Positions 1 through 64,000 of a stretch of 64,000 nucleotides of DNA are shown here, one piece after another. Where the stretch lies: contig NC_087388.1 in assembly GCF_963675165.1 (NCBI RefSeq), forward strand, positions 5,337,047 through 5,401,046, in the 5' to 3' direction. The stretch is from Halichondria panicea (Eukaryota; Porifera; Demospongiae; Suberitida; Halichondriidae). How positions within the stretch are numbered: position 1 is the first letter of the stretch; every line of letters begins with the position of its first letter. The position numbers and the translations under genes are program-made. Below the pieces are notes generated by a model. That model was not told the origin of the DNA. It did no database searches and saw nothing but the letters and a program-made list of their open reading frames with translations.

Positions 1-3000
1 TCCTGGCTGCAAGGTCTCGATGGACAAACTTCTGCTGTTCAGCCAAGTAGGCCATTCCCAGTGCTATCTGATGGCACATCTTTAGTAGCAGTTTCCTCAC
101 TGCCAGAATCTGTGGCATAATAGCTGATCAAAAAATGTGTTGGTGCCGTGATCTACCATATATAGCGGGTAAATTTGGTGAAAGAGGCAATTGAACTATT
201 AATGGCAATTGTTAATTTGACGATCAGCTGCATGGCATTCTTATCTCGTGCGATAGATTGGGACTGAGCCCGGTATCAATTAATTTTGGGGAACCTCACC
301 TTGATTTGCAAATCGCCAAAATTACAAATTTACCCGCTATACGGTATATTAAAGGTCAGCCACACCTACACTCTCGATTAAAAAGTTGCTCACCCTAGTT
401 GTACAAAAGATAATTATTCCATAAGAGATACCTGATCTATCTCACAGTCATCATCCAGCTCAAGGCTGCTCCTCTCTCTCATGAGGTAGTCGAGGAGGCT
501 CCCGTTGGCCATATATGGCATCACTATGGCAATGCCGGGGCCAGCATCGAAACACACCCCAATCAGGGACATGACGTGAGGATGGTCAAAGTCCTGCATC
601 TTGTTCACCTCACACACCATGCTCTGAACATCCGACAACGAGAACAGACCTGCAGACAATATTTTGTGAGTGTTGTACTATTAGTAGCAAGAAATTGTAA
701 AGGGTCAGAGGACATATATCTGGTATAGAAATCAAATATCTGGTACGGAAATCAAATCAATGGACAACTATAGAACATACTCAAGAAAAAATGTGCGGTT
801 GACAACATACAATTATAAGCTACAAGTAATTATTAAATAATGTCACCTTTTAGTGTCTTCACGGCCACCCCCTGTATTGGTACATTTTTCCAGTCTGTCA
901 GGATGCCCTTGTACACAATGCCAAATTCACCTGTATAGTGAGTGACATCCCATAAATTAAGTGAAATGCACATCATTCTTTACCTTGTCCAATTGCAGTA
1001 CTGGAGAGCTTCAATATGGAGGCTGGTATTTTGAATGAGTCTGGGATGGACTCAGCAATCTCAACAAGCTCTGATTCTATAGGTCAGTGATATGTATAAC
1101 AGAAACTATACAACATTTACTAAGCCTGAAACTTACTAACAAGTGCAGTATTTCCATCTGTTACCTCTAGATCTTGAGTTTCTCTGCAATATGAAAACTG
1201 TAAATTAACATACAAATTGATTTGTTAACCAATACTTACCCGGTAGCAACGAGCTCCACAATTTCTTCATGCTTAGCAATTGACATGGACTTTCTCCGAG
1301 AGTTTAGATACAAGCAGACGAATATGATCATCATTACACACACGACCACCACAACTACACCCAAAACACTGGGAATGATGATCTCTAGAGGAACCATTGC
1401 CGCCACCCCTAGACCTGTGTATGTCAGTTGCTGGTCCAATACTTGAGCGATGTTTCTCCCAATGGTCACCTGAAAGGGTCTTGCAGTGACACAGTTACAG
1501 TTTATTAATACCTCACATTTATGATGGCTCGGTCTTCCCCTCTAGGGGGCTCCAAGGGGACAGTACAGAATATATCACTTCTTCTATCACTTAAACTACT
1601 GGGTGTCTTGACACACTCCTCCCCTCCCACTGTCACTCGTATCTCACTGATCTCCACTGAGTCGAGATTATCACCCTGGATACACACACGGTAACAGTAT
1701 GGTCAGTGTACTAGCTATATAAGACGTACCAAAATGCGTATGAGCGTCTCCGTACCACTGATGACCTCTTGGGAACTATTTAGTTGGAAATTGGAGGGAT
1801 CTGATTGGACATTAATCGGAAAGCGTGCTTGTGTGATGAGTGGGGCGTCGTCAAACAGCAGGGCATAGTCCAATGGGGTGAGTGAGGTTGTCCCTAGACT
1901 AGGAGTCAAGCATGTGATTGTGGTATTGTCCACAAGAATGCAGTTGCTCCCCTGTGGGGAGAGAGTATATACATCAAACATAATTATAGTTGCTGGCTTA
2001 CTAGAAGAGCCCCCATTTGCTGGTAGATCTCCAACACAGGCTGTTGTACAACGTCCAAATAAACTCCAGTAAAGGTCAGTGTGATGCCTCCACTGGGAAT
2101 GGTGTTGCTAGGAGATGCAACAGTCACATTGGGGTTGTTAAGATAACTGAATACCACTCCTGGATTGCTGACTCTGGCAGCATCAATGGACACCACCACC
2201 AAAGCATCGGAGGGGAGGTTTACTGTTGACGTAGTACAACGAATCTCCTCAGATTGGATAAATCTGCAGGGAAAATTTGAGCACCAGCTATTAATTATAG
2301 TATCACTCACGATATGTTACATGCGTATTTTGACCCACTGATCTCCAGAGAGACTCTAGTATCCTCCTGGTTACCCACGTCCAGTTTAGTCCCCCTAACA
2401 ACAACTGTGGTCCCTCCGGTAATGAATCCAAAGGTCGGAGTCACACTGCTGACAGTAGGATCCACTGCAGTGAAAGAGCCAGCCATTACAATGGCTACTC
2501 TAGAGCCAATGGTCAGAGAGAATTCTTTGGACCCCCCTTCAGTTACGAAGTTGATGGTCTCACAGACAAACTGACGCCCTGGTATGTAACCAGTGTTGGT
2601 GGGAGTGCAAGCCATGCCTCCTAATGTAAGGGTGGCGTTCTGAATATCGGTAAAGGTTATTCCGAGGTCGGTGCCGTTCACAGTGATGGCTGTACCACCC
2701 TCAAATGGTCCTGTGGGGGCCGGGAGGGATTGGTATATCATAGCTGTAGATATCTTAGATTTACAGATGGTAGCAAGATAGCACAGGCGCGCATGAGCGT
2801 AATTGTTACCTGACATTGGAGTGAATGAGTTGATGACAGGGGCAGGACAATTGTTCCCTTCAATAACGAAACTGTTAGAGCACTCTTGCGTCACCTCACA
2901 ACTACCTCCACACCACCCACATGCAAACTCTGACCCCATTCTGGCCGCAATACAAGAGGAACATCCACTTGCCAAATCACGACAATCATACAACGTCACT

Positions 3001-6000
3001 GTGTGTGTTAGTGTGTAAACGTTTGACATAATTTTTGTGACAAGAGTTTACCTGAAGTTATTTCCATGATGCTGCTTAGTGTGTGGTTGACGCCATTCCC
3101 CGTCCATATCACCACGACAACGACAATGGAACCGTTGACCCCAGCAGAGGTGAGCTGCACACAGAATTGTCACTGCTTACAAGTATGCAATATACATGCA
3201 GGATGGAGCAAGCATAAGTTTAAAATGGCAGGCCAAGCTGGGGTCTATCCCGCAAAGCGCCTGAAAATTTTTTGACAGGAAACCACACCCCATAATTATG
3301 ACGTAACACATCGAAATTATACATCCACATGCATGTGTCTTTGTTTCACTAATAGATTTTTCAATATTAACGACCATTACCAGCTAGGAAACCATTATGC
3401 ATAATGGCGACCATTACTTACCTATAGTTGCAAAAAGTGGTCCGATTTTGCTGGACCCCTTGCTATGCTCGATTATGCTTATGATCAATTATGTAACTAA
3501 GAGCAAGTGCAAACTTAATTAACGGCGTTAATTTGAGGTTAAGTTAGTCTACAGCCTCGAGTCAATGCTGCTATGCTAATGTGCAGGTTCTCTCGCTTTT
3601 GCTCCTTTTTATTTTATTTTCTATTTTTGCCAAATTCCAAATTTAAAACTACTACCTTGTTTTGTTGAGGCTATCCATGGTACAAAGGAAATGCTATCGC
3701 AGCCAGGTAAGTAGACTCAGAAGACAGACACACAGACTGACCAACTACTATAACCCGTGGCGTGCCTCGGGTTAACTATAGGTGTGTACATGTGTATTGC
3801 AAGATCATATGGAAAGTCAATGTACGGCCTAACTAAAATGTAATTTAATTATACTACAAACATTTAAGCTGCCCCTACACTCATTGGAATCTGTTTACAA
3901 GTATGTACTGTATAGCGGGTAATTTTCAGTGGGAAAAACATTTATGGTTAAGCAATATTTAGTCACTTTGTTTTCGTGGTTGCTGCTTGCACTGCAGGTA
4001 AGGTAGGCAAGGTCGCTAGGTAAAATATTCGTGGTCAGATCGAGCTTCAATTAGGCCAATAAAATTATGCTAGCATAATTTTAAGACTAATATAGGTGGG
4101 TGGAGCATTGAGTATTATAATACATTATTATATTACAGCCTAATAGGTAAGCCTATTAGGCAATTTTTACCAAATAATGTTGGTAGAAAGTATTTATAGA
4201 AGCACTGAGCCGCATGAGTAATGCTAATAGTTGACCTTTACACTTCTAAGCACATTGACCACATGGTGGCTAGACTGGCTAGTAGTAGTGGCTACTGAGT
4301 ATATACGTATGGATATTATTATTATTGTATACACTCTAAAGTTTTGGAGCGAATAAAAATACCGAGAGGCGTATTAGCACAGCGGAATTTGCAACATTCA
4401 TGTATACATGTTAATCAGTCACGTAATTGTGTGCAAGTATATGTATTGTGACAAACAGTACAAGTGATCCTCTTCATTCCACTGGATAATTCAATCACTT
4501 AAGCTAGCCATCAATACTCACTTGTCCACTGCCCACTGTACACAGGATAGAGCTCTCATTCTCATACTGAGCTGTCAGACTAACTCCATTCACAACACAA
4601 TAGTACTCAAAGCCATCCGTCTAATGGACATGGAGGAACAATCCAGTATTACAATACACGTAGAACAGGCATGCAGCTGTATGTGAGCTAGATAAGTTTA
4701 ATAGTACATTGTGCATGAACACTTGTTGTACCAACTAATAATTATTAAACTCAAGCTTTATAGCTAACTACAGAGGTCATGTGACTTACGGGGGCTATGA
4801 GGTTCCTAGTGGTCAGTCGAAGGTCCTGGGCCACTCTTACTGGTTGAGTGTACCCATCAGAGGGGGGTGTGTCCAAAAGGGGGCACTCGGCAGTGAAGTT
4901 GTTGCCTCCAGACACCTGTACAGAGGATGTATAGAGTCACAGGTCACTATACAGGGCCGTAAGAACCAGGGGGGCTGGGGGGGAAACTGCCCCCCCCACT
5001 CTGAAAACTTGGAGGGCAGAGCCCCCCTGATTTTCAGACAGTGAAATGGGGTGGGGCACTCCTCTGCAGAGTTCAGCAGATCACAGTCCTGATATTATAA
5101 TTATTTAGTGCCTTTTAATCTAACCACATTGGTTAAATGCATGTGCATGGTTTGTTGCAACAACACTGTACAGTAACTAAAGTAAGTTAATCCACATGCA
5201 GCTGAAATTTATATAGCTAGAGCTCACTATGGCACAATATTCATTCTTCAGTACCTCAGCCTGCCCATGATGAAGAAAGTATAGGATCTTCTTCTTACGA
5301 AGCTCGATGAATCTCCAGCGTCTATTCTATATATACTTTATATACACAAGTTTTGCTAACTGACTTTGAAGCAGTTGCTCGTGACTTTGCTTCCACGTCG
5401 AATAAACTATTTTGCTATAGCTCTCACATGCAGATTATTTTATTTATGTATCTTTCTCCTGTTTATCTCTGAGAACATACAAAATGTAAAAAGTTCGCCT
5501 CTGGCGGGGCGGGAGGGGAAATTTCCCCCTCCTGGACCCACCCATGCATGCGTCACAGAGGATCTGTTCCTTTTTTCTGCCCCCCCCCACCTAAAAAATC
5601 TTATTACAGCCCTGCTATAAGCTCACCTGTAGGAAGTGAGATGCATTCCTGCAAGGAGCTAATGTTCCACTGCACTGCTTGTTGAGGTTACACCATCCAC
5701 ACGGACTGTTGAGCCCGAGGCAATCCTTACAGCTGTAGAATGGGAAAGAGGGCCAGTTTTTTAAACACCAAATAGCCTGTGAATTTGAAAAGTGGTGATA
5801 CCTTTTTCCTGCTGAGCAATTGTAGATGACGAGAGCTTGGTTGGTGATATCAAATGGCTCATTGAACAGAGAGCTCTGAAAGCCCAGGTTGATGGTTGCA
5901 GTCACTCCAGGATAGTCAAGTACCAGTCCTTCAATATCACAAATGAACACTGTTCCCGGGATGACCTCAACAGCTGGTACTATGATGGGTGAGAAACGTC

Positions 6001-8010
6001 CTTCACTGTCTGCCACATGACAGGAGATGTTCTCTCCAGGCAGGAGGTCAGGCAGGCCGGGGGAGGTCAGGGTAACATTGAACTGTGGGAGGTATATATA
6101 GGTATGTTATCATATACAACTGTATACATGCAAGCGCCTCACCTCTCTACCACGAATTGCTTGGTCGAGGACAAGTTGCATAGGATCCACTGTAGCAATA
6201 ACACAGTTGGTATTGTTATTTATCCATCTACTGGAGAGACCAGAGTTCTGACACTGCGTCTGACGAGAGCACTTGTTCTCCACCACACACCACCCACACA
6301 GCGGGTTGAGGTCATTGGTACAACTGGTACAGTCTATACGCTGGAAGCACTCCTCTATGGGTACTTGGAACACCTACAGTGTGGGGGGGGATTGTAATGG
6401 ATGGGAGACGGGACATACCTCAAAACAAGCAATAACTTACAGAGTCTGCAGTGACTGCTGTAATGTAGTTCAGTCCCTCCTGCCATGACAACTGATGTAT
6501 CTCAGAGTTCACTGACTGATCGTAGAACTGAACGAATGACACTACAGGGCTAAGAGAAACTTCCAACTGTGGAGAAAAACAGATAATTAGAATACACACT
6601 ATAGCTGACTCAGACACTTACTCCTATTATCGTCTGATCAATCGCCACAAACGCAAAGTAGAACTGCTCTATATTCACAGGTACGATGGCGGTGAGTATT
6701 GTTGGTATACTAAAAGGAATAGTGTCTGGGAAGAGAATACCGACGGGAGTGGGTGTGTCACATCTGTCATCAGCTACCTGGAGAATGAAGTGTGTGAGTT
6801 GGCAGTTATGTTAGAAGCAAGGGTATATAAAGAGAAGAGGGCATGCAACTACAATCTATCGTATTATAAATGGGCGGGGGCTTATATCTAAAGAATTATT
6901 GCACATGGGCTAAATATATAACATATCCTGATGACTCATCAATAATACGACGACGCATACACAGTATACATTGTGAGTTGCATGCCCTCTTCTCTTTATA
7001 CGCCCTTGTTAGAAGTATATAGCACAAACCTGAGGTGGGGTAGTGCAGTTTTCTGAGGAACCTGTTCTCCAAGCTAAACCAATTTCTTCACCAATAGTCC
7101 GTGACACAATACAAGTGTCATACTTAGTGTCCATAGCTTCATTGACGGCATTGACATTGACTAGACAAATAGGGTTTATAGTGCCAGGCGTACAAATGTA
7201 CACAGCTGCAATAGGTCCAGGTATTCCAATGAAGTTGTCCAGTAAAGACGCTGCACACACACGAGTCGCTTCAGTGATTGTTTGACCTTCGCAATTGAAA
7301 TCAACTTCATACAAAGCTGTCATTCCACAGGTACTTGGGCCTCCACAATCAGGCATGTTGCAAACACGTAATAGTCTTATAGCTCGTGCATCAGCAGGTT
7401 GGTAATCGACTACAACATAGTAGGCAAAGTTACCACTCACAAATCCACCATAGAATTGTCGTGCAAAGTCATCAACTCTAAAATTCAGTTCATTGAATGA
7501 GCCAGATGGATTATTATCAGATGACCTATTGAATCCCTCTCCGAATTGTTGCAGTACCATCCTGTGCTGCGTTCCGGCACCAGTCGATGCTCCAGTGTAG
7601 AAAGTGTCTCCTGACGTAAAGATAGCTGCTCCAAAGTCCTGATCTGCTGAAGCTATAGCATTACTGACACTCCTGATAGGACCATCACTGAGGTTGCTTG
7701 CATTGTAGACAGAGCAAGAGAGATCCTCTAAACACACCACCAACATCCCAGTAGAACTCAGGGCCAGTCCTCTAGTGATGACAGTAGCTCCTACATCAAC
7801 TCTTTCTTCTTGAATTAGCTGTGCATTCAGTCCATACAGGTTATTGCCTGTAGCAAGGAATGTTCTCCCAGTTGAGTCCACTTGTAGTCCTGGGGCATTG
7901 ATAGAGACATCAAAGCCAAAGGATAATGATTCAGAATAAGCTACTCCTTGCAGCAGAAAAAAAGCAAAGAGAACCACTAACAAGTAGCACAGCCACATTC
8001 TATATAGCAT
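1..8010 (-). CDS. RTK-A: Sema/PSI/IPT receptor tyrosine kinase, 3' end beyond window
   Basis: Single-pass receptor tyrosine kinase with a plexin-like ectodomain. Exons, 5' to 3': 8010-7030, 6777-6622, 6566-6441, 6373-6143, 6082-5802, 5732-5627, 4915-4790, 4620-4522, 3154-3052, 2998-2810, 2710-2311, 2263-2002, 1951-1730, 1675-1517, 1469-1240, 1183-1137, 1076-984, 930-847, 649-432, 109-1 (cut by the window edge). Each has GT-AG borders and a length equal modulo 3 to its counterpart in the three paralogues. The first exon starts with a hydrophobic signal peptide (MLYRMWLCYLLVVLFAFFLL) and carries a Sema-like propeller ending [19 protein letters not shown]-type Cys clusters lie in exons 4, 6 and 10; IPT/TIG repeats fill exons 10-14; exon 15 holds the membrane helix. 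The kinase part shows the glycine loop, VAVK lysine and HRDLAA; DFG and later motifs lie off the window. No stop or frameshift is seen. The ligand is unknown. Confidence 0.85.
155..347. mobile_element. TATAGCGGGTAA-type MITE in RTK-A intron 19
   Basis: About 190 bp bounded by ACCATATATAGCGGGTAAAT on the left and its inverted counterpart ATTTACCCGCTATACGGTAT on the right. Related copies lie at 14348-14525, 37035-37220 and 50423-50628, with a partial copy at 3907. The recurrent TACCGTATAGCGGGTAATTT end defines the family. Non-coding. Confidence 0.65.
3155..4521. other. Large intron 8 of RTK-A, repeat-derived, no exon seen
   Basis: This 1,367-base intron separates the exons at 4620-4522 and 3154-3052. 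It contains a partial copy of the TACCGTATAGCGGGTAA element (about 3907-4035, left end only) and a stretch at 3700-3775 resembling the GACAGA-rich element found 3' of RTK-C and RTK-D. No conserved exon is seen in it. Confidence 0.5.
4952..5614. mobile_element. 663-bp inverted-repeat DNA element in intron 6 of RTK-A
   Basis: The ends are CAGGGCCGTAAGAACC and, inverted, TTATTACAGCCCTG, followed by G-rich and C-rich subterminal blocks. CTATA flanks both sides and is the likely target duplication. The element has no plausible coding region. The CAGGG/CCCTG ends and G-rich subterminal blocks resemble hAT-type non-autonomous elements; the superfamily is an inference. The paralogues C and D have only about 50 bases of intron here. 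Confidence 0.7.
6818..7008. mobile_element. 191-bp MITE in intron 1 of RTK-A
   Basis: A short element with inverted ends of about 32 bp (CAAGGGTATATAAAGAGAAG at the left; its complement, with small differences, at 6977-7008). It is flanked by the direct repeat TTAGAAG (6811-6817 and 7009-7015), the target-site duplication. It sits immediately downstream of the exon 1 donor on the minus strand and makes up most of intron 1. RTK-C and RTK-D have only about 61 bases of intron 1 and lack it. Confidence 0.8.
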
Positions 8011-8131
8011 TGATCTTTAATTTGCAAACTATAAAGACTATTATCAAAGTAGACCTATATCCACTATTTATCTATAGATATGCATCCTGTAACTTGATTT
8101 TTCACCATAGATTTCACAGCAAATGTAGCCT

Positions 8132-8189
8132 TAGCCTCGAGACCAGGCCGATTAAAATACGTATTTTAATCGGCCTGGATTCGAGGCTA
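8132..8189. repeat. 58-bp near-perfect palindrome upstream of RTK-A
   Basis: Left arm TAGCCTCGAGACCAGGCCGA..., right arm ...TCGGCCTGGATTCGAGGCTA; the centre reads ATTAAAATACGTATTTTAAT. Partial copies occur at about 8990-9022 and 9484-9518. The termini TAGCCTCGA/TCGAGGCTA are shared with the larger elements at 8193-8961 and 27262-28357, so it is probably an internally deleted member of that group. It lies 122 bases before the RTK-A start codon. Confidence 0.7.
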
Positions 8190-8192
8190 ATG

Positions 8193-8961
8193 TAGCCTCG
8201 ATTCCAGGCTGCTTGAAAAGGCGACCTGGTATACCTTGTATGCGCATGCGCGTACATTACCCCAAAAGGGGGTAATCTGTGTATTTGTGGATACTGTCAG
8301 TAAAATAAACACGTATACTATTTTGTATTTTGAAGTTGTGTCCGTTACATAGAAGTATTGTACAAAGATAACTGAGTTCTTACACCATAGTATATTGTAT
8401 CCAAGCCAAGTCTCTACTTAACGACACCCTACACTGTAAGGCTACAGATGTTATAGGAAAGGCATAATGTGTTCCTGAGAGTCCCCTGATGAGGCTGTGG
8501 TAATATGGACCAGGCAAGTCTTCAGCTACCAAATCTTGCCTTTATGTTCGACAAGAAGTCATTGCTGAAGATAAAAAGCCAATGATCACTCCTGAAAGCT
8601 TTTAATAAGCTTTAACTCGACACTCTGGAAGTTATTCACTCAAGATCTACTGATGTATTAAAGAGTCCACCACTCTTTCCTAGCTGGCAGCTCTAGCTGT
8701 TTGGGAGGCCTTCTTGAACTGCCTCTTTGAAAAACAGAGCTAGAAGAAGCAACACTGCTGCAGCATAATTATTCTACTTTACTCTGCATGAAAGCTGCCA
8801 TTGCATTGTGGTCATGAACATTTTACCACTAATTAACTACATGATCATGCGTATTGTAACTTTGTCCGTTTTATAGTCTTAGTCTATGATGAAATTTCTG
8901 TCAATTATTTCACGCATGCGCATACAAGCCGCCTTTTTCAAGCGGCCTGTAATCGAGGCTA
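8193..8961. mobile_element. 769-bp non-autonomous DNA transposon, TAGCCTCGAT ends
   Basis: The terminal inverted repeats begin TAGCCTCGATTCCAGGCTGC and end ...TAATCGAGGCTA, with shared GCGCATGCGC subterminal motifs. A second full-length copy lies at 51999-52771 and aligns through the interior (for example CCCCAAAAGGGGGTAAT and TCTCTACTTAACGACACC). No coding capacity is seen in either copy. Confidence 0.75.
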
Positions 8962-9095
8962 AATCAAATGTAGCTGTAGCCAACAGGCTAGCCTCAAATC
9001 CAGGCCGATTAAAATACGTCCTGGTCTCTTATTGCTTGGGTGATAGTGCACATGCGTAAACTGAGTCCCCCAGAATCTGGGGGATTCTAAATTAT

Positions 9096-9158
9096 AGTCT
9101 CGCGAGCCATACTCCACAATCTGATACTACCAGATTGTGGAGTATGGCTCGCGAGACT
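9096..9158. repeat. Perfect hairpin, 28-bp arms
   Basis: Arms 9096-9123 and 9131-9158 are exact inverse complements and enclose the seven bases ATACTAC. Each arm contains TCTCGCGAGCCATACTCC or its complement. It stands alone in intergenic DNA. It could be a miniature transposon or a foldback RNA source; no flanking gene model claims it. Confidence 0.8.
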
Positions 9159-9864
9159 AGATTCTTTATACGTTTAATAGTATGCTTGTAAACCTTTGTA
9201 AAATTATACCGTAAACTAGTTTGTTTACTAGTTTCTTTCCGTACAAATACTTGTCTCCTGATCCTGTGAAACTATGGCTTCTGCTCTCTATTGCGTTGTC
9301 GAAAAGGCTTGCACACTAGTCTGAAGCCAGAAGAGGCTCTCATCTGTACAGAAACCAAGTTTAAAACATCACGACCATCCAACCATCATAGTAGCTATAG
9401 GGCTAGGCTATAAAGCATAGTAGATACTACATGGGCGTGTACGGACAACGCCTATGATTAATTACACATTTGCAATGAGATACCAGGCCGTATTTTAATC
9501 GGCCTGGATTCGAGGCTACCACCAGGCCTGACCACTTTTTCGAGGCAAATTGGCAATGGTCGTCACTACTGTAAGAACGTAATGGGAAAGGGGCGGAGTT
9601 TTTCACATGGTATACACAATGAAAATGAAAGTCAACGAGAATGAGGCTCAAATTTTTACGGACACTCGTAGCATTAATATAAATACTCAACTCTGAACTT
9701 CCACTCTGGAATGTACTTCCATTCTAAATTCATTCTGTAATAAAATCGGAACGGAAAGGAACGCGCCTGTGCAATAGAATTTCAGAAGCCCTTCGGCTTT
9801 ATTTTTGTATATATATATGCTCTTTATTTTATTTATTATGCTATTTTGCTCGCTCCCTACTAGA

Positions 9865-10287
9865 TAGGCCCTGATAAATTATGCTTTTTTTCACCCATTA
9901 TTCTATTCTTTAATTCTTGAAAAATGTGCCTATTATTCTCATAAAAAATCCGATTATTCTCTGATTTTTCCCAAAAAATGTGACATAACAAAATTAAGAT
10001 GTATAGAAATAAACACAACACACAACTGACTCAAGACATAATTATTTAATTCGTGTTATCTTGCTGAATTGAACTGATCCATAATAATTATTAGGTATTC
10101 CTAAAAGGGCGGCTGATTCATGAGACTAAATATTCACCTTCAGCCATTTTTTGCCATGAAAACGTCGTTATGCAAAGCTTAATGTAATGATATTTACCAA
10201 AAATGGACAAGGCCGCCTATTATTCCCAATTATTCTTTAGACACCTATTATGCTAAAATTATTCTGAGCATAATTTATCAGGGCCTA
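9865..10287. mobile_element. TA-flanked MITE, GGCCCTGATAAATTATGC ends, copy 1
   Basis: The inverted ends are TAGGCCCTGATAAATTATGC and GCATAATTTATCAGGGCCTA; the outer TA on each side fits a TA target duplication. The AT-rich interior carries repeated CCTATTATTC motifs. The same structure recurs at 11773-12155 and 23810-24193, with a rearranged copy from 12388. The TA duplication suggests a Tc1/mariner-like origin, which is an inference. Non-coding. Confidence 0.75.
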
Positions 10288-11772
10288 CTACTAGTACCTT
10301 AATTAGTGCTTGTTGTAATAAATTCAGAATGGAAATGCAATATTTACGCAGAACTAAATGGCCTGTACTTCCGTCAGGAAACCACATCAATAATCATACC
10401 ACGTGGTTTTCGTTTCACTAATCGATTTCAATATTGACTATGTATAATGATGACCATTACCTATATCTATATAGCCGCGACAAGTGGTCTGCGACTTTGG
10501 ATGCTTGTGGATGGAGGCCTTGATTGTGAAGGAGGCTATAGCTTGACCCCTTGCTACGGCCTCGACATGAGTATGTGTATACATGTGTATTACGAGTAGG
10601 CCCCAACAAATTATGCTCCTTTTTTTCCTGCTTACCTAGCTCCTGGTATTATGCTTTTGAGCACTGCCAGTCTATTTAATATGCTTGTCGGAAGAACCCA
10701 TTGACGTCATAAATATCAGCAATAGCAGCAACAACAAATGTATCTTAATTGTAATAATAATAATAATTATGGTTTCTCAGCATACATTCAAGTAAGTTGC
10801 AGAAACAGAACAATATACAGGCCAGAGAGTAAGCCAGGTGGTGAGTGTAAAACTGAAGGCTAATCTGAATCTAGTCAGATTGCCCAAGTGAGTAATTATA
10901 CATGTGAGAACAAGCACTTCACAAGCAAACACTAATGACCATTGTGGAACCCCAGGTGAAATGAGCACAAGGTCATGGAAAGTCAATTGTAGGTTTTCTC
11001 AGGAAATTTTTTTGATAGAGGTGCATTCATACAGAAATCCTTACCGAGGAAATCAAGTGCATGGAGTCTATATAATACAGATAGAGCACAATGGGTGGTT
11101 ACAGAATATATGCATGTATGCAGTCGTGTATATGTATATATACTGAATCAGTCGATGTGCCTGATCAATGGGCTGGCATGGCTGTTCTGCTGCGCGGCAT
11201 CTCGATGAGCGTGCTCCTTGGATAGACATGATGGAAGCTCTCAGCAGGGCAAAGCTTAGTTTGCACCTGATCCAATGGTTCGTTTTATTGTCATGTATAC
11301 TCAGTGCGCTCATCATGGCTGCTATATATATATAGAAAGTATTTGCAGTTTTCCCCATCCCTCCATGACATAACTAGTGACATAACTAGTGGAGTAAAGC
11401 TTGCATATCCTTCTCTGTTCATATTGCATTAATTGGCTTGGCGTCTCTTCTCTTGTTCGTGCTTTCTGTATATACTGGTGTGAGTGAGCTTCCACGGTTC
11501 GATCTGGTGCTTGGGTTGAATACCCTGACCCTTCACGAATTCCTCCTCCCCCCAGAAGCTAAACATGGCAATACCGGTCCTCAGTGATTGCTGAATTATA
11601 TAATAGATCGTAGGTTCTCAGGTTACAATGCCTAGAATGGTACGCGGCATGCGGCAATGATGATATAATGATAAACACATACACCATTTGCCTTATAAAC
11701 AGGAAATTAATAATAACATTATTGGTATTCCACCTGGTTATTTTTTCTTTGTTTTTTGCCCTAAATTGGGAT

Positions 11773-12155
11773 TAGGCCCTGATAAATTATGCTTTTTTTT
11801 CACCCATTATTAAAAATGTGCCTATTATTCTCATAACAAATCCGATTATACTCTGATTTTTCCCCAAAAATGAGACATAACAAAATTAAGACGTAGAAAT
11901 AAACACAACACACTGTCTCAAGACATAATTAATATATCGTGTTATCTCGCTGAATTGAACTGATCCATAATTAAAAGGGCGGCTGATATGAGACTAAATA
12001 TTCACCTTCAGCCATTTTTTGCCATGAAAACATCGTTATGCAAAACTTAATGTAATGATCTTTACCAAAAATGGACATTGATCCCTATTATTCCCAATTA
12101 TTCTTTAGACACCTATTATGCTAAAATTATTCCGAGCGTAATTTATCGGGGCCTA
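11773..12155. mobile_element. TA-flanked MITE, copy 2
   Basis: Same ends as the element at 9865-10287 (left TAGGCCCTGATAAATTATGC, right ending ATCGGGGCCTA). The interior aligns over most of its length with small deletions. Confidence 0.75.
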
Positions 12156-12387
12156 TATTGGGACCATGTAGTATTTAACTTTTTGCAGGCAGCCAATTGA
12201 TGCGGGCGCGGCCTACCTGAGAAACTACAAATTAACCTTGTATAATTTTTTAATACCGATGAAAATGTGAGGAGTCGCATTTTCAATTAACTTTGTACGG
12301 CCTAATTATAAATGTGATAAACTACAGCAGTTTTGTTTTACCTTTGCAACACATGAACACAAGCAGGAAAAACCACCATGTACTAAT

Positions 12388-12866
12388 TAGGCCCTGATAA
12401 AAAATTCTCACCCATTATTCTATTCTTTAATTCTTAAATCCTCATAACAAATCCGATTATTCTCTGATTATTCCCCAAAAAATATTAATGTGATATAATA
12501 ATTAATAGACAAAAAAATTAATTAAGATGTATAATAAATTATAGACATATGAACACAGCACACAACTGACACAAGACATAATTAATAATCAGATTCTCAG
12601 TATTATTTTGCTGACTTGAACTGATCCATAGTAATGTATTCACTTTCAGCCATTTTTGCCATGAGAATGTCATTATGCAAACCTTAATGTAATGATCTTT
12701 AACAAAATGGACATTGATGCCCTATTATGCTAAATTTATTCCGAGCATAATAATTATGCTCGGAATAAATTTAGCATAATAGATTAAAGACTTTAGCACA
12801 ATTTAGCACTAGATCTAGTAGGCCTAATAAATTATTTATTAAGGCCTAGATCTAGTGCTAAATTGT
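12388..12866. mobile_element. Rearranged MITE copy with two nested palindromes
   Basis: The left end (TAGGCCCTGATAA) and interior match the TA-flanked MITE. The right end is replaced by a palindrome of about 60 bp centred near 12752 (GCTAAATTTATTCCGAGCAT and its complement). A second inverted repeat follows at about 12795-12866, built on CACAATTTAGCACTAGATCT. Foldback or aborted transposition could create this; the mechanism is an inference. Confidence 0.6.
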
Positions 12867-13275
12867 GGTTACCGAAATGTAGGACCCTGCAAGCTCGATG
12901 AAATCAAGAAACTGACAGTGGCATAGGCAGAGGGGGGCTGACGAGGATAGAGCCCCCCCCCCTTTTGTGCTTCATGAATTCCAGCTTAGCTTGAATTACT
13001 GTGATCTGTCAATCTATTCTGCAGTACTGCATGCATAGTTACTAAATGTGGGCAGGGCTATCTGATGCGCATGCTTACTGATGCGCATGCTTACTGCTGA
13101 GAAAAAAGTGATCACCTCTTTTTTAGAGGAAATTCAATGATGCTCAACCAATTTGAGCCCTGCCCTTAATTCCCAAAATCCTGGCTACACCATGCACTGA
13201 AACACGCAAATTAGATTGCATCGGAATCAATCCCAGAGCATGTAGAAATGACTTTACTCTTGAAACTCCCTGCCT

Positions 13276-13541
13276 ATACACATGTTTCAATAAAAACACT
13301 ACAGTGACTTTACTCTTGTACACATGTTTCAATAAAAATACTACAATGACTTTACTCTTGTACACATGTTTCAATAAAAATACTACAATGACTTTACTCT
13401 TGTACACATGTTTCAATAAAAATACTACAATGACTTTACTCTTGTACACATGTTTCAATAAAAATACTGCAATGAATCAACTCCTGAAACTCTCTGCCTC
13501 CACATGTTTCAATAAAAATATTACAATGACATTACTTGAAA
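13276..13541. repeat. 42-bp minisatellite, about six units
   Basis: The unit contains TACACATGTTTCAATAAAAA followed by TACTACAATGACTTTACTCT; the middle units are nearly identical and the outer ones diverged. Because 42 is divisible by three, the array reads as a repetitive peptide on both strands. That is an artefact, not a gene. A shorter, more diverged array is at 24310-24530 in the other duplication copy. Confidence 0.85.
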
Positions 13542-14347
13542 CTCTATGTACCCACACATTTTTCTTAATTGATGTGCGTACCTATAAGTGTATGCCTGTA
13601 TCTCTTTTGAAGAGTTAATTCATTTAATTGCTGAAAACAGACATATTTTAAATTCTATGTGATATCCAATTACTGCATGGAGCGACTACCATAGAGCCAC
13701 CTGGAGAAATATTGAACCTGACTCACAAAACTATAGGAAATTAGGTGGGTTTAAAAGCTAGTTACAGTACTTTATAGCGATATAACATCGCAAGTAACAT
13801 GCAATTTAATACTTGACTTACTGTCAGACCTAGTATTACATGTAGGTATTGTATATAATTATACACTTATGCAATATAGGACATTTCGATATAATTATCA
13901 CGCTTTACTGCATGCACATGAATAATTATAGTGCTTCTCAGTTTTATAATTATTATGTAGCTGGCTGGGAAGTATAACAACCTTCATAAGCCTCAAAGTC
14001 ATGGTTATGTTATACCAATGACCTGCATGCCTATATATACACAATATAGTGCAGTTTGATAAGTCATCTCTACTTAATAGCCTATAGAAAGATGGGGGGC
14101 TCCAGCCCCTAGCTGGAGACACCCCCCTTCCTATACGCCACTGACCATTCATCTAAAACAAGTTACTATGCACATAACGTCTCAAGTGCTGTCCAGTACA
14201 CATCATTCAAACATAACTTCAACATTCTAAAATCTGTAATTTAGCATTTTTAAATCTTATGGCTATCTGTGTTTTTGTGACTACAAATGCAAGGGGAGTG
14301 GTCTTGAGGTAGTTGCATCACTCCTGCACCCTTTCCTTGTTGGGACC

Positions 14348-14525
14348 CGTATATGTAGCGGGTTATTTTCGTATGGTGGACATTTTCGTAGATTTCGAGT
14401 CGTATTTAAGAGCAATATACACAATTAAAACTACGAAATTCTTCTACCACAATATAGATTCAACGTCACTAAAATACTAAAATTTAATGGGTTGTTCCTA
14501 CGAAAATTACCCGCCATATACGGTA
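14348..14525. mobile_element. TATAGCGGGTAA-type MITE just 3' of RTK-B
   Basis: Left end CGTATATGTAGCGGGTTATT, right end AAATTACCCGCCATATACGG in inverted form. It lies about 115 bases beyond the RTK-B stop codon. The duplicated counterpart near 25337-25480 lacks the right terminus. Confidence 0.6.
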
Positions 14526-14639
14526 ATCAAATCACTATACTGCATGGTAGAATATATACCGTAATTCAGCTCAGTTTTATAATATTATACAGGAGAGTCA
14601 TTCGGCCATTAAACAAAAGTTATTGTCTGTTTGTAGTCA

Positions 14640-17600
14640 TTAATTTTCTTCTCCGAGGCCAGACGTACTGTTCTCAGTTGTTAGAGGGTTACCTGACAGA
14701 AGGTCGCCATGGTGATGAGGGGCTTCAGTAGGCGTGGACACATAGTCTACAGTGAAAGAATATCGTGTAGATGAAACAATTATAATTATTGACATAGCTC
14801 CCAACATTAATAATTCATAGTCAGTATAGTACAGTAGACGGAAAAGGTACAGTATTTTTGCTTTTAGCCACTATACTATAGTACAATCATATGTATAGGA
14901 AGACCTTACAATCTTAGGGCAAAAGTCTTAAACAGATTGTGTCTATACACTTACTGAACTGCTCCTCCTTGAGGCCATGGGCACTGTTCTCAATTGTTAG
15001 ACAGTCAGCTGATGGAAGGTTACCATAGTGATGAGAAGCTTCAGTGGGCGTCAGTACATAGTCATATTCTACAGTAGAGGTAATGAAACATCAATCCAAG
15101 GAGTAGTTGATGGGAATCAAACAAAACATAGCGTATACATGTAGCATGTTGCTGAAAGTCCAAGGTTAAATATTATACATACATGGTCATTTTACAAAAA
15201 TAATAATACATTTTATAGCTATAGCTAGTGTTTCAATGTATGATGATTCAAATTTGTTGTTGAGCATACTAATCAATTCTTCATGACATGCCAAGAATTT
15301 GGCAATACAGCAATTTTCCAAGTACAAAGTGACACTACATGTACAACAATGAGTATCAACGTAGGGAACATAACAATGTAATGTTGTTCATGATGTTGTG
15401 ATTGACATAAGGCCACTCTCCCCTTCACTTGTTTTTGACCAATCCTAGCAATTTCAGTGGTGCAAGTTCACATCTTTTTTGTTCAGCAGGGGCGTAACTA
15501 GCAATGAGGCAGAGGAGGTCCTTGCCTCCTGTACTATTGAACTTCAAGTTTCCTGTGACTCACATCACTATATATATATAGCTTTTACTAGCTCTAGCTA
15601 GCTAACTTCTGGATAACCAGCCAACTATAGGTACATAGAATGAGCAGAAATGAGCTCTATCACTGTCTTGTTGATGAAGAAAAGGGAAGAAAAGCAAGTA
15701 AATAGCATTTTCATGCGCTTCTACGCAATAATTAGTGGTGTGGTTTCCAGTGAAACAATTTGCAGGGGCGCAAGCTCTAAATAGACCTACAACATGTGAC
15801 GATATATGCGAACTGGAGTCAGGAAGCAGTTGGTATCTATATAGGGTGAGAGTTTCAACAAATTATGTCTACACTTACTGAGCTGTTCCTCCTCTTGACT
15901 GGTGTCCACTAACACCATTCCGAGCTCAGTGTAGTCAGAGATGGATGCCAGTAGTTTCTCCACAATGGAGGACAGTTGTGAGAAGGTTGGCCTCTCCTCT
16001 GGATCCTCCCTCCAACACTTGCGCATCACCACAGAACTGGGTGAGTGAGTGGTAGGGGGAGATGTGCGGTCATGCAGTTGGGGGAAAACACAACATTTTC
16101 CTCAAAGTAACTCTTCTAATTTGTGTCTATGCTCCCGATGAACTCAATTTAATGCAAGGAAAGAGCTTGTTACAATACAGGAAAATTGCAGCTGACTCCA
16201 AGAATGCGCTTGCTTCAAACACAGTACTTGTAACTGCTACGAACTCAGAGTGAACACTTACATCTCGGTGGCACAGGCTGTGTTGAGAGGTTTCTCTAAT
16301 CTCCGCCCCTCCCTCAGCAACTGGATGAGGGACAGCGGGTCCACGGCAGGGTAGGGGGTCCGTCCTCCATTGAAGACCTCCCACACAGTCACACCATACG
16401 ACCACTGGGCACATGGACAAAAAGTGTTATTGCACTAAGATAATAACAGTATATAATATAAAAAAAATGCCTTCAGTTGAGTTAGGACCGTAGGAAAGTT
16501 TTAAAGTGGGGAGGCTAATACAAAATAGGGGGGTCCTCCAAGCAAGAAAAAATCTACTGAATGTTCTCTGAGATGAAACAAACCATACACACAAAAAATT
16601 CTTATACATCATCAATCATGATTGCATAAATACAGTGCCAACAATTGATGAGAGCACATGGACCAAAAGTGTTAATGCATGCACTAAGATAATGACAACA
16701 TTATGCATAACAATGCCTTCGGTTGAGTACATTGTATGTGATTACACTAAAATTTCACATAATTATTTCACTGAAAGTGAGGCAATTTGCTAGTCTAAGA
16801 GTATGTGCTAAAATAAATGTCTACCATGCATGTGTACTGACTGACCACATCAGTTTTCTCTGTGAAGATGGCATCGTTGAGACTCTCCAAGGCCATCCAT
16901 TTGTAGGGCAGCTTCACATTGGCTCGGTTGTTCTGTCTGAAGTAGCCGCTAGCATAGACGTCCTCAGCCAGACCAAAGTCTCCCACCCTGATACCCCCTC
17001 CCGAGTCCAACCTAAAGGAATAAACCACACTATTAAAATAATTGTGATACTGTTACGATATTGAACGAAATCTCTCAAAATTGTAGCAGTGCACTGTTAG
17101 CCCGGATGCCTCTTAGTAAATACTGTAAATTGTCAACTCACATGCAGTTTCTGGCTGCAAGGTCTCGATGAACAAATTTCTGTTCGGCCAAGTAGGCCAT
17201 TCCCAGTGCTATCTGATGGCACATCTTTAGTAGCAGTTTCCTCATTGACAGAATCTGTAGAGAATGGCATGGCAGCTGATCAAATGATTTGGTGGTACCG
17301 GGATCTATTATGTTAATGCACCCATCTCAGATCTCTGTTGAGCAACAGTTTCTCACACTAAAAGCCACAGATATAAGAGCTACCTTAACAGTAAAAACAT
17401 ATTTGTTACAGTAACATAAATGAAACGCATCTTTTGAAATTTAATGTAGAAATGACATACATTTTTGTTATAATGACGATGATTCTCATAATTATTATAA
17501 CATAAGTGTATTAACTCATTACGTAAGACACACCTGATCAACCTCACAGTCATCATCCAGCTCAAGGCTGCTCCTCTCTCTCTTGAGGTAGTCGAGGAGA

Positions 17601-20600
17601 CTCCCGTTGGCCATATATGGCATCACTATGGCAACACCTGGGCCAGCATCGAGACACACCCCAATCAGGGACATGACGTGAGGATGGTCAAAGTCCTGCA
17701 TCTTGTTCACCTCACACACCATGCTCTGAAAATCCGACAACGAGAACAGACCTGCAAGTAGACAAAATTAATGATGAACAGAGAATCATATATAACTAAT
17801 GCAATATTGTATTGCAGTTTACCAGAAATCTTATACAATCAGTGACTACAAATCTGCATTGTCTGAGAATCAAATCAATGAAAACCATGACCTCAATTAT
17901 TTGCGGTGAACAACATACATGTAATAAATAATATTACTTTTTAATGTTTTCACGGCCACCCCTTGTATAGGTACATTGTTCCAGTCTATCAGGACGCCCT
18001 TGTACACAATGCCAAATTCACCTGTAAAAATTATATTATAGTACACCATACATTAAGTGAAATACACATCTTTCTTTACCTTGTCCTATTGCAGTACTGG
18101 AGAGCTTCAATATTGAGGCTGGTATTTTGAATGAGTCTGGGATGGACTCAGCAATCTCATCGAGCTCTGATTCTGTAGGTCAGCAACAGAGACTATACAT
18201 ATACAGTCATGTAGATAAGAAAACTTACTAACAAGTGCAGTATTGCCATCCACTACCTCCTGAGTTTTTCTAACACTGTATAAAATAGAGCACTGATTCT
18301 GTATGTAAATACAAACCCTCGGTTAGGTTTAGTATAGTCTAGCTGGCAGGCATTTTTTCAGGGGTATCAATGAAGTAAAGGTATGAGATATATTCAAGAC
18401 TGCTGCTCTAACTTACTTTGCATGGACAGTCGAAAGCAACTAGTTAGAGATTTAGGCTCATTTTAAAAGTCAAAGGTGCAATCAATCAATTATCATTGAT
18501 CACGAACTTTGATCTTTGTTTTATCAGACTGCGTTTTATTACCGGAGACCTTCAAATCCTCTCTTAATGGATATCCAGTAATAATAAAGGTATGGTATAT
18601 AGGTGTAAAGATGCGATTCAAATGACCACACCTTTACAGTAGAGAAGTATTTACAGTACCAGAAGTAGGCAATGCTTTCGAGGTTCAAGTCAATCAGCAA
18701 AATTTATTACCTCGAAAATAACGATACAGTAATTGAACATGCAGTTAACAATGCCTACCTGGTAGCCACAAGCTGCACAATTTGTTCGTGCAAAGCAATG
18801 GACACTGACTTCCTCTGCCAGTTGCGATAGAAGCAGACGAATGTGATTATCATTACACACACGATCATCACAACCACCCCAAAAACACTCGGAATGATGA
18901 TTTCCAGAGGGACCATTGCCCCAGGAACCGCCACCACAGGATCTGTATAGTTCAGTCGCTGGTCCAATACGTGAGCAATGTTGATCCCAATGTTCACCTG
19001 AAGAGAGACAGTAAAATAGTTACAGTTTAATAGTCACTCACTTGTATGATGGCTGAGTTTACCCCTCCTGGGGGCTCTGAGGGAGCACTACAAATGACTT
19101 CGCTCCTTCTTGATTCACTGGGTGTTTCGGCACACTCCTCCCCTCCCACTGTCACTTGTATCTCACGGGTCTCCACTGAGTCGAGATTATCACCCTGCGT
19201 GGATATACTACACATGATAACAAATAGGGTCAGTGTACTAGCAATAAGACGTACCACAATGCGTATGAGGGTCGCTGTGCCACTGGTGACCTCTTGAGAA
19301 CCCTCCAGCCGGAAATTAGAGGGATTTGAAAAGACACTGATTGGGACGAGTGTTTGATTGGTGGGTGGGGCATCATCAAACAGCAGAGCATAGTCCAGTT
19401 GGGTCAGTGAGGTCGTCATTAGATTAGGAGTTGAGCATGTGATGGCGGTAGTGTTCACAACACTGCAGTTGCTCATCTATATATAGGAGGGGGAGAGTAC
19501 ATCATGTAATGCAGTTAGATTGTATATTATTGGAGAAAAGCCTCATTGGAAAATAAAAAGCTACAAAAATGGTCGTAGAACTATCTAACAGTGGTAATCC
19601 TGCAACACTGCAGTAGCTTCTCTGTAGGGGAGGGAGCATGCATCATGCAATAAGACATAAATTATAGCTACCAGAAGATCCCCCATTTTCTGGTAGACCT
19701 CCAACACAGGCCGTTGTACCACATCCAAGTACACTCCAGTGAAGGTCAGTGTGATACCTCCACTGGGAATGGTGTTGCTAGGAAACACGGCAGTTACATT
19801 GGGGTTGTTACGATAACTGAATACAACTCTTGGATTGCTGACTTTGGCAGCATCAATGGACACCACTACCGAAGCATTGGAGGTGAGGGGTCCTGCTGTG
19901 GTCCTGCAACGAATCTCATCAGATTGGATAGATCTGCATGGAAAGGTTTGAGTAATAATTATAGTTACTCAAAACAGTCACTCATAATTATTACATTATG
20001 TTGCAGACGTAGATTGACCCTTCATCCTCTAGAGAGACCCCAGTGTCGTTCTGATTACCCACATCCAGTGTCGTTCCCCTCACAGTCACTGTGGTTCCCC
20101 CGGCCATGGGTCCAAAGGTCGGAGTCATACTGTTGACAGTAGGATCTACCGCAGTGAAGGAGCCAGCGTTTACGATGGCCTCTCTAGAGCCAATAGTCAG
20201 AGAGAATTCTTTGGACCCTCCAGTTACAAAGTTGGTGGTTTCACAGACAAACTGACGCCCTGGTATGTAGCCAGTTTTAGTGGGAGTGCAGACCACATTT
20301 CCTAATGTAAGGATGGCGTTTTGAATGTGAACAAAGGTCACTCCGAGGTCAGTTCCCGTTACAGTGATTGTTGTACCACCTTCAACTGGTCCTGTGGGGT
20401 GAAGTATATAGTCATTCTGACATTGTCAGTATTAATTTTGCATCAGGCTCAACAATGATTACCAGACATTGGAGTGAATGAGTTGATAACAGGAGCAGGG
20501 CAACTGCCCCCTTCAGTAGTGAAACTATTGGAACACTCTTGCGTCACCTCACAGCTGTTCTCACACCACCCACATGTGAACTGTGACCCAATTCTGGACG

Positions 20601-21630
20601 CAAGGCACTCTGAACATCTACTAGCCATTTCACGACAATCATACAGTGTCACTGGGAGGGGGTATGACAGAGACTGTATAATTGTTTGTTCCAATGTGTA
20701 ATAGTTTGTGTATACGTACCATTGGTCTGTTGCATGATGCTGCTCAGTGGGTGGTTGATGTCATTCGCTGACCAGATTACCATGGCAATCACTGGGGAAC
20801 TGCTGATCCCAGCAAAAAGTGTGAACTGTACACAAAATCATAATACCTACTAAGTGTACGAATTGTAATGTGTAATGTGGCAATACTGTACAAACCACCT
20901 TTGTTGCAGATATGTGACATTTCAGTGACCATTCTTCAAGCAAGCTACCCCCCACACTGACAATTACCCTACGAAAGATCATTGTCAACACTTACTTGTC
21001 CACTGCCCACTGTACACAGGATGGAGCTCTCGTTCTCATACCGAGCTGTCAGACTAACTCCATTCACAACACAATAGTACTCAAAGCCATCCGTCTAATG
21101 AGAGGGAAGCCATGTAACAATCAGGTACAGAAATCATGCAACTAACGGGGGCGATGAGGTTCCTGGTGGTCAGTCGAAGGTCCTGGGCCACCCTTACTGG
21201 TTGAGTGTACCCACCAGAGGGGGGCGTGTCCAACAGAGGGCACTCGGCAGTGAAGTTATTGCCTCCAGACACCTGTACAGAGGATGTATAGCAATGGCGT
21301 ATATAGGAAGCAATTTCTCAATGGGGGGGCTCTAGTTTTTTGAATAAAAAAAGTACGGCTATCTACATTATAGTGCAGCTTGAAACTACTTAATATAGAG
21401 CCCCTGCATGGAGTCCCCCTTCCTACGCCATTGTATAGAGTCACAGCTAGGTCATCATAATCACTGACGGTTATCACCTGTAAGAAGTGAGATTCATTCC
21501 TGCAAGGAGCTGATGTTCCACTGCACTGCTTGTTGAGGTTACACCATCCACACAGACTGTTAAACCCAAGGCAGTCCTTACAGCTATAGAATGAGAAAGA
21601 AAGCAAAATGAAGTAGGTATATATACGCAC
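14640..21630 (-). CDS. RTK-B: 5'-truncated receptor tyrosine kinase lacking Sema and first PSI
   Basis: A paralogue of RTK-A/C/D that begins at the second PSI domain. Exons: 21583-21478 (or from an ATG at 21630), 21272-21147, 21094-20996, 20825-20720, 20651-20463, 20391-19995, 19933-19672, 19476-19255, 19194-19042, 18997-18759 (membrane helix), 18269-18229, 18172-18080, 18021-17938, 17751-17534, 17254-17142, 17011-16846, 16404-16262, 16036-15879, 15068-14955, 14746-14640 (TAA). All splice borders are GT-AG and no frame break is seen. The kinase is intact ([31 protein letters not shown]). No match to the five upstream exons is visible before 21583. An in-frame ATG at 21630 adds [16 protein letters not shown], which could act as a signal peptide; the model from there is about 1,060 residues. 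The C-tail has two related exons where C and D have one short exon. Confidence 0.75.
15487..15774. mobile_element. CAGGGGCGTAACTAG MITE in RTK-B intron 23, right end lost
   Basis: It starts CAGGGGCGTAACTAGCAATG and aligns with the complete copy at 26424-26723 up to GGGGCGCAAG, where it is cut off and joined to CTCTAAATAG. The missing right terminus shows that the deletion followed the segmental duplication. Confidence 0.65.
21292..21433. mobile_element. 142-bp MITE in an RTK-B intron
   Basis: The inverted ends are CAATGGCGTATATAGGAAG and CTTCCTACGCCATTG, flanked by TATAG on both sides (21287-21291, 21434-21438). It lies between the second PSI exon and the next exon. Related right ends (CTTCCTATACGCCACTG) occur at about 14126 and 25115. 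Confidence 0.75.
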
Positions 21631-22061
21631 GCATGAAAAGCCTTGTGCAGAGTTTGTCTTTAAGTATGGCCGGGAGGTAGAAAGAGTAGACTTGCTAGAG
21701 ATCGAGAATGAGATATAGATCTATAAAATGTTTTTAAAGAATAGCAAAACGCTTGGCCCTAGTGTCATTGCTGGCTTCGTCCATGTGAGACTCTTAAGTT
21801 TTAGTAGCTCAAACTAGTATAGGGCAGTACCTAGCTTCTATAATGCAAAAGAAGAAAAAAAAGATTTTGGACTTTTATAAAGTACCCACACAAATTTTGC
21901 GTGACATTCCTGAGCATGACATACATACAAAAGGTTTTCTGATATACAATGCAGTATTAGTTGCCTCACGCTAAGGCGCTCGGTAATTAACCAAAAGTAG
22001 CCACACCAATGCAATTCCGCATTCCTAAAGCATGACACGTACACAACATGCATATATATAG

Positions 22062-22130
22062 TAGAATCTCGATTATCCGGCCCTCTCCATTATCCGAAAC
22101 TTCGATTATCCGGCTTGGCAATTTTCTTTT
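22062..22130. mobile_element. Possible pogo/Tigger-like terminal repeat
   Basis: The stretch has three spaced ATTATCCG motifs (TCGATTATCCGG, CATTATCCG, TCGATTATCCGG), typical of pogo/Tigger element ends. No opposite end or transposase is seen, so this is a solo end at best. Confidence 0.35.
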
Positions 22131-22837
22131 AGAAAATGGGTGTGTCCCTAAAATGCGCATGCGCATTACAGCTATTACTATGGAGACAGGCCTGTTTACC
22201 TTCTGTGCATGCGCATGTATTATCGTGTATCAATAAATAAGCAACTGTTGCACTAGCTGTTAATCTACCTCCGGTATAACCAGATAATTATAACGGAGTC
22301 AAATTGAACGAAAATAAAAACGATTCTAGCATCCCAGATGACACTCGAATGTATTGTTGAGCGTTGTCTAGTGACCGGTCTGTGTCTTTCGCTCAGCCTG
22401 CTATCATCTGCAAATTAAATAAGCAAATTATTCATGTAAACCAATATTTATTTTATTCCCAAAGTCGTGGGTGAAGCCTTCTATATATAAAGCATGCAAC
22501 AACCTAATGGTAAAGAGGTATATTATATATATAGTCAGCACTTTCTTGGAAAATCTACCCAATCAGGTTACCACAACATTGCATTGCAATTGCAAAACCT
22601 AGCTAGCAGTATACAGTCAGTGTATCTCAAGGGCATGCTCTTGCATGATTAGTGTCGTAGGATTGGCGGTACAAACAGTTGGCTGTACATTGTACATAGG
22701 TGTGTTTGTAGCATTAGCAGTGTTTCACATACTATAAATAGTATAGTGTTGATAGTTGCATTAGCGTCACAACTAGGGGTTGGTATTTTGCTGGCATAAC
22801 TTTAAGAGCATACATTTTTTTTTCGAGAAGACTGCTT

Positions 22838-23572
22838 ACTGAGTTTACTTGCTTGTACAAAATCAGGAGTGTATAACAGCAAGCGATCGTCACGCTAAAA
22901 AGCTTCGCTCTGCTTCATTGTAAAATTAATGCAAATGCAGCAATCGTCACGCTTGAACTGGACAGACTTACAGAGGGATATAAAGCAGACAGACAGACAG
23001 ACAGACGGATATCCGGTCGCTGAGCTCACTGCAGTACTCAAAACTATTAAAGGGACTTGCCCCAATTACCCTTATAGGACACAATCAAACAACTATACAG
23101 TATTGTAGTATTGTGACAGTATAGTATTGTGAAATACTACTGTCACACGATCAAGCATCGGTCACGCTTTTAAAGCACCCCTATCGATGGACCTGGTTAT
23201 CTCTGAACTGCAAATAGGTTAAACTAATAATTACACTGAATACTCTACCTTTATTTTGTACTGCCATCTATATATTCTAAAGGGAACACTTCCCCCCCCA
23301 AAAAAAATTGTGAAATACTGCTGTCAGTGATGATGTCCATTGTTTTAACAACAAGCAATGATGAAATAAATGTGCAATACATCAAAATGTTATAGCTATA
23401 GACTATCTAGCTATATATAATTTTTAGAGATCGACTATAAGTCTAGCTGAACTGAAATGCATTTGCATTAATTTTTCAATAAAGCAGAGCGAAGCTTTTT
23501 AGCGTGACGATCGATATAATTATACACACTCCTGATTTTGTACAAGCAAGTAACGTAAAGCAAACTCTTTAT
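22838..23572. mobile_element. 735-bp element with about 110-bp inverted ends
   Basis: Left arm (about 22838-22944) and right arm (about 23455-23572) are inverse complements over most of their length, sharing TTGCTTGTACAAAATCAGGA and CGTCACGCTAAAAAGCTTCG. The interior has a short GACA repeat and no coding region. Confidence 0.75.
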
Positions 23573-23809
23573 AATTATATAGTAAACCAGCGACAAGTAA
23601 ACTGCATGGTACTATGGATGAAAGTGACACAGGTCAACAACGGCATTCTCCAACCATCACTCTTCTATCTATGATCCAACAGACCAGGCCAGGGCTTAGA
23701 CTCGCAAGCCGTCACTGTTGCAGGTGAACAGTAGACTGGTCAAACTCCGTGTATAGAGACTCATGTTGCACAGTCAGCATATCAGATAAGATTCTAAGTG
23801 GCTGCGGAT

Positions 23810-24193
23810 TAGGCCCTGATAAATTATGCTTTTTTTTCACCCATTATTCTATTCTCTAATTCTTGAAAAATGTACCTATTATTCTCATAAAAAATCCAAT
23901 TATTCTCATAAAAGTGCAAAAAAATGCGACATATCAAAATTAAAACGTAGACATAAACACAGCATGCACATGTACACACATGCAACTGACACACGACATA
24001 ATTAATATAATCATGATTCTCATGCTGACTTGAACTGATCCTCAATTTTAGCATTTTTGTTATGAAAACGTCGTTATGCAAAACGTAATGTAATGATCTT
24101 TACCAAAAATGGACATTTGTGCCTATTATTCCCAATTATTATTTAGACACCTATTATGCAAAAATTATTCCGAGCATAATTTATCAGGGCCTA
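23810..24193. mobile_element. TA-flanked MITE, copy 3
   Basis: Ends TAGGCCCTGATAAATTATGC and GCATAATTTATCAGGGCCTA as in copies 1 and 2. It abuts the left border of the right-hand segmental duplication (24242). Confidence 0.75.
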
Positions 24194-25581
24194 CTGCAGA
24201 TTTCGTGACGTCAGTATATACTGCATGTGATACCTAGACACCACTGAAACACGCAAATTAGATTGCATCAGAATCAATCCCAGAGCATGTAGAAATGACT
24301 TTACTCTTGAAACTCACGGCCTACACATGTTTCAATAAAAACACTACAATGACTTTGCTCTTGTACACATGTTTCAATAAAAATACTCTATACTCTTGTA
24401 CACATGTTTCAATAAAAACACTACAATGACTTTGCTCTTGTACACATGTTTCTAAAAATACTGCGATGAATCAACTCCTGAAACTCCCTGCCTACACACG
24501 TTTCAATAAAAATATTACGATGACATTACTTGAAACTCCATGTATCCACACATTTTTCTTAATTGATGTGCGTACCTATAAGTGAATGCCTGTATCTCTT
24601 TTGAAGAGTTAATTCATCTAATTGCTGAAAACAGACATATTTTAAATTCTATGTGATATCCAATTACTGCATGGAGCGACTACCATAGCCACCTGGAGAA
24701 ATATTGAACCTGACTCACAAACTATAGGAAATTAGGTGGGTTTAAAAGCTAGTTACTGATATGAATAATTTATAGCGATATAACATCGCAAGTAACATGC
24801 AATTTAATACTTAAGTTACTGTCAGACCTAGTATTACATGTAGGTATTGTATATAATTATAAAATTATGCAATATAGGACATTTCAAAATTGATGAATAA
24901 ATATCACGCTTTACTGCACATGAATAATTATAGTGCTTCTCAGTTTTATAATTATTAGCTGGCTGGGAAGTATAACAACCTTCATAAGTCTCAAAGTCAT
25001 GGTTATGTTATACCAATGACCTGCATGCCTATATATATCTACATTTAATAAGTCATCTCTACTTAATAGCCTAGAAAGATGGGGGGCTCCAGCCCCTAGC
25101 TGGAGACACCCCCCCTTCCTATACGCCACTGACCATTCATCTAACACAAGTTACCATGCACATAACGTCTCAAGTGCTGTCCAGTACACATCATTCAAAC
25201 ATAACTTCAACATTCTCAAATCTGTAATTTAGCGTTTTTACATCCTATGGCTATCTGTGTTTTTGTGACTACAAATGCAAGGGGAGTGGTCTTGAGGCAG
25301 TTGCATCACTCCACAACCCTTTCCTTGTTTGGACCCATATAGCGAGTTATTTCGTATGGTGGACATTTTCGTAGATTTCGAGTCGTATTTAAGAGCAATA
25401 TACAAAATTAAAACTACGAAATTCTTCTACCACAATATAGATTCAACGTCACTAAAATACTAAAATTTAATGGGTTGTCACTATACTGCATGGTAGAATT
25501 ATATACCATAATTCAGCTCAGTTATAATATACAGGAGAGTCATTCGGCCATTAAACAAAAGTTATTGTCTGTTTGTAGTCA

Positions 25582-26013
25582 TTAATTTTCTTCTCTGAGG
25601 CCGTATACACTGTTCTCAGCTGTTAGAGGGTCACCTGACAGAAGGTCGCCATAGTGATGAGGGGCTTCAGTAGGCGTGGACACATAGTCTGCAGTGAAAG
25701 AAAATCGTATAGATGAAACAATTGTAATTATTGACATAACTCCCAACATTAATAATTCATAGTCAGTATAGTATACAGTAGACGGAAAAGGCACAGTATT
25801 TTTGCTTTTAGCCACTACTATAGTACAATCATACGTATAGGAAGACCTTACAATCTTAGGGCAAAAGTCTTAAACAGATTGTGTCTATAATACACTTACT
25901 GAACTGCTCCTCCTTGAGGCCATAGGCACTGTTCTCAATTGTTAGACAGTCAGCTGATGGAAGGTTACCATAGTGATGAGAAGCTTCAGTGGGCGTCAGT
26001 ACATAGTCATATT
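25582..26013 (-). pseudogene. Orphan copy of the two RTK-B tail exons
   Basis: The block 26013-25900 (114 bases) and the block 25688-25582 (107 bases, TAA) have the same lengths and splice borders as the last two RTK-B exons. They encode [23 protein letters not shown] repeats. No kinase exon lies upstream on the minus strand; RTK-C begins on the other strand 2.4 kb away. The peptide is open and well conserved, but without an upstream gene it is best treated as a gene remnant. Joining to RTK-B by trans- or long-range splicing is conceivable but unsupported, because these exons lie upstream of RTK-B. Confidence 0.7.
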
Positions 26014-26423
26014 CTACAGTAGAGGTAATGAAACATCAATCCAAGGAGTAGTTGACGGGAATCAAACAAAAATAGCGTATACATGCATGTAGCATGTTGC
26101 CAAGGTTAAATATTGTACATACATGGTCATTTACAAAAATAATAATACATACTATATTATATAGCTAGTGTTCAAGGTATGATGATTTAAATTTGTTTGA
26201 GCATACTAATCAATTATTCATGACATGCCAACAATTTGGCAATACAGCAATTTTCCAAGTACAAAGTGACACTACATGTACAACAATGAGTCTCAACGTA
26301 GGGAACATAACAATGTAATGTTGTTCATGATGTTGTGATTGACATAAGGCCACTCTCCCCTTCACTTGTTTTTGACCAATCCTAGTAATTTCAGTGGTGC
26401 AAGTTCACATCTTTTTTGTTCAG

Positions 26424-26723
26424 CAGGGGTGTAACTAGCAATGAGGCAGAGGAGGCTCTTGCCTCCTGTACTATTGAACTTCAAGTTTCATGTGACTCGC
26501 TTTTAATAGCTAGCTAGCTAACTTCTGGATAACCAGCCAACTAGGTACATAGAATAAGCAGAAATGAGCTCTATCACTGTCTTGTTGATGACGAAAAGGG
26601 AAGAAAAGCAAGTAAATAGCATTGTCATGCGCTTCTACGCAATAATTAATGGGTGTGGTTTCCAGTTAAACAATTTGCAGGGGCGCAAGCCTCCTTCCCG
26701 TAACATTTCTAGTTACGCCCCTG
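26424..26723. mobile_element. Complete 300-bp MITE, CAGGGGTGTAACTAG ends
   Basis: Left CAGGGGTGTAACTAG, right CTAGTTACGCCCCTG (14 of 15 complementary), with TTCAG on both flanks as the likely target duplication. Non-coding. The partner at 15487 is cut short. Confidence 0.75.
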
Positions 26724-27261
26724 TTCAGTACGTGTTAGAAAAGACAGAAGTGGAGATATAGTAATTATTGGTAGAGGTTCTATTCTTGAAGACAATAAAT
26801 TACATACCTATATACGTTGAATTTTGTACTTTATGAAATGATAATGCTATACCTTAGTAGATGCTGGTTCTAAATAGACCTTTACCAGTTCAACTGAGTG
26901 TAGTGCAGAGCCTGATAGGAGTTTGAGCTTCATTTTTGGTCTGCAGCTAGCTAAAGAGTTCCGCTATAGTGCTCAGTTCTTACATTTTCGCAGGAGTCCT
27001 TACTGGTGAGAATATCAGCACTGTCCGAACTTATGTTGTTTTTGTCCGACAATCGCTACCACCGGACAGCGTTTTCTTTCAGCTATAAAACAAACATTTT
27101 TCACAGTATAGCTACACAATTTGGAGAATAGATAGCATAAGACATTAGCTTTAAAATGGTCTTTGAATGGTGTCTGTATCTTTTGTAGTTTTGACCATAT
27201 CGGTGTCCGACATATGATGACGTCCGGTGATTGATACTTTACTCTAGAATAGAGTAAGACT

Positions 27262-28357
27262 TAGCCTCGATCCCAGGCCGAGTTTTCGCTTTTATAACGG
27301 TTAGGCGAACAACTGGGCCTGGTACTAGTTGTCTGCGCATGCGTCAAATTTTCATTGTATTTGTGGTCGGCAAAGATATTTAATAAATCAATAATAGAAA
27401 TTTGTACACAGAAAATGCACAGAGTGAGTACACAAAAGATGCACATAGGGAGCTGCTTCACAAGGGCCTGGGGAGTTGCCAGTTGTGCTGCAGCACGATT
27501 ACAGTGACCCAGGGCAACTTCAAGATGATTGAATGCCTTCAAATTACGTTTCAACGATTTAGCAGGCTGCTGGACTTCTCTGATTCTAGGCCCCAACTTG
27601 TAACTCAGTTAAACTTTGCTTGAGAAAACGTAGATTCTCTTGATGCCTCTGAGCTACCCAGCAACACTCAAACGATCAGGTCATACTCCAGTCCTGTAAG
27701 TATAGGACAATATTAAAGAAACCAAACACGGTTAAACCCTTACCTTAAACTGTCCAGTCTTGTCCGTTAGTATGGCCAAGAGGAACAATGTTGGGATAGC
27801 TGGATAGTAGCCATTGCTCCTGTACAGAGAAGTAGACATTCAAAATACGTGTAGATCTACTGTATACATGTACATATTAAATTTCTCGTATTAAACAGGT
27901 TATAGTGTCATTGTCGACGAGCTGATGATGGCAGCACCAAGTTCTCTAGCTCACACTCTTCACTTGATCCACCATATTAATGATGATACTATAGATCTTT
28001 TAATACCAAACATGAACACGACTTGACATGATAGCATAGGGCCCACACAAAAATATCTGACCTTAACAAGCTTGACAAAGCTTTATACCTTTTCCCTTGT
28101 TGTTCAGTCTTCAGAATAATGTTTTCTAAGCTTCAGAGAAGAGAGAAGCTTCAGCTAAGAGCCATTCCAATAATGATAAAACGGGAACTGACTTCTAGTA
28201 CACGATAGTACACGAATATAAATGTCACAAAAGTGAACGAGAATATCCATTCGTCAGAATCTGACAAACGACTGACGCATGTGCAGACAACTAGTACCAG
28301 GCCCAGTTGTTCGCCTAACCGTTATAAAAGCGAAAACTCGGCCTGGGATCGAGGCTA
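27262..28357. mobile_element. 1,096-bp element, about 87-bp inverted ends, 9-bp target duplication
   Basis: Ends TAGCCTCGATCCCAGGCCGA and its exact inverse; the arms match for about 87 bases with one visible mismatch. AGTAAGACT occurs directly before (27253-27261) and directly after (28358-28366). Long inverted ends with a 9-bp duplication fit a Mutator-like (MULE) non-autonomous element; the assignment is inferred. RTK-D keeps the uninterrupted counterpart sequence (AGAGTAAAACTAAGAAGTAG before its ATG), so the insertion came after the C/D duplication or was confined to C. Confidence 0.85.
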
Positions 28358-28379
28358 AGTAAGACTAAGAAGTAGAGCT

Positions 28380-31300
28380 ATGTTATTGTCACTCTTATTT
28401 TTGTTTTTGCTGCAAAGAGCAGCTCATTCTCAATATTTCTCCTATGATTATGCTGAAACTGATACTCTCCCAGGACTGCAAGTGGACTCCACTGGGAGAA
28501 CATTCCTTGCTGCAGACAACTATCTGTATAGACTGAATGCTCAGCTAATACAAGAGGAGAGAGTTGATCTAGGAGATACTGTCATTACCGAAGGACTTTC
28601 CCTGAGCTCTACTGGGATGTTGGTGGTGTGTTTAAATGATCTCTCTTGCTCTGTCTACAATGCAAGTAACCTCATTGCTGGTCCTATCAGGAGTGTCAGT
28701 AATGCTATAGGAAGTTTGGATTTTGGAGTAGCTATCATTGCGTCAAGAGACACTTTCTACACTGGAGAAGACAATTATGGGATGGTACTGAAACAATTCG
28801 GAGAAGGTTTCAATAGATCGTCTGACAACAATCCATCAGGCGAACTCAATGAATTTGTTTTGGAAGATAGTGACTTTTCACGACAATTCTATGCATATGG
28901 TGGTTTTGTGAGTGGTGGATTTGCCTATTACGTTGTCGTCGACTTTCAACCTGTTAGTGCACTAGCTATAAGACTGTTACGTGTTTGCAACATGCCTGAT
29001 TGTGGAGGCCCAAGTACCTGTGGAGTGACTGCTTTGTATGAACTGGGAATCAATTGTGGCTTTCAAACGATCACTGAAGATACTTGTTTATGTGCAGTGT
29101 CACTAGCAGAGGACTTCAGTGGGATATCTGGACCCACTGCTGTTATAAATCTTTGCTACGGTGGTACTAACTCTATTTGTGTGGTCAATATCACTGCTGT
29201 CAATGAAGCTATGGACGCTAAATATGACTCTTGTATTGTGTCACGGACTGTTGGAGAAAAAGTTGGCTTACCATGGAGAACAGGCTCAGATAACTGCGAT
29301 ACTCTGCCTCAGCCTCAGGTTTGTATTGCCTATACTTGCATACTCCTATAACATAGAAATCACATAATATATTTTCCAGGAAACAAGGAACAGATGTGAC
29401 ACACCCAGTCCAGTCGGCCTTCTTATCCTAAATGGTGGTATTGACATAATAGCACCAGTTTGTATCAACTTTGGAAAGAGTTTTATCGCCATAGCTTCAG
29501 TAGCTGTGAAAGTGGAGCATTTTTCCTTTGTGTTTGTGGCAACTAATGAGCCCATTATAAGAGGAGTAAGTGCAGTTCTGTTGAGTCAGCTATATATTGT
29601 GTATAATCATGGTATTGTTTGTCATTGTCACAGTACGATGTCAGTGGTACATCGACTCTGGGCCCCGATAGTGCATTCTACAATCAGCAATTGGCCTCTA
29701 ATGTATTACATTTGTCATGGCACGAGGGTCTAAACTACATCACAGCAGCCTCTTGGAACTCTGTGAGTTAAAGTTTGCATGTATGTCCTACCCTATCCAT
29801 CTGCCTCCCCTCTGTCCTCTGCTAGGTGTTCCAAATACCGATTGAAGAGTGCTTCCAGCGTTTAGACTGTACTAGTTGTACCAGTGACCTCAACCCGCTG
29901 TGTGGGTGGTGTGTGGTGGAGAAAAAGTGCTCTCGTCAGACGCAGTGTCAGAACTCCAGTATTTCTAGTAGATGGACACAGGACAATGCCAACTGTTTTA
30001 CTGCTGCTACTGTGGAGCCTATGCAACTTGTGCTTGACCCTGAGATTCTTGCCACTGAGGTAAGACTTGTGTGTATATGTGTCTGATATCATATAAACGA
30101 CCCCCTCCCCCCCAGCTCACAGTGACCCTGACCTCTCCCGGCCTGCCTAACCTCCTTCCTGGAGAGAGCTTCTACTGTCATCTGGCGGACAGTGAAGGAC
30201 GTTTCCCACCCATCATAGTACCAGCTGTTGAGGTCACCCCAGGAACAGTGTTCAGTTGTGATATTGAAGGACTGGTACCTGACTACCCTGGAGTGACTGC
30301 AACCATCAACCTGGGCTTTCAAAACTCTCTGTTCAATGAGCCATTTGATATCACCAACCAAGCGCTTACCATCTACAGGTGCTCAGCAGGAGAAAGGTAT
30401 CCACATACATGCATGTATATTAAATACAAATTAGTTTTCTAGTATAATTATAAGCTCATAAATACAACTCCCACAAATAAATGATTGAAGATTATCACAA
30501 TATAAATTGTAGTTTGTCTGCAATGTGTAGCCATGCAGGCTGAGTTTTTGCTTTATAATTATCGGATGGAAAAATAACCTGGGACAATGCCAACCGTTTC
30601 ACAAATAACCTACACAGGCGTGTCTATATAGCGATATAGTAAACTGTGTAGTAAAACAAATGCATGTACACTAAAAACATTAAAAAGTGCGACAACTTAA
30701 TTAGTGTGCTCAACACACTTAAGAACATTGTCTATATAGAGAAAATACGATAATTATGTCTTTATGACACCGTTGTATACAGCTGTAAGAATTGTCTTGG
30801 GATAAATAATCCGTGTCGATGGTGTAACCTCAACAAGCAATGCAGTGGAACATCAGCTCCTTGCAAGAATGTATCTCACTTCCTACAGGTGAGCTCAGTG
30901 ACGTGATGATGACCTGTATATACGTCCCTCTGTACAGGTGTTTGCAGGCAACGACTTCACTGCCGAGTGCCCCTTGTTGGACACGCCCCCCTCTGGTGGG
31001 TACACTCAACCAGTAAGGGTGGCCCAGGACCTTCGACTGACCACCAGGAACCTCATCTCCCCTGTAAGTAACATGACCTGTATATCTGATTGTTCCATAG
31101 TTTCCCTCACCATATAGACAGATGGCTTTGAGTACTATTGTGTTGTGAATGGAGTTAGTCTGACAGCTCAGTATGAGAACGAGAGCTCCATCCTGTGTAC
31201 AGTGGGCAGTGGACAAGTGAGTATTTAGTGATTGTTTAGCTTATGTGACTGTGGAATGAAGAGGATCACTTGTACTGTTTGTCACATTAGATACTTAATA

Positions 31301-34300
31301 AGTTTGTGATGGTAGCTTATGTGATTGAATTATCCAGTGGAATGAAGAGGATCACTTGTACTGTTATAGTTACAATAAACACTTGCATGTATTACGTGCC
31401 TGATTAACATGTACATGAATGTTCCAAGTTCCGCTGTACATGGTTAATGCGCCTCGGCATGTTTTACTTCGCTCCAGAATGTTAGAGTGTATAGAATAGG
31501 ACATTAAATTAATGCATAGTTTTTTTAACGAAAGTGTTCCGCTATAGTAATATTCAAGAAATAAATAATATTAGAGCAAGAGTAATACAGTGTTATGGAA
31601 GAGGAGCTTAATGTAACAAGTCTCATTAAAATTAATGGCTGCTGCATGTTTTTGGTAAGAGAACAACAGCTAGAAAGAGCTACTAGTTTTTGTTGCATCG
31701 TTAAACAGTTACAGCTGGAACAGACACACATGTGCACACACACAGTCAGTATTCTTCGTGTGGCTACGCAGATTTTATAATGCACACAGTCATGTACTTG
31801 TAAACACATCCTGATTAAAATTAATAATAGCTACATACTGACGATTTGGTTTACAGCTCACACTTTCCCCTGGTGTTGGAAGTTTCCCTGTGGTTGTTAT
31901 GGTAACCTGGACGGGGAATGACATCAACCACACACTGAGCAACACCATGCAACAACTTTCAGGTATCATTATATGTATCTGTCAACCATAATTCTTTGGA
32001 TAATTTGGATAGACGCTTCCAGGTAGTCTAGACAATCTACTAGTTCACCCCGCACCCACACATATAGTGACGTTGTATGATTGTCGTGACTTGGCCAGTG
32101 GATATCTGGAATGTATTGCAGTCAGAATGGGGTCAGAGTTTGCATGTGGGTGGTGTGGGGGTAGTTGTGAGGTGATGCAAGAGTGCTCCAATACTTTCAT
32201 TACTGAGGGGGACAATCCTCCTGCCCCTGTCATCAACTCATTCACTCCAATGTCAGGTAAGAATGCAGTGAACGTATATACCTGCGTACATACAGTATGT
32301 GATTGTCATAATTATGTAGTGTAGTCAAAGATCTATCATACTTGCATTACTAAGCCTTTTTAACTTTAGTAGTAAGTATATGCATGCTTAACTCACTATT
32401 GATTACATACAAAATTTGTACATACTTAATCCTCAGGACCAGTTGAGGGTGGTACAGCAATCACTTTGAGGGGTACTGACTTCGGAAGAACTTTTGTTGA
32501 CGTTCAGAACTCCATCCTTACATTAGGAGGCGTGGCTTGCATTCCCCTCATCACTGGTTATATACCATGGCAACAGTTTGTCTGTGAGACTGCACATTTT
32601 TTAACAGAAGGGTCAAAAGACTTCTCTCTGACTATTGACTCTAGAGTAGCCGTTGTAATTGGTGGCTCCTTCACTGCGATAGATCCTACTGTCAGCAGTG
32701 TGACTCCCACCTTTGGACCCATGGCCGGGGGAACTAAAGTGGTTGTGAGGGGTACTGCACTGAACGTGGGTAACCAGGAGGACACTAGAGTCTTTCTAGA
32801 GGTCAGCGAGTCATACTACGTCTGCAAAATATTGTGAGTGATACTCTATAATTATAACAAAGCTCAAACTTTTTTCTGCAGATCTATCGAGTCTCAAGTG
32901 ATTTGTTGCAGTACCTCAGCAGCAAACCTCACCTCTACTGCTTTGGTGGTAGTGTCCATTGATGCTGCCAGAGTCAGCAATCCAGGAATGGTCTTCAGTT
33001 ATCGTAACAACCCTAATGTGACTGCTGTGTTTCCTAGCAACACCATTCCCAGTGGAGGCATCACACTGACCTTTACTGGACTGGACTTGGACGTAGTACA
33101 GCAGCATGTGTTGGAGGTATACCAGCCAATGGGGGATCCTCTGGTAAGCTGCCGTATATATATTCGATGGTCAAACTTTTTGATTGACATTTTTCAGAGA
33201 ACGATGCCCCACGTACTTGTGTCGAATATGTTGTGTCGTTATTGTGTCCCTCCCCTACAGAGGAGCAACTGCAGTGTTGTGGACAATACCACCATCACAT
33301 GCTTGACTCCTAGTCTGACAACAACCTCACTCACCCCATTGGACTATGCCCTATGGTTTGATGATGTCCCACTCATTACACAAGCACACTTCCTTATCAG
33401 CGTCCAACCAGATCCTTCTCAATTTAGACTAGATAGTTCTCAAGAGGTCACCAGTGGCACAGAGACGCTCATACGCATTGTGGTATGTATGATTAGCTAG
33501 TACACTGACTCTACTGTTATCGTGTGTGTATATCCATGCAGGGTGATAATGTTGACTCAGTAGAGACCAGTGAGATAAGAGTGATCGTGGGAGGCGAGGA
33601 GTGTACTACGACACCTAGTAGTTTAAGAGGAAACGAAATCATCTGTATCGCCCCCTTGGAGCTCCCGGGAGGGGAAAACTCAGCCATCATTCAAGTGAGT
33701 GACTATTAAACTGCATATTAGCTAAAATTATACTGTCCCTTCAGGTGAACGTTGGGAGCAACATCTCTCAAGTATTGGACCAGCAGCTGACTTACACAAG
33801 TCCTGTGACTGCTGCAGTTCCACTGGAGATCATCATCCCGAGTGTTTTGGGGGTTATTGTGATGATTGTGTGTGTAATGCTAATCATTTTTGTTCGTTTC
33901 TATCTGAACTCTCGGAAGAAGATCGTGTCAATTGCTGTGCATGAACAGATGATGGAAATCGTGGCTAATACGTAATAATTAGTGTGTAGTCCGTAGCTAG
34001 TCCGTATATAGCTGTTCAATTATCTTATTCATTTACAGGAGAACACGGGAGGACATATTTCCTATGGATGGCAATACAGCACTCATTAGTAAGTTAAGTT
34101 CTATATTATAGTTTGCACTGATAATTATATTCACTGACCCACAGAATCAGAACTTGTTGAGATTGCTGAGTCAATCCCAGACTCAATCAAAATTCCAGCC
34201 TCCATATTGAAGCTCTCCAGTACTGCAATTGGACAAGGTAAAGAAACATTAAAATAATTTACGGAGAGTGTAACTATATAATTATAATTATACAGGTGAA

Positions 34301-37300
34301 TTTGGCGTTGTGTACAAGGGAGTCCTGACAGACTGGAACAATGTACCTATTCAAGGGGTGGCCGTGAAGACACTGAAAGGTACGATTTCATATAGCTTGC
34401 TTAATTAATATACTGTTTTCAGCGACTAACTTTATGTTCTATACATGCATGCATGCATGGTTGTCATTCATGAATTTATTCTTTTCACTATTCTTATAAC
34501 AGATTACAATTTCTGCAATTATAACCTCAGTTCTTCTGCAGGTCTGTTCTCATTGTCGGATGTTCAGAGCATGGTGTGTGAGGTGAACAAGATGCAGGAC
34601 TTTGACCATCCTCACGTCATGTCCCTGATTGGGGTGTGTCTCGATGCTGGCCCCGGCATTGCCATAGTGATGCCATATATGGCAAACGGGAGTGTTATTG
34701 GATATCTCAAGAGAGAAAGGAGCAGCCTTGAGTTGGATGATGACTGTGAGATTGATCAGGTGTGTATATAGCTTAAAATCATGGCAGTATCTAGCCTTGT
34801 CTGCATGGGTGTCTCTGGAGAGATGTGAGTGCAATCAAGGGGCTGATTAGTGTGTGTATAGTTATAAGGGAGGACAAAGGTGCACACTATATATACACTC
34901 CCATCTTCTACCGTAGTCAGGATTATTTACTTCCAATTTACTCTTAAACGATTAATTTAACCAGCCTATAGTATTCAATTTGAGGATTATGGGGATATAG
35001 TCTCGTTATAGGAGAAGGTGGTGAGCTTTTTCAGAACACCAAAAATTGTGTGAGGAAGCTCTTGACATTTTCTACAGGTTCTGGAAGTGAGGAAACTGCT
35101 ACTAAAGATGTGCCATCAGATAGCACTGGGAATGGCCTACTTGGCCGAGCAGAACTTTGTCCATCGCGACCTTGCGGCCAGAAACTGCATGTGAGTGAAC
35201 TATCGACGACTGCATGTGTGTACAGAAAAACAAGAATTATAATTTGAAGACATATTAACTAGATCTAGCTGTTTAAGACATGAAAAGATTCCTTGTTTCT
35301 CATCAGCCACTTCCTCAATTTGCATGAGGGGAAGAGGCCAGAGGAGGATCGTCTCTGTCAAAAGGTCTTCCGAAGGACTTTAAAATTCCACTCAACTAGC
35401 TCCACGTGAATTGGACATACTATAAAGAAAGAGTAGATGAGTGGAATTCAATTTAAGTCCTCTGGAAGCAGCTATAATTGACCCTGACGATCCTCCATTG
35501 CTACGTATATCTATATAGTGTGATGTTCATCTTGTACATTCCTATAGGCTGGACTCGGGAGGAGGTATCAGGGTGGGGGACTTTGGTCTGGCTGAGGACG
35601 TCTATACTAGCGGCTACTTCAGACAGAACGACCGAGCGAATGTGAAGCTGCCCTACAAATGGATGGCCTTGGAGAGTCTCAACGATGCCATCTTCACAGA
35701 GAAAACTGATGTGGTCAGTCATGCAGTACAGCATACATGCATGGTATTAGCTTAAGGCAATAATTGTTGTTATAATTATGTTGTCCATGTGCCCAGTGGT
35801 CGTATGGTGTGACTATGTGGGAAGTCTTCAATGGAGGAAAGACCCCCTACCCTGCCGTGGACCCACACTCCCTCATCCAGCTGCTGGGAGAGGGGCGGAG
35901 ACTAGAAAAACCTCTCAATGCAGCCTGTGCCATTGAGATGTGAGTGTATACCTGAGTTCAGTAAAAATTTTCAGGGTGGTATACATAATATTATATTGTA
36001 TGGCAGTTTCAATGAGCTTTGTGTTCAAGCGAGCCCCTGTAAACAGGTCTTGTAATCCGGGTAGACTGAGGGGAGCTATAGGCCGCTGCATGTATGCCAT
36101 TTGATTATTACTCCGTGCATTCGCAACACGCAGCAGAGTTAGAGTGATTTGTGTGTGTGTGGACACAAAAATGAGCTGTTTGAGCAAACTAGACACTTTC
36201 ATGGACTGCTTAAGCCTTATATAAAACTGCTAATGAGACAGTAGTTGAAAAATAATACGCTATAGTTACAGTTGAATTGTAAGTGATCTTCGAAGACAAA
36301 AAAAAACACTAATCGTTGCTATAGATTCAGGATCATTTCCCGTAATCATAACGTTATAGTAAGGTCATTCGGTAAAAAATGATTGTATCTGTTTTGTTGC
36401 TGCATGGGGTGAATATGTTCTATATGAGAATCTTATACATGCAGTTCTAAGCTGATGCGTCAGTGTTGGAGGGAGGATCCAGAGGAGAGGCCAACCTTCT
36501 CACAACTGTCCTCCATTGTGGAGAGGCTACTGACATCCATTGCTGGCTACACTGAGCTCTGTATGGTGCTACTGAACCCAATTCAAGAAGCGGAGCAGCT
36601 CAGTAAGTGTATGAAAATTATAGATATATACCGGTTAGTAAGCCGGCGCATGCGCCTATAGCGAAAAGAGCAGGCCTCTATGCGCCTATTATCTGGATAT
36701 GCTTATAGAGATTAACCACGCCCATGACGTTTCAATAAAGCAAATCTCCATTAGATATAGCTCGATCGTTTGTCTCCAAGAGGTCTATAGTTATATCTGA
36801 CAGCAGTAACACAGCTACCGGTAGTTAACATCTATAAAGAAGTGTGGAGACCAGTTGTTGGGCAGATAACTTTGCAGAAAACCATGCGCCTTCTATCCAG
36901 GCTCTTAGTCTGCTAACCAGGCGCCTATTAGTTGATGTGCGCTTATCAACAAGATTATAAGGTAATAGTTAAAAATACTGTACCTTAGTATGGCTGCCCA
37001 CAAAGATCATCACAATTTTTGAATTTACTTAGTGTACCGTATAGCGGGTAATTTTCGGGGGACAAAATATTCGTATTGAGACATTTCGTGGGTAATATTT
37101 TCGTGGCTGGAGTTTGCAGTGCAGGTAAAGGTAAGCAATGTCGCTTCATTCGTAGGTAAAATATTCGTGGTTCAGTGTTAAACCATATTTTGCCCCACGG
37201 AAATTATCCTCTATACGATATAATTATGCTAAAACATGCATGTTGTTATAATTATATAGTTTAATCATTCTTACTGCCCATGCAGAATGTGACAATTTAC

Positions 37301-37359
37301 CCACACCCACTGAAGACGCTCATCGCTATGTCGATGGTCCACTAGATCACCCTCTATAG
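28380..37359 (+). CDS. RTK-C: complete plexin-ectodomain, MET-like receptor tyrosine kinase
   Basis: Twenty-four exons: 28380-29318, 29380-29565, 29634-29762, 29826-30059, 30116-30396, 30783-30888, 30938-31063, 31118-31216, 31857-31962, 32068-32256, 32437-32833, 32882-33143, 33261-33482, 33542-33694, 33745-33971, 34039-34088, 34145-34237, 34296-34379, 34542-34759, 35078-35190, 35548-35713, 35797-35939, 36445-36602, 37286-37359. The CDS is 4,755 nt, 1,584 residues. Domains: signal peptide 1-18; Sema-like propeller to about 420; PSI1 about 425-470; IPT-like 497-590; PSI2 about 590-625; IPT-like 626-735; PSI3 about 738-785; IPT/TIG repeats about 786-1150; membrane helix about 1171-1193; kinase about 1255-1535 (glycine loop 1265-1270, Lys1291, HRD 1396-1398, DFG 1416-1418, activation-loop Tyr1424 and Tyr1428). 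The kinase signatures ([28 protein letters not shown]) are closest in feel to MET/RON. The tail is short ([15 protein letters not shown]). The natural ligand is unknown; a semaphorin-like partner is only suggested by the Sema/plexin architecture. Confidence 0.88.
37035..37220. mobile_element. TATAGCGGGTAA-type MITE in last intron of RTK-C
   Basis: Left end TACCGTATAGCGGGTAATTT, right end TTATCCTCTATACGATA in inverted form, with internal AATATTCGTG motifs. The equivalent insertion is in RTK-D (50423-50628), so it predates the C/D duplication. Confidence 0.7.
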
Positions 37360-38137
37360 CATTCGAAAACAGAATGTACAAAGAAGAATTTACTGCAACA
37401 TGTAATTAATTTTAATGCTTATAGCTCACGAGGTTAAAGTCGTATTGCTGTTCTCTGTACAGTATAATGTAGTGAACTGTATCCAGCTGCTTTTATCTTA
37501 ACTAGCATCATAATAGTATATATACACATGTAGTATTATCGTAGCCTATTATTGTTTTTACACATGCATGCAAAGTTAATTTTCCAATATCTGTCTTAAT
37601 TTAATGACAATTAATTTTGTGTAAAACTCGAATGCATAACTTGCTGACTTTACTGTGCTGTATTAACAAATTGCAGTTGTATATAATTATGCAACTGTTC
37701 TCACTATAAAAAAATAATAAGGTTATTAACCACTGAGACAGTGGTCTGTCTGTCTGGTTGTCTGTCTGTCTGTGTCTACTCACCTGGATGTGATAGTGCT
37801 GTGTTTGTACCATGGATATAGCCTAGCTGTAATACCTGTTCTCCTATATAATTATTGTAATGTATAATTATGTACTGATTGCTGTTGTATTGAATTGTGA
37901 GATGATTTTCTATTTGGCTAACTGGACATATCCAAGTTTTAACACGACTTGTTCACTACTCACTCTACTGCATAATAATTATTTCATGCATGCATAAATA
38001 GAACAGTGGATCTATGATTAGGGGTTGGTAGATTATGCGCTCGAGATATTATACCTATTAGCTATGCTATTCTTTTATCCTCAAGTTAACATCCTATTAT
38101 TCTTTCAAACCGCCTATTATTCCCACATTATTTGTGT
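37360..38137. other. 3' flank of RTK-C, no gene seen
   Basis: Sequence to about 37796 is shared with the RTK-D 3' flank, except for an inverted block at 37676-37796. From about 38020 there are remnants of the CCTATTATTC-rich MITE. No polyadenylation site can be fixed with confidence. Confidence 0.45.
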
Positions 38138-38760
38138 GTGTGGGTGCGGGGTGAACTAGTAGATTGTCTATAGACTATCTGGAAGCGTCTATCCACTTTC
38201 AGTTTGTTCCAACTCGCTATTGTGTGGGAAGAATGAGTTTTTTAAATAGTTAGTTCTTGTGAAGGGTTTTAAGAGCTGCATGGGGTTTCTATAATGGTTT
38301 GGGTAAGCAGAATTTGCCAGTTCAGGTTTGGTTGGGTACTTAACCTTGTCAAATAAAATATTGAATAGAGGCATAGCTTTGCCATTTTTCTTCTGCTAGC
38401 CATGGTAGGTATGTCACAGTATATATAGTCAAGTAGCTCATTGTAATTAAAGCGCCATGATTTGGTGCAGACTCTGAGGGCAAACTTTTGGACATCCTCT
38501 ATTGCCTTGATGTCTTTGGCAAGAAAAGGATCCCACACAGGACTGGCATACTCCATGTGTGGTCGAATCAGTAATTTATGTAGTTTGCTGAGTGTAAAGG
38601 GGCTTTGAGAATTTGTAAAAGTTCCTGTAGAGTATATAATCCTACTAACTTGCGACTTTTATTGCAAATTATATTTGTGTGATAGGACCATGTGAGATCA
38701 GATGAGAAGTTTAATGATTGCGGAAAGTTTGAATTTTTGAGCAAGCTGTTCACCATCGAC
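38138..38760 (-). pseudogene. 3' end of a non-LTR retrotransposon (LINE), broken
   Basis: The minus strand encodes the C-terminal part of a non-LTR reverse transcriptase protein. A first segment contains SDLTWSYHTNIICNKSRKLV, and after a frame change a second begins MEYASPVWDPFLAKDIKAIE. Both are hallmark motifs downstream of the RT catalytic core in jockey/CR1/L2-type elements. The two lie in different frames, stops follow near 38189, and the catalytic core is absent, so this is a dead 5'-truncated copy. Its last 60 or so bases recur in intron 9 of RTK-C and RTK-D. Confidence 0.75.
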
Positions 38761-39583
38761 GTAGCAAGCTAAAAATTGGTTGAACAATTAAGAAGGATCT
38801 GAATAACAACATATTCAAGGTAAATGCCATGCAAATGAATAGTGTTTGCAAAGCAGTTGCACAAACTTTGACATAAATACACAACTTGGGAACACATCAT
38901 GAATGACTTCAAGCCTTCTAGCTTGCTGCTAAGCATGCACATACATCAGATGCACTAGTAATAAGTTGATTCTACTTTAGGCAGTCACTGGTTCCTTTCA
39001 CATCTGGAGATATGCAGCCATGAGTTCCACCAACCACATGCAGAGACTATTCAGAATGAGCTATCTTTGAATTTTTGCGCAAGCTGTTCACACTATCTCA
39101 ATCAAGTCCAAACTTGCTGAGTCAATTTGTCTCCTAGTAACAAGTTCTAGTTCAGTAAATGGTCTGTGTTATGAGCTTTGAAAATTCAGAAAAAATCACC
39201 CTTCACTACAATCATGGATGCTACAATCTGAGAGTTGTTGGTGTCATCATTATTAGCGATGTCAGACCGGATTTTCATTTGCTATTTCTAACTCCTATGT
39301 ATTACTATCTCTTTTGAACACTCCAGGCAAACCAGAAAAACTTTACTGCACTGGATTTGGTCAAGCGAATGCAGAGATACAGCGTTTTGAAGAACACTAG
39401 TCAGGAAAAAATTCTTACAAAAATTTACGGCATTTTAATGTACTTGAGCGGGACTTATGAAATGCTGCTGAACCACTTGGACTATTCAAAAAAGTATGAA
39501 ATGGACACTCAGGACTCATTGTAACAATTTCAATTTTGAATAAAGTTTATAATGTTTCTGTAATGTATATCTTTATGATGTCC
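38761..39583. other. Intergenic DNA between LINE remnant and next element
   Basis: A 25-bp direct repeat (TTTGAATTTTTG then GCAAGCTGTTCAC) occurs near 38727-38753 and 39067-39091, suggesting a duplicated or inserted segment between them. No conserved coding region is seen. Confidence 0.4.
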
Positions 39584-40949
39584 CTATAAAGGAGGGAAGG
39601 ATTGGCAACGGAAGTGGTTCACGTGATCATTTTACATGTGTTTCTGCTGTTTTGTAATGAAACCATCCGTGACTCGCCTGTTTTCCTGCCAGAATGCCCG
39701 CGAAAAGCAGAAAAAGTCTCTTGTGGTCTTCCTTTAGTGCCTCATGACCTCTCATGGTGTTACACTGATGTTGTGCTTTATTTAGAGTTAGATTATCTTG
39801 CCAGTTTGTAAAACTAAAAAAACAAAGACTTTTTACTACAGAAAAACTACAATTTTACAAGGTTTGATCCCTTTTTAAGAAACAGTACTCATCCATATTA
39901 CTATTCTTCAAGTTTTCCTGGTTGTATGCTACTGAAAGGCAAAAATCGCCTATTCATACCATTTAGAATGTGTTGTAGTGTTGCGTATGGCTTATTTCAT
40001 CTGACGTTTTATGCTCCCTTTTTAAGAAACACACATGCTTTTAAAATTATACTGACTTCATGAGAGTGTTTATCAATGTCAGGTCCATCAACTGGCACAG
40101 GTTTTGTGCTTTAAATTTTTGTCAGTTGCAGAAAATATGACTGGAGGTGTAAGGCCTGATTATCGGCTTATAATATAGTAAGAAACAGAACTGGGATAGA
40201 AAGCTCCAGGTCAGTGCCACAGTGTTTTACTAACTCATTCATATGCCCCCCCCTCCCCACATACACAGTCATACTATTAGATCTTCATCGTACTATCAGT
40301 ATGCTGGAAGAAATTTATGAAGCTGAAGAAGGAAGAGTTGATTGACTATTTTGGGCTACATATTAAAAAACGAAATGAAAGACTTTGTTACATGCAAAAG
40401 ACCTGTACAGTTGTATAGCACCAGCTCTACCTCATGCAGTAGCAGCAGTAGCAGTTCATTATGCAGCTTATTATGGCAGTTTAACTTTATATGACTTGTG
40501 AAATGTTGATAATTTATTAAAATTTGGTATTAATAAAATGTCGTACAGAACATGTTACAGAGAATATTGATAATGGCTACAGTACTATCAGTCTATCTAT
40601 GTTATCTAGTTCTTGTGCATACAAGCCCAGAGCTTGTATCAAATGTGAGAATGGACATGAACACAAGCAGTATTGTCTAAGTATTAAAGTGTTGTTTCTG
40701 AGCTTCTCTCTTTCTTGTTGACTTTGAGAATCCCTCTCAGTATTTAACATGAGGCAGATTCTTGGGATATCAACTTGCATCTGTCATCAATGACTTCTTT
40801 CAGAGTTAATAATGACTTGTTCTCTCTGTTATTTTTATTGCCATAGTTTGGAGGCAACAAAAGTAGAGGCAAAGTGATGCATTCCAATGACGTAGCGTGT
40901 CACGGATAGCTTCAAATTTTCTACCGTTGCCAATCCTCCCCTTCCTATA
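39584..40949. mobile_element. 1.37-kb inverted-repeat element upstream of RTK-D
   Basis: The left end (TATAAAGGAGGGAAGGATTG, then GCAACGG) and the right end (CCGTTGCCAATCCTCCCCTT, then CCTATA) are inverse complements with a few mismatches over about 27 bp. Open frames inside are short and unlike known transposases, so it is probably non-autonomous. Confidence 0.6.
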
Positions 40950-40984
40950 TCTTTGGCCGGACAGATAGCCACTTAGAGACAATT

Positions 40985-41007
40985 AAATCGGCCTGGGAAC
41001 AAGGCTA
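40985..41007. repeat. Solo TAGCCTCGA-family end upstream of RTK-D
   Basis: AAATCGGCCTGGGAACAAGG followed by CTA resembles the right terminus of the TAGCCTCGA elements (GGCCTGGGATCGAGGCTA). It is 68 bases before the RTK-D ATG. Short match, so only moderate support. Confidence 0.4.
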
Positions 41008-41075
41008 ATCTAACACTGCAGCTATTTAGAATTAGCAATGCATGCTAGAATAGAGTAAAACTAAGAAGTAGAGCT

Positions 41076-44000
41076 ATGTTATTGTCACTCTTATTTTTGT
41101 TTTTGCTGCAAAGAGCAGCTCATTCTCAATATTTCTCCTATGATTATGCTGAAACTTACCCGGACCCAGGACTGCAAGTGGACTCCACTGGGAGAACATT
41201 CCTTGCTGCAGACAACTACCTGTATAGACTGAATGCTCAGCTAATACAAGAGGAGAGAGTTGATCTAGGAGATACTGTCATTGACGAAGGACTTTCCCTG
41301 AGCTCTACTGGGATGTTGGTGGTGTGTTTAAATGATCTCTCTTGCTCTGTCTACAATGCAAGTAACCTCATTGCTGGTCCTATCAGGAGTGTCAGTAATG
41401 CTATAGGAAGTTTGGAAGTAGCTATCATTGCGTCAAGAGACACTTTCTACACTGGAGAATACAAATTGAATTATGGGATGGTACTGAAACAATTCGGAGA
41501 AGGTTTCAATAGATCGTCTGACAACAATCCATCAGGCGAACTCAATGAATTTGTTATAGAAGTTATTAACTTTTCACGAGACTTCTATGCATATGGTGGT
41601 TTTGTGAGTGGTGGATTTGCCTATTACGTTGTCGTCGACTCTGATCCTATTAGTGCACGAGCTATAAGACTGTTACGTATTTGCAACATGCCTGGTTGTG
41701 GAGGCCCAAGTACCTGTGGAGTGACTGCTTTGTATGAACTGGGAATCAATTGTGGCTTTTATACGATCAATGGAGAAACTCATGTGTGTGCAGTGTCATT
41801 AGTGGAGGACTTCAGTGGGATATCTGGACCCACTGCTGTTATAAATCTTTGCCACGGTGGTACTAACTCTATTTGTGTGGTCAATATCACTGCTGTCAAT
41901 GAAGCTATGGACGCTAAATATGACTCTTGTATTGTGTCACGGACTGTTGGAGAAAAAGTTGGCTTACCATGGAGAACAGGCTCAGATAACTGCGATACTC
42001 TGCCTCAGCCTCAGGTTTGTATTGCCTATACTTGCATACTCCTATAACATAGAAATCACATAATATATTTTCCAGGAAACAAGGAACAGATGTGACACAC
42101 CCAGTCCAGTCGGCCTTCTTATCCCAAATGGTGGTATTGACATAATAGCACCAGTTCGTATCGACTTTGGAGAGAGTTTTATCTCCATAGCTTCAGTAGC
42201 TGTGAAAGTGGAGCATTTTTCCTTTGTGTTTGTGGCAACTGATGAGCCCATTATAAGAGGAGTAAGTGCAGTTCTGTTGAGTCAGCTATATATTGTGTAT
42301 AATCATGGTATTGTTTGTCATTGTCACAGTACGATGTCAGTGGTACATCGACTCTGGGCCCCGATAGTGCATTCTACAATCAGCAATTGGCCTCTCGTGT
42401 ATTACATTTGTCATGGCACGAGGGTCTAAACTACATCACAGCAGCCACTAGAAACTCTGTGAGTTAAAGTTTGCATGTATGTCCTACCCTATCCATCTGC
42501 CTCCCCTCTGTCCTCTGTTAGGTGTTCCAAATACCGATTGAAGAGTGCTTCCAGCGTTTAGACTGTACTAGTTGTACCAGTGACCTCAACCCGCTGTGTG
42601 GGTGGTGTGTGGTGGAGAAAAAGTGCTCTCGTCAGACGCAGTGTCAGAACTCCAGTATTTCTAGTAGATGGACACAGGACAATGCCAACTGTTTTACTGC
42701 TGCTACTGTGGAGCCTATGCAACTTGTGCTTGACCCTGAGATTCTTGCCACTGAGGTAAGACTTGTGTGTATATAGTTGTGTCTGATATCATATAAACGA
42801 CCCCCCACAGCTCACAGTGACCCTGACCTCTCCCGGCCTGCCTAACCTCCTTCCTGGAGAGAGCTTCTACTGTCATCTGGCGGACAGTGAAGGACGTTTC
42901 CCACCCATCATAGTACCAGCTGTTGAGGTCACCCCAGGAACAGTGTTCAGTTGTGATATTGAAGGACTGGTACCTGACTACCCTGGAGTGACTGCAACCA
43001 TCAACCTGGGCTTTCAGAGCTCCCTGTTCAATGAGCCATTTGATATCACCAACCAAGCGCTTACCATCTACAGGTGCTCAGCAGGAGAAAGGTATCCACA
43101 TACATGTATATTAAATACAAATTAGTTTTCTAGTATAATTATAAGCTCATAAATACAACTCCCACAAATAAATGATTGAAGATTATCACAATATAAATTG
43201 TAGTTTGTCTGCAATGTGTAGCCAGGCTGAGTTTTCGCTTTATAATTATCGGATGGAAAAATAACCTGGGACAATGCCAACTGTTTCACAAATAACCTAC
43301 ACAGGCGTGTCTATATAGCGATATAGTAAACTGTGTAGTAAAACAAATGCATGTACACTAAAAACATTAAAAAGTGTGACAACTTAATTAGTGTGCTCAA
43401 CACATTTAAGAACATTGTCTATATAGAGAAAATACGATAATTATGTCTTTATGACACCGTTGTATACAGCTGTAAGAATTGTCTTGGGATAAATAATCCG
43501 TGTGGATGGTGTAACCTCAACAAGCAATGCAGTGGAACATCAGCTCCTTGCAGGAATGTATCTCACTTCCTACAGGTGAGCTCAGTGACATGATGATGAC
43601 CTGTATATACGTCCCTCTGTACAGGTGTTTGCAGGCAACGACTTCACTGCCGAGTGCCCCTTGTTGGACACGCCCCCCTCTGGTGGGTACACTCAACCAG
43701 TAAGGGTGGCCCAGGACCTTCGACTGACCACCAGGAACCTCATCTCCCCTGTAAGTAACATGACCTGTATCTGATTGTTCCATAGTTTCCCTCACCATAT
43801 AGACAGATGGCTTTGAGTACTATTGTGTTGTGAATGGAGTTAGTCTGACAGCTCAGTATGAGAACGAGAGCTCCATCCTGTGTACAGTGGGCAGTGGACA
43901 AGTGAGTATTTTATGTGATTGAATTATCCAGTGGAATGAAGAGGATCGCTTGTACTGTTAGTCACAATAAATACTTGCATGTATTACGTGCCTGACTAAC

Positions 44001-47000
44001 ATGTACACGAATGTTCCAAGTTCCACTGTACATGTGCTAATGCGCCTCGGCATGTTTTACTTCGCTCCAGAATGTTAGAGTGTATAGAATAGGACATTAG
44101 TTTGTAAAGTAATGCATATTTTTTTTAAATAAGTGTTCTATATAATAATATTCAAAAAACAAATTAGAGCAAGAGTATAATACAGTGTTATGAAAGAGGA
44201 GCTTAGTCTCATTGAATGGCTGCTGCATGTTTCTGACATCAAGCTAAGATAACAATGGCTAGAAGAAGCTATTAGTTTTTGTTGCATCGTTAAATAGTTA
44301 CAGCTGGAACAGACACAAACACAATCAGTATTAAATAATGCACACAGTCATGTACTTGTCCTAATTAAATAATAGCATGCAAGTATAATTGAATTAACAT
44401 ACTGAAAATTTGTAGTTCGGCACACTTTCTCCTGGTGTTGGAAGTTTCCTTGTGGTTGTTATGGTAACCTGGACGGGGAATGATATCAACCAAACACTGA
44501 GCAACACCATGTCAGGTATACCATTATAAAATTATCTGCCAACCATGAATAATGTGGATAGCTAGACGCTTCCAGATAGTCTAGACAATCTACTAGTTCA
44601 CCCCACACCCACACACACAGTGACGTTGTATGATTGTCGTGACTTGGCCAGTGGATATTTGGAATGTATTGCAGTCAGAATGGGGTCAGAGTTCGCATGT
44701 GGGTGGTGTGGAGGTAGTTGTGAGGTGAGGCAAGAGTGCTCCAATACTTTCATTACTGAGGCGGACAATCCTCCTGCCCCTGTCATCAACTCATTCACTC
44801 CAATGTCGGGTAAGAATGCAGTGAGCGTAATATACGTACCTATCATTATGCGTACATACAGCATGTGATTGTCATATGTATAGTGTATAGATCTATCATA
44901 CTTGCATTACTAAGCTTTTTCCTTCATGAGCTTAGTAGTAAGTATGTTTAACTCACTATTGATCGAGGACATACAAAATCATATACTCAATCCTCAGGAC
45001 CAGTTGAGGGTGGTACAGCAATCACTTTGAGGGGTACTGACTTCGGAGGAACTTTTGTCGACGTTCAGAACTCCATTCTTACATTAGGAGGCGTGGCTTG
45101 CACTCCCCTCATCACTGGTTACATACCATGGCACCAGTTTGTCTGTGAGACCACACATTTTTTAACAGAAGGGTCAAAAGACTTCTCTCTGACCATTGAC
45201 TCTAGAGTAGCATTTGTAAACGGTGGCTCCTTCACTACGGTGGATCCTACTGTCAGCAGTGTGTCTCCGACCTTTGGACCCATGGCCGGGGGAACTAAAG
45301 TAGTTGTGAGGGGGTCTGCACTGAACGTGGGTAACCAGGAGGACACTAGAGTCTCTCTAGAGGTCAGCGAGTCAAACTACGTCTGCAAAATATCGTGAGT
45401 GATACTCTATATAACACAAAGCTCAAACTTTTTTCTGCAGATCTATCGAGTCTCAAGAGATTTGTTGCAGTACCTCAGCAGCAAACCTCACCTCCACTGC
45501 TTTGGTGGTGGTTTCCATTGATGCTGCCAGAGTCAGCAATCCAGGAGTGGTCTTCAGTTATCGTAACAATCCTAATGTGACTGCTGTGTTTCCTAGCAAC
45601 ACCATTCCTAGTGGAGGCATCACACTGACCTTTACTGGACTGGACTTGGACGTAGTACAGCAGCATGTGTTGGAGGTATACCAGCCAATGGGGGATCCTC
45701 TGGTAAGCTGCCGTATATATATCAGTGGCGTGTACAATGGGGGGCTTTGGGGGCTTGAGCACCCCCCTGTCCTCCCAGACAACCATGAAACTAATCCTAT
45801 CACTCAGTAGCTAGCTAGCTAGCTAACTGTGCAGCTCTATCTCATTGACAACGATCAAGTCATGACCACGCCCAATTGAGCATGCGCAATCAGTATTGCC
45901 ATTTGTTATGTAATGCATAATAGCTGATCAAGATCCTCTGCACTCTCCCAGTCACCTCTTGCTCCACTGAGAGATACTGAGAAGCAATGACTAACACTAG
46001 AATGACTGGACATCCCCATTGCAGTGATTGACCATTTTGCTAGGATGTACCCCAGGAGAATAGTGCATGGAGATCCTACAAGATGACTGACACATAATTA
46101 TGTCTTATTATCACGCTATGCATGTATTAGATCCCATTTGAGTGTATTTAGCAGGAAACTATGAGCTATAGTACCGGTACTATAGATTGCTCTGGGCTAC
46201 AAACTGCAACATTATACATTGTATTGTCATTTACAAGAATATACACATGTAATAACATAAAAATTACTGTAGCTAGATGCTTTGTCTAGTATCATAGTAA
46301 CAGAACTAGAATAGAAGAGAGAAGCTTTAGAAGAGAATAGTAGGAGCCGCTCTTTTCTTTGGCAGTGTGCTGTACTTTTTTGCTGCAAGGCTGCATGGGG
46401 GAGGAGCTGGATGTATGAAAGATGCGCCGAAATAAATGCGGGGGCGTAAAATCGCGCTCGCTATGCGCACCCAATTTTTTCTGTACTCTTGAGCACCCTC
46501 CTGCTTCAATCTCTAGAAACGCCCCTGTATATAGCCGGTAATTTCGATGGTCAAACTTTTTGATTGACATTTTTACAGAGAACGACGCCCCACGTACTTG
46601 TGTCGAATATGTTGTGTCGTTATTGTGTCCCTCCCCTACAGAGGAGCAACTGCAGTGTTGTGGACAATACGACCATCATATGCTTGACTCCTAGTCTGAC
46701 AACAACCTCACTCACCCCATTGGACTATGCCCTACTGTTTGATGATGTCCCACTCATTACACAAGCACACCTCCTCATCAGTGTCCAATCAGATCCTTCT
46801 CAATTTAGACTAGATAGTTTTCAAGAGGTCACCAGTGGCACAGAGACGCTCATACGCATTGTGGTATGTATTATTAGCTAGTACACTGACTATACTGTTA
46901 TCGTGTGTGTATATATATCCATGCAGGGTGATAATCTTGACTCAGTAGAGACCAGTGAGATAAGAGTGATCGTGGGAGGGGAGGAGTGTACTACGACAAG

Positions 47001-50000
47001 TAGTTTAAGAGGAAACGAAATCATCTGTATCGCCCCCTTGGAGCCCCCGGGAGGAGAAAACTCAGCCATCATTCAAGTGAGTGACTATTAAACTGCATAT
47101 TAGCTATATATTGTGCCTTCAGGTGAACGTTGGGAGCAACATCTCTCAAGTATTGGACCAGCAACTGACTTACACAAGTCCTGTGGCTGCTGCAGTTCCA
47201 CTGGAGATCATCATCCCGAGTGTTTTGGGGGTTATTGTGATGATCGTGTGTGTAATGCTGACCATTTTTGTCTGTGTCTATCTGAACTCTCGGAGGAAGA
47301 CCGTGTCAATTGCTATGCATGAGCAGCAGATGATGGAAATCGTGGCTAATACGTAATAATTAGTGTGTAGTCCGTAGCTGTTCAATTATCTTATTCATTT
47401 ACAGGAGAACACAGGAGGACATATTTCCTATGGATGGCAATACAGCACTCATTAGTAAGTTAAGTTCTATATTATAGTTTGCACTGATAATTATATTCAC
47501 TGACCCACAGAATCAGAACTTGTTGAGATTGCTGAGTCCATCCCAGACTCAATCAAAATTCCAGCCTCCATATTGAAGCTCTCCAATACTGCAATTGGAC
47601 AAGGTAAAGAAAGATTAATAATTTACGGAGAGTGTAACTATAATTATAATTATACAGGTGAATTTGGCGTTGTGTACAAGGGAGTCCTGACAGACTGGAA
47701 CAATGTACCTATTCAAGGGGTGGCCGTGAAGACACTGAAAGGTACGATTTCATAGCTAGCTTAATTAATATACTGTTTTCAGCGACTAACTTTATGTACT
47801 ATACATGCATGCATGGTTGTCATTCATGAATTTATTCTTTTCACTATTATTATTATACTTATAAGAGATTACAATTTCTGCAATTATAACCTCAGTTCTT
47901 CTGCAGGTCTGTTCTCATTGTCGGATGTTCAGAGCATGGTGTGTGAGGTGAACAAGATGCAGGACTTTGACCATCCTCACGTCATGTCCCTGATTGGGGT
48001 GTGTCTCGATGCTGGCCCCGGCATTGCCATAGTGATGCCATATATGGCCAACGGGAGTGTTATTGGATATCTCAAGAGAGAAAGGAGCAGCCTTGAGTTG
48101 GATGATGACTGTGAGATTGATCAGGTGTGTATAGCTTAAAATCATGGCAGTATCTAGCCTTGTCTGCATGGGTGTCTCTGCAGAGATGTGAGTGCAATCA
48201 AGGGGCTGATTAGTGTGTGTGTAGTTATAAGGGAGGACAAAGGTGCACACTATATATACACTCCCATCTTCTACCGTAGTCAGGATTATTTACCTCCAAT
48301 TTACTCTTAAACGGTTAATTTAACCAGCTTAAAAAAAGAGTATTCAATTTGAGGATTATGGAGATAGTCTCATTATATTATATTATTGATATTTTCTACA
48401 GATTTTGGAAGTGAGGAAACTGCTACTAAAGATGTGCCATCAGATAGCACTGGGAATGGCCTACTTGGCCGAGCAGAACTTTGTCCATCGCGACCTTGCG
48501 GCCAGAAACTGCATGTGAGTGAACTATCGATGACTGCATGTGTGTACAGAGAAACAAGAATTATAATTTGAAGATATATTAACTAGATCTAGCTGTTTAG
48601 GACATGAAAAGATTCCTTGTTTCTCATCAGCCATTTCCTCAATTTGCATGAGGGGAAGAGGCCAGAGGAGGATCGTCTCTGTCAAAAGGTCTTCCGAAGG
48701 ACTTTAAAATTCCACTCAACTAGCTCCACGTGAATTGGACATACTATAAAGAAAAAGTAGATGAGTGGAATTCAATTTAAGTCCTCTGGAAGCACTGGCT
48801 ATAACTGACCCTGACGATCCTCCATTGCTACGTATATCTATATACTTAGTTAATGTTGTACATTCCTATAGGCTGGACTCGGGAGGAGGTATCAGGGTGG
48901 GGGACTTTGGTCTGGCTGAGGACGTCTATGCTAGCGGCTACTTCAGACAGAACGACCGAGCCAATGTGAAGCTGCCCTACAAATGGATGGCCTTGGAGAG
49001 TCTCAACGATGCCATCTTCACAGAGAAAACTGATGTGGTCAGTCATGCAGTACAGCATACATGCATGGTATTAGCCTAAGGCAATAATTGTTGTTATAAT
49101 TATGTTGTTCATGTGCCCAGTGGTCATATGGTGTGACTGTGTGGGAGGTCTTCAATGGAGGAAAGACTCCCTACCCTGCCGTGGACCCACACTCCCTCAT
49201 CCAGCTGCTGGGAGAGGGGCAGAGACTAAAGAGACCTCTCAATGCAGCCTGTGCCATTGAGATGTGAGTGTATACCGGCCTGAGTTCAGTAAAAATTTCC
49301 AGGGTGGTATACATGATATTATATTGTATGGCAGTTTCAATGAGCTTTGTGTTCAAGCGAGCTCCTGTAAACAGGTCTGGTAATCTGGGTATACTGAGGG
49401 GAGCTATGGGCCACTGCATGTATGCCATTTGATTATTACTCCGTGCATTCGCAACACGCAGGAGAGTTAGAGTGATTAGTGTGTGTGTGGACACAAAAAT
49501 GAGCTGTTTGAGCAAACTAGACACTTTCATGGACTGCTTAAGCCTTATATATAACTGCTAATGAGACAGTATAGTTGAAAAATAATACGCTAGTTACAGT
49601 TGAATTGTAAGTGATCTTCGAAGACAAAAAAAAACACTAATCGTTGCTATAGATTCACGATCATTTCCCGTAATCATAACGTTATAGTAAGGTCATTCGA
49701 TAAAAAGTGATTGTATCTGTTTTACCGCTGCAATGAAGCTCAGCGCTGCACGGGGTGAATATGTTCTATATGAGAATCTTACACATGCAGTTCTAAACTG
49801 ATGCGTCAGTGTTGGAGGGAGGATCCAGAGGAGAGGCCAACCTTCTCACAACTGTCCTCCATTGTGGAGAGGCTACTGACATCCATTGCTGGCTACACTG
49901 AGCTCGGTATGGTGCTACTGAACCCAATTCAAGAAGCAGAGCAGCTCAGTAAGTGTATGAAAATTATAGACATACCGGTTAGTAAGCCGGCGCGCATGTG

Positions 50001-50742
50001 CCTATAGTGAAAAGAGCAGGCCTCTATGCGCCTATTATCCACATGCGCTTATAGAGATTAACCACGCCCGTGATGTTTCAATAAAGCAAATCTCCATTAT
50101 ATATAGCTAGCTCGATCGTTTATCTGCAAGGGGTCTATAGTTATATCTGACAGCAGTAACACAACTATTGGTATAGTGAAAGATACTTAACATCTATAAA
50201 GAAGTGTGCCTGGAGACCAGTTGTTGGGCAGATAACTTTGCGAAAACCATGCAGCATGCATGGGCCTTCTATCCAGGATCTTAGTCTACTAACCAGGCGC
50301 CTCTATTAGTTGATGTGCGCTTATTAACCAGATTATAAGGTAATAGCTAAAAAGATTGTACCTTAGTATGGCTATTAATGCCCACAAAGATCATCACAAT
50401 TTTTGAACACGTATACTTAGTGTACCGTATAGCGGGTAATTTTCGGGGGACAAAATATTCGTATTGAGACATTTTGTGGGTAATATTTTCGTGGCTGGAG
50501 CTTGCACTGCATGCAGGTAAAGGTAAGCAATGTCGCTTCATTCGTGGGTAAAATATTCGTGGTCCAGTGTTAAACCACGAAAACCATAAATATTTTGCAC
50601 CACAAAAATTACCCTCTATATACGGTATAATTATGCTATATAGCTTAATCATTCTTACTGCCATGCAGATTGTGATAATTTACCCACACCCACTGAAGAC
50701 GCTCATCGCTATGTAGATGGTCGACTAGATCACCCTCTATAG
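41076..50742 (+). CDS. RTK-D: complete tandem copy of RTK-C
   Basis: Exons: 41076-42014, 42076-42261, 42330-42458, 42522-42755, 42811-43091, 43470-43575, 43625-43750, 43803-43901, 44416-44515, 44621-44809, 44998-45394, 45441-45702, 46642-46863, 46927-47076, 47123-47352, 47405-47454, 47511-47603, 47658-47741, 47907-48124, 48402-48514, 48872-49037, 49121-49263, 49791-49948, 50669-50742. The CDS is 4,749 nt, 1,582 residues. Domain order and catalytic residues are as in RTK-C. The two differ by small in-frame indels (exons 1, 9, 14 and 15) and by scattered substitutions, most visibly in the Sema-like exon (for example [10 protein letters not shown] against [10 protein letters not shown]). Introns are also nearly identical, so the duplication is recent. 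Intron 12 carries an 805-bp insertion absent from RTK-C. The cytoplasmic tail is one short exon ending RLDHPL. Confidence 0.88.
45723..46527. mobile_element. 805-bp DNA element in intron 12 of RTK-D only
   Basis: It begins CAGTGGCGTGTACAATGGGG and ends AGAAACGCCCCTG, with the subterminal blocks GGGGGCTTGAGCACCCCCCT and GAGCACCCTCCTGC. TATATA flanks both sides. Intron 12 of RTK-C reads straight through the same flanks (117 nt). CAG...CTG ends suggest a hAT-type non-autonomous element. No coding region. Confidence 0.8.
50423..50628. mobile_element. TATAGCGGGTAA-type MITE in last intron of RTK-D
   Basis: TACCGTATAGCGGGTAATTT at the left, AATTACCCTCTATATACGGT at the right in inverted form. It retains both ends better than the orthologous insertion in RTK-C. 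Confidence 0.7.
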
Positions 50743-51998
50743 CATTCGAAAACAGAATGTACAAAGAAGAATTTACTGCAACAGATAATTAATCAATGCT
50801 TATACGTAGCTCATGAGGTTAAAGTCGAATTGCTGTTCCCTGCATGTACAGTATAAATGTAGTGAACTGTAACCAGCTGCTTTTAATTAGCATCATAATA
50901 GTATATACATGTATAGTATTATCGTAGCCTATTATTGTTTTTACACATGCATGCATGCAAAGTTAATCAATATCTGTCTTTAATAACAATTAATTTTGTG
51001 TAAAACTCAAATGCATAACTTGCTGACTTTACTGTGCTGTATTAACAAATTGCATCCAGGTGAGTAGACACAGACAGACAGACAGATAGACAGATAGACA
51101 GACAGACATGCAAACAGACAGACAGACAGACAGACGGACTACTATATATCCCGAGTCACCGCGGCGCAGACATGGGTTAATAACCTTATTATTTTTTTAT
51201 AGTCAAAAAATTGGAACAGTTGCATAATTATATACCATTAGCGTGTGTATAACACATAATTTTATTGTACACTAGGTTTTTAATTACATCGATTTTATAA
51301 AAGTATTAGAATATCAGTCACATTCTTTTGTAATATTAATGCTTCAGTGTACGCATGTGTAACAGCAGCATACGATAATCAATTTGTGTGCGTGTGTATC
51401 CAGCTGTGTAACTGCTCAACAATCAAATTGACAATGCATCGTAACACTATAATAATTATATAGGCTTTTGGCATTTGGGATCTTGATTGTTGGATTTGCA
51501 AAATAGCTTCGTTCTCGAGTTATGCATGGCTATGAACTTATCCGGCTCATCACAGTAGTCTGTATTATAGTTTTATTTGCCATGGAATCTCAGAATCAGG
51601 CGTAACAAATTTAAATTCTACTTAGTAATTTGCAGAGCCGCTAGCTATATTGGTAGCTGCAGGGGTGAGGAAATAGTTGCAAAGCTGCACTACCAAAATG
51701 AGTACAATCTATTATGAATTTACCGGAAAATTGACTCTGAGTCATCTTTCTTGAAAATAGTGGCCGCATAATGCGCTTGCGTTACGAGCTGGTATAAGCA
51801 AACGAATGAGCTCTGCATGAGGTATCAGTATCGTCGTCGTCTTCATTCTATTTTGTCATAAATGTATTTTTGTACTAGGTTTTCTATGCGAGTATATACG
51901 TTTTATTAGTACAGTATAGTACGTACTTGTAGTTCTGCATGTATGCATATATTGACCCTGAAGTCCATTGATCCGACTATATTTCTGTACATCTTGCG
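50743..51998. other. 3' flank of RTK-D and intergenic DNA, no gene seen
   Basis: The first 300 bases match the RTK-C 3' flank. At 51054-51230 a block rich in GACAGACAGA ends with GGGTTAATAACCTTATTATT and is the inverse of 37676-37796. Beyond 51240 nothing recognisable is seen. Confidence 0.45.
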
Positions 51999-52771
51999 TA
52001 GCCTCGATTCCAGACCGCGAAGAGAAAGGCCGCCTAGCTGGTATACCGTGTATGCGTATGTGCGTACATTACCCCAAAAAGGGGGTAATCCGTGTATTTG
52101 TGGATACTGTCAGTAAAAATAAACAGTATACTATTTTGTATTCTGAAGTTGTAGTCCGTTACATAGAAGAATTGTGCAAAGATGACTGAGTCCTTACGCC
52201 CTTTATGTATCAAGCCAAGTCTCTACTTAACGACACCCTACACTGTAAGGCTACAGATGTTATAGGAAAGGCATGATGTGTTCCTGTGGATCCCCTGATG
52301 AGGCTGTGGTAATATGGACTAGGCAAGTCTTCTGCTACCAAATCTTGCCTTTATGTTTGACAAGAAGTCATTTCTGAAGATAAAGAAGCTGATGATCACT
52401 CCTGAAAGCTTTTAATAAGCTTTAATTAACTCAGGAAGTTATTCACTCAAGATCTACTGATGATTAAAGAGTCCACCACTCTTTCCTAGCTGGCAGCTCT
52501 ACTGTCTGGGAGGCCTTCTTGAACTGCCTCTTTGATAAACAGAGTTAGAAGAAGCAACACTGCTGCAGCATAATTATTCTACTTTAATTAGTGTCTCTGA
52601 ACGCTGCCATTGTGGTCATAAACATTTTACCACTAACCACATGGTCATACGTATTCTAATTTTGTCCGTTTTTTTACAATTTGTATGATGAAATTGCTGT
52701 CAATTATTTCGCGCATGCGCATACAAAGTATACTAGGCCACCTTTCTCTTCGCGGCCTGGAATCGACATCT
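51999..52771. mobile_element. Second copy of the TAGCCTCGAT element
   Basis: Left end TAGCCTCGATTCCAGACCGC, right end GCGGCCTGGAATCGA in inverted form. The interior aligns with 8193-8961. It lies about 180 bases beyond the 3' end of the sushi protein gene. Confidence 0.75.
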
Positions 52772-52952
52772 AGTACATCTGTTGCAGCAAATAAAGTTTC
52801 ATGATAAAGATGCTATAATGACAATTCTAAAAAACAATACATGTCATGTTATACTCTATATACATACATTCATTCCAATCTTGAGTTTCTATGTTCTACT
52901 TTGTGTTCACTAATAGTCCTAATATTAACTAGCTAAATAAAGTTCGTTAATC

Positions 52953-55900
52953 TCAGTTATGTATGTACGGACACTCTGTTGAGGATGGGGTGACAGTAGT
53001 TCCGGCACAGGCCAAACCACCGCAGCATTGTAGGTAAACGTTGTGTGTGTTGGTGATACTCAAGCCTTGACAGGACAGTGGGTCAGTGCAGAGGATGTTG
53101 CAGCTGTGGTCTCCAGTGGGACAGGTCACTCGGGCATTGTTACAAGAGTACAGGCCGTCACAATGTATCGTACAATTGTTGTTGTTTGGACATGTGATTC
53201 TTGAATTCTGGCATGTGCTTCCACCAGTGCAATTTAAGCTGGCTGTATCGATATTGGGAAGTGTAATAGTTGCACTGCTGCAAGAGGACTGGCCAGTACA
53301 ATTTAAGCTGCCTGTGATAGTTGCACTGATGCAAGAGGACAAGCTACTACAATTTATTGCACAGTCATTGTTAATTGGACAGGTGATTCTTGCACTCCGG
53401 CATGAGGAGGATCCAGTGCAATTTAAGCTGGCCCTATCAATGTTAGGAAGTGTGATGGTTGCATAGCTGCAAGAGTACTGGCCACTGCAACTCAAGCACT
53501 CTCTGCCACGACCACAGACAATGGTTGAAGACTGACAAGAGTAGTACCCATGCACTGCACTCTACACTACAGTCCCCACTCTCTGAGGGGCAGGTGATGC
53601 GAGAAGAGGAGCACGAGGAACCGCGGTATTGTGAATTAAGGCCACTACAATAGATACTGCATGTACTGTTTTCTTGGCATGAAATGGTTGTGTAACTGCC
53701 AATATAATCATATCTAGAAGAATAACCCAGCCCATGGAAATTGAAGACACAGTTACCACCACTGGGACATGTGAGTTGAGAGTATTGACAAGCATATTGA
53801 TACGTACAGTTGACAACACATAGTCCATTTGGTGGGCAGGAGACTGTTGAGGATTGAAGAGAACTCAAACCTCTGCCATTTATCGTACAGTTACCACTCG
53901 TGCATTGAATGGTTGAGTGTTGACATGATTGATACCCACATTCTACTAGGCAGTTATCTCCTGAGCATTCTGTAGTCAAGCTAGTACAAGCACTGCTCCC
54001 AGCACAATTGTAGATGCAGTTATCTCCTGAGCATTCTGTAGTCAAACTAGTACAAGAACTGCTCCCAGCACAATTGTAGTGGCAGTTATCTCCTGAGCAT
54101 TCTGTAGTCAAGCTAGTACAAGAACTGCTCCCAACACAGTTCATTGTGCAATTTTCACTGGCACATTACATGTTTGAATTAGAACACGACTCTTGTCTCT
54201 GACAGTTGAAGATGCAGTTGTCTCCAGAGCATTCAAAAGCTGAGCTCAAACAGGTGTAGTCGTTCAGGCAGTTCACAATGCAGTCTCCTTGAGGGCATGT
54301 TGTGTTAGCTTGTAGACAGGAATAAGAGTCGTCACAGTTGAGCGTACAATCTCCTCTCCCACTTGGACAATACACGTCAGTCTGGAAGCAAGCGTACGAT
54401 CTTGAGTCATAGCAACCTACAGTGCAGTTGTCTTGTTCTGGGCACACCAGTTGTTCATATCGGCAAGCTGTATCTTGACAATCTATCATAGCTCTGTTAG
54501 GTACAGCACCTGTATGTATATTTACGTATCATACAATGACTTGTTAATAGTTGATATGTACATCATCGGTTGATTCTAGCTATTATACCTGTTTGTTAGC
54601 TCATTTGATTGCTATACTATGCATAATTACGCTACTAGTAACAGTATACTTTTAGCTCACATGTTGGGTCACTTCCGCTCCATGTTCCTATAGTAGCAGT
54701 CCCTCCGCTAGTGTCCTGACAAGTCCTAGTGACATCACCAACCAGAACATGACCTTGGTTACAGGTGTAGCTGGCAGTAGTACCCACACCAAGCAGAGTA
54801 GAACTAATCACAAGGGTGCCGTTTTCAGGAACCGTCAACTCAGCGCAAAAAATGACTGTACACAGTGTGATTATTTATTACTGTAGCTACATGCTGTCAA
54901 TAAATTATCGCTTGATTCATACGAAGTCTTTCTCACCTTCACATTCCGGCATTGCTCCAGTCCATGTTCCCACTGAGTCACTATCTGGGTCCGCACAATT
55001 CCTGGTGGTGGTTCCCAGGAGGGCGTAGCCTGGGTCACATGAGTAGGTAGCCACTGACCCCACACTGATCGAGGGGGTTGAATCCAGAGCTGACTATCAC
55101 ACTACCATTTCCAGGGGCCATTAGCACAGGACAGTAGACTGCCTCTGTAGACGTTAATGAATGTGTGTATAGCATCCATTTTAGCTACTATTTAATAGCA
55201 AACAGATTAAGGTGTAATTGTACACATATTGCTTTTACATAATGTACAGTTGTATATATATGTTCACCTCTACAAATCGGCGGGTTTACACTCCAAGCTG
55301 CTGAAGCTCCCCCATACAAGCTCTGACATGTTCTGGTGGTGTGTCCCACTAGTACATAGCCGATGTTACAGGAGTAGGTAGCCACTGAGCCCAGTCCAAT
55401 GTTGCTGTTGTCAGCACCAGGAGTGAATGTGATAGCTCCGTTAGTTGGGGGACTTATTGAGGGGCAAGTGAGTATCTCTGTGTGTTATGCAATTTTTGTG
55501 ATTTCGACAATAATTTTGATACGTTGAATTGTTTAAATACCTTCACAAGTTGGTTCAGCTCCACTCCATGTTCCAGTAATCCCCCCACCACTAACACAGG
55601 TCCTGCTAGCTTGTCCCACTAGTCCGTAACCACTGTTGCAGGAGTAGGTTGCTATAGCTCCCACACCAAGGTTCACTCCGTGTGTACCAGTAGAGATACT
55701 GATTACTCCATTACTCGGCTGAGTCAATGGCTGACATATGATGATCACTGCATGTGTGTTTGTGTGTGAGTGGCTTTTTACTCAATAGCATTTTGTTTAG
55801 ACACAACTGAACTCCTATGAGAAAACAATACTTAGACATTCCCTGCTGTTGTTCTTACCTTCACAACTGGGCATGGTTCCATTCCAAGTTCCAATAGTTC

Positions 55901-57265
55901 TGTCACCTCTCTCCTCACAAGCCCTTGTAGTATCACCAGCTAGAATGTAGCCTTGGTTACAGTTGTAGGTAGCTATGGTACCCACTAGTAGAGCTGGGTC
56001 ACTGAGTACCACATTTCCATTATTAAGTGTTGCAAGCTCCGAACATTGTATATCTGCATGTTTGAAAAGATTATTGTGTGTAGAATTTGTATTGTATTGA
56101 AGTATTCAATTGAGGGACTTTTGGTTAGCATTTTTGCGCTGTAAAGTAATTATGTGTATATAGTGTACCTTGGCACAGTGGTGGTGCACCACTCCATGTT
56201 CCCATGGTTACTGTCCCTCCGTTATTGTCCTCGCAAGTCCTGGTCTTCTGTCCCACTAGAGCATAGCCTGGGTCACATGAGTAGGTAGCCACAGAGCCCA
56301 GTCCATAAGTTAGTGAGTTTGGACCAGCCTGTACATTGACACCTCCATTAGTAGGGGGTGATTGCACTTCACAACTTATTGCTCCTGCATGAGGAGGAAA
56401 AAATCAAAATGTTTGCACAATAAATATCTTGCTTACTTTGATCAATATCTGTTGTGTTTAGCTTGTATTTAAGAGTTTCAACATTTGTGCTTGTTTCTGT
56501 GAGATTTGATTCCAAAGTTTGAATGTCTATTTTCACCATTTGAATTGCTCTGTTTGAGTTGTTTGCTTGCAGCTGTAGTGCATTGATTCCCTCTGAACAC
56601 TTGGTGGCCTGTAGCTCGATCTGTTGACTAACATTTCTCTGTGTCTGCTCATTCAGAGAGACAACAGTCTGTTTGCAGTCGAGGTACCTCTGATTGTGCA
56701 TCTGGGTAGTGTTGTCGATTTTAGCATCAATGCTTACAATTAGCTGAACTATTTGCTGCTGAATCTTTTGACTTGAGTTGTGCAGTTCATTCCGTAGCTC
56801 TTGAATAATCTCGTCGTTTCTTAGCTTTGAGCTACTTATCTGCTGCTGAATCGTTTGATTTGAGCTGTTCAGTTGATTTTGTAGCTGTTGAATGATTTGG
56901 TTTGAGCCACTTAGCTGCTGTTGCATTTCTTGTATTGCATTTTCGTGAAGTTCTTTCAATAATGAAATGTTGGAAGTAGTTTGATCCCTCAAATTCTTCA
57001 TCTCTTGTTTGAGCAATTCCACCTTATCACTAGATGCGCTGGTCTCAGTCTTAGACTCAGTTGTTGTTGGTCTGAACACCATAATGGCAATCACTCCAAC
57101 CAGAGCCAGCACTACAAGAGCAGCAAACGTGGCTAGTGCGCATGTTCGACCAGGGACTTTCTTTCCAGAGGTGTACTTGGGCCTTGCATTGCCTCGGGCT
57201 GTGCCTTCAGACACTTCAGCCATAGAGGGTTGGTCTGGAAACTCAAACACTGGGTTCTTTTCCAT
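52953..57265 (-). pseudogene. Type II membrane protein with coiled coil, six sushi domains and Cys-rich repeats; disrupted
   Basis: Exons: 57265-56437, 56384-56169, 55747-55541 and 56053-55859 (in gene order 56053 first), 55477-55268, 55144-54937, 54855-54661, 54509-52953. The ATG at 57265 has a strong context (GCCATGG). Residues 1-42 are cytoplasmic, 43-64 the membrane anchor (ALATFAALVVLALVGVIAIM), and about 75-270 a Gln/Asn-rich coiled coil. Six sushi/CCP domains follow, one per exon, all phase 1. The last exon encodes some 20 Cys-rich units of about 23-30 residues (for example NCAGSSSCTSLTTECSGD). Three breaks are seen: a fifth G at 55073-55077 shifts the fifth sushi domain, TAA at 54168-54166 interrupts the array, and a one-base shift lies near 53545-53560. 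Splice borders remain intact. If the breaks are assembly errors, the gene would be functional and probably a surface adhesion or recognition protein. I do not recognise the Cys-repeat family. Confidence 0.65.
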
Positions 57266-57656
57266 GGCTGTGTGTTGAGTGAAGTTAATGACGAATGAGC
57301 TGCTTTTATAGTCGATAGCCTCAACAGGACACATGCACTTCTCATGTTATCATGATATAATGTCATTGGTGGTATCTGTCACCTTGCACTCTTGAGAATT
57401 GTTTGTTATTTCTTTTAATATTTTTGCTGTTGTTGTGTTACTTGGGGAAATTGTTGGGCCTGTTTTGTTGAATAATAATAACAGCACTCGTTGATTTTTT
57501 GCATTCAACACTCGTTGCTTTTAATTCCATCGGTCCATCATGAATTGTCCCGTAAATATCTGCTTTTTTATATATAACTATGTGCAATTTATATCTATTG
57601 CAGCTGTCTAATCAACCATTGCCCTCTCTAACGAATTGTTGTCTCTCCTCCTACAG
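57266..57656. other. Gap between sushi gene 5' end and ITPR fragment
   Basis: About 390 bases containing the presumed promoter of the minus-strand membrane protein gene. No clear TATA box or other site could be assigned. Confidence 0.4.
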
Positions 57657-58745
57657 ATATTTGGTGTCTTGCGTACGTATCCCGATAAATCGTCCGAGTG
57701 GGGGGATGCCCCTGTTCCATATCAGCGACCTTATGGACAAGAGATACTGGTCCATTCGCTACATCTTCCAACTCTGTTACCGAGTCATCCAACACTCACA
57801 GAAAGGTTATCGGAAAAATCAGGTGAACACAACCTTCCCCACACACATAACAATACCTTACCCCCGCCCACACACACCCACCCACACACACACCCACACA
57901 CACACACACACAATAAATAACTTACCCCCCACACATAATTATTATACAGGAGGAGATAGCCAACAAGTTCCTGCCGACAATGCAGAGTCAGATCGAGTAC
58001 AGTGTGTTGGCCGAGGACACATGTACAATAGCTGCATGCTCCGGTCAAAAACAATAGTAAACTGCTCCAAGAGTCAGCGTTGACCAATGTGGCTGGATGA
58101 AAAACCTCGACTAATTTCTAGTCTCAACTGGAGTTGTCTGCCAAGATGTGTCATGGCCGACAATACCTCGCCATTAACAGGGTCAAGGAACAGCTGTCAA
58201 TAGATGTAGTACTGAGATAGTACTGAGGTAATCGCATTGTGAAAGCGTTTTGATTAGCTCCCCTGTATGCATTTTGCTTAATTATTTTTGCGAGTGTGCT
58301 TTTGATTACATCTTGAACTGTATATTACTGTGCACATATTCATATTATCACTGTGTTAAAGTATTTTTCTCTAGGTAGGCTAGCTATATCAGTTAACTGT
58401 ATTCAAAAACTGCACAATCGTACATTGTGTCAAAATCAAGGGTTGTAGCCGTGAGAGATATGCACATGTGTCAGCCTGATATCACCCCTTAAATAGGTAT
58501 GTATCTCAATCAAACACTGAGCAATTTTCTTTTCTGATCTCTCACCACACACCACCTACTCTCCCCTTCCTCCACACACATAGTCGTCAAGAATGAGTAC
58601 CAAATCTTCCTCTACAAGAAGCAGCTGTTACAGAACTCATACGATGACAAACAAGCCGAATTAGAGGAGTGGAGAATTACACCTCACTATTGGACAATGT
58701 ACTGGCAGCAGAGAGAGAGAAGCTCAAGAAATGGAATTAGTGGAT
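57657..58745 (+). pseudogene. Decayed fragments of an inositol trisphosphate receptor gene
   Basis: Three collinear pieces resemble the middle (RIH-domain) part of IP3 receptors. Piece 1 (57657-57822, joined to 57950) reads FQLCYRVIQHSQKGYRKNQ then EEIANKFLPTMQSQIEYSVL, followed by AEDT. Piece 2 (58128-58207) reads LELSAKMCHGRQYLAINRVK followed by EQLSIDVVLR. Piece 3 (58585-58680), weaker, reads VVKNEYQIFLYKKQLLQ. The animal family has the same blocks in the same order but with hundreds of residues between. Stops and frame changes separate the pieces (for example after 58058). The fragment lies upstream of, and in the same orientation as, the intact gene that starts at 59680. This part belongs well after the N-terminal region in the protein, so it cannot be an upstream part of that gene. 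Confidence 0.7.
57842..57912. repeat. CA-rich simple repeat
   Basis: A run of ACAC and CACCC motifs within an intron of the ITPR fragment. Long apparent frames through it on both strands are composition artefacts. Confidence 0.8.
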
Positions 58746-59679
58746 TCATCTTTATCATTTTGTGCTAGTTCAATGGCATTTTTTTTTTGGTAAAATTTAA
58801 TACTATAGCACATTTATTCATTACTTACTGACATATTGATGCTTGCTACTTTGAAACACATCATTTTGCATTCGTGAAGATTAATGTGATCACTATAATT
58901 ATACTGAATTTGGGCAGACTGAAAAAGTACGATAATTGTAGATAATTATAATAATTATACGTAATTGCTTATAGGTGAGAACTTATGACTTAATGCTGTG
59001 TATAATACACTAATAGAACTGTGAGGAGCTCAGCCTGTGGTATCTCAAGCAGTGTAGTAGGTGCATAGAATTCTAGGTTATGCAATTTGCAGAGCAGCCC
59101 CTCCCCCTTGAAATAATTATTTGTGGGCTAGGTCCACATGGACACGTCTTTGTCCTCGAGACAGGGTAGAGGTGACTGACCCACAAGCTAGCTAGCTTTT
59201 CTAGGATCCTCTAGAAAGCTTAGATCAGAGTCTGTTCAGCACTAGATTGGCTGCCATTCTGTGAAGTACAACCATACACATCTGACCTATGTGCTCCGGT
59301 AGGACCCGAGCTGCTAACCTGTGAGATTTTCATTGTTGTTCTTGGTGTCAATGATCCATGATTATGGGCGTGTGTGCTCACTGTACTATATCTACATGAT
59401 ATCTACATGGTTATGTTCTCCTACATGATTGTATCATAACAATGTACTGCTGGAGGTGCATTGAATCATGAGATGGTTATTTGCATAACAATTGATACAA
59501 TCGATTGATATGTTTGGCTAATCAAGCGCATACCAATTAGTTAGCCAAGTGTAAACAATTAATCCACACGTCAATAACAACATTGCACTCTAAGCATCAT
59601 CTGTAGTCAGTCATTAGAGTCCTGTATCAATAATAAACATAATTCACATAATTATTATAGCTGAGCCGACTATTGGACA
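58746..59679. other. Intergenic region upstream of ITPR
   Basis: No exon or element with clear ends is seen. It should hold the promoter of the first ITPR exon; no core element can be assigned with confidence. Confidence 0.4.
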
Positions 59680-62600
59680 ATGGACCGAGCCAGTGGACAC
59701 AGGGATCGACGGAGACTGGTGCTAGGGGAGACATTTGATGATTTGTCCTCCACACAAGACCAGTGTCTACGCACACATCACATACTCAAGATCGGTGACC
59801 ACGTCTCTCTGTTTGCTGAGGGCCAGATTGAGTCAACCAATGGATTCATCAGCACTCTAGGGTGAGTGTCTCTATATGTGTTGTTTTTATGCTCTAACAT
59901 AAACTCATTGAGTGGGTGCAAGAATTGATTGATTGTTTCTGTGGGAGCTAGCTACATTGGCTCTGTTCAGTAGCTTGTATGTCTACAATTAGCCCTACAC
60001 TGGCTTGTATATCCCTACACTAGCTTGTAATAATCTTGTAGAGAGTATGTTCTGTACATTAATTGGCTTGTACCAATCTTGTATTTACATAGATCTATAA
60101 ATTACTTCAGTACGCCGTTGTTCAGCTTGTACCCCCTATATACATACAGTGACTTGTACAGTGATATAATGGTTATACCAAAGCTTGTACTTCATACACT
60201 GTGGCATCTTCTATATCAGGGTGTCCGGCATACAGGGGGGGGGGGGGGAAGGGGGATATCCTCCCTCTAGCTCCAATCCCCCCCCCCTAAAATGTACATT
60301 CAGGTACTAGTTGTAGTATGACTGAGTGTCCATAGTCGGCTATGAAATAACAGTTGACCTTTTTTTAGCAAAATGTTCTAGTTACTTCTCTTATTTCCCC
60401 CCTCTACTTCAAAATCCTGTATGACAGCCTGTATACAGTGACTTGTACAGTGATATAATGGTTATACCAAAGCTTGTACTTCATACACTGTGGCATCTTT
60501 CTTGAAGGTATGGCTAGATAAACAGAAGCCATGACAACGGTGCTGTGGGTGACATTCGTACAGGAAGTACATTAAGCTCACAATGTGTACTGTGTCAACA
60601 CTGAAGGCCCTAGAATGTTCATGTATGGACTACTATTATGGTATTATTGACATACCATCTATTTATTAGACATAAAGAATGGCTTCTTTTCGATCTTACT
60701 TTCTCAGCTGACTGGCCTATATAAAAGCATGTTTGCCAAGTTATAGAATTCCTAGAAGTGTGTATGAATGGTTTCTCTGCTAAGTGCACTCTTTGTAGTT
60801 TATTCAAATGTGATTACTCATCAATACCTCCATGAGATCTAGTTGCTGTTTTAGACCAAGTTTGTTTGAAGTACATTGCTAGCTAGCTGCGAGCAAGAGC
60901 TTGGAGAATGTCTGAGATGAAAGTGGAAGAGGGGAGTGCTTTGGGCAACACATCTTATCTTCATTTTGGACACACTGTGTCTCTGTATGCTGAGGGCAAT
61001 GTGTCTGGCTTCATTAGCACACTGGGGTAGGTGCCTCCAACTTTAATGAGTAGTCTGATGTTTCTGTGTGAGCAAGAGTATCTCTATACTCTTGGTGTGA
61101 GCTATATACAGCTACAGTGCATCACAGTGTCTGCATGGTACGTGGTGGGACACAGTTGGGTTTTGAGTTGTGAATATTTATATTGGTTAGTGGTCCATTG
61201 TTACTTCAATTAAGACTTGCATCCCATATTTGATAAATGTATTGTTTGTGCTTATTGTACAACACTGCACTTGTGAGACCCTCCTCTCCATTAATTGCAC
61301 TCTTCTCACTATTTTGATTTGATCCCTAAAGAGACTGTACCTCTATAATATAGTTCCTTGCAAGTAGCTTTACTCACATTCAGGCTATTTCCCCGAGTAG
61401 CAAAAGTGTGTTCATATATTGTAAAGTCAAGTCAGTTATAGCTCTGCACTAGTTGTTGCATGCAGCTTGTGTACGTGACTGTCCCTCTTAGCTGCAAGTT
61501 CTTGTCATTCCTTGAAGGCCTGCGTGTCTGGCCCTATCTGTCAGTGGCCATAGTTTAATGTTTTTGTCTAATTACGTTATCCATTGGGTTAAACCTGAAT
61601 GGTTTGTAAACTACAGCTAGTGGAACTAGTGAGTGGAACACTTTGAGACACCTTTCGTTCTAAGTAGCTGCTATATTTTCAGATCTTAGCTCTCTGGTTG
61701 AAGATGAACATAATTATAATCATGAGTTTTGATAACTATGTTGTACTAGAAGTGGAGGAGGCAGATTCTATTAGTAATTACTAATTCATTGAAATATTAT
61801 CTGAGTTCAAACTCTCTTTTGTACGTCTCATGTTCCTATGAAAGCCACTCTTGATAGCACACTAGCATTCACTGACATGTGGGTGCGTTGTTTCGTTTTC
61901 CATTCACTATTAATTATGAAAACCCATTGTTGACAAACTTCCATACAAGCACGTGTACTAAACCCTGTCCGTGTGATAAGCCTGTATTGGAGATATATAA
62001 TAACACAGCTACTCAAAACATGTGGGAATTAATCTTGTAATGAAGAATTGTGTCTCTGGCTTTTTTGTTTAGAGAGAGTACATAATTCATAATTATGTAA
62101 ATGTGTGATATTCCATCTGAAACAAGTTTTTTTTACTACGTATGCAATCTTCAACAACTTTTGACCCGTGTGACATGCTGTTCAACATACTGACAGTGTG
62201 TGTATGGGAGAGGGAGTCTTTACAATAGTACCTGTATTAATGTAATGTCAGTCTTCGTAACACTGACAGCTAGGGATTCAACTCTTGATTGGTTTCATGG
62301 AACTGTTCTTATTATAACTTATCCTCAGGCCATTAATCTTTATTCTCACATCATCACTATGAACCCTGATGAACCATCTCCCCTCTCTCCCCCCAGACTG
62401 GTTGATGACAGGGTGGTAGTGAACCCCTCCGATGGTGACCTCAATAAACCCCCGGCCAAGTTCAGAGGTCAGTTATAAGATTAATTTTTGTCTACTAATT
62501 ATTTTGATAACACTATATAAATGCAAAGAATGTTCAAGTTCTGTATAGTTGTACATGGCTGTATATTGTACATGGCCTCTTCTGTGCACGTATAATACAT

Positions 62601-64000
62601 AATCCACTTATTACTACTCTCCCTCCCTCCTCCCAATATTCCCAGACTGTATCTTCAAGATCCTCCCGATGCAGCGCTACTCTGCTCAGGAACAGTATCG
62701 CAAGGCCACCTCCTCCACCAGCACCAAGAGCATGCCAGAGATTGTCATTCAACAGAAACTAAAGGTGAGCTGAATGAACTACACGTTGTCTTGGTTAAAG
62801 CATAATTATTGTATGAGCACTTGTGTACATAGTCATCATGAGATCAACATGTTTGTTATAAGAGCTTTGTTATTGTGGCCTGTGGGAGTGATGCCGGTTC
62901 CTTGTGCTATGTAAACCACTAGTTATTTTTTTATGACCTCCAGCTGGTTCCAATTACCTCCATATAAAAATTGGAGAGATAAATATAATTTCATGGCCTT
63001 AGATCTATTCATGTACTCCCCCATCTTCTAATGTATTTAATCAGCTCCCGTGAATCTCCTTCCCTCCAGTTGGCGGCAGATCAAGAGAAGAACACGAGTA
63101 AGACAGAGACTGAGAAACTCTGGGGCACTCCAGTGCAGTATGGGACTACCATGATACAGGTGAGGTGGTGTGGTGTGTGTGTGTGTAGTGGGGGCGTGTG
63201 ACAGCTGACCGAAATGTGTGTGTGCGTGTGTGTGTGGTGCAGCACAAGACCACCACGATACAGCAGGTGAGGGGGCGTGTAGTGTGTGTGGTGAGGGGTT
63301 GTGTGGCTGGGTTCAATTGAAATGTGGCATTTTGCAACTCTCACATCACATCAGTGTTGTATTAGCTCATTAGCACAATGCTGTGGACCTGGTAATGTGA
63401 GTGACAATGCTCATATTTCAGCAGGATGTACCTACGTCAGCATCCTCAGGGCATATAGTAATGCCGTATGTGGTATTGGATAGCAACCTTTGTAACTCTG
63501 ACTGTTACAGCTGAGCGTGTTATTGGTACCTGATACTAACTCCGCTGTCAGTGTGTGGTCATATTGCTATACATGTACGTATAGTTCTTGATTACATGCT
63601 ACACTGCATATTATAATCATTATTCGGAGAAGTGAACTGAAACAGTGCAGTTATGTGTGTGTTTGAGCATCTGTGTTTGTGGAATGAAAAGCAAAGCCAG
63701 CTTGGATTATAACATTTTCAATGGCAAACTAAACATTGTCCCCCCCCACACACACACACACAACACACACACACATGCACACAACACACACGTACATTCC
63801 CCCCCACACACACACAGCTTCTCCACGTGAAGAGTAACAAGTTTCTGACGGTGATGAAGCGACTGCCTGCTCTGGTGGAGCGCAAGTCAATGAGATGCTC
63901 ACTGGATGCTCAGGGATCAGAGGCTGCCTGGTTCTATATCTCCCCCGTCTACAAGTTGAGGGCCTCAGGGGAGAACGTGAGTTTGTGCTCAGGGATATAC
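59680..64000 (+). CDS. ITPR: Inositol 1,4,5-trisphosphate receptor, N-terminal part, continues past window
   Basis: Intracellular calcium-release channel of the endoplasmic reticulum. Exons: 59680-59861 (first exon a), 62397-62467, 62646-62764, 63070-63159, 63818-63976, then the window ends in the next intron. A second first exon is at 60908-61026. The encoded start resembles the N-terminal suppressor/MIR region of the family: [90 protein letters not shown]. Phases join correctly (2, 1, 0, 0, 0). No break is seen. The ligand-binding core, coupling and channel regions lie outside the window. First exon a is longer at its N-terminus ([19 protein letters not shown]...) than is usual and inserts a few residues before GFISTLG. 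Confidence 0.9.
60145..60499. repeat. 66-bp direct repeat flanking a small inverted-repeat element
   Basis: 60145-60210 and 60434-60499 are identical (TACAGTGACTTGTACAGTGA...). Between them, 60217-60431 begins CAGGGTGTCCGGCATACAGG and ends CCTGTATGACAGCCTG in inverted form around a poly-G/poly-C tract. The 66-bp repeat is too long for a transposition footprint, so a separate duplication is likely. Confidence 0.7.
60908..61026 (+). CDS. ITPR: Alternative first exon (b) of ITPR
   Basis: ATG at 60908 opens 39 complete codons plus two bases. It includes [20 protein letters not shown] and ends ISTLGG at a GTAGGT donor in phase 2, the phase used by first exon a. This is the segment that starts animal IP3 receptors, and its length is closer to the usual N-terminus than exon a. 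A and b cannot both be spliced in, because b has no visible acceptor-joined frame for a and carries its own ATG. It therefore implies a second promoter between 59862 and 60907. Confidence 0.75.
61027..62396. other. ITPR intron 1, no exon seen
   Basis: About 1.37 kb between first exon b and exon 2. No conserved coding block, RNA gene or element with clear ends was recognised. Confidence 0.45.
63160..63242. repeat. GT-rich simple repeats in ITPR intron
   Basis: Two runs of GTGTGTGT separated by a unique stretch, immediately downstream of the exon ending at 63159. A matching CA-rich tract at 63742-63817 precedes the next exon, so the two could pair in the pre-mRNA. Confidence 0.7.
63243..63266 (+). 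other. Candidate 24-nt microexon of ITPR
   Basis: CACAAGACCACCACGATACA followed by GCAG is preceded by GTGCAG and followed by GTGAGG, so both splice sites are present. It lies between two phase-0 exons and would add eight residues (HKTTTIQQ) without a frame change. Its 3' part and donor echo the end of the preceding exon (ACTACCATGATACAG, GTGAGG), so it may be a partial duplicate of that exon end. Whether it is used is unknown. Confidence 0.35.

What the first reader, a model, noticed from the sequence alone, without database searches (positions are those of the whole stretch)
28380..37359. Plexin-type ectodomain joined to a MET-like tyrosine kinase
The extracellular order in RTK-A, C and D is Sema-like, PSI, IPT-like, PSI, IPT-like, PSI, then several IPT. 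Alternation of three PSI domains with IPT domains is the plexin plan; known MET/RON receptors have one PSI. The cytoplasmic part is a tyrosine kinase with MET/RON-like signatures, not a plexin GAP domain. These genes therefore look like a link, by descent or by fusion, between plexins and MET receptors, in an early-branching animal.
Basis: partly seen in the sequence, partly recalled or inferred. Interest (0 to 1): 0.85.

Follow-up and report, generated by a model that had tools for sequence, protein, structure and literature searches.

The report
Sponge plexin-ectodomain receptor tyrosine kinases
A sponge carries a tandem family of cell-surface receptors whose outer part is that of a plexin and whose inner part is a MET/AXL-type tyrosine kinase; in sponges these outer parts look shared between kinase-tailed genes and ordinary plexins, so this is most likely a sponge-made fusion and not the ancestor of the human MET receptor.

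Summary
Observation confirmed. The gene at 28380-37359 (+) reads as 24 GT-AG exons in one frame, 1584 aa; an NCBI model from the sponge Halichondria panicea (1505 aa) is an exact substring. Order: Sema (divergent), three PSI alternating with IPT, further IPT, TM, tyrosine kinase. The ectodomain matches plexin-A1 collinearly (E 1e-52); Sema holds by profile comparison, though Pfam misses it.

Interpretation half right: a plexin-kinase fusion, but not a link to MET by descent. Ectodomains of these RTKs lie inside sponge plexins, sorted by species, not by tail; one clade of sponge RTKs is rejected (p 7e-31). The kinase is of MET/TAM type; which is closer is unresolved. Ephydatia muelleri has the same architecture with another junction, inside the plexin juxtamembrane segment, favouring a separate fusion. 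There, RTKs and GAP plexins have nearly the same PSI-IPT parts, and Sema types cross the tail boundary (gene models, partly run-on).

Precedent: Met-LP receptors of molluscs, annelids and echinoderms (PMC6374515), not reported there for sponges. New variant of a known kind.

The parts
28380..37359 (+). plexin-ectodomain receptor tyrosine kinase gene, 24 exons, 1584 aa (first and last base of coding sequence)
   Evidence: splice sites, frame; exon 10 corrected to 32068; NCBI P0001 is an exact substring
28380..29762 (+). exons 1-3: signal-peptide-like N-terminus (by eye) and divergent Sema domain
   Evidence: C-terminal part; profile-profile; weak
29826..30059 (+). exon 4: PSI 1 and start of IPT 1
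   Evidence: (PSI, residues 427-475)
30116..30888 (+). exons 5-6: IPT 1 and PSI 2
   Evidence: collinear with plexin-A1; 3 PSI stretches
30938..31962 (+). exons 7-9: IPT 2
32068..32256 (+). exon 10: PSI 3 and start of IPT 3
32437..33828 (+). exons 11-15 (part): IPT 3 to IPT 6 and membrane-near stretch
   Evidence: (TIG, 4 stretches)
33829..33894 (+). transmembrane segment in exon 15
   Evidence: most hydrophobic 20 residues; residues 1172-1193 printed
33895..34221 (+). juxtamembrane segment (exons 15-17)
34222..36514 (+). tyrosine kinase domain, exons 17-23
   Evidence: (residues 1277-1546 of the 1599-aa model)
41076..50742 (+). second copy, 24 of 24 exons located, 93-100% identical exon by exon except exon 9 (82%)
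1..7983 (-). third copy, 20 exons located, cut by the window edge
14995..21583 (-). fourth copy, 19 of 24 exons located; exons 1-5 (Sema, PSI 1, IPT 1) not found

Best explanation
A lineage-specific family of receptor tyrosine kinases, made in sponges by joining the ectodomain of a plexin to the kinase cassette of a sponge MET/TAM-type receptor, and then amplified in tandem. Shown by sequence: architecture, intact catalytic motifs, 33 kinase-exon copies on one contig, two GAP-plexin sites on the same contig, ectodomain kinship with sponge plexins, kinase kinship with a sponge MET/TAM-type clade. Inferred: the plexin ectodomain binds a semaphorin or another surface ligand and dimerises; the kinase domains phosphorylate each other and tail tyrosines, while a true plexin with a similar ectodomain answers through its Rap-GAP. 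The same kind of binding head is thus read out in two ways. Ectodomains are kept alike and reassorted between kinase-tailed and GAP-tailed genes by recombination or gene conversion (pattern seen in Ephydatia gene models; the mechanism is inferred).
For: Ectodomain tree, 36 rows of my choice, 737 columns: 9 Halichondria RTK rows plus Halichondria plexin P0008 form one group 100/100; 3 Ephydatia RTKs plus 5 Ephydatia GAP plexins another, 100/100; P0008 groups with RTKs P0005-P0007 (100/99; exact place 67/26). One clade of all 12 sponge RTKs rejected, p 7e-31. Identity of the window gene and P0008 falls from 51-82% per 100 residues in the ectodomain to 13-27% after the membrane. Kinase tree, 53 rows: Halichondria plexin-type kinases lie in one group with Halichondria kinases of sushi, SRCR and FN3 type (100/99), Ephydatia ones with other Ephydatia ones (100/99); one clade of the 6 plexin-type kinases rejected, p 2e-6. 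Juxtamembrane: Ephydatia RTKs share ...EECKR with Ephydatia plexins and then part; an HMM of plexin juxtamembrane segments (61 plexins, or 9 sponge ones; Ephydatia plexins included in both) finds it in 5 of 5 Ephydatia RTKs, E 3e-24 to 6e-16. In the second Halichondria plexin an intron lies within a residue or two of that point (read by eye). Array: 33 copies of exon 19 on C12 at 4.55-5.57 Mb, of 79 matches in the genome; GAP matches at two C12 sites only, 6.48 and 6.73 Mb. Ephydatia matrices, 10 of 18 proteins on hand: kinases 94-100% alike, PSI-IPT 79-97% alike across both tail types, two Sema types (58-65% alike) each found on RTK and on GAP-plexin models.
Against: Within each species one RTK clade for the PSI-IPT part is not rejected (Ephydatia p 0.071, Halichondria p 0.083), so repeated exchange rests mainly on the Sema part in Ephydatia. 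The ten Ephydatia proteins come from two annotation sets of one species, so some are the same gene (P0125 and P0126 are identical in the parts compared); Sema type I on an RTK is seen in one model only (P0127), which has a long unrelated C-terminal piece; P0124-P0126 carry a trailing SRCR piece. Juxtamembrane contrast is not perfectly clean: with the wide HMM two Halichondria RTKs (P0004 10.2 bits, P0003 6.7) beat the best of 1000 shuffles (5.1), though not unrelated Amphimedon RTKs (P0131 13.0), and not the best shuffle with the sponge HMM (7.6). Echinoderm Met-LP kinases group with the sponge side (89/89). Two fusions versus one old fusion is not decided; MET versus TAM is unresolved. No ligand, expression or activity data.
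Confidence: 0.7

Rival explanations
1. One plexin-kinase fusion in a common ancestor of Halichondria and Ephydatia, followed by gene conversion between RTK and plexin ectodomains in each lineage and by loss of the plexin ectodomain in some kinases.
For: Both sponges have the architecture, and in the kinase tree the Ephydatia and Halichondria groups are neighbours (88/97). In both, RTKs and GAP plexins share a contig: C12 in Halichondria, and in Ephydatia P0123, P0126, P0218, P0220 and P0222 all list a contig of 7,175,088 bases. Conversion is made likely. Two Halichondria juxtamembrane segments score slightly above shuffles with the wide plexin HMM.
Against: A clade of the plexin-type RTK kinases is rejected (p 2e-6), also with the partly plexin-derived ones added (p 5e-4). 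Ephydatia clearly keeps the plexin juxtamembrane segment, Halichondria does not. Parsimony: two gains against one gain and two losses.
Confidence: 0.25
2. The sponge genes are orthologues of bilaterian MET/Met-LP, so that the plexin-MET fusion predates the sponge-bilaterian split.
For: In the kinase search, after sponge sequences many of the listed hits are MET/RON receptors (38-47% identical, 120 of 5233 listed). Echinoderm Met-LP kinases lie on the sponge side of the tree (89/89, unstarred). Same plan as Met-LP.
Against: Ectodomains group with sponge plexins, not with MET or Met-LP; a clade with MET and Met-LP is rejected, p 3e-45. Sponge kinases of the same clade carry SRCR, ADAM, Ig, sushi and FN3 ectodomains. 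PMC6374515 infers MET in the bilaterian ancestor and two separate Met-LP origins.
Confidence: 0.08
3. Artefact: ectodomain and kinase exons are neighbouring genes joined by the model.
For: The model is from genomic sequence; no transcript was available here.
Against: All 23 introns of the model are GT-AG with phases that fit; an NCBI model is identical over 1505 aa; P0001-P0007 list kinase, TIG and PSI in Halichondria, and P0123, P0126, P0127 in Ephydatia; the copies in the window keep the same exon order as far as they go.
Confidence: 0.03

Closest known systems
Met-LP receptor tyrosine kinases (Lophotrochozoa, Echinodermata; PMC6374515)
   Same: Complete plexin ectodomain and a tyrosine kinase of the MET group, explained in the paper by kinase acquisition in a plexin; in the starfish a Met-LP gene lies next to a plexin gene according to the paper.
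   Different: Sponge ectodomain groups with sponge plexins, kinase with a sponge MET/TAM-type clade, so most likely an independent fusion, with the reservation that echinoderm Met-LP kinases fall near the sponge ones (89/89). Tens of tandem kinase-exon copies, and ectodomains shared with GAP plexins.
Plexin (GAP type), Halichondria P0008
   Same: Ectodomain 61% identical over 1242 alignment positions.
   Different: P0008 has Plexin_cytopl GAP (516 bits) and Plexin_RBD; here a tyrosine kinase.
MET/RON
   Same: Sema-PSI-IPT ectodomain with a tyrosine kinase of the same broad group.
   Different: MET has one PSI and four IPT (PMC6374515); here three PSI alternate with IPT; ectodomain not in the MET group.
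Sponge RTKs with SRCR, sushi, ADAM, Ig or FN3 ectodomains (Amphimedon, Halichondria)
   Same: Same kinase clade, 23 rows, 100/99.
   Different: Other ectodomains (Pfam lists).

Membership tests
Plexin | Sema followed by three PSI-IPT pairs and further IPT domains | tested here: met
   Sema not by Pfam
Plexin | cytoplasmic Ras/Rap-GAP domain (PF08337) | tested here: not met
   kinase, no PF08337; in the genome PF08337 matches only at C12 6.48 and 6.73 Mb
MET/RON | kinase inside the MET clade | tested here: inconclusive
   MET+TAM+sponge clade 100/98; MET side 89/57; sponge+TAM not rejected p 0.22
MET/RON | truncated ectodomain with one PSI | tested here: not met
   three PSI stretches
Met-LP (as an architecture) | complete plexin ectodomain plus intracellular tyrosine kinase | tested here: met
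Met-LP (as one line of descent with the bilaterian ones) | ectodomain clade with bilaterian Met-LP | tested here: not met
   the published Met-LPs are themselves polyphyletic (PMC6374515, section 11). By kinase alone echinoderm Met-LP lies near the sponge clade (89/89)
Receptor tyrosine kinase | active kinase, ligand-induced phosphorylation | not testable with these tools
   motifs intact in the sequence only

The most novel reading that the evidence does not exclude
A paired-receptor system in sponges: one pool of plexin-type binding heads is exchanged by recombination between an amplified set of kinase-tailed receptors and a few GAP-tailed plexins, so that the same ligand can give opposite signals, as with paired activating and inhibitory immune receptors of vertebrates (comparison recalled, from no call). 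Semaphorins, allorecognition or microbial cues are candidate inputs; an H. panicea transcriptome study reports a plexin-group gene and a Sema-domain gene induced 6 h after LPS (PMC8242945, passages seen).
Probability: 0.3. Interest if true: 0.82.

Novelty: new variant of a known kind. Interest (0 to 1): 0.6.

Why it matters
It places plexin-kinase fusions in two sponges, where the 2019 survey reported none (for Amphimedon it described six plexins, four with short intracellular parts). Together with MET, mollusc Met-LP and echinoderm Met-LP it suggests that plexin ectodomains were coupled to kinases of the MET/TAM group several times, which makes it testable why this pair of parts recurs. The sharing of ectodomains between two output types offers a natural experiment on how one binding head is wired to two signals.

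Tried and rejected
Halichondria juxtamembrane as a plexin relic: 'HEQMMEI' resembles plexin 'QMELLEIEM', but of the 9 Halichondria rows scored only P0004 and P0003 beat the shuffles with the wide HMM, none with the sponge HMM, and unrelated Amphimedon RTKs scored as high; dropped. Link by descent to MET: rejected for the ectodomain. Pfam Sema: no match in the gene; genome-wide 4 matches, none on C12, one beside a PSI match on C15 that looks like a semaphorin. Structure of the Sema part: low confidence, weak support only. Exon structure of plexin P0008 around the membrane: half of the stretch reads N, so the second plexin was read instead. Top PDB row for the kinase is an EGFR chain whose 300 bits sum two stretches of 148; set aside as a double count.

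Rows left out. Ectodomain tree: P0228, P0219, P0227, P0097 dropped as fragmentary or odd; P0122, P0124, P0125 and P0224 not entered. Sema tree: P0224 and P0227 dropped by length; several kept rows are truncated; 10 of 18 Ephydatia proteins used. Kinase tree: 48 proteins of my choice plus the window gene and 4 human kinases; P0024 and P0157 (Branchiostoma, annotated FGFR-like, and with integrin domains) fell in or by the MET group although meant as outgroups. Only 120 of 5233 kinase hits were listed, so absence of plexin-type RTKs from Amphimedon or other sponges is not shown. AU tests assume groups named beforehand; mine were named after seeing the trees.

Literature: search listings showed no report of plexin-type RTKs in sponges (one open-access library only); passages of PMC8662651, PMC8242945 and PMC9798719 seen, with no such report in them.

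Change on checking: the grouping of echinoderm Met-LP kinases with the sponge side had been left out of my draft; adding it, I lowered the best explanation from 0.72 to 0.70 and raised the MET-orthologue rival from 0.06 to 0.08.

Full report
What is there. The window is G000:C12:5337047-5401046 of a 131-Mb genome; NCBI proteins of the demosponge Halichondria panicea match it, on a contig of 6,759,720 bases, the length of C12. The gene at 28380-37359 (+) has 24 exons with GT-AG introns and one open frame. With exon 10 starting at 32068 it encodes 1584 aa, and NCBI's P0001 is an exact substring of 1505 aa. P0002-P0007 are paralogues of the same plan (71-81% identical). In the window, exons were located by blastn in three more copies: 24 of 24 at 41076-50742 (+), 20 up to the window edge from 7983 (-), and 19, without exons 1-5, at 21583-14995 (-).

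Domains. Pfam lists a tyrosine kinase, four TIG and three PSI stretches, and no Sema. Plexin-A1 aligns collinearly at E 1e-52. Sema was tested by profile comparison: score 149 against plexins, 142 against MET, 13-18 for reversed or permuted controls. Foldseek on a low-confidence model lists plexin entries first, then MET and semaphorins.

Kinase. Against PDB the top row is an EGFR chain with two stretches of 148 bits; the best single-stretch hits are MER (216-222 bits), AXL (212), MET (211), RET (208) and RON (206). In the large protein set, after sponge sequences and multi-kinase proteins, many of the listed hits are MET/RON receptors (120 of 5233 listed). The tree of 53 kinases puts a sponge clade (23 rows, one of them from a metagenome, 100/99) with MET and AXL/MER (100/98), away from INSR, RET, ROS, ALK, DDR, EPH, ERBB and CSF1R. 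The MET side as against TAM has 89/57, and sponge+TAM is not rejected (p 0.22). Echinoderm Met-LP kinases fall on the sponge side (89/89, unstarred), although one clade of MET, Met-LP and the two lancelet rows is not rejected (p 0.11). 'MET/TAM-type' is therefore the safe name. In the sponge clade the same kinase carries SRCR, ADAM, Ig, sushi, FN3 or plexin ectodomains (Pfam lists).

Ectodomain. The tree of 36 ectodomains (PSI 1 to the last IPT) puts all sponge RTK and sponge plexin rows in one clade (100/100), sorted by species and not by tail. The Halichondria GAP plexin P0008 groups with RTKs P0005-P0007; it lies on the same contig at 6.73 Mb, with a second, divergent GAP plexin at 6.48 Mb. 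One clade of the 12 sponge RTKs is rejected (p 7e-31); within species one RTK clade is not (p 0.071 and 0.083).

Ephydatia. This freshwater sponge has plexin-type RTK models (P0123, P0126, P0127 and shorter ones) and GAP plexins; P0123, P0126, P0218, P0220 and P0222 list a contig of the same length. RTK and plexin are alike through the membrane and the juxtamembrane ...EECKR and then part. An HMM of plexin juxtamembrane segments, built with Ephydatia plexins among others, finds it in 5 of 5 Ephydatia RTKs (E 3e-24 to 6e-16). Halichondria RTKs score near shuffles; P0004 (10.2 bits) and P0003 (6.7) exceed the best shuffle (5.1) with the wide HMM but not with the sponge HMM, and unrelated RTKs score as high. 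In the second Halichondria plexin an intron lies within a residue or two of this point (by eye). The Ephydatia fusion thus looks like an exon-boundary join made in a plexin, with a junction other than that of Halichondria.

Exchange. Among ten Ephydatia proteins (two annotation sets, so fewer genes; P0125 and P0126 look like one), kinases are 94-100% alike and PSI-IPT parts 79-97% alike whichever tail they carry, while GAP tails are 58-100% alike. Two Sema types occur: one on RTK P0127 and plexins P0218 and P0222 (87-91%), one on RTKs P0123, P0125, P0126 and plexins P0219-P0221 (74-100%); between types 58-65%; plexin P0225 belongs to neither (54-64% to all). The Sema tree agrees (97/90 and 100/99). 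RTKs P0126 and P0127 share 94% in the tail but 58% in Sema. The second type on both tails is seen in both annotation sets; the first type on an RTK rests on one model with a run-on C-terminus. Segmental exchange or conversion between kinase and GAP genes is the simplest reading; annotation chimeras remain possible.

Scale. Exon 19 of the kinase has 79 matches in the genome, 33 of them on C12 between 4.55 and 5.57 Mb at 88-100% identity, 7 on C2, C4 and C5 at 86-92%, and 39 at 76% or less; two pairs on C12 lie under 3 kb apart, so genes may be fewer than 33. IPT exon 11 has 39 matches, 33 on C12 including the GAP plexin and a 44-residue fragment. GAP domains are found at two places only.

Mechanism, inferred. 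A plexin head that binds a semaphorin or another ligand, dimerises and lets the kinase act in trans; the true plexin reads the same kind of head through its GAP. Semaphorin-like genes exist in the genome (4 Sema matches, one next to a PSI). In H. panicea a plexin-group gene and a Sema-domain gene rose 6 h after LPS (PMC8242945, passages), and a gene called plexin-D1 was raised in regenerating explants (PMC9798719, passages); whether any of them belongs to this family is unknown.

Comparison. PMC6374515 (abstract, passages, sections 12 and 13, part 1 of 2 of section 11) defines Met-LP, finds it in Lophotrochozoa and Echinodermata, infers two separate origins there and one MET origin in the lineage to Bilateria, and reports for Amphimedon six plexins, four of them with short intracellular parts. 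The present genes fit the Met-LP architecture but not its lines of descent by ectodomain. Searches listed in Tried and rejected found no report for sponges.

Verdict. Observation confirmed; the fusion is most likely real and sponge-made; descent from or to MET is not supported. The most interesting point is the sharing of ectodomains between kinase and GAP tails.

Noticed in passing
G000:C12:4553352-5574244: 33 kinase-exon copies of this family in roughly 1 Mb, two of them identical in protein sequence to the window gene's exon 19: a recently active tandem array.
   Followed up: partly
window 14571-15559 and 25513-26496: A direct repeat pair (261 nt at 92%, 300 nt at 97%) about 10.94 kb apart; the second holds tail-like exons (NSVYGLREEN) with no kinase match of P0002, P0003 or P0007 beside it, perhaps a relic of another copy.
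   Followed up: partly
window 13235-13486 and 24322-24482: Tandem 42-nt units at two places about 11 kb apart.
   Followed up: no
window 38269-38658 (-): 129-aa open frame that looks like the C-terminal part of a retroelement reverse transcriptase (judged by eye only).
   Followed up: no
P0009-P0011 (perhaps the C2, C4 and C5 copies): Halichondria RTKs that keep IPT 2 to IPT 6 and TM, with the kinase whole (P0009, P0010) or cut short (P0011), but have sushi, SRCR or Calx-beta-type N-termini in place of Sema-PSI 1.
   Followed up: partly
P0024, P0157 (Branchiostoma): Kinases that fall in or beside the MET group (unstarred) although one protein is annotated FGFR-like with Ig domains and one has integrin domains; MET-type kinases may have changed ectodomains in lancelets too.
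   Followed up: no
P0132 (Amphimedon): ADAM metalloprotease-disintegrin ectodomain joined to a kinase of the same sponge clade.
   Followed up: no
P0150 (metagenome protein): Kinase that groups with echinoderm Met-LP kinases (97/88); origin unknown.
   Followed up: no
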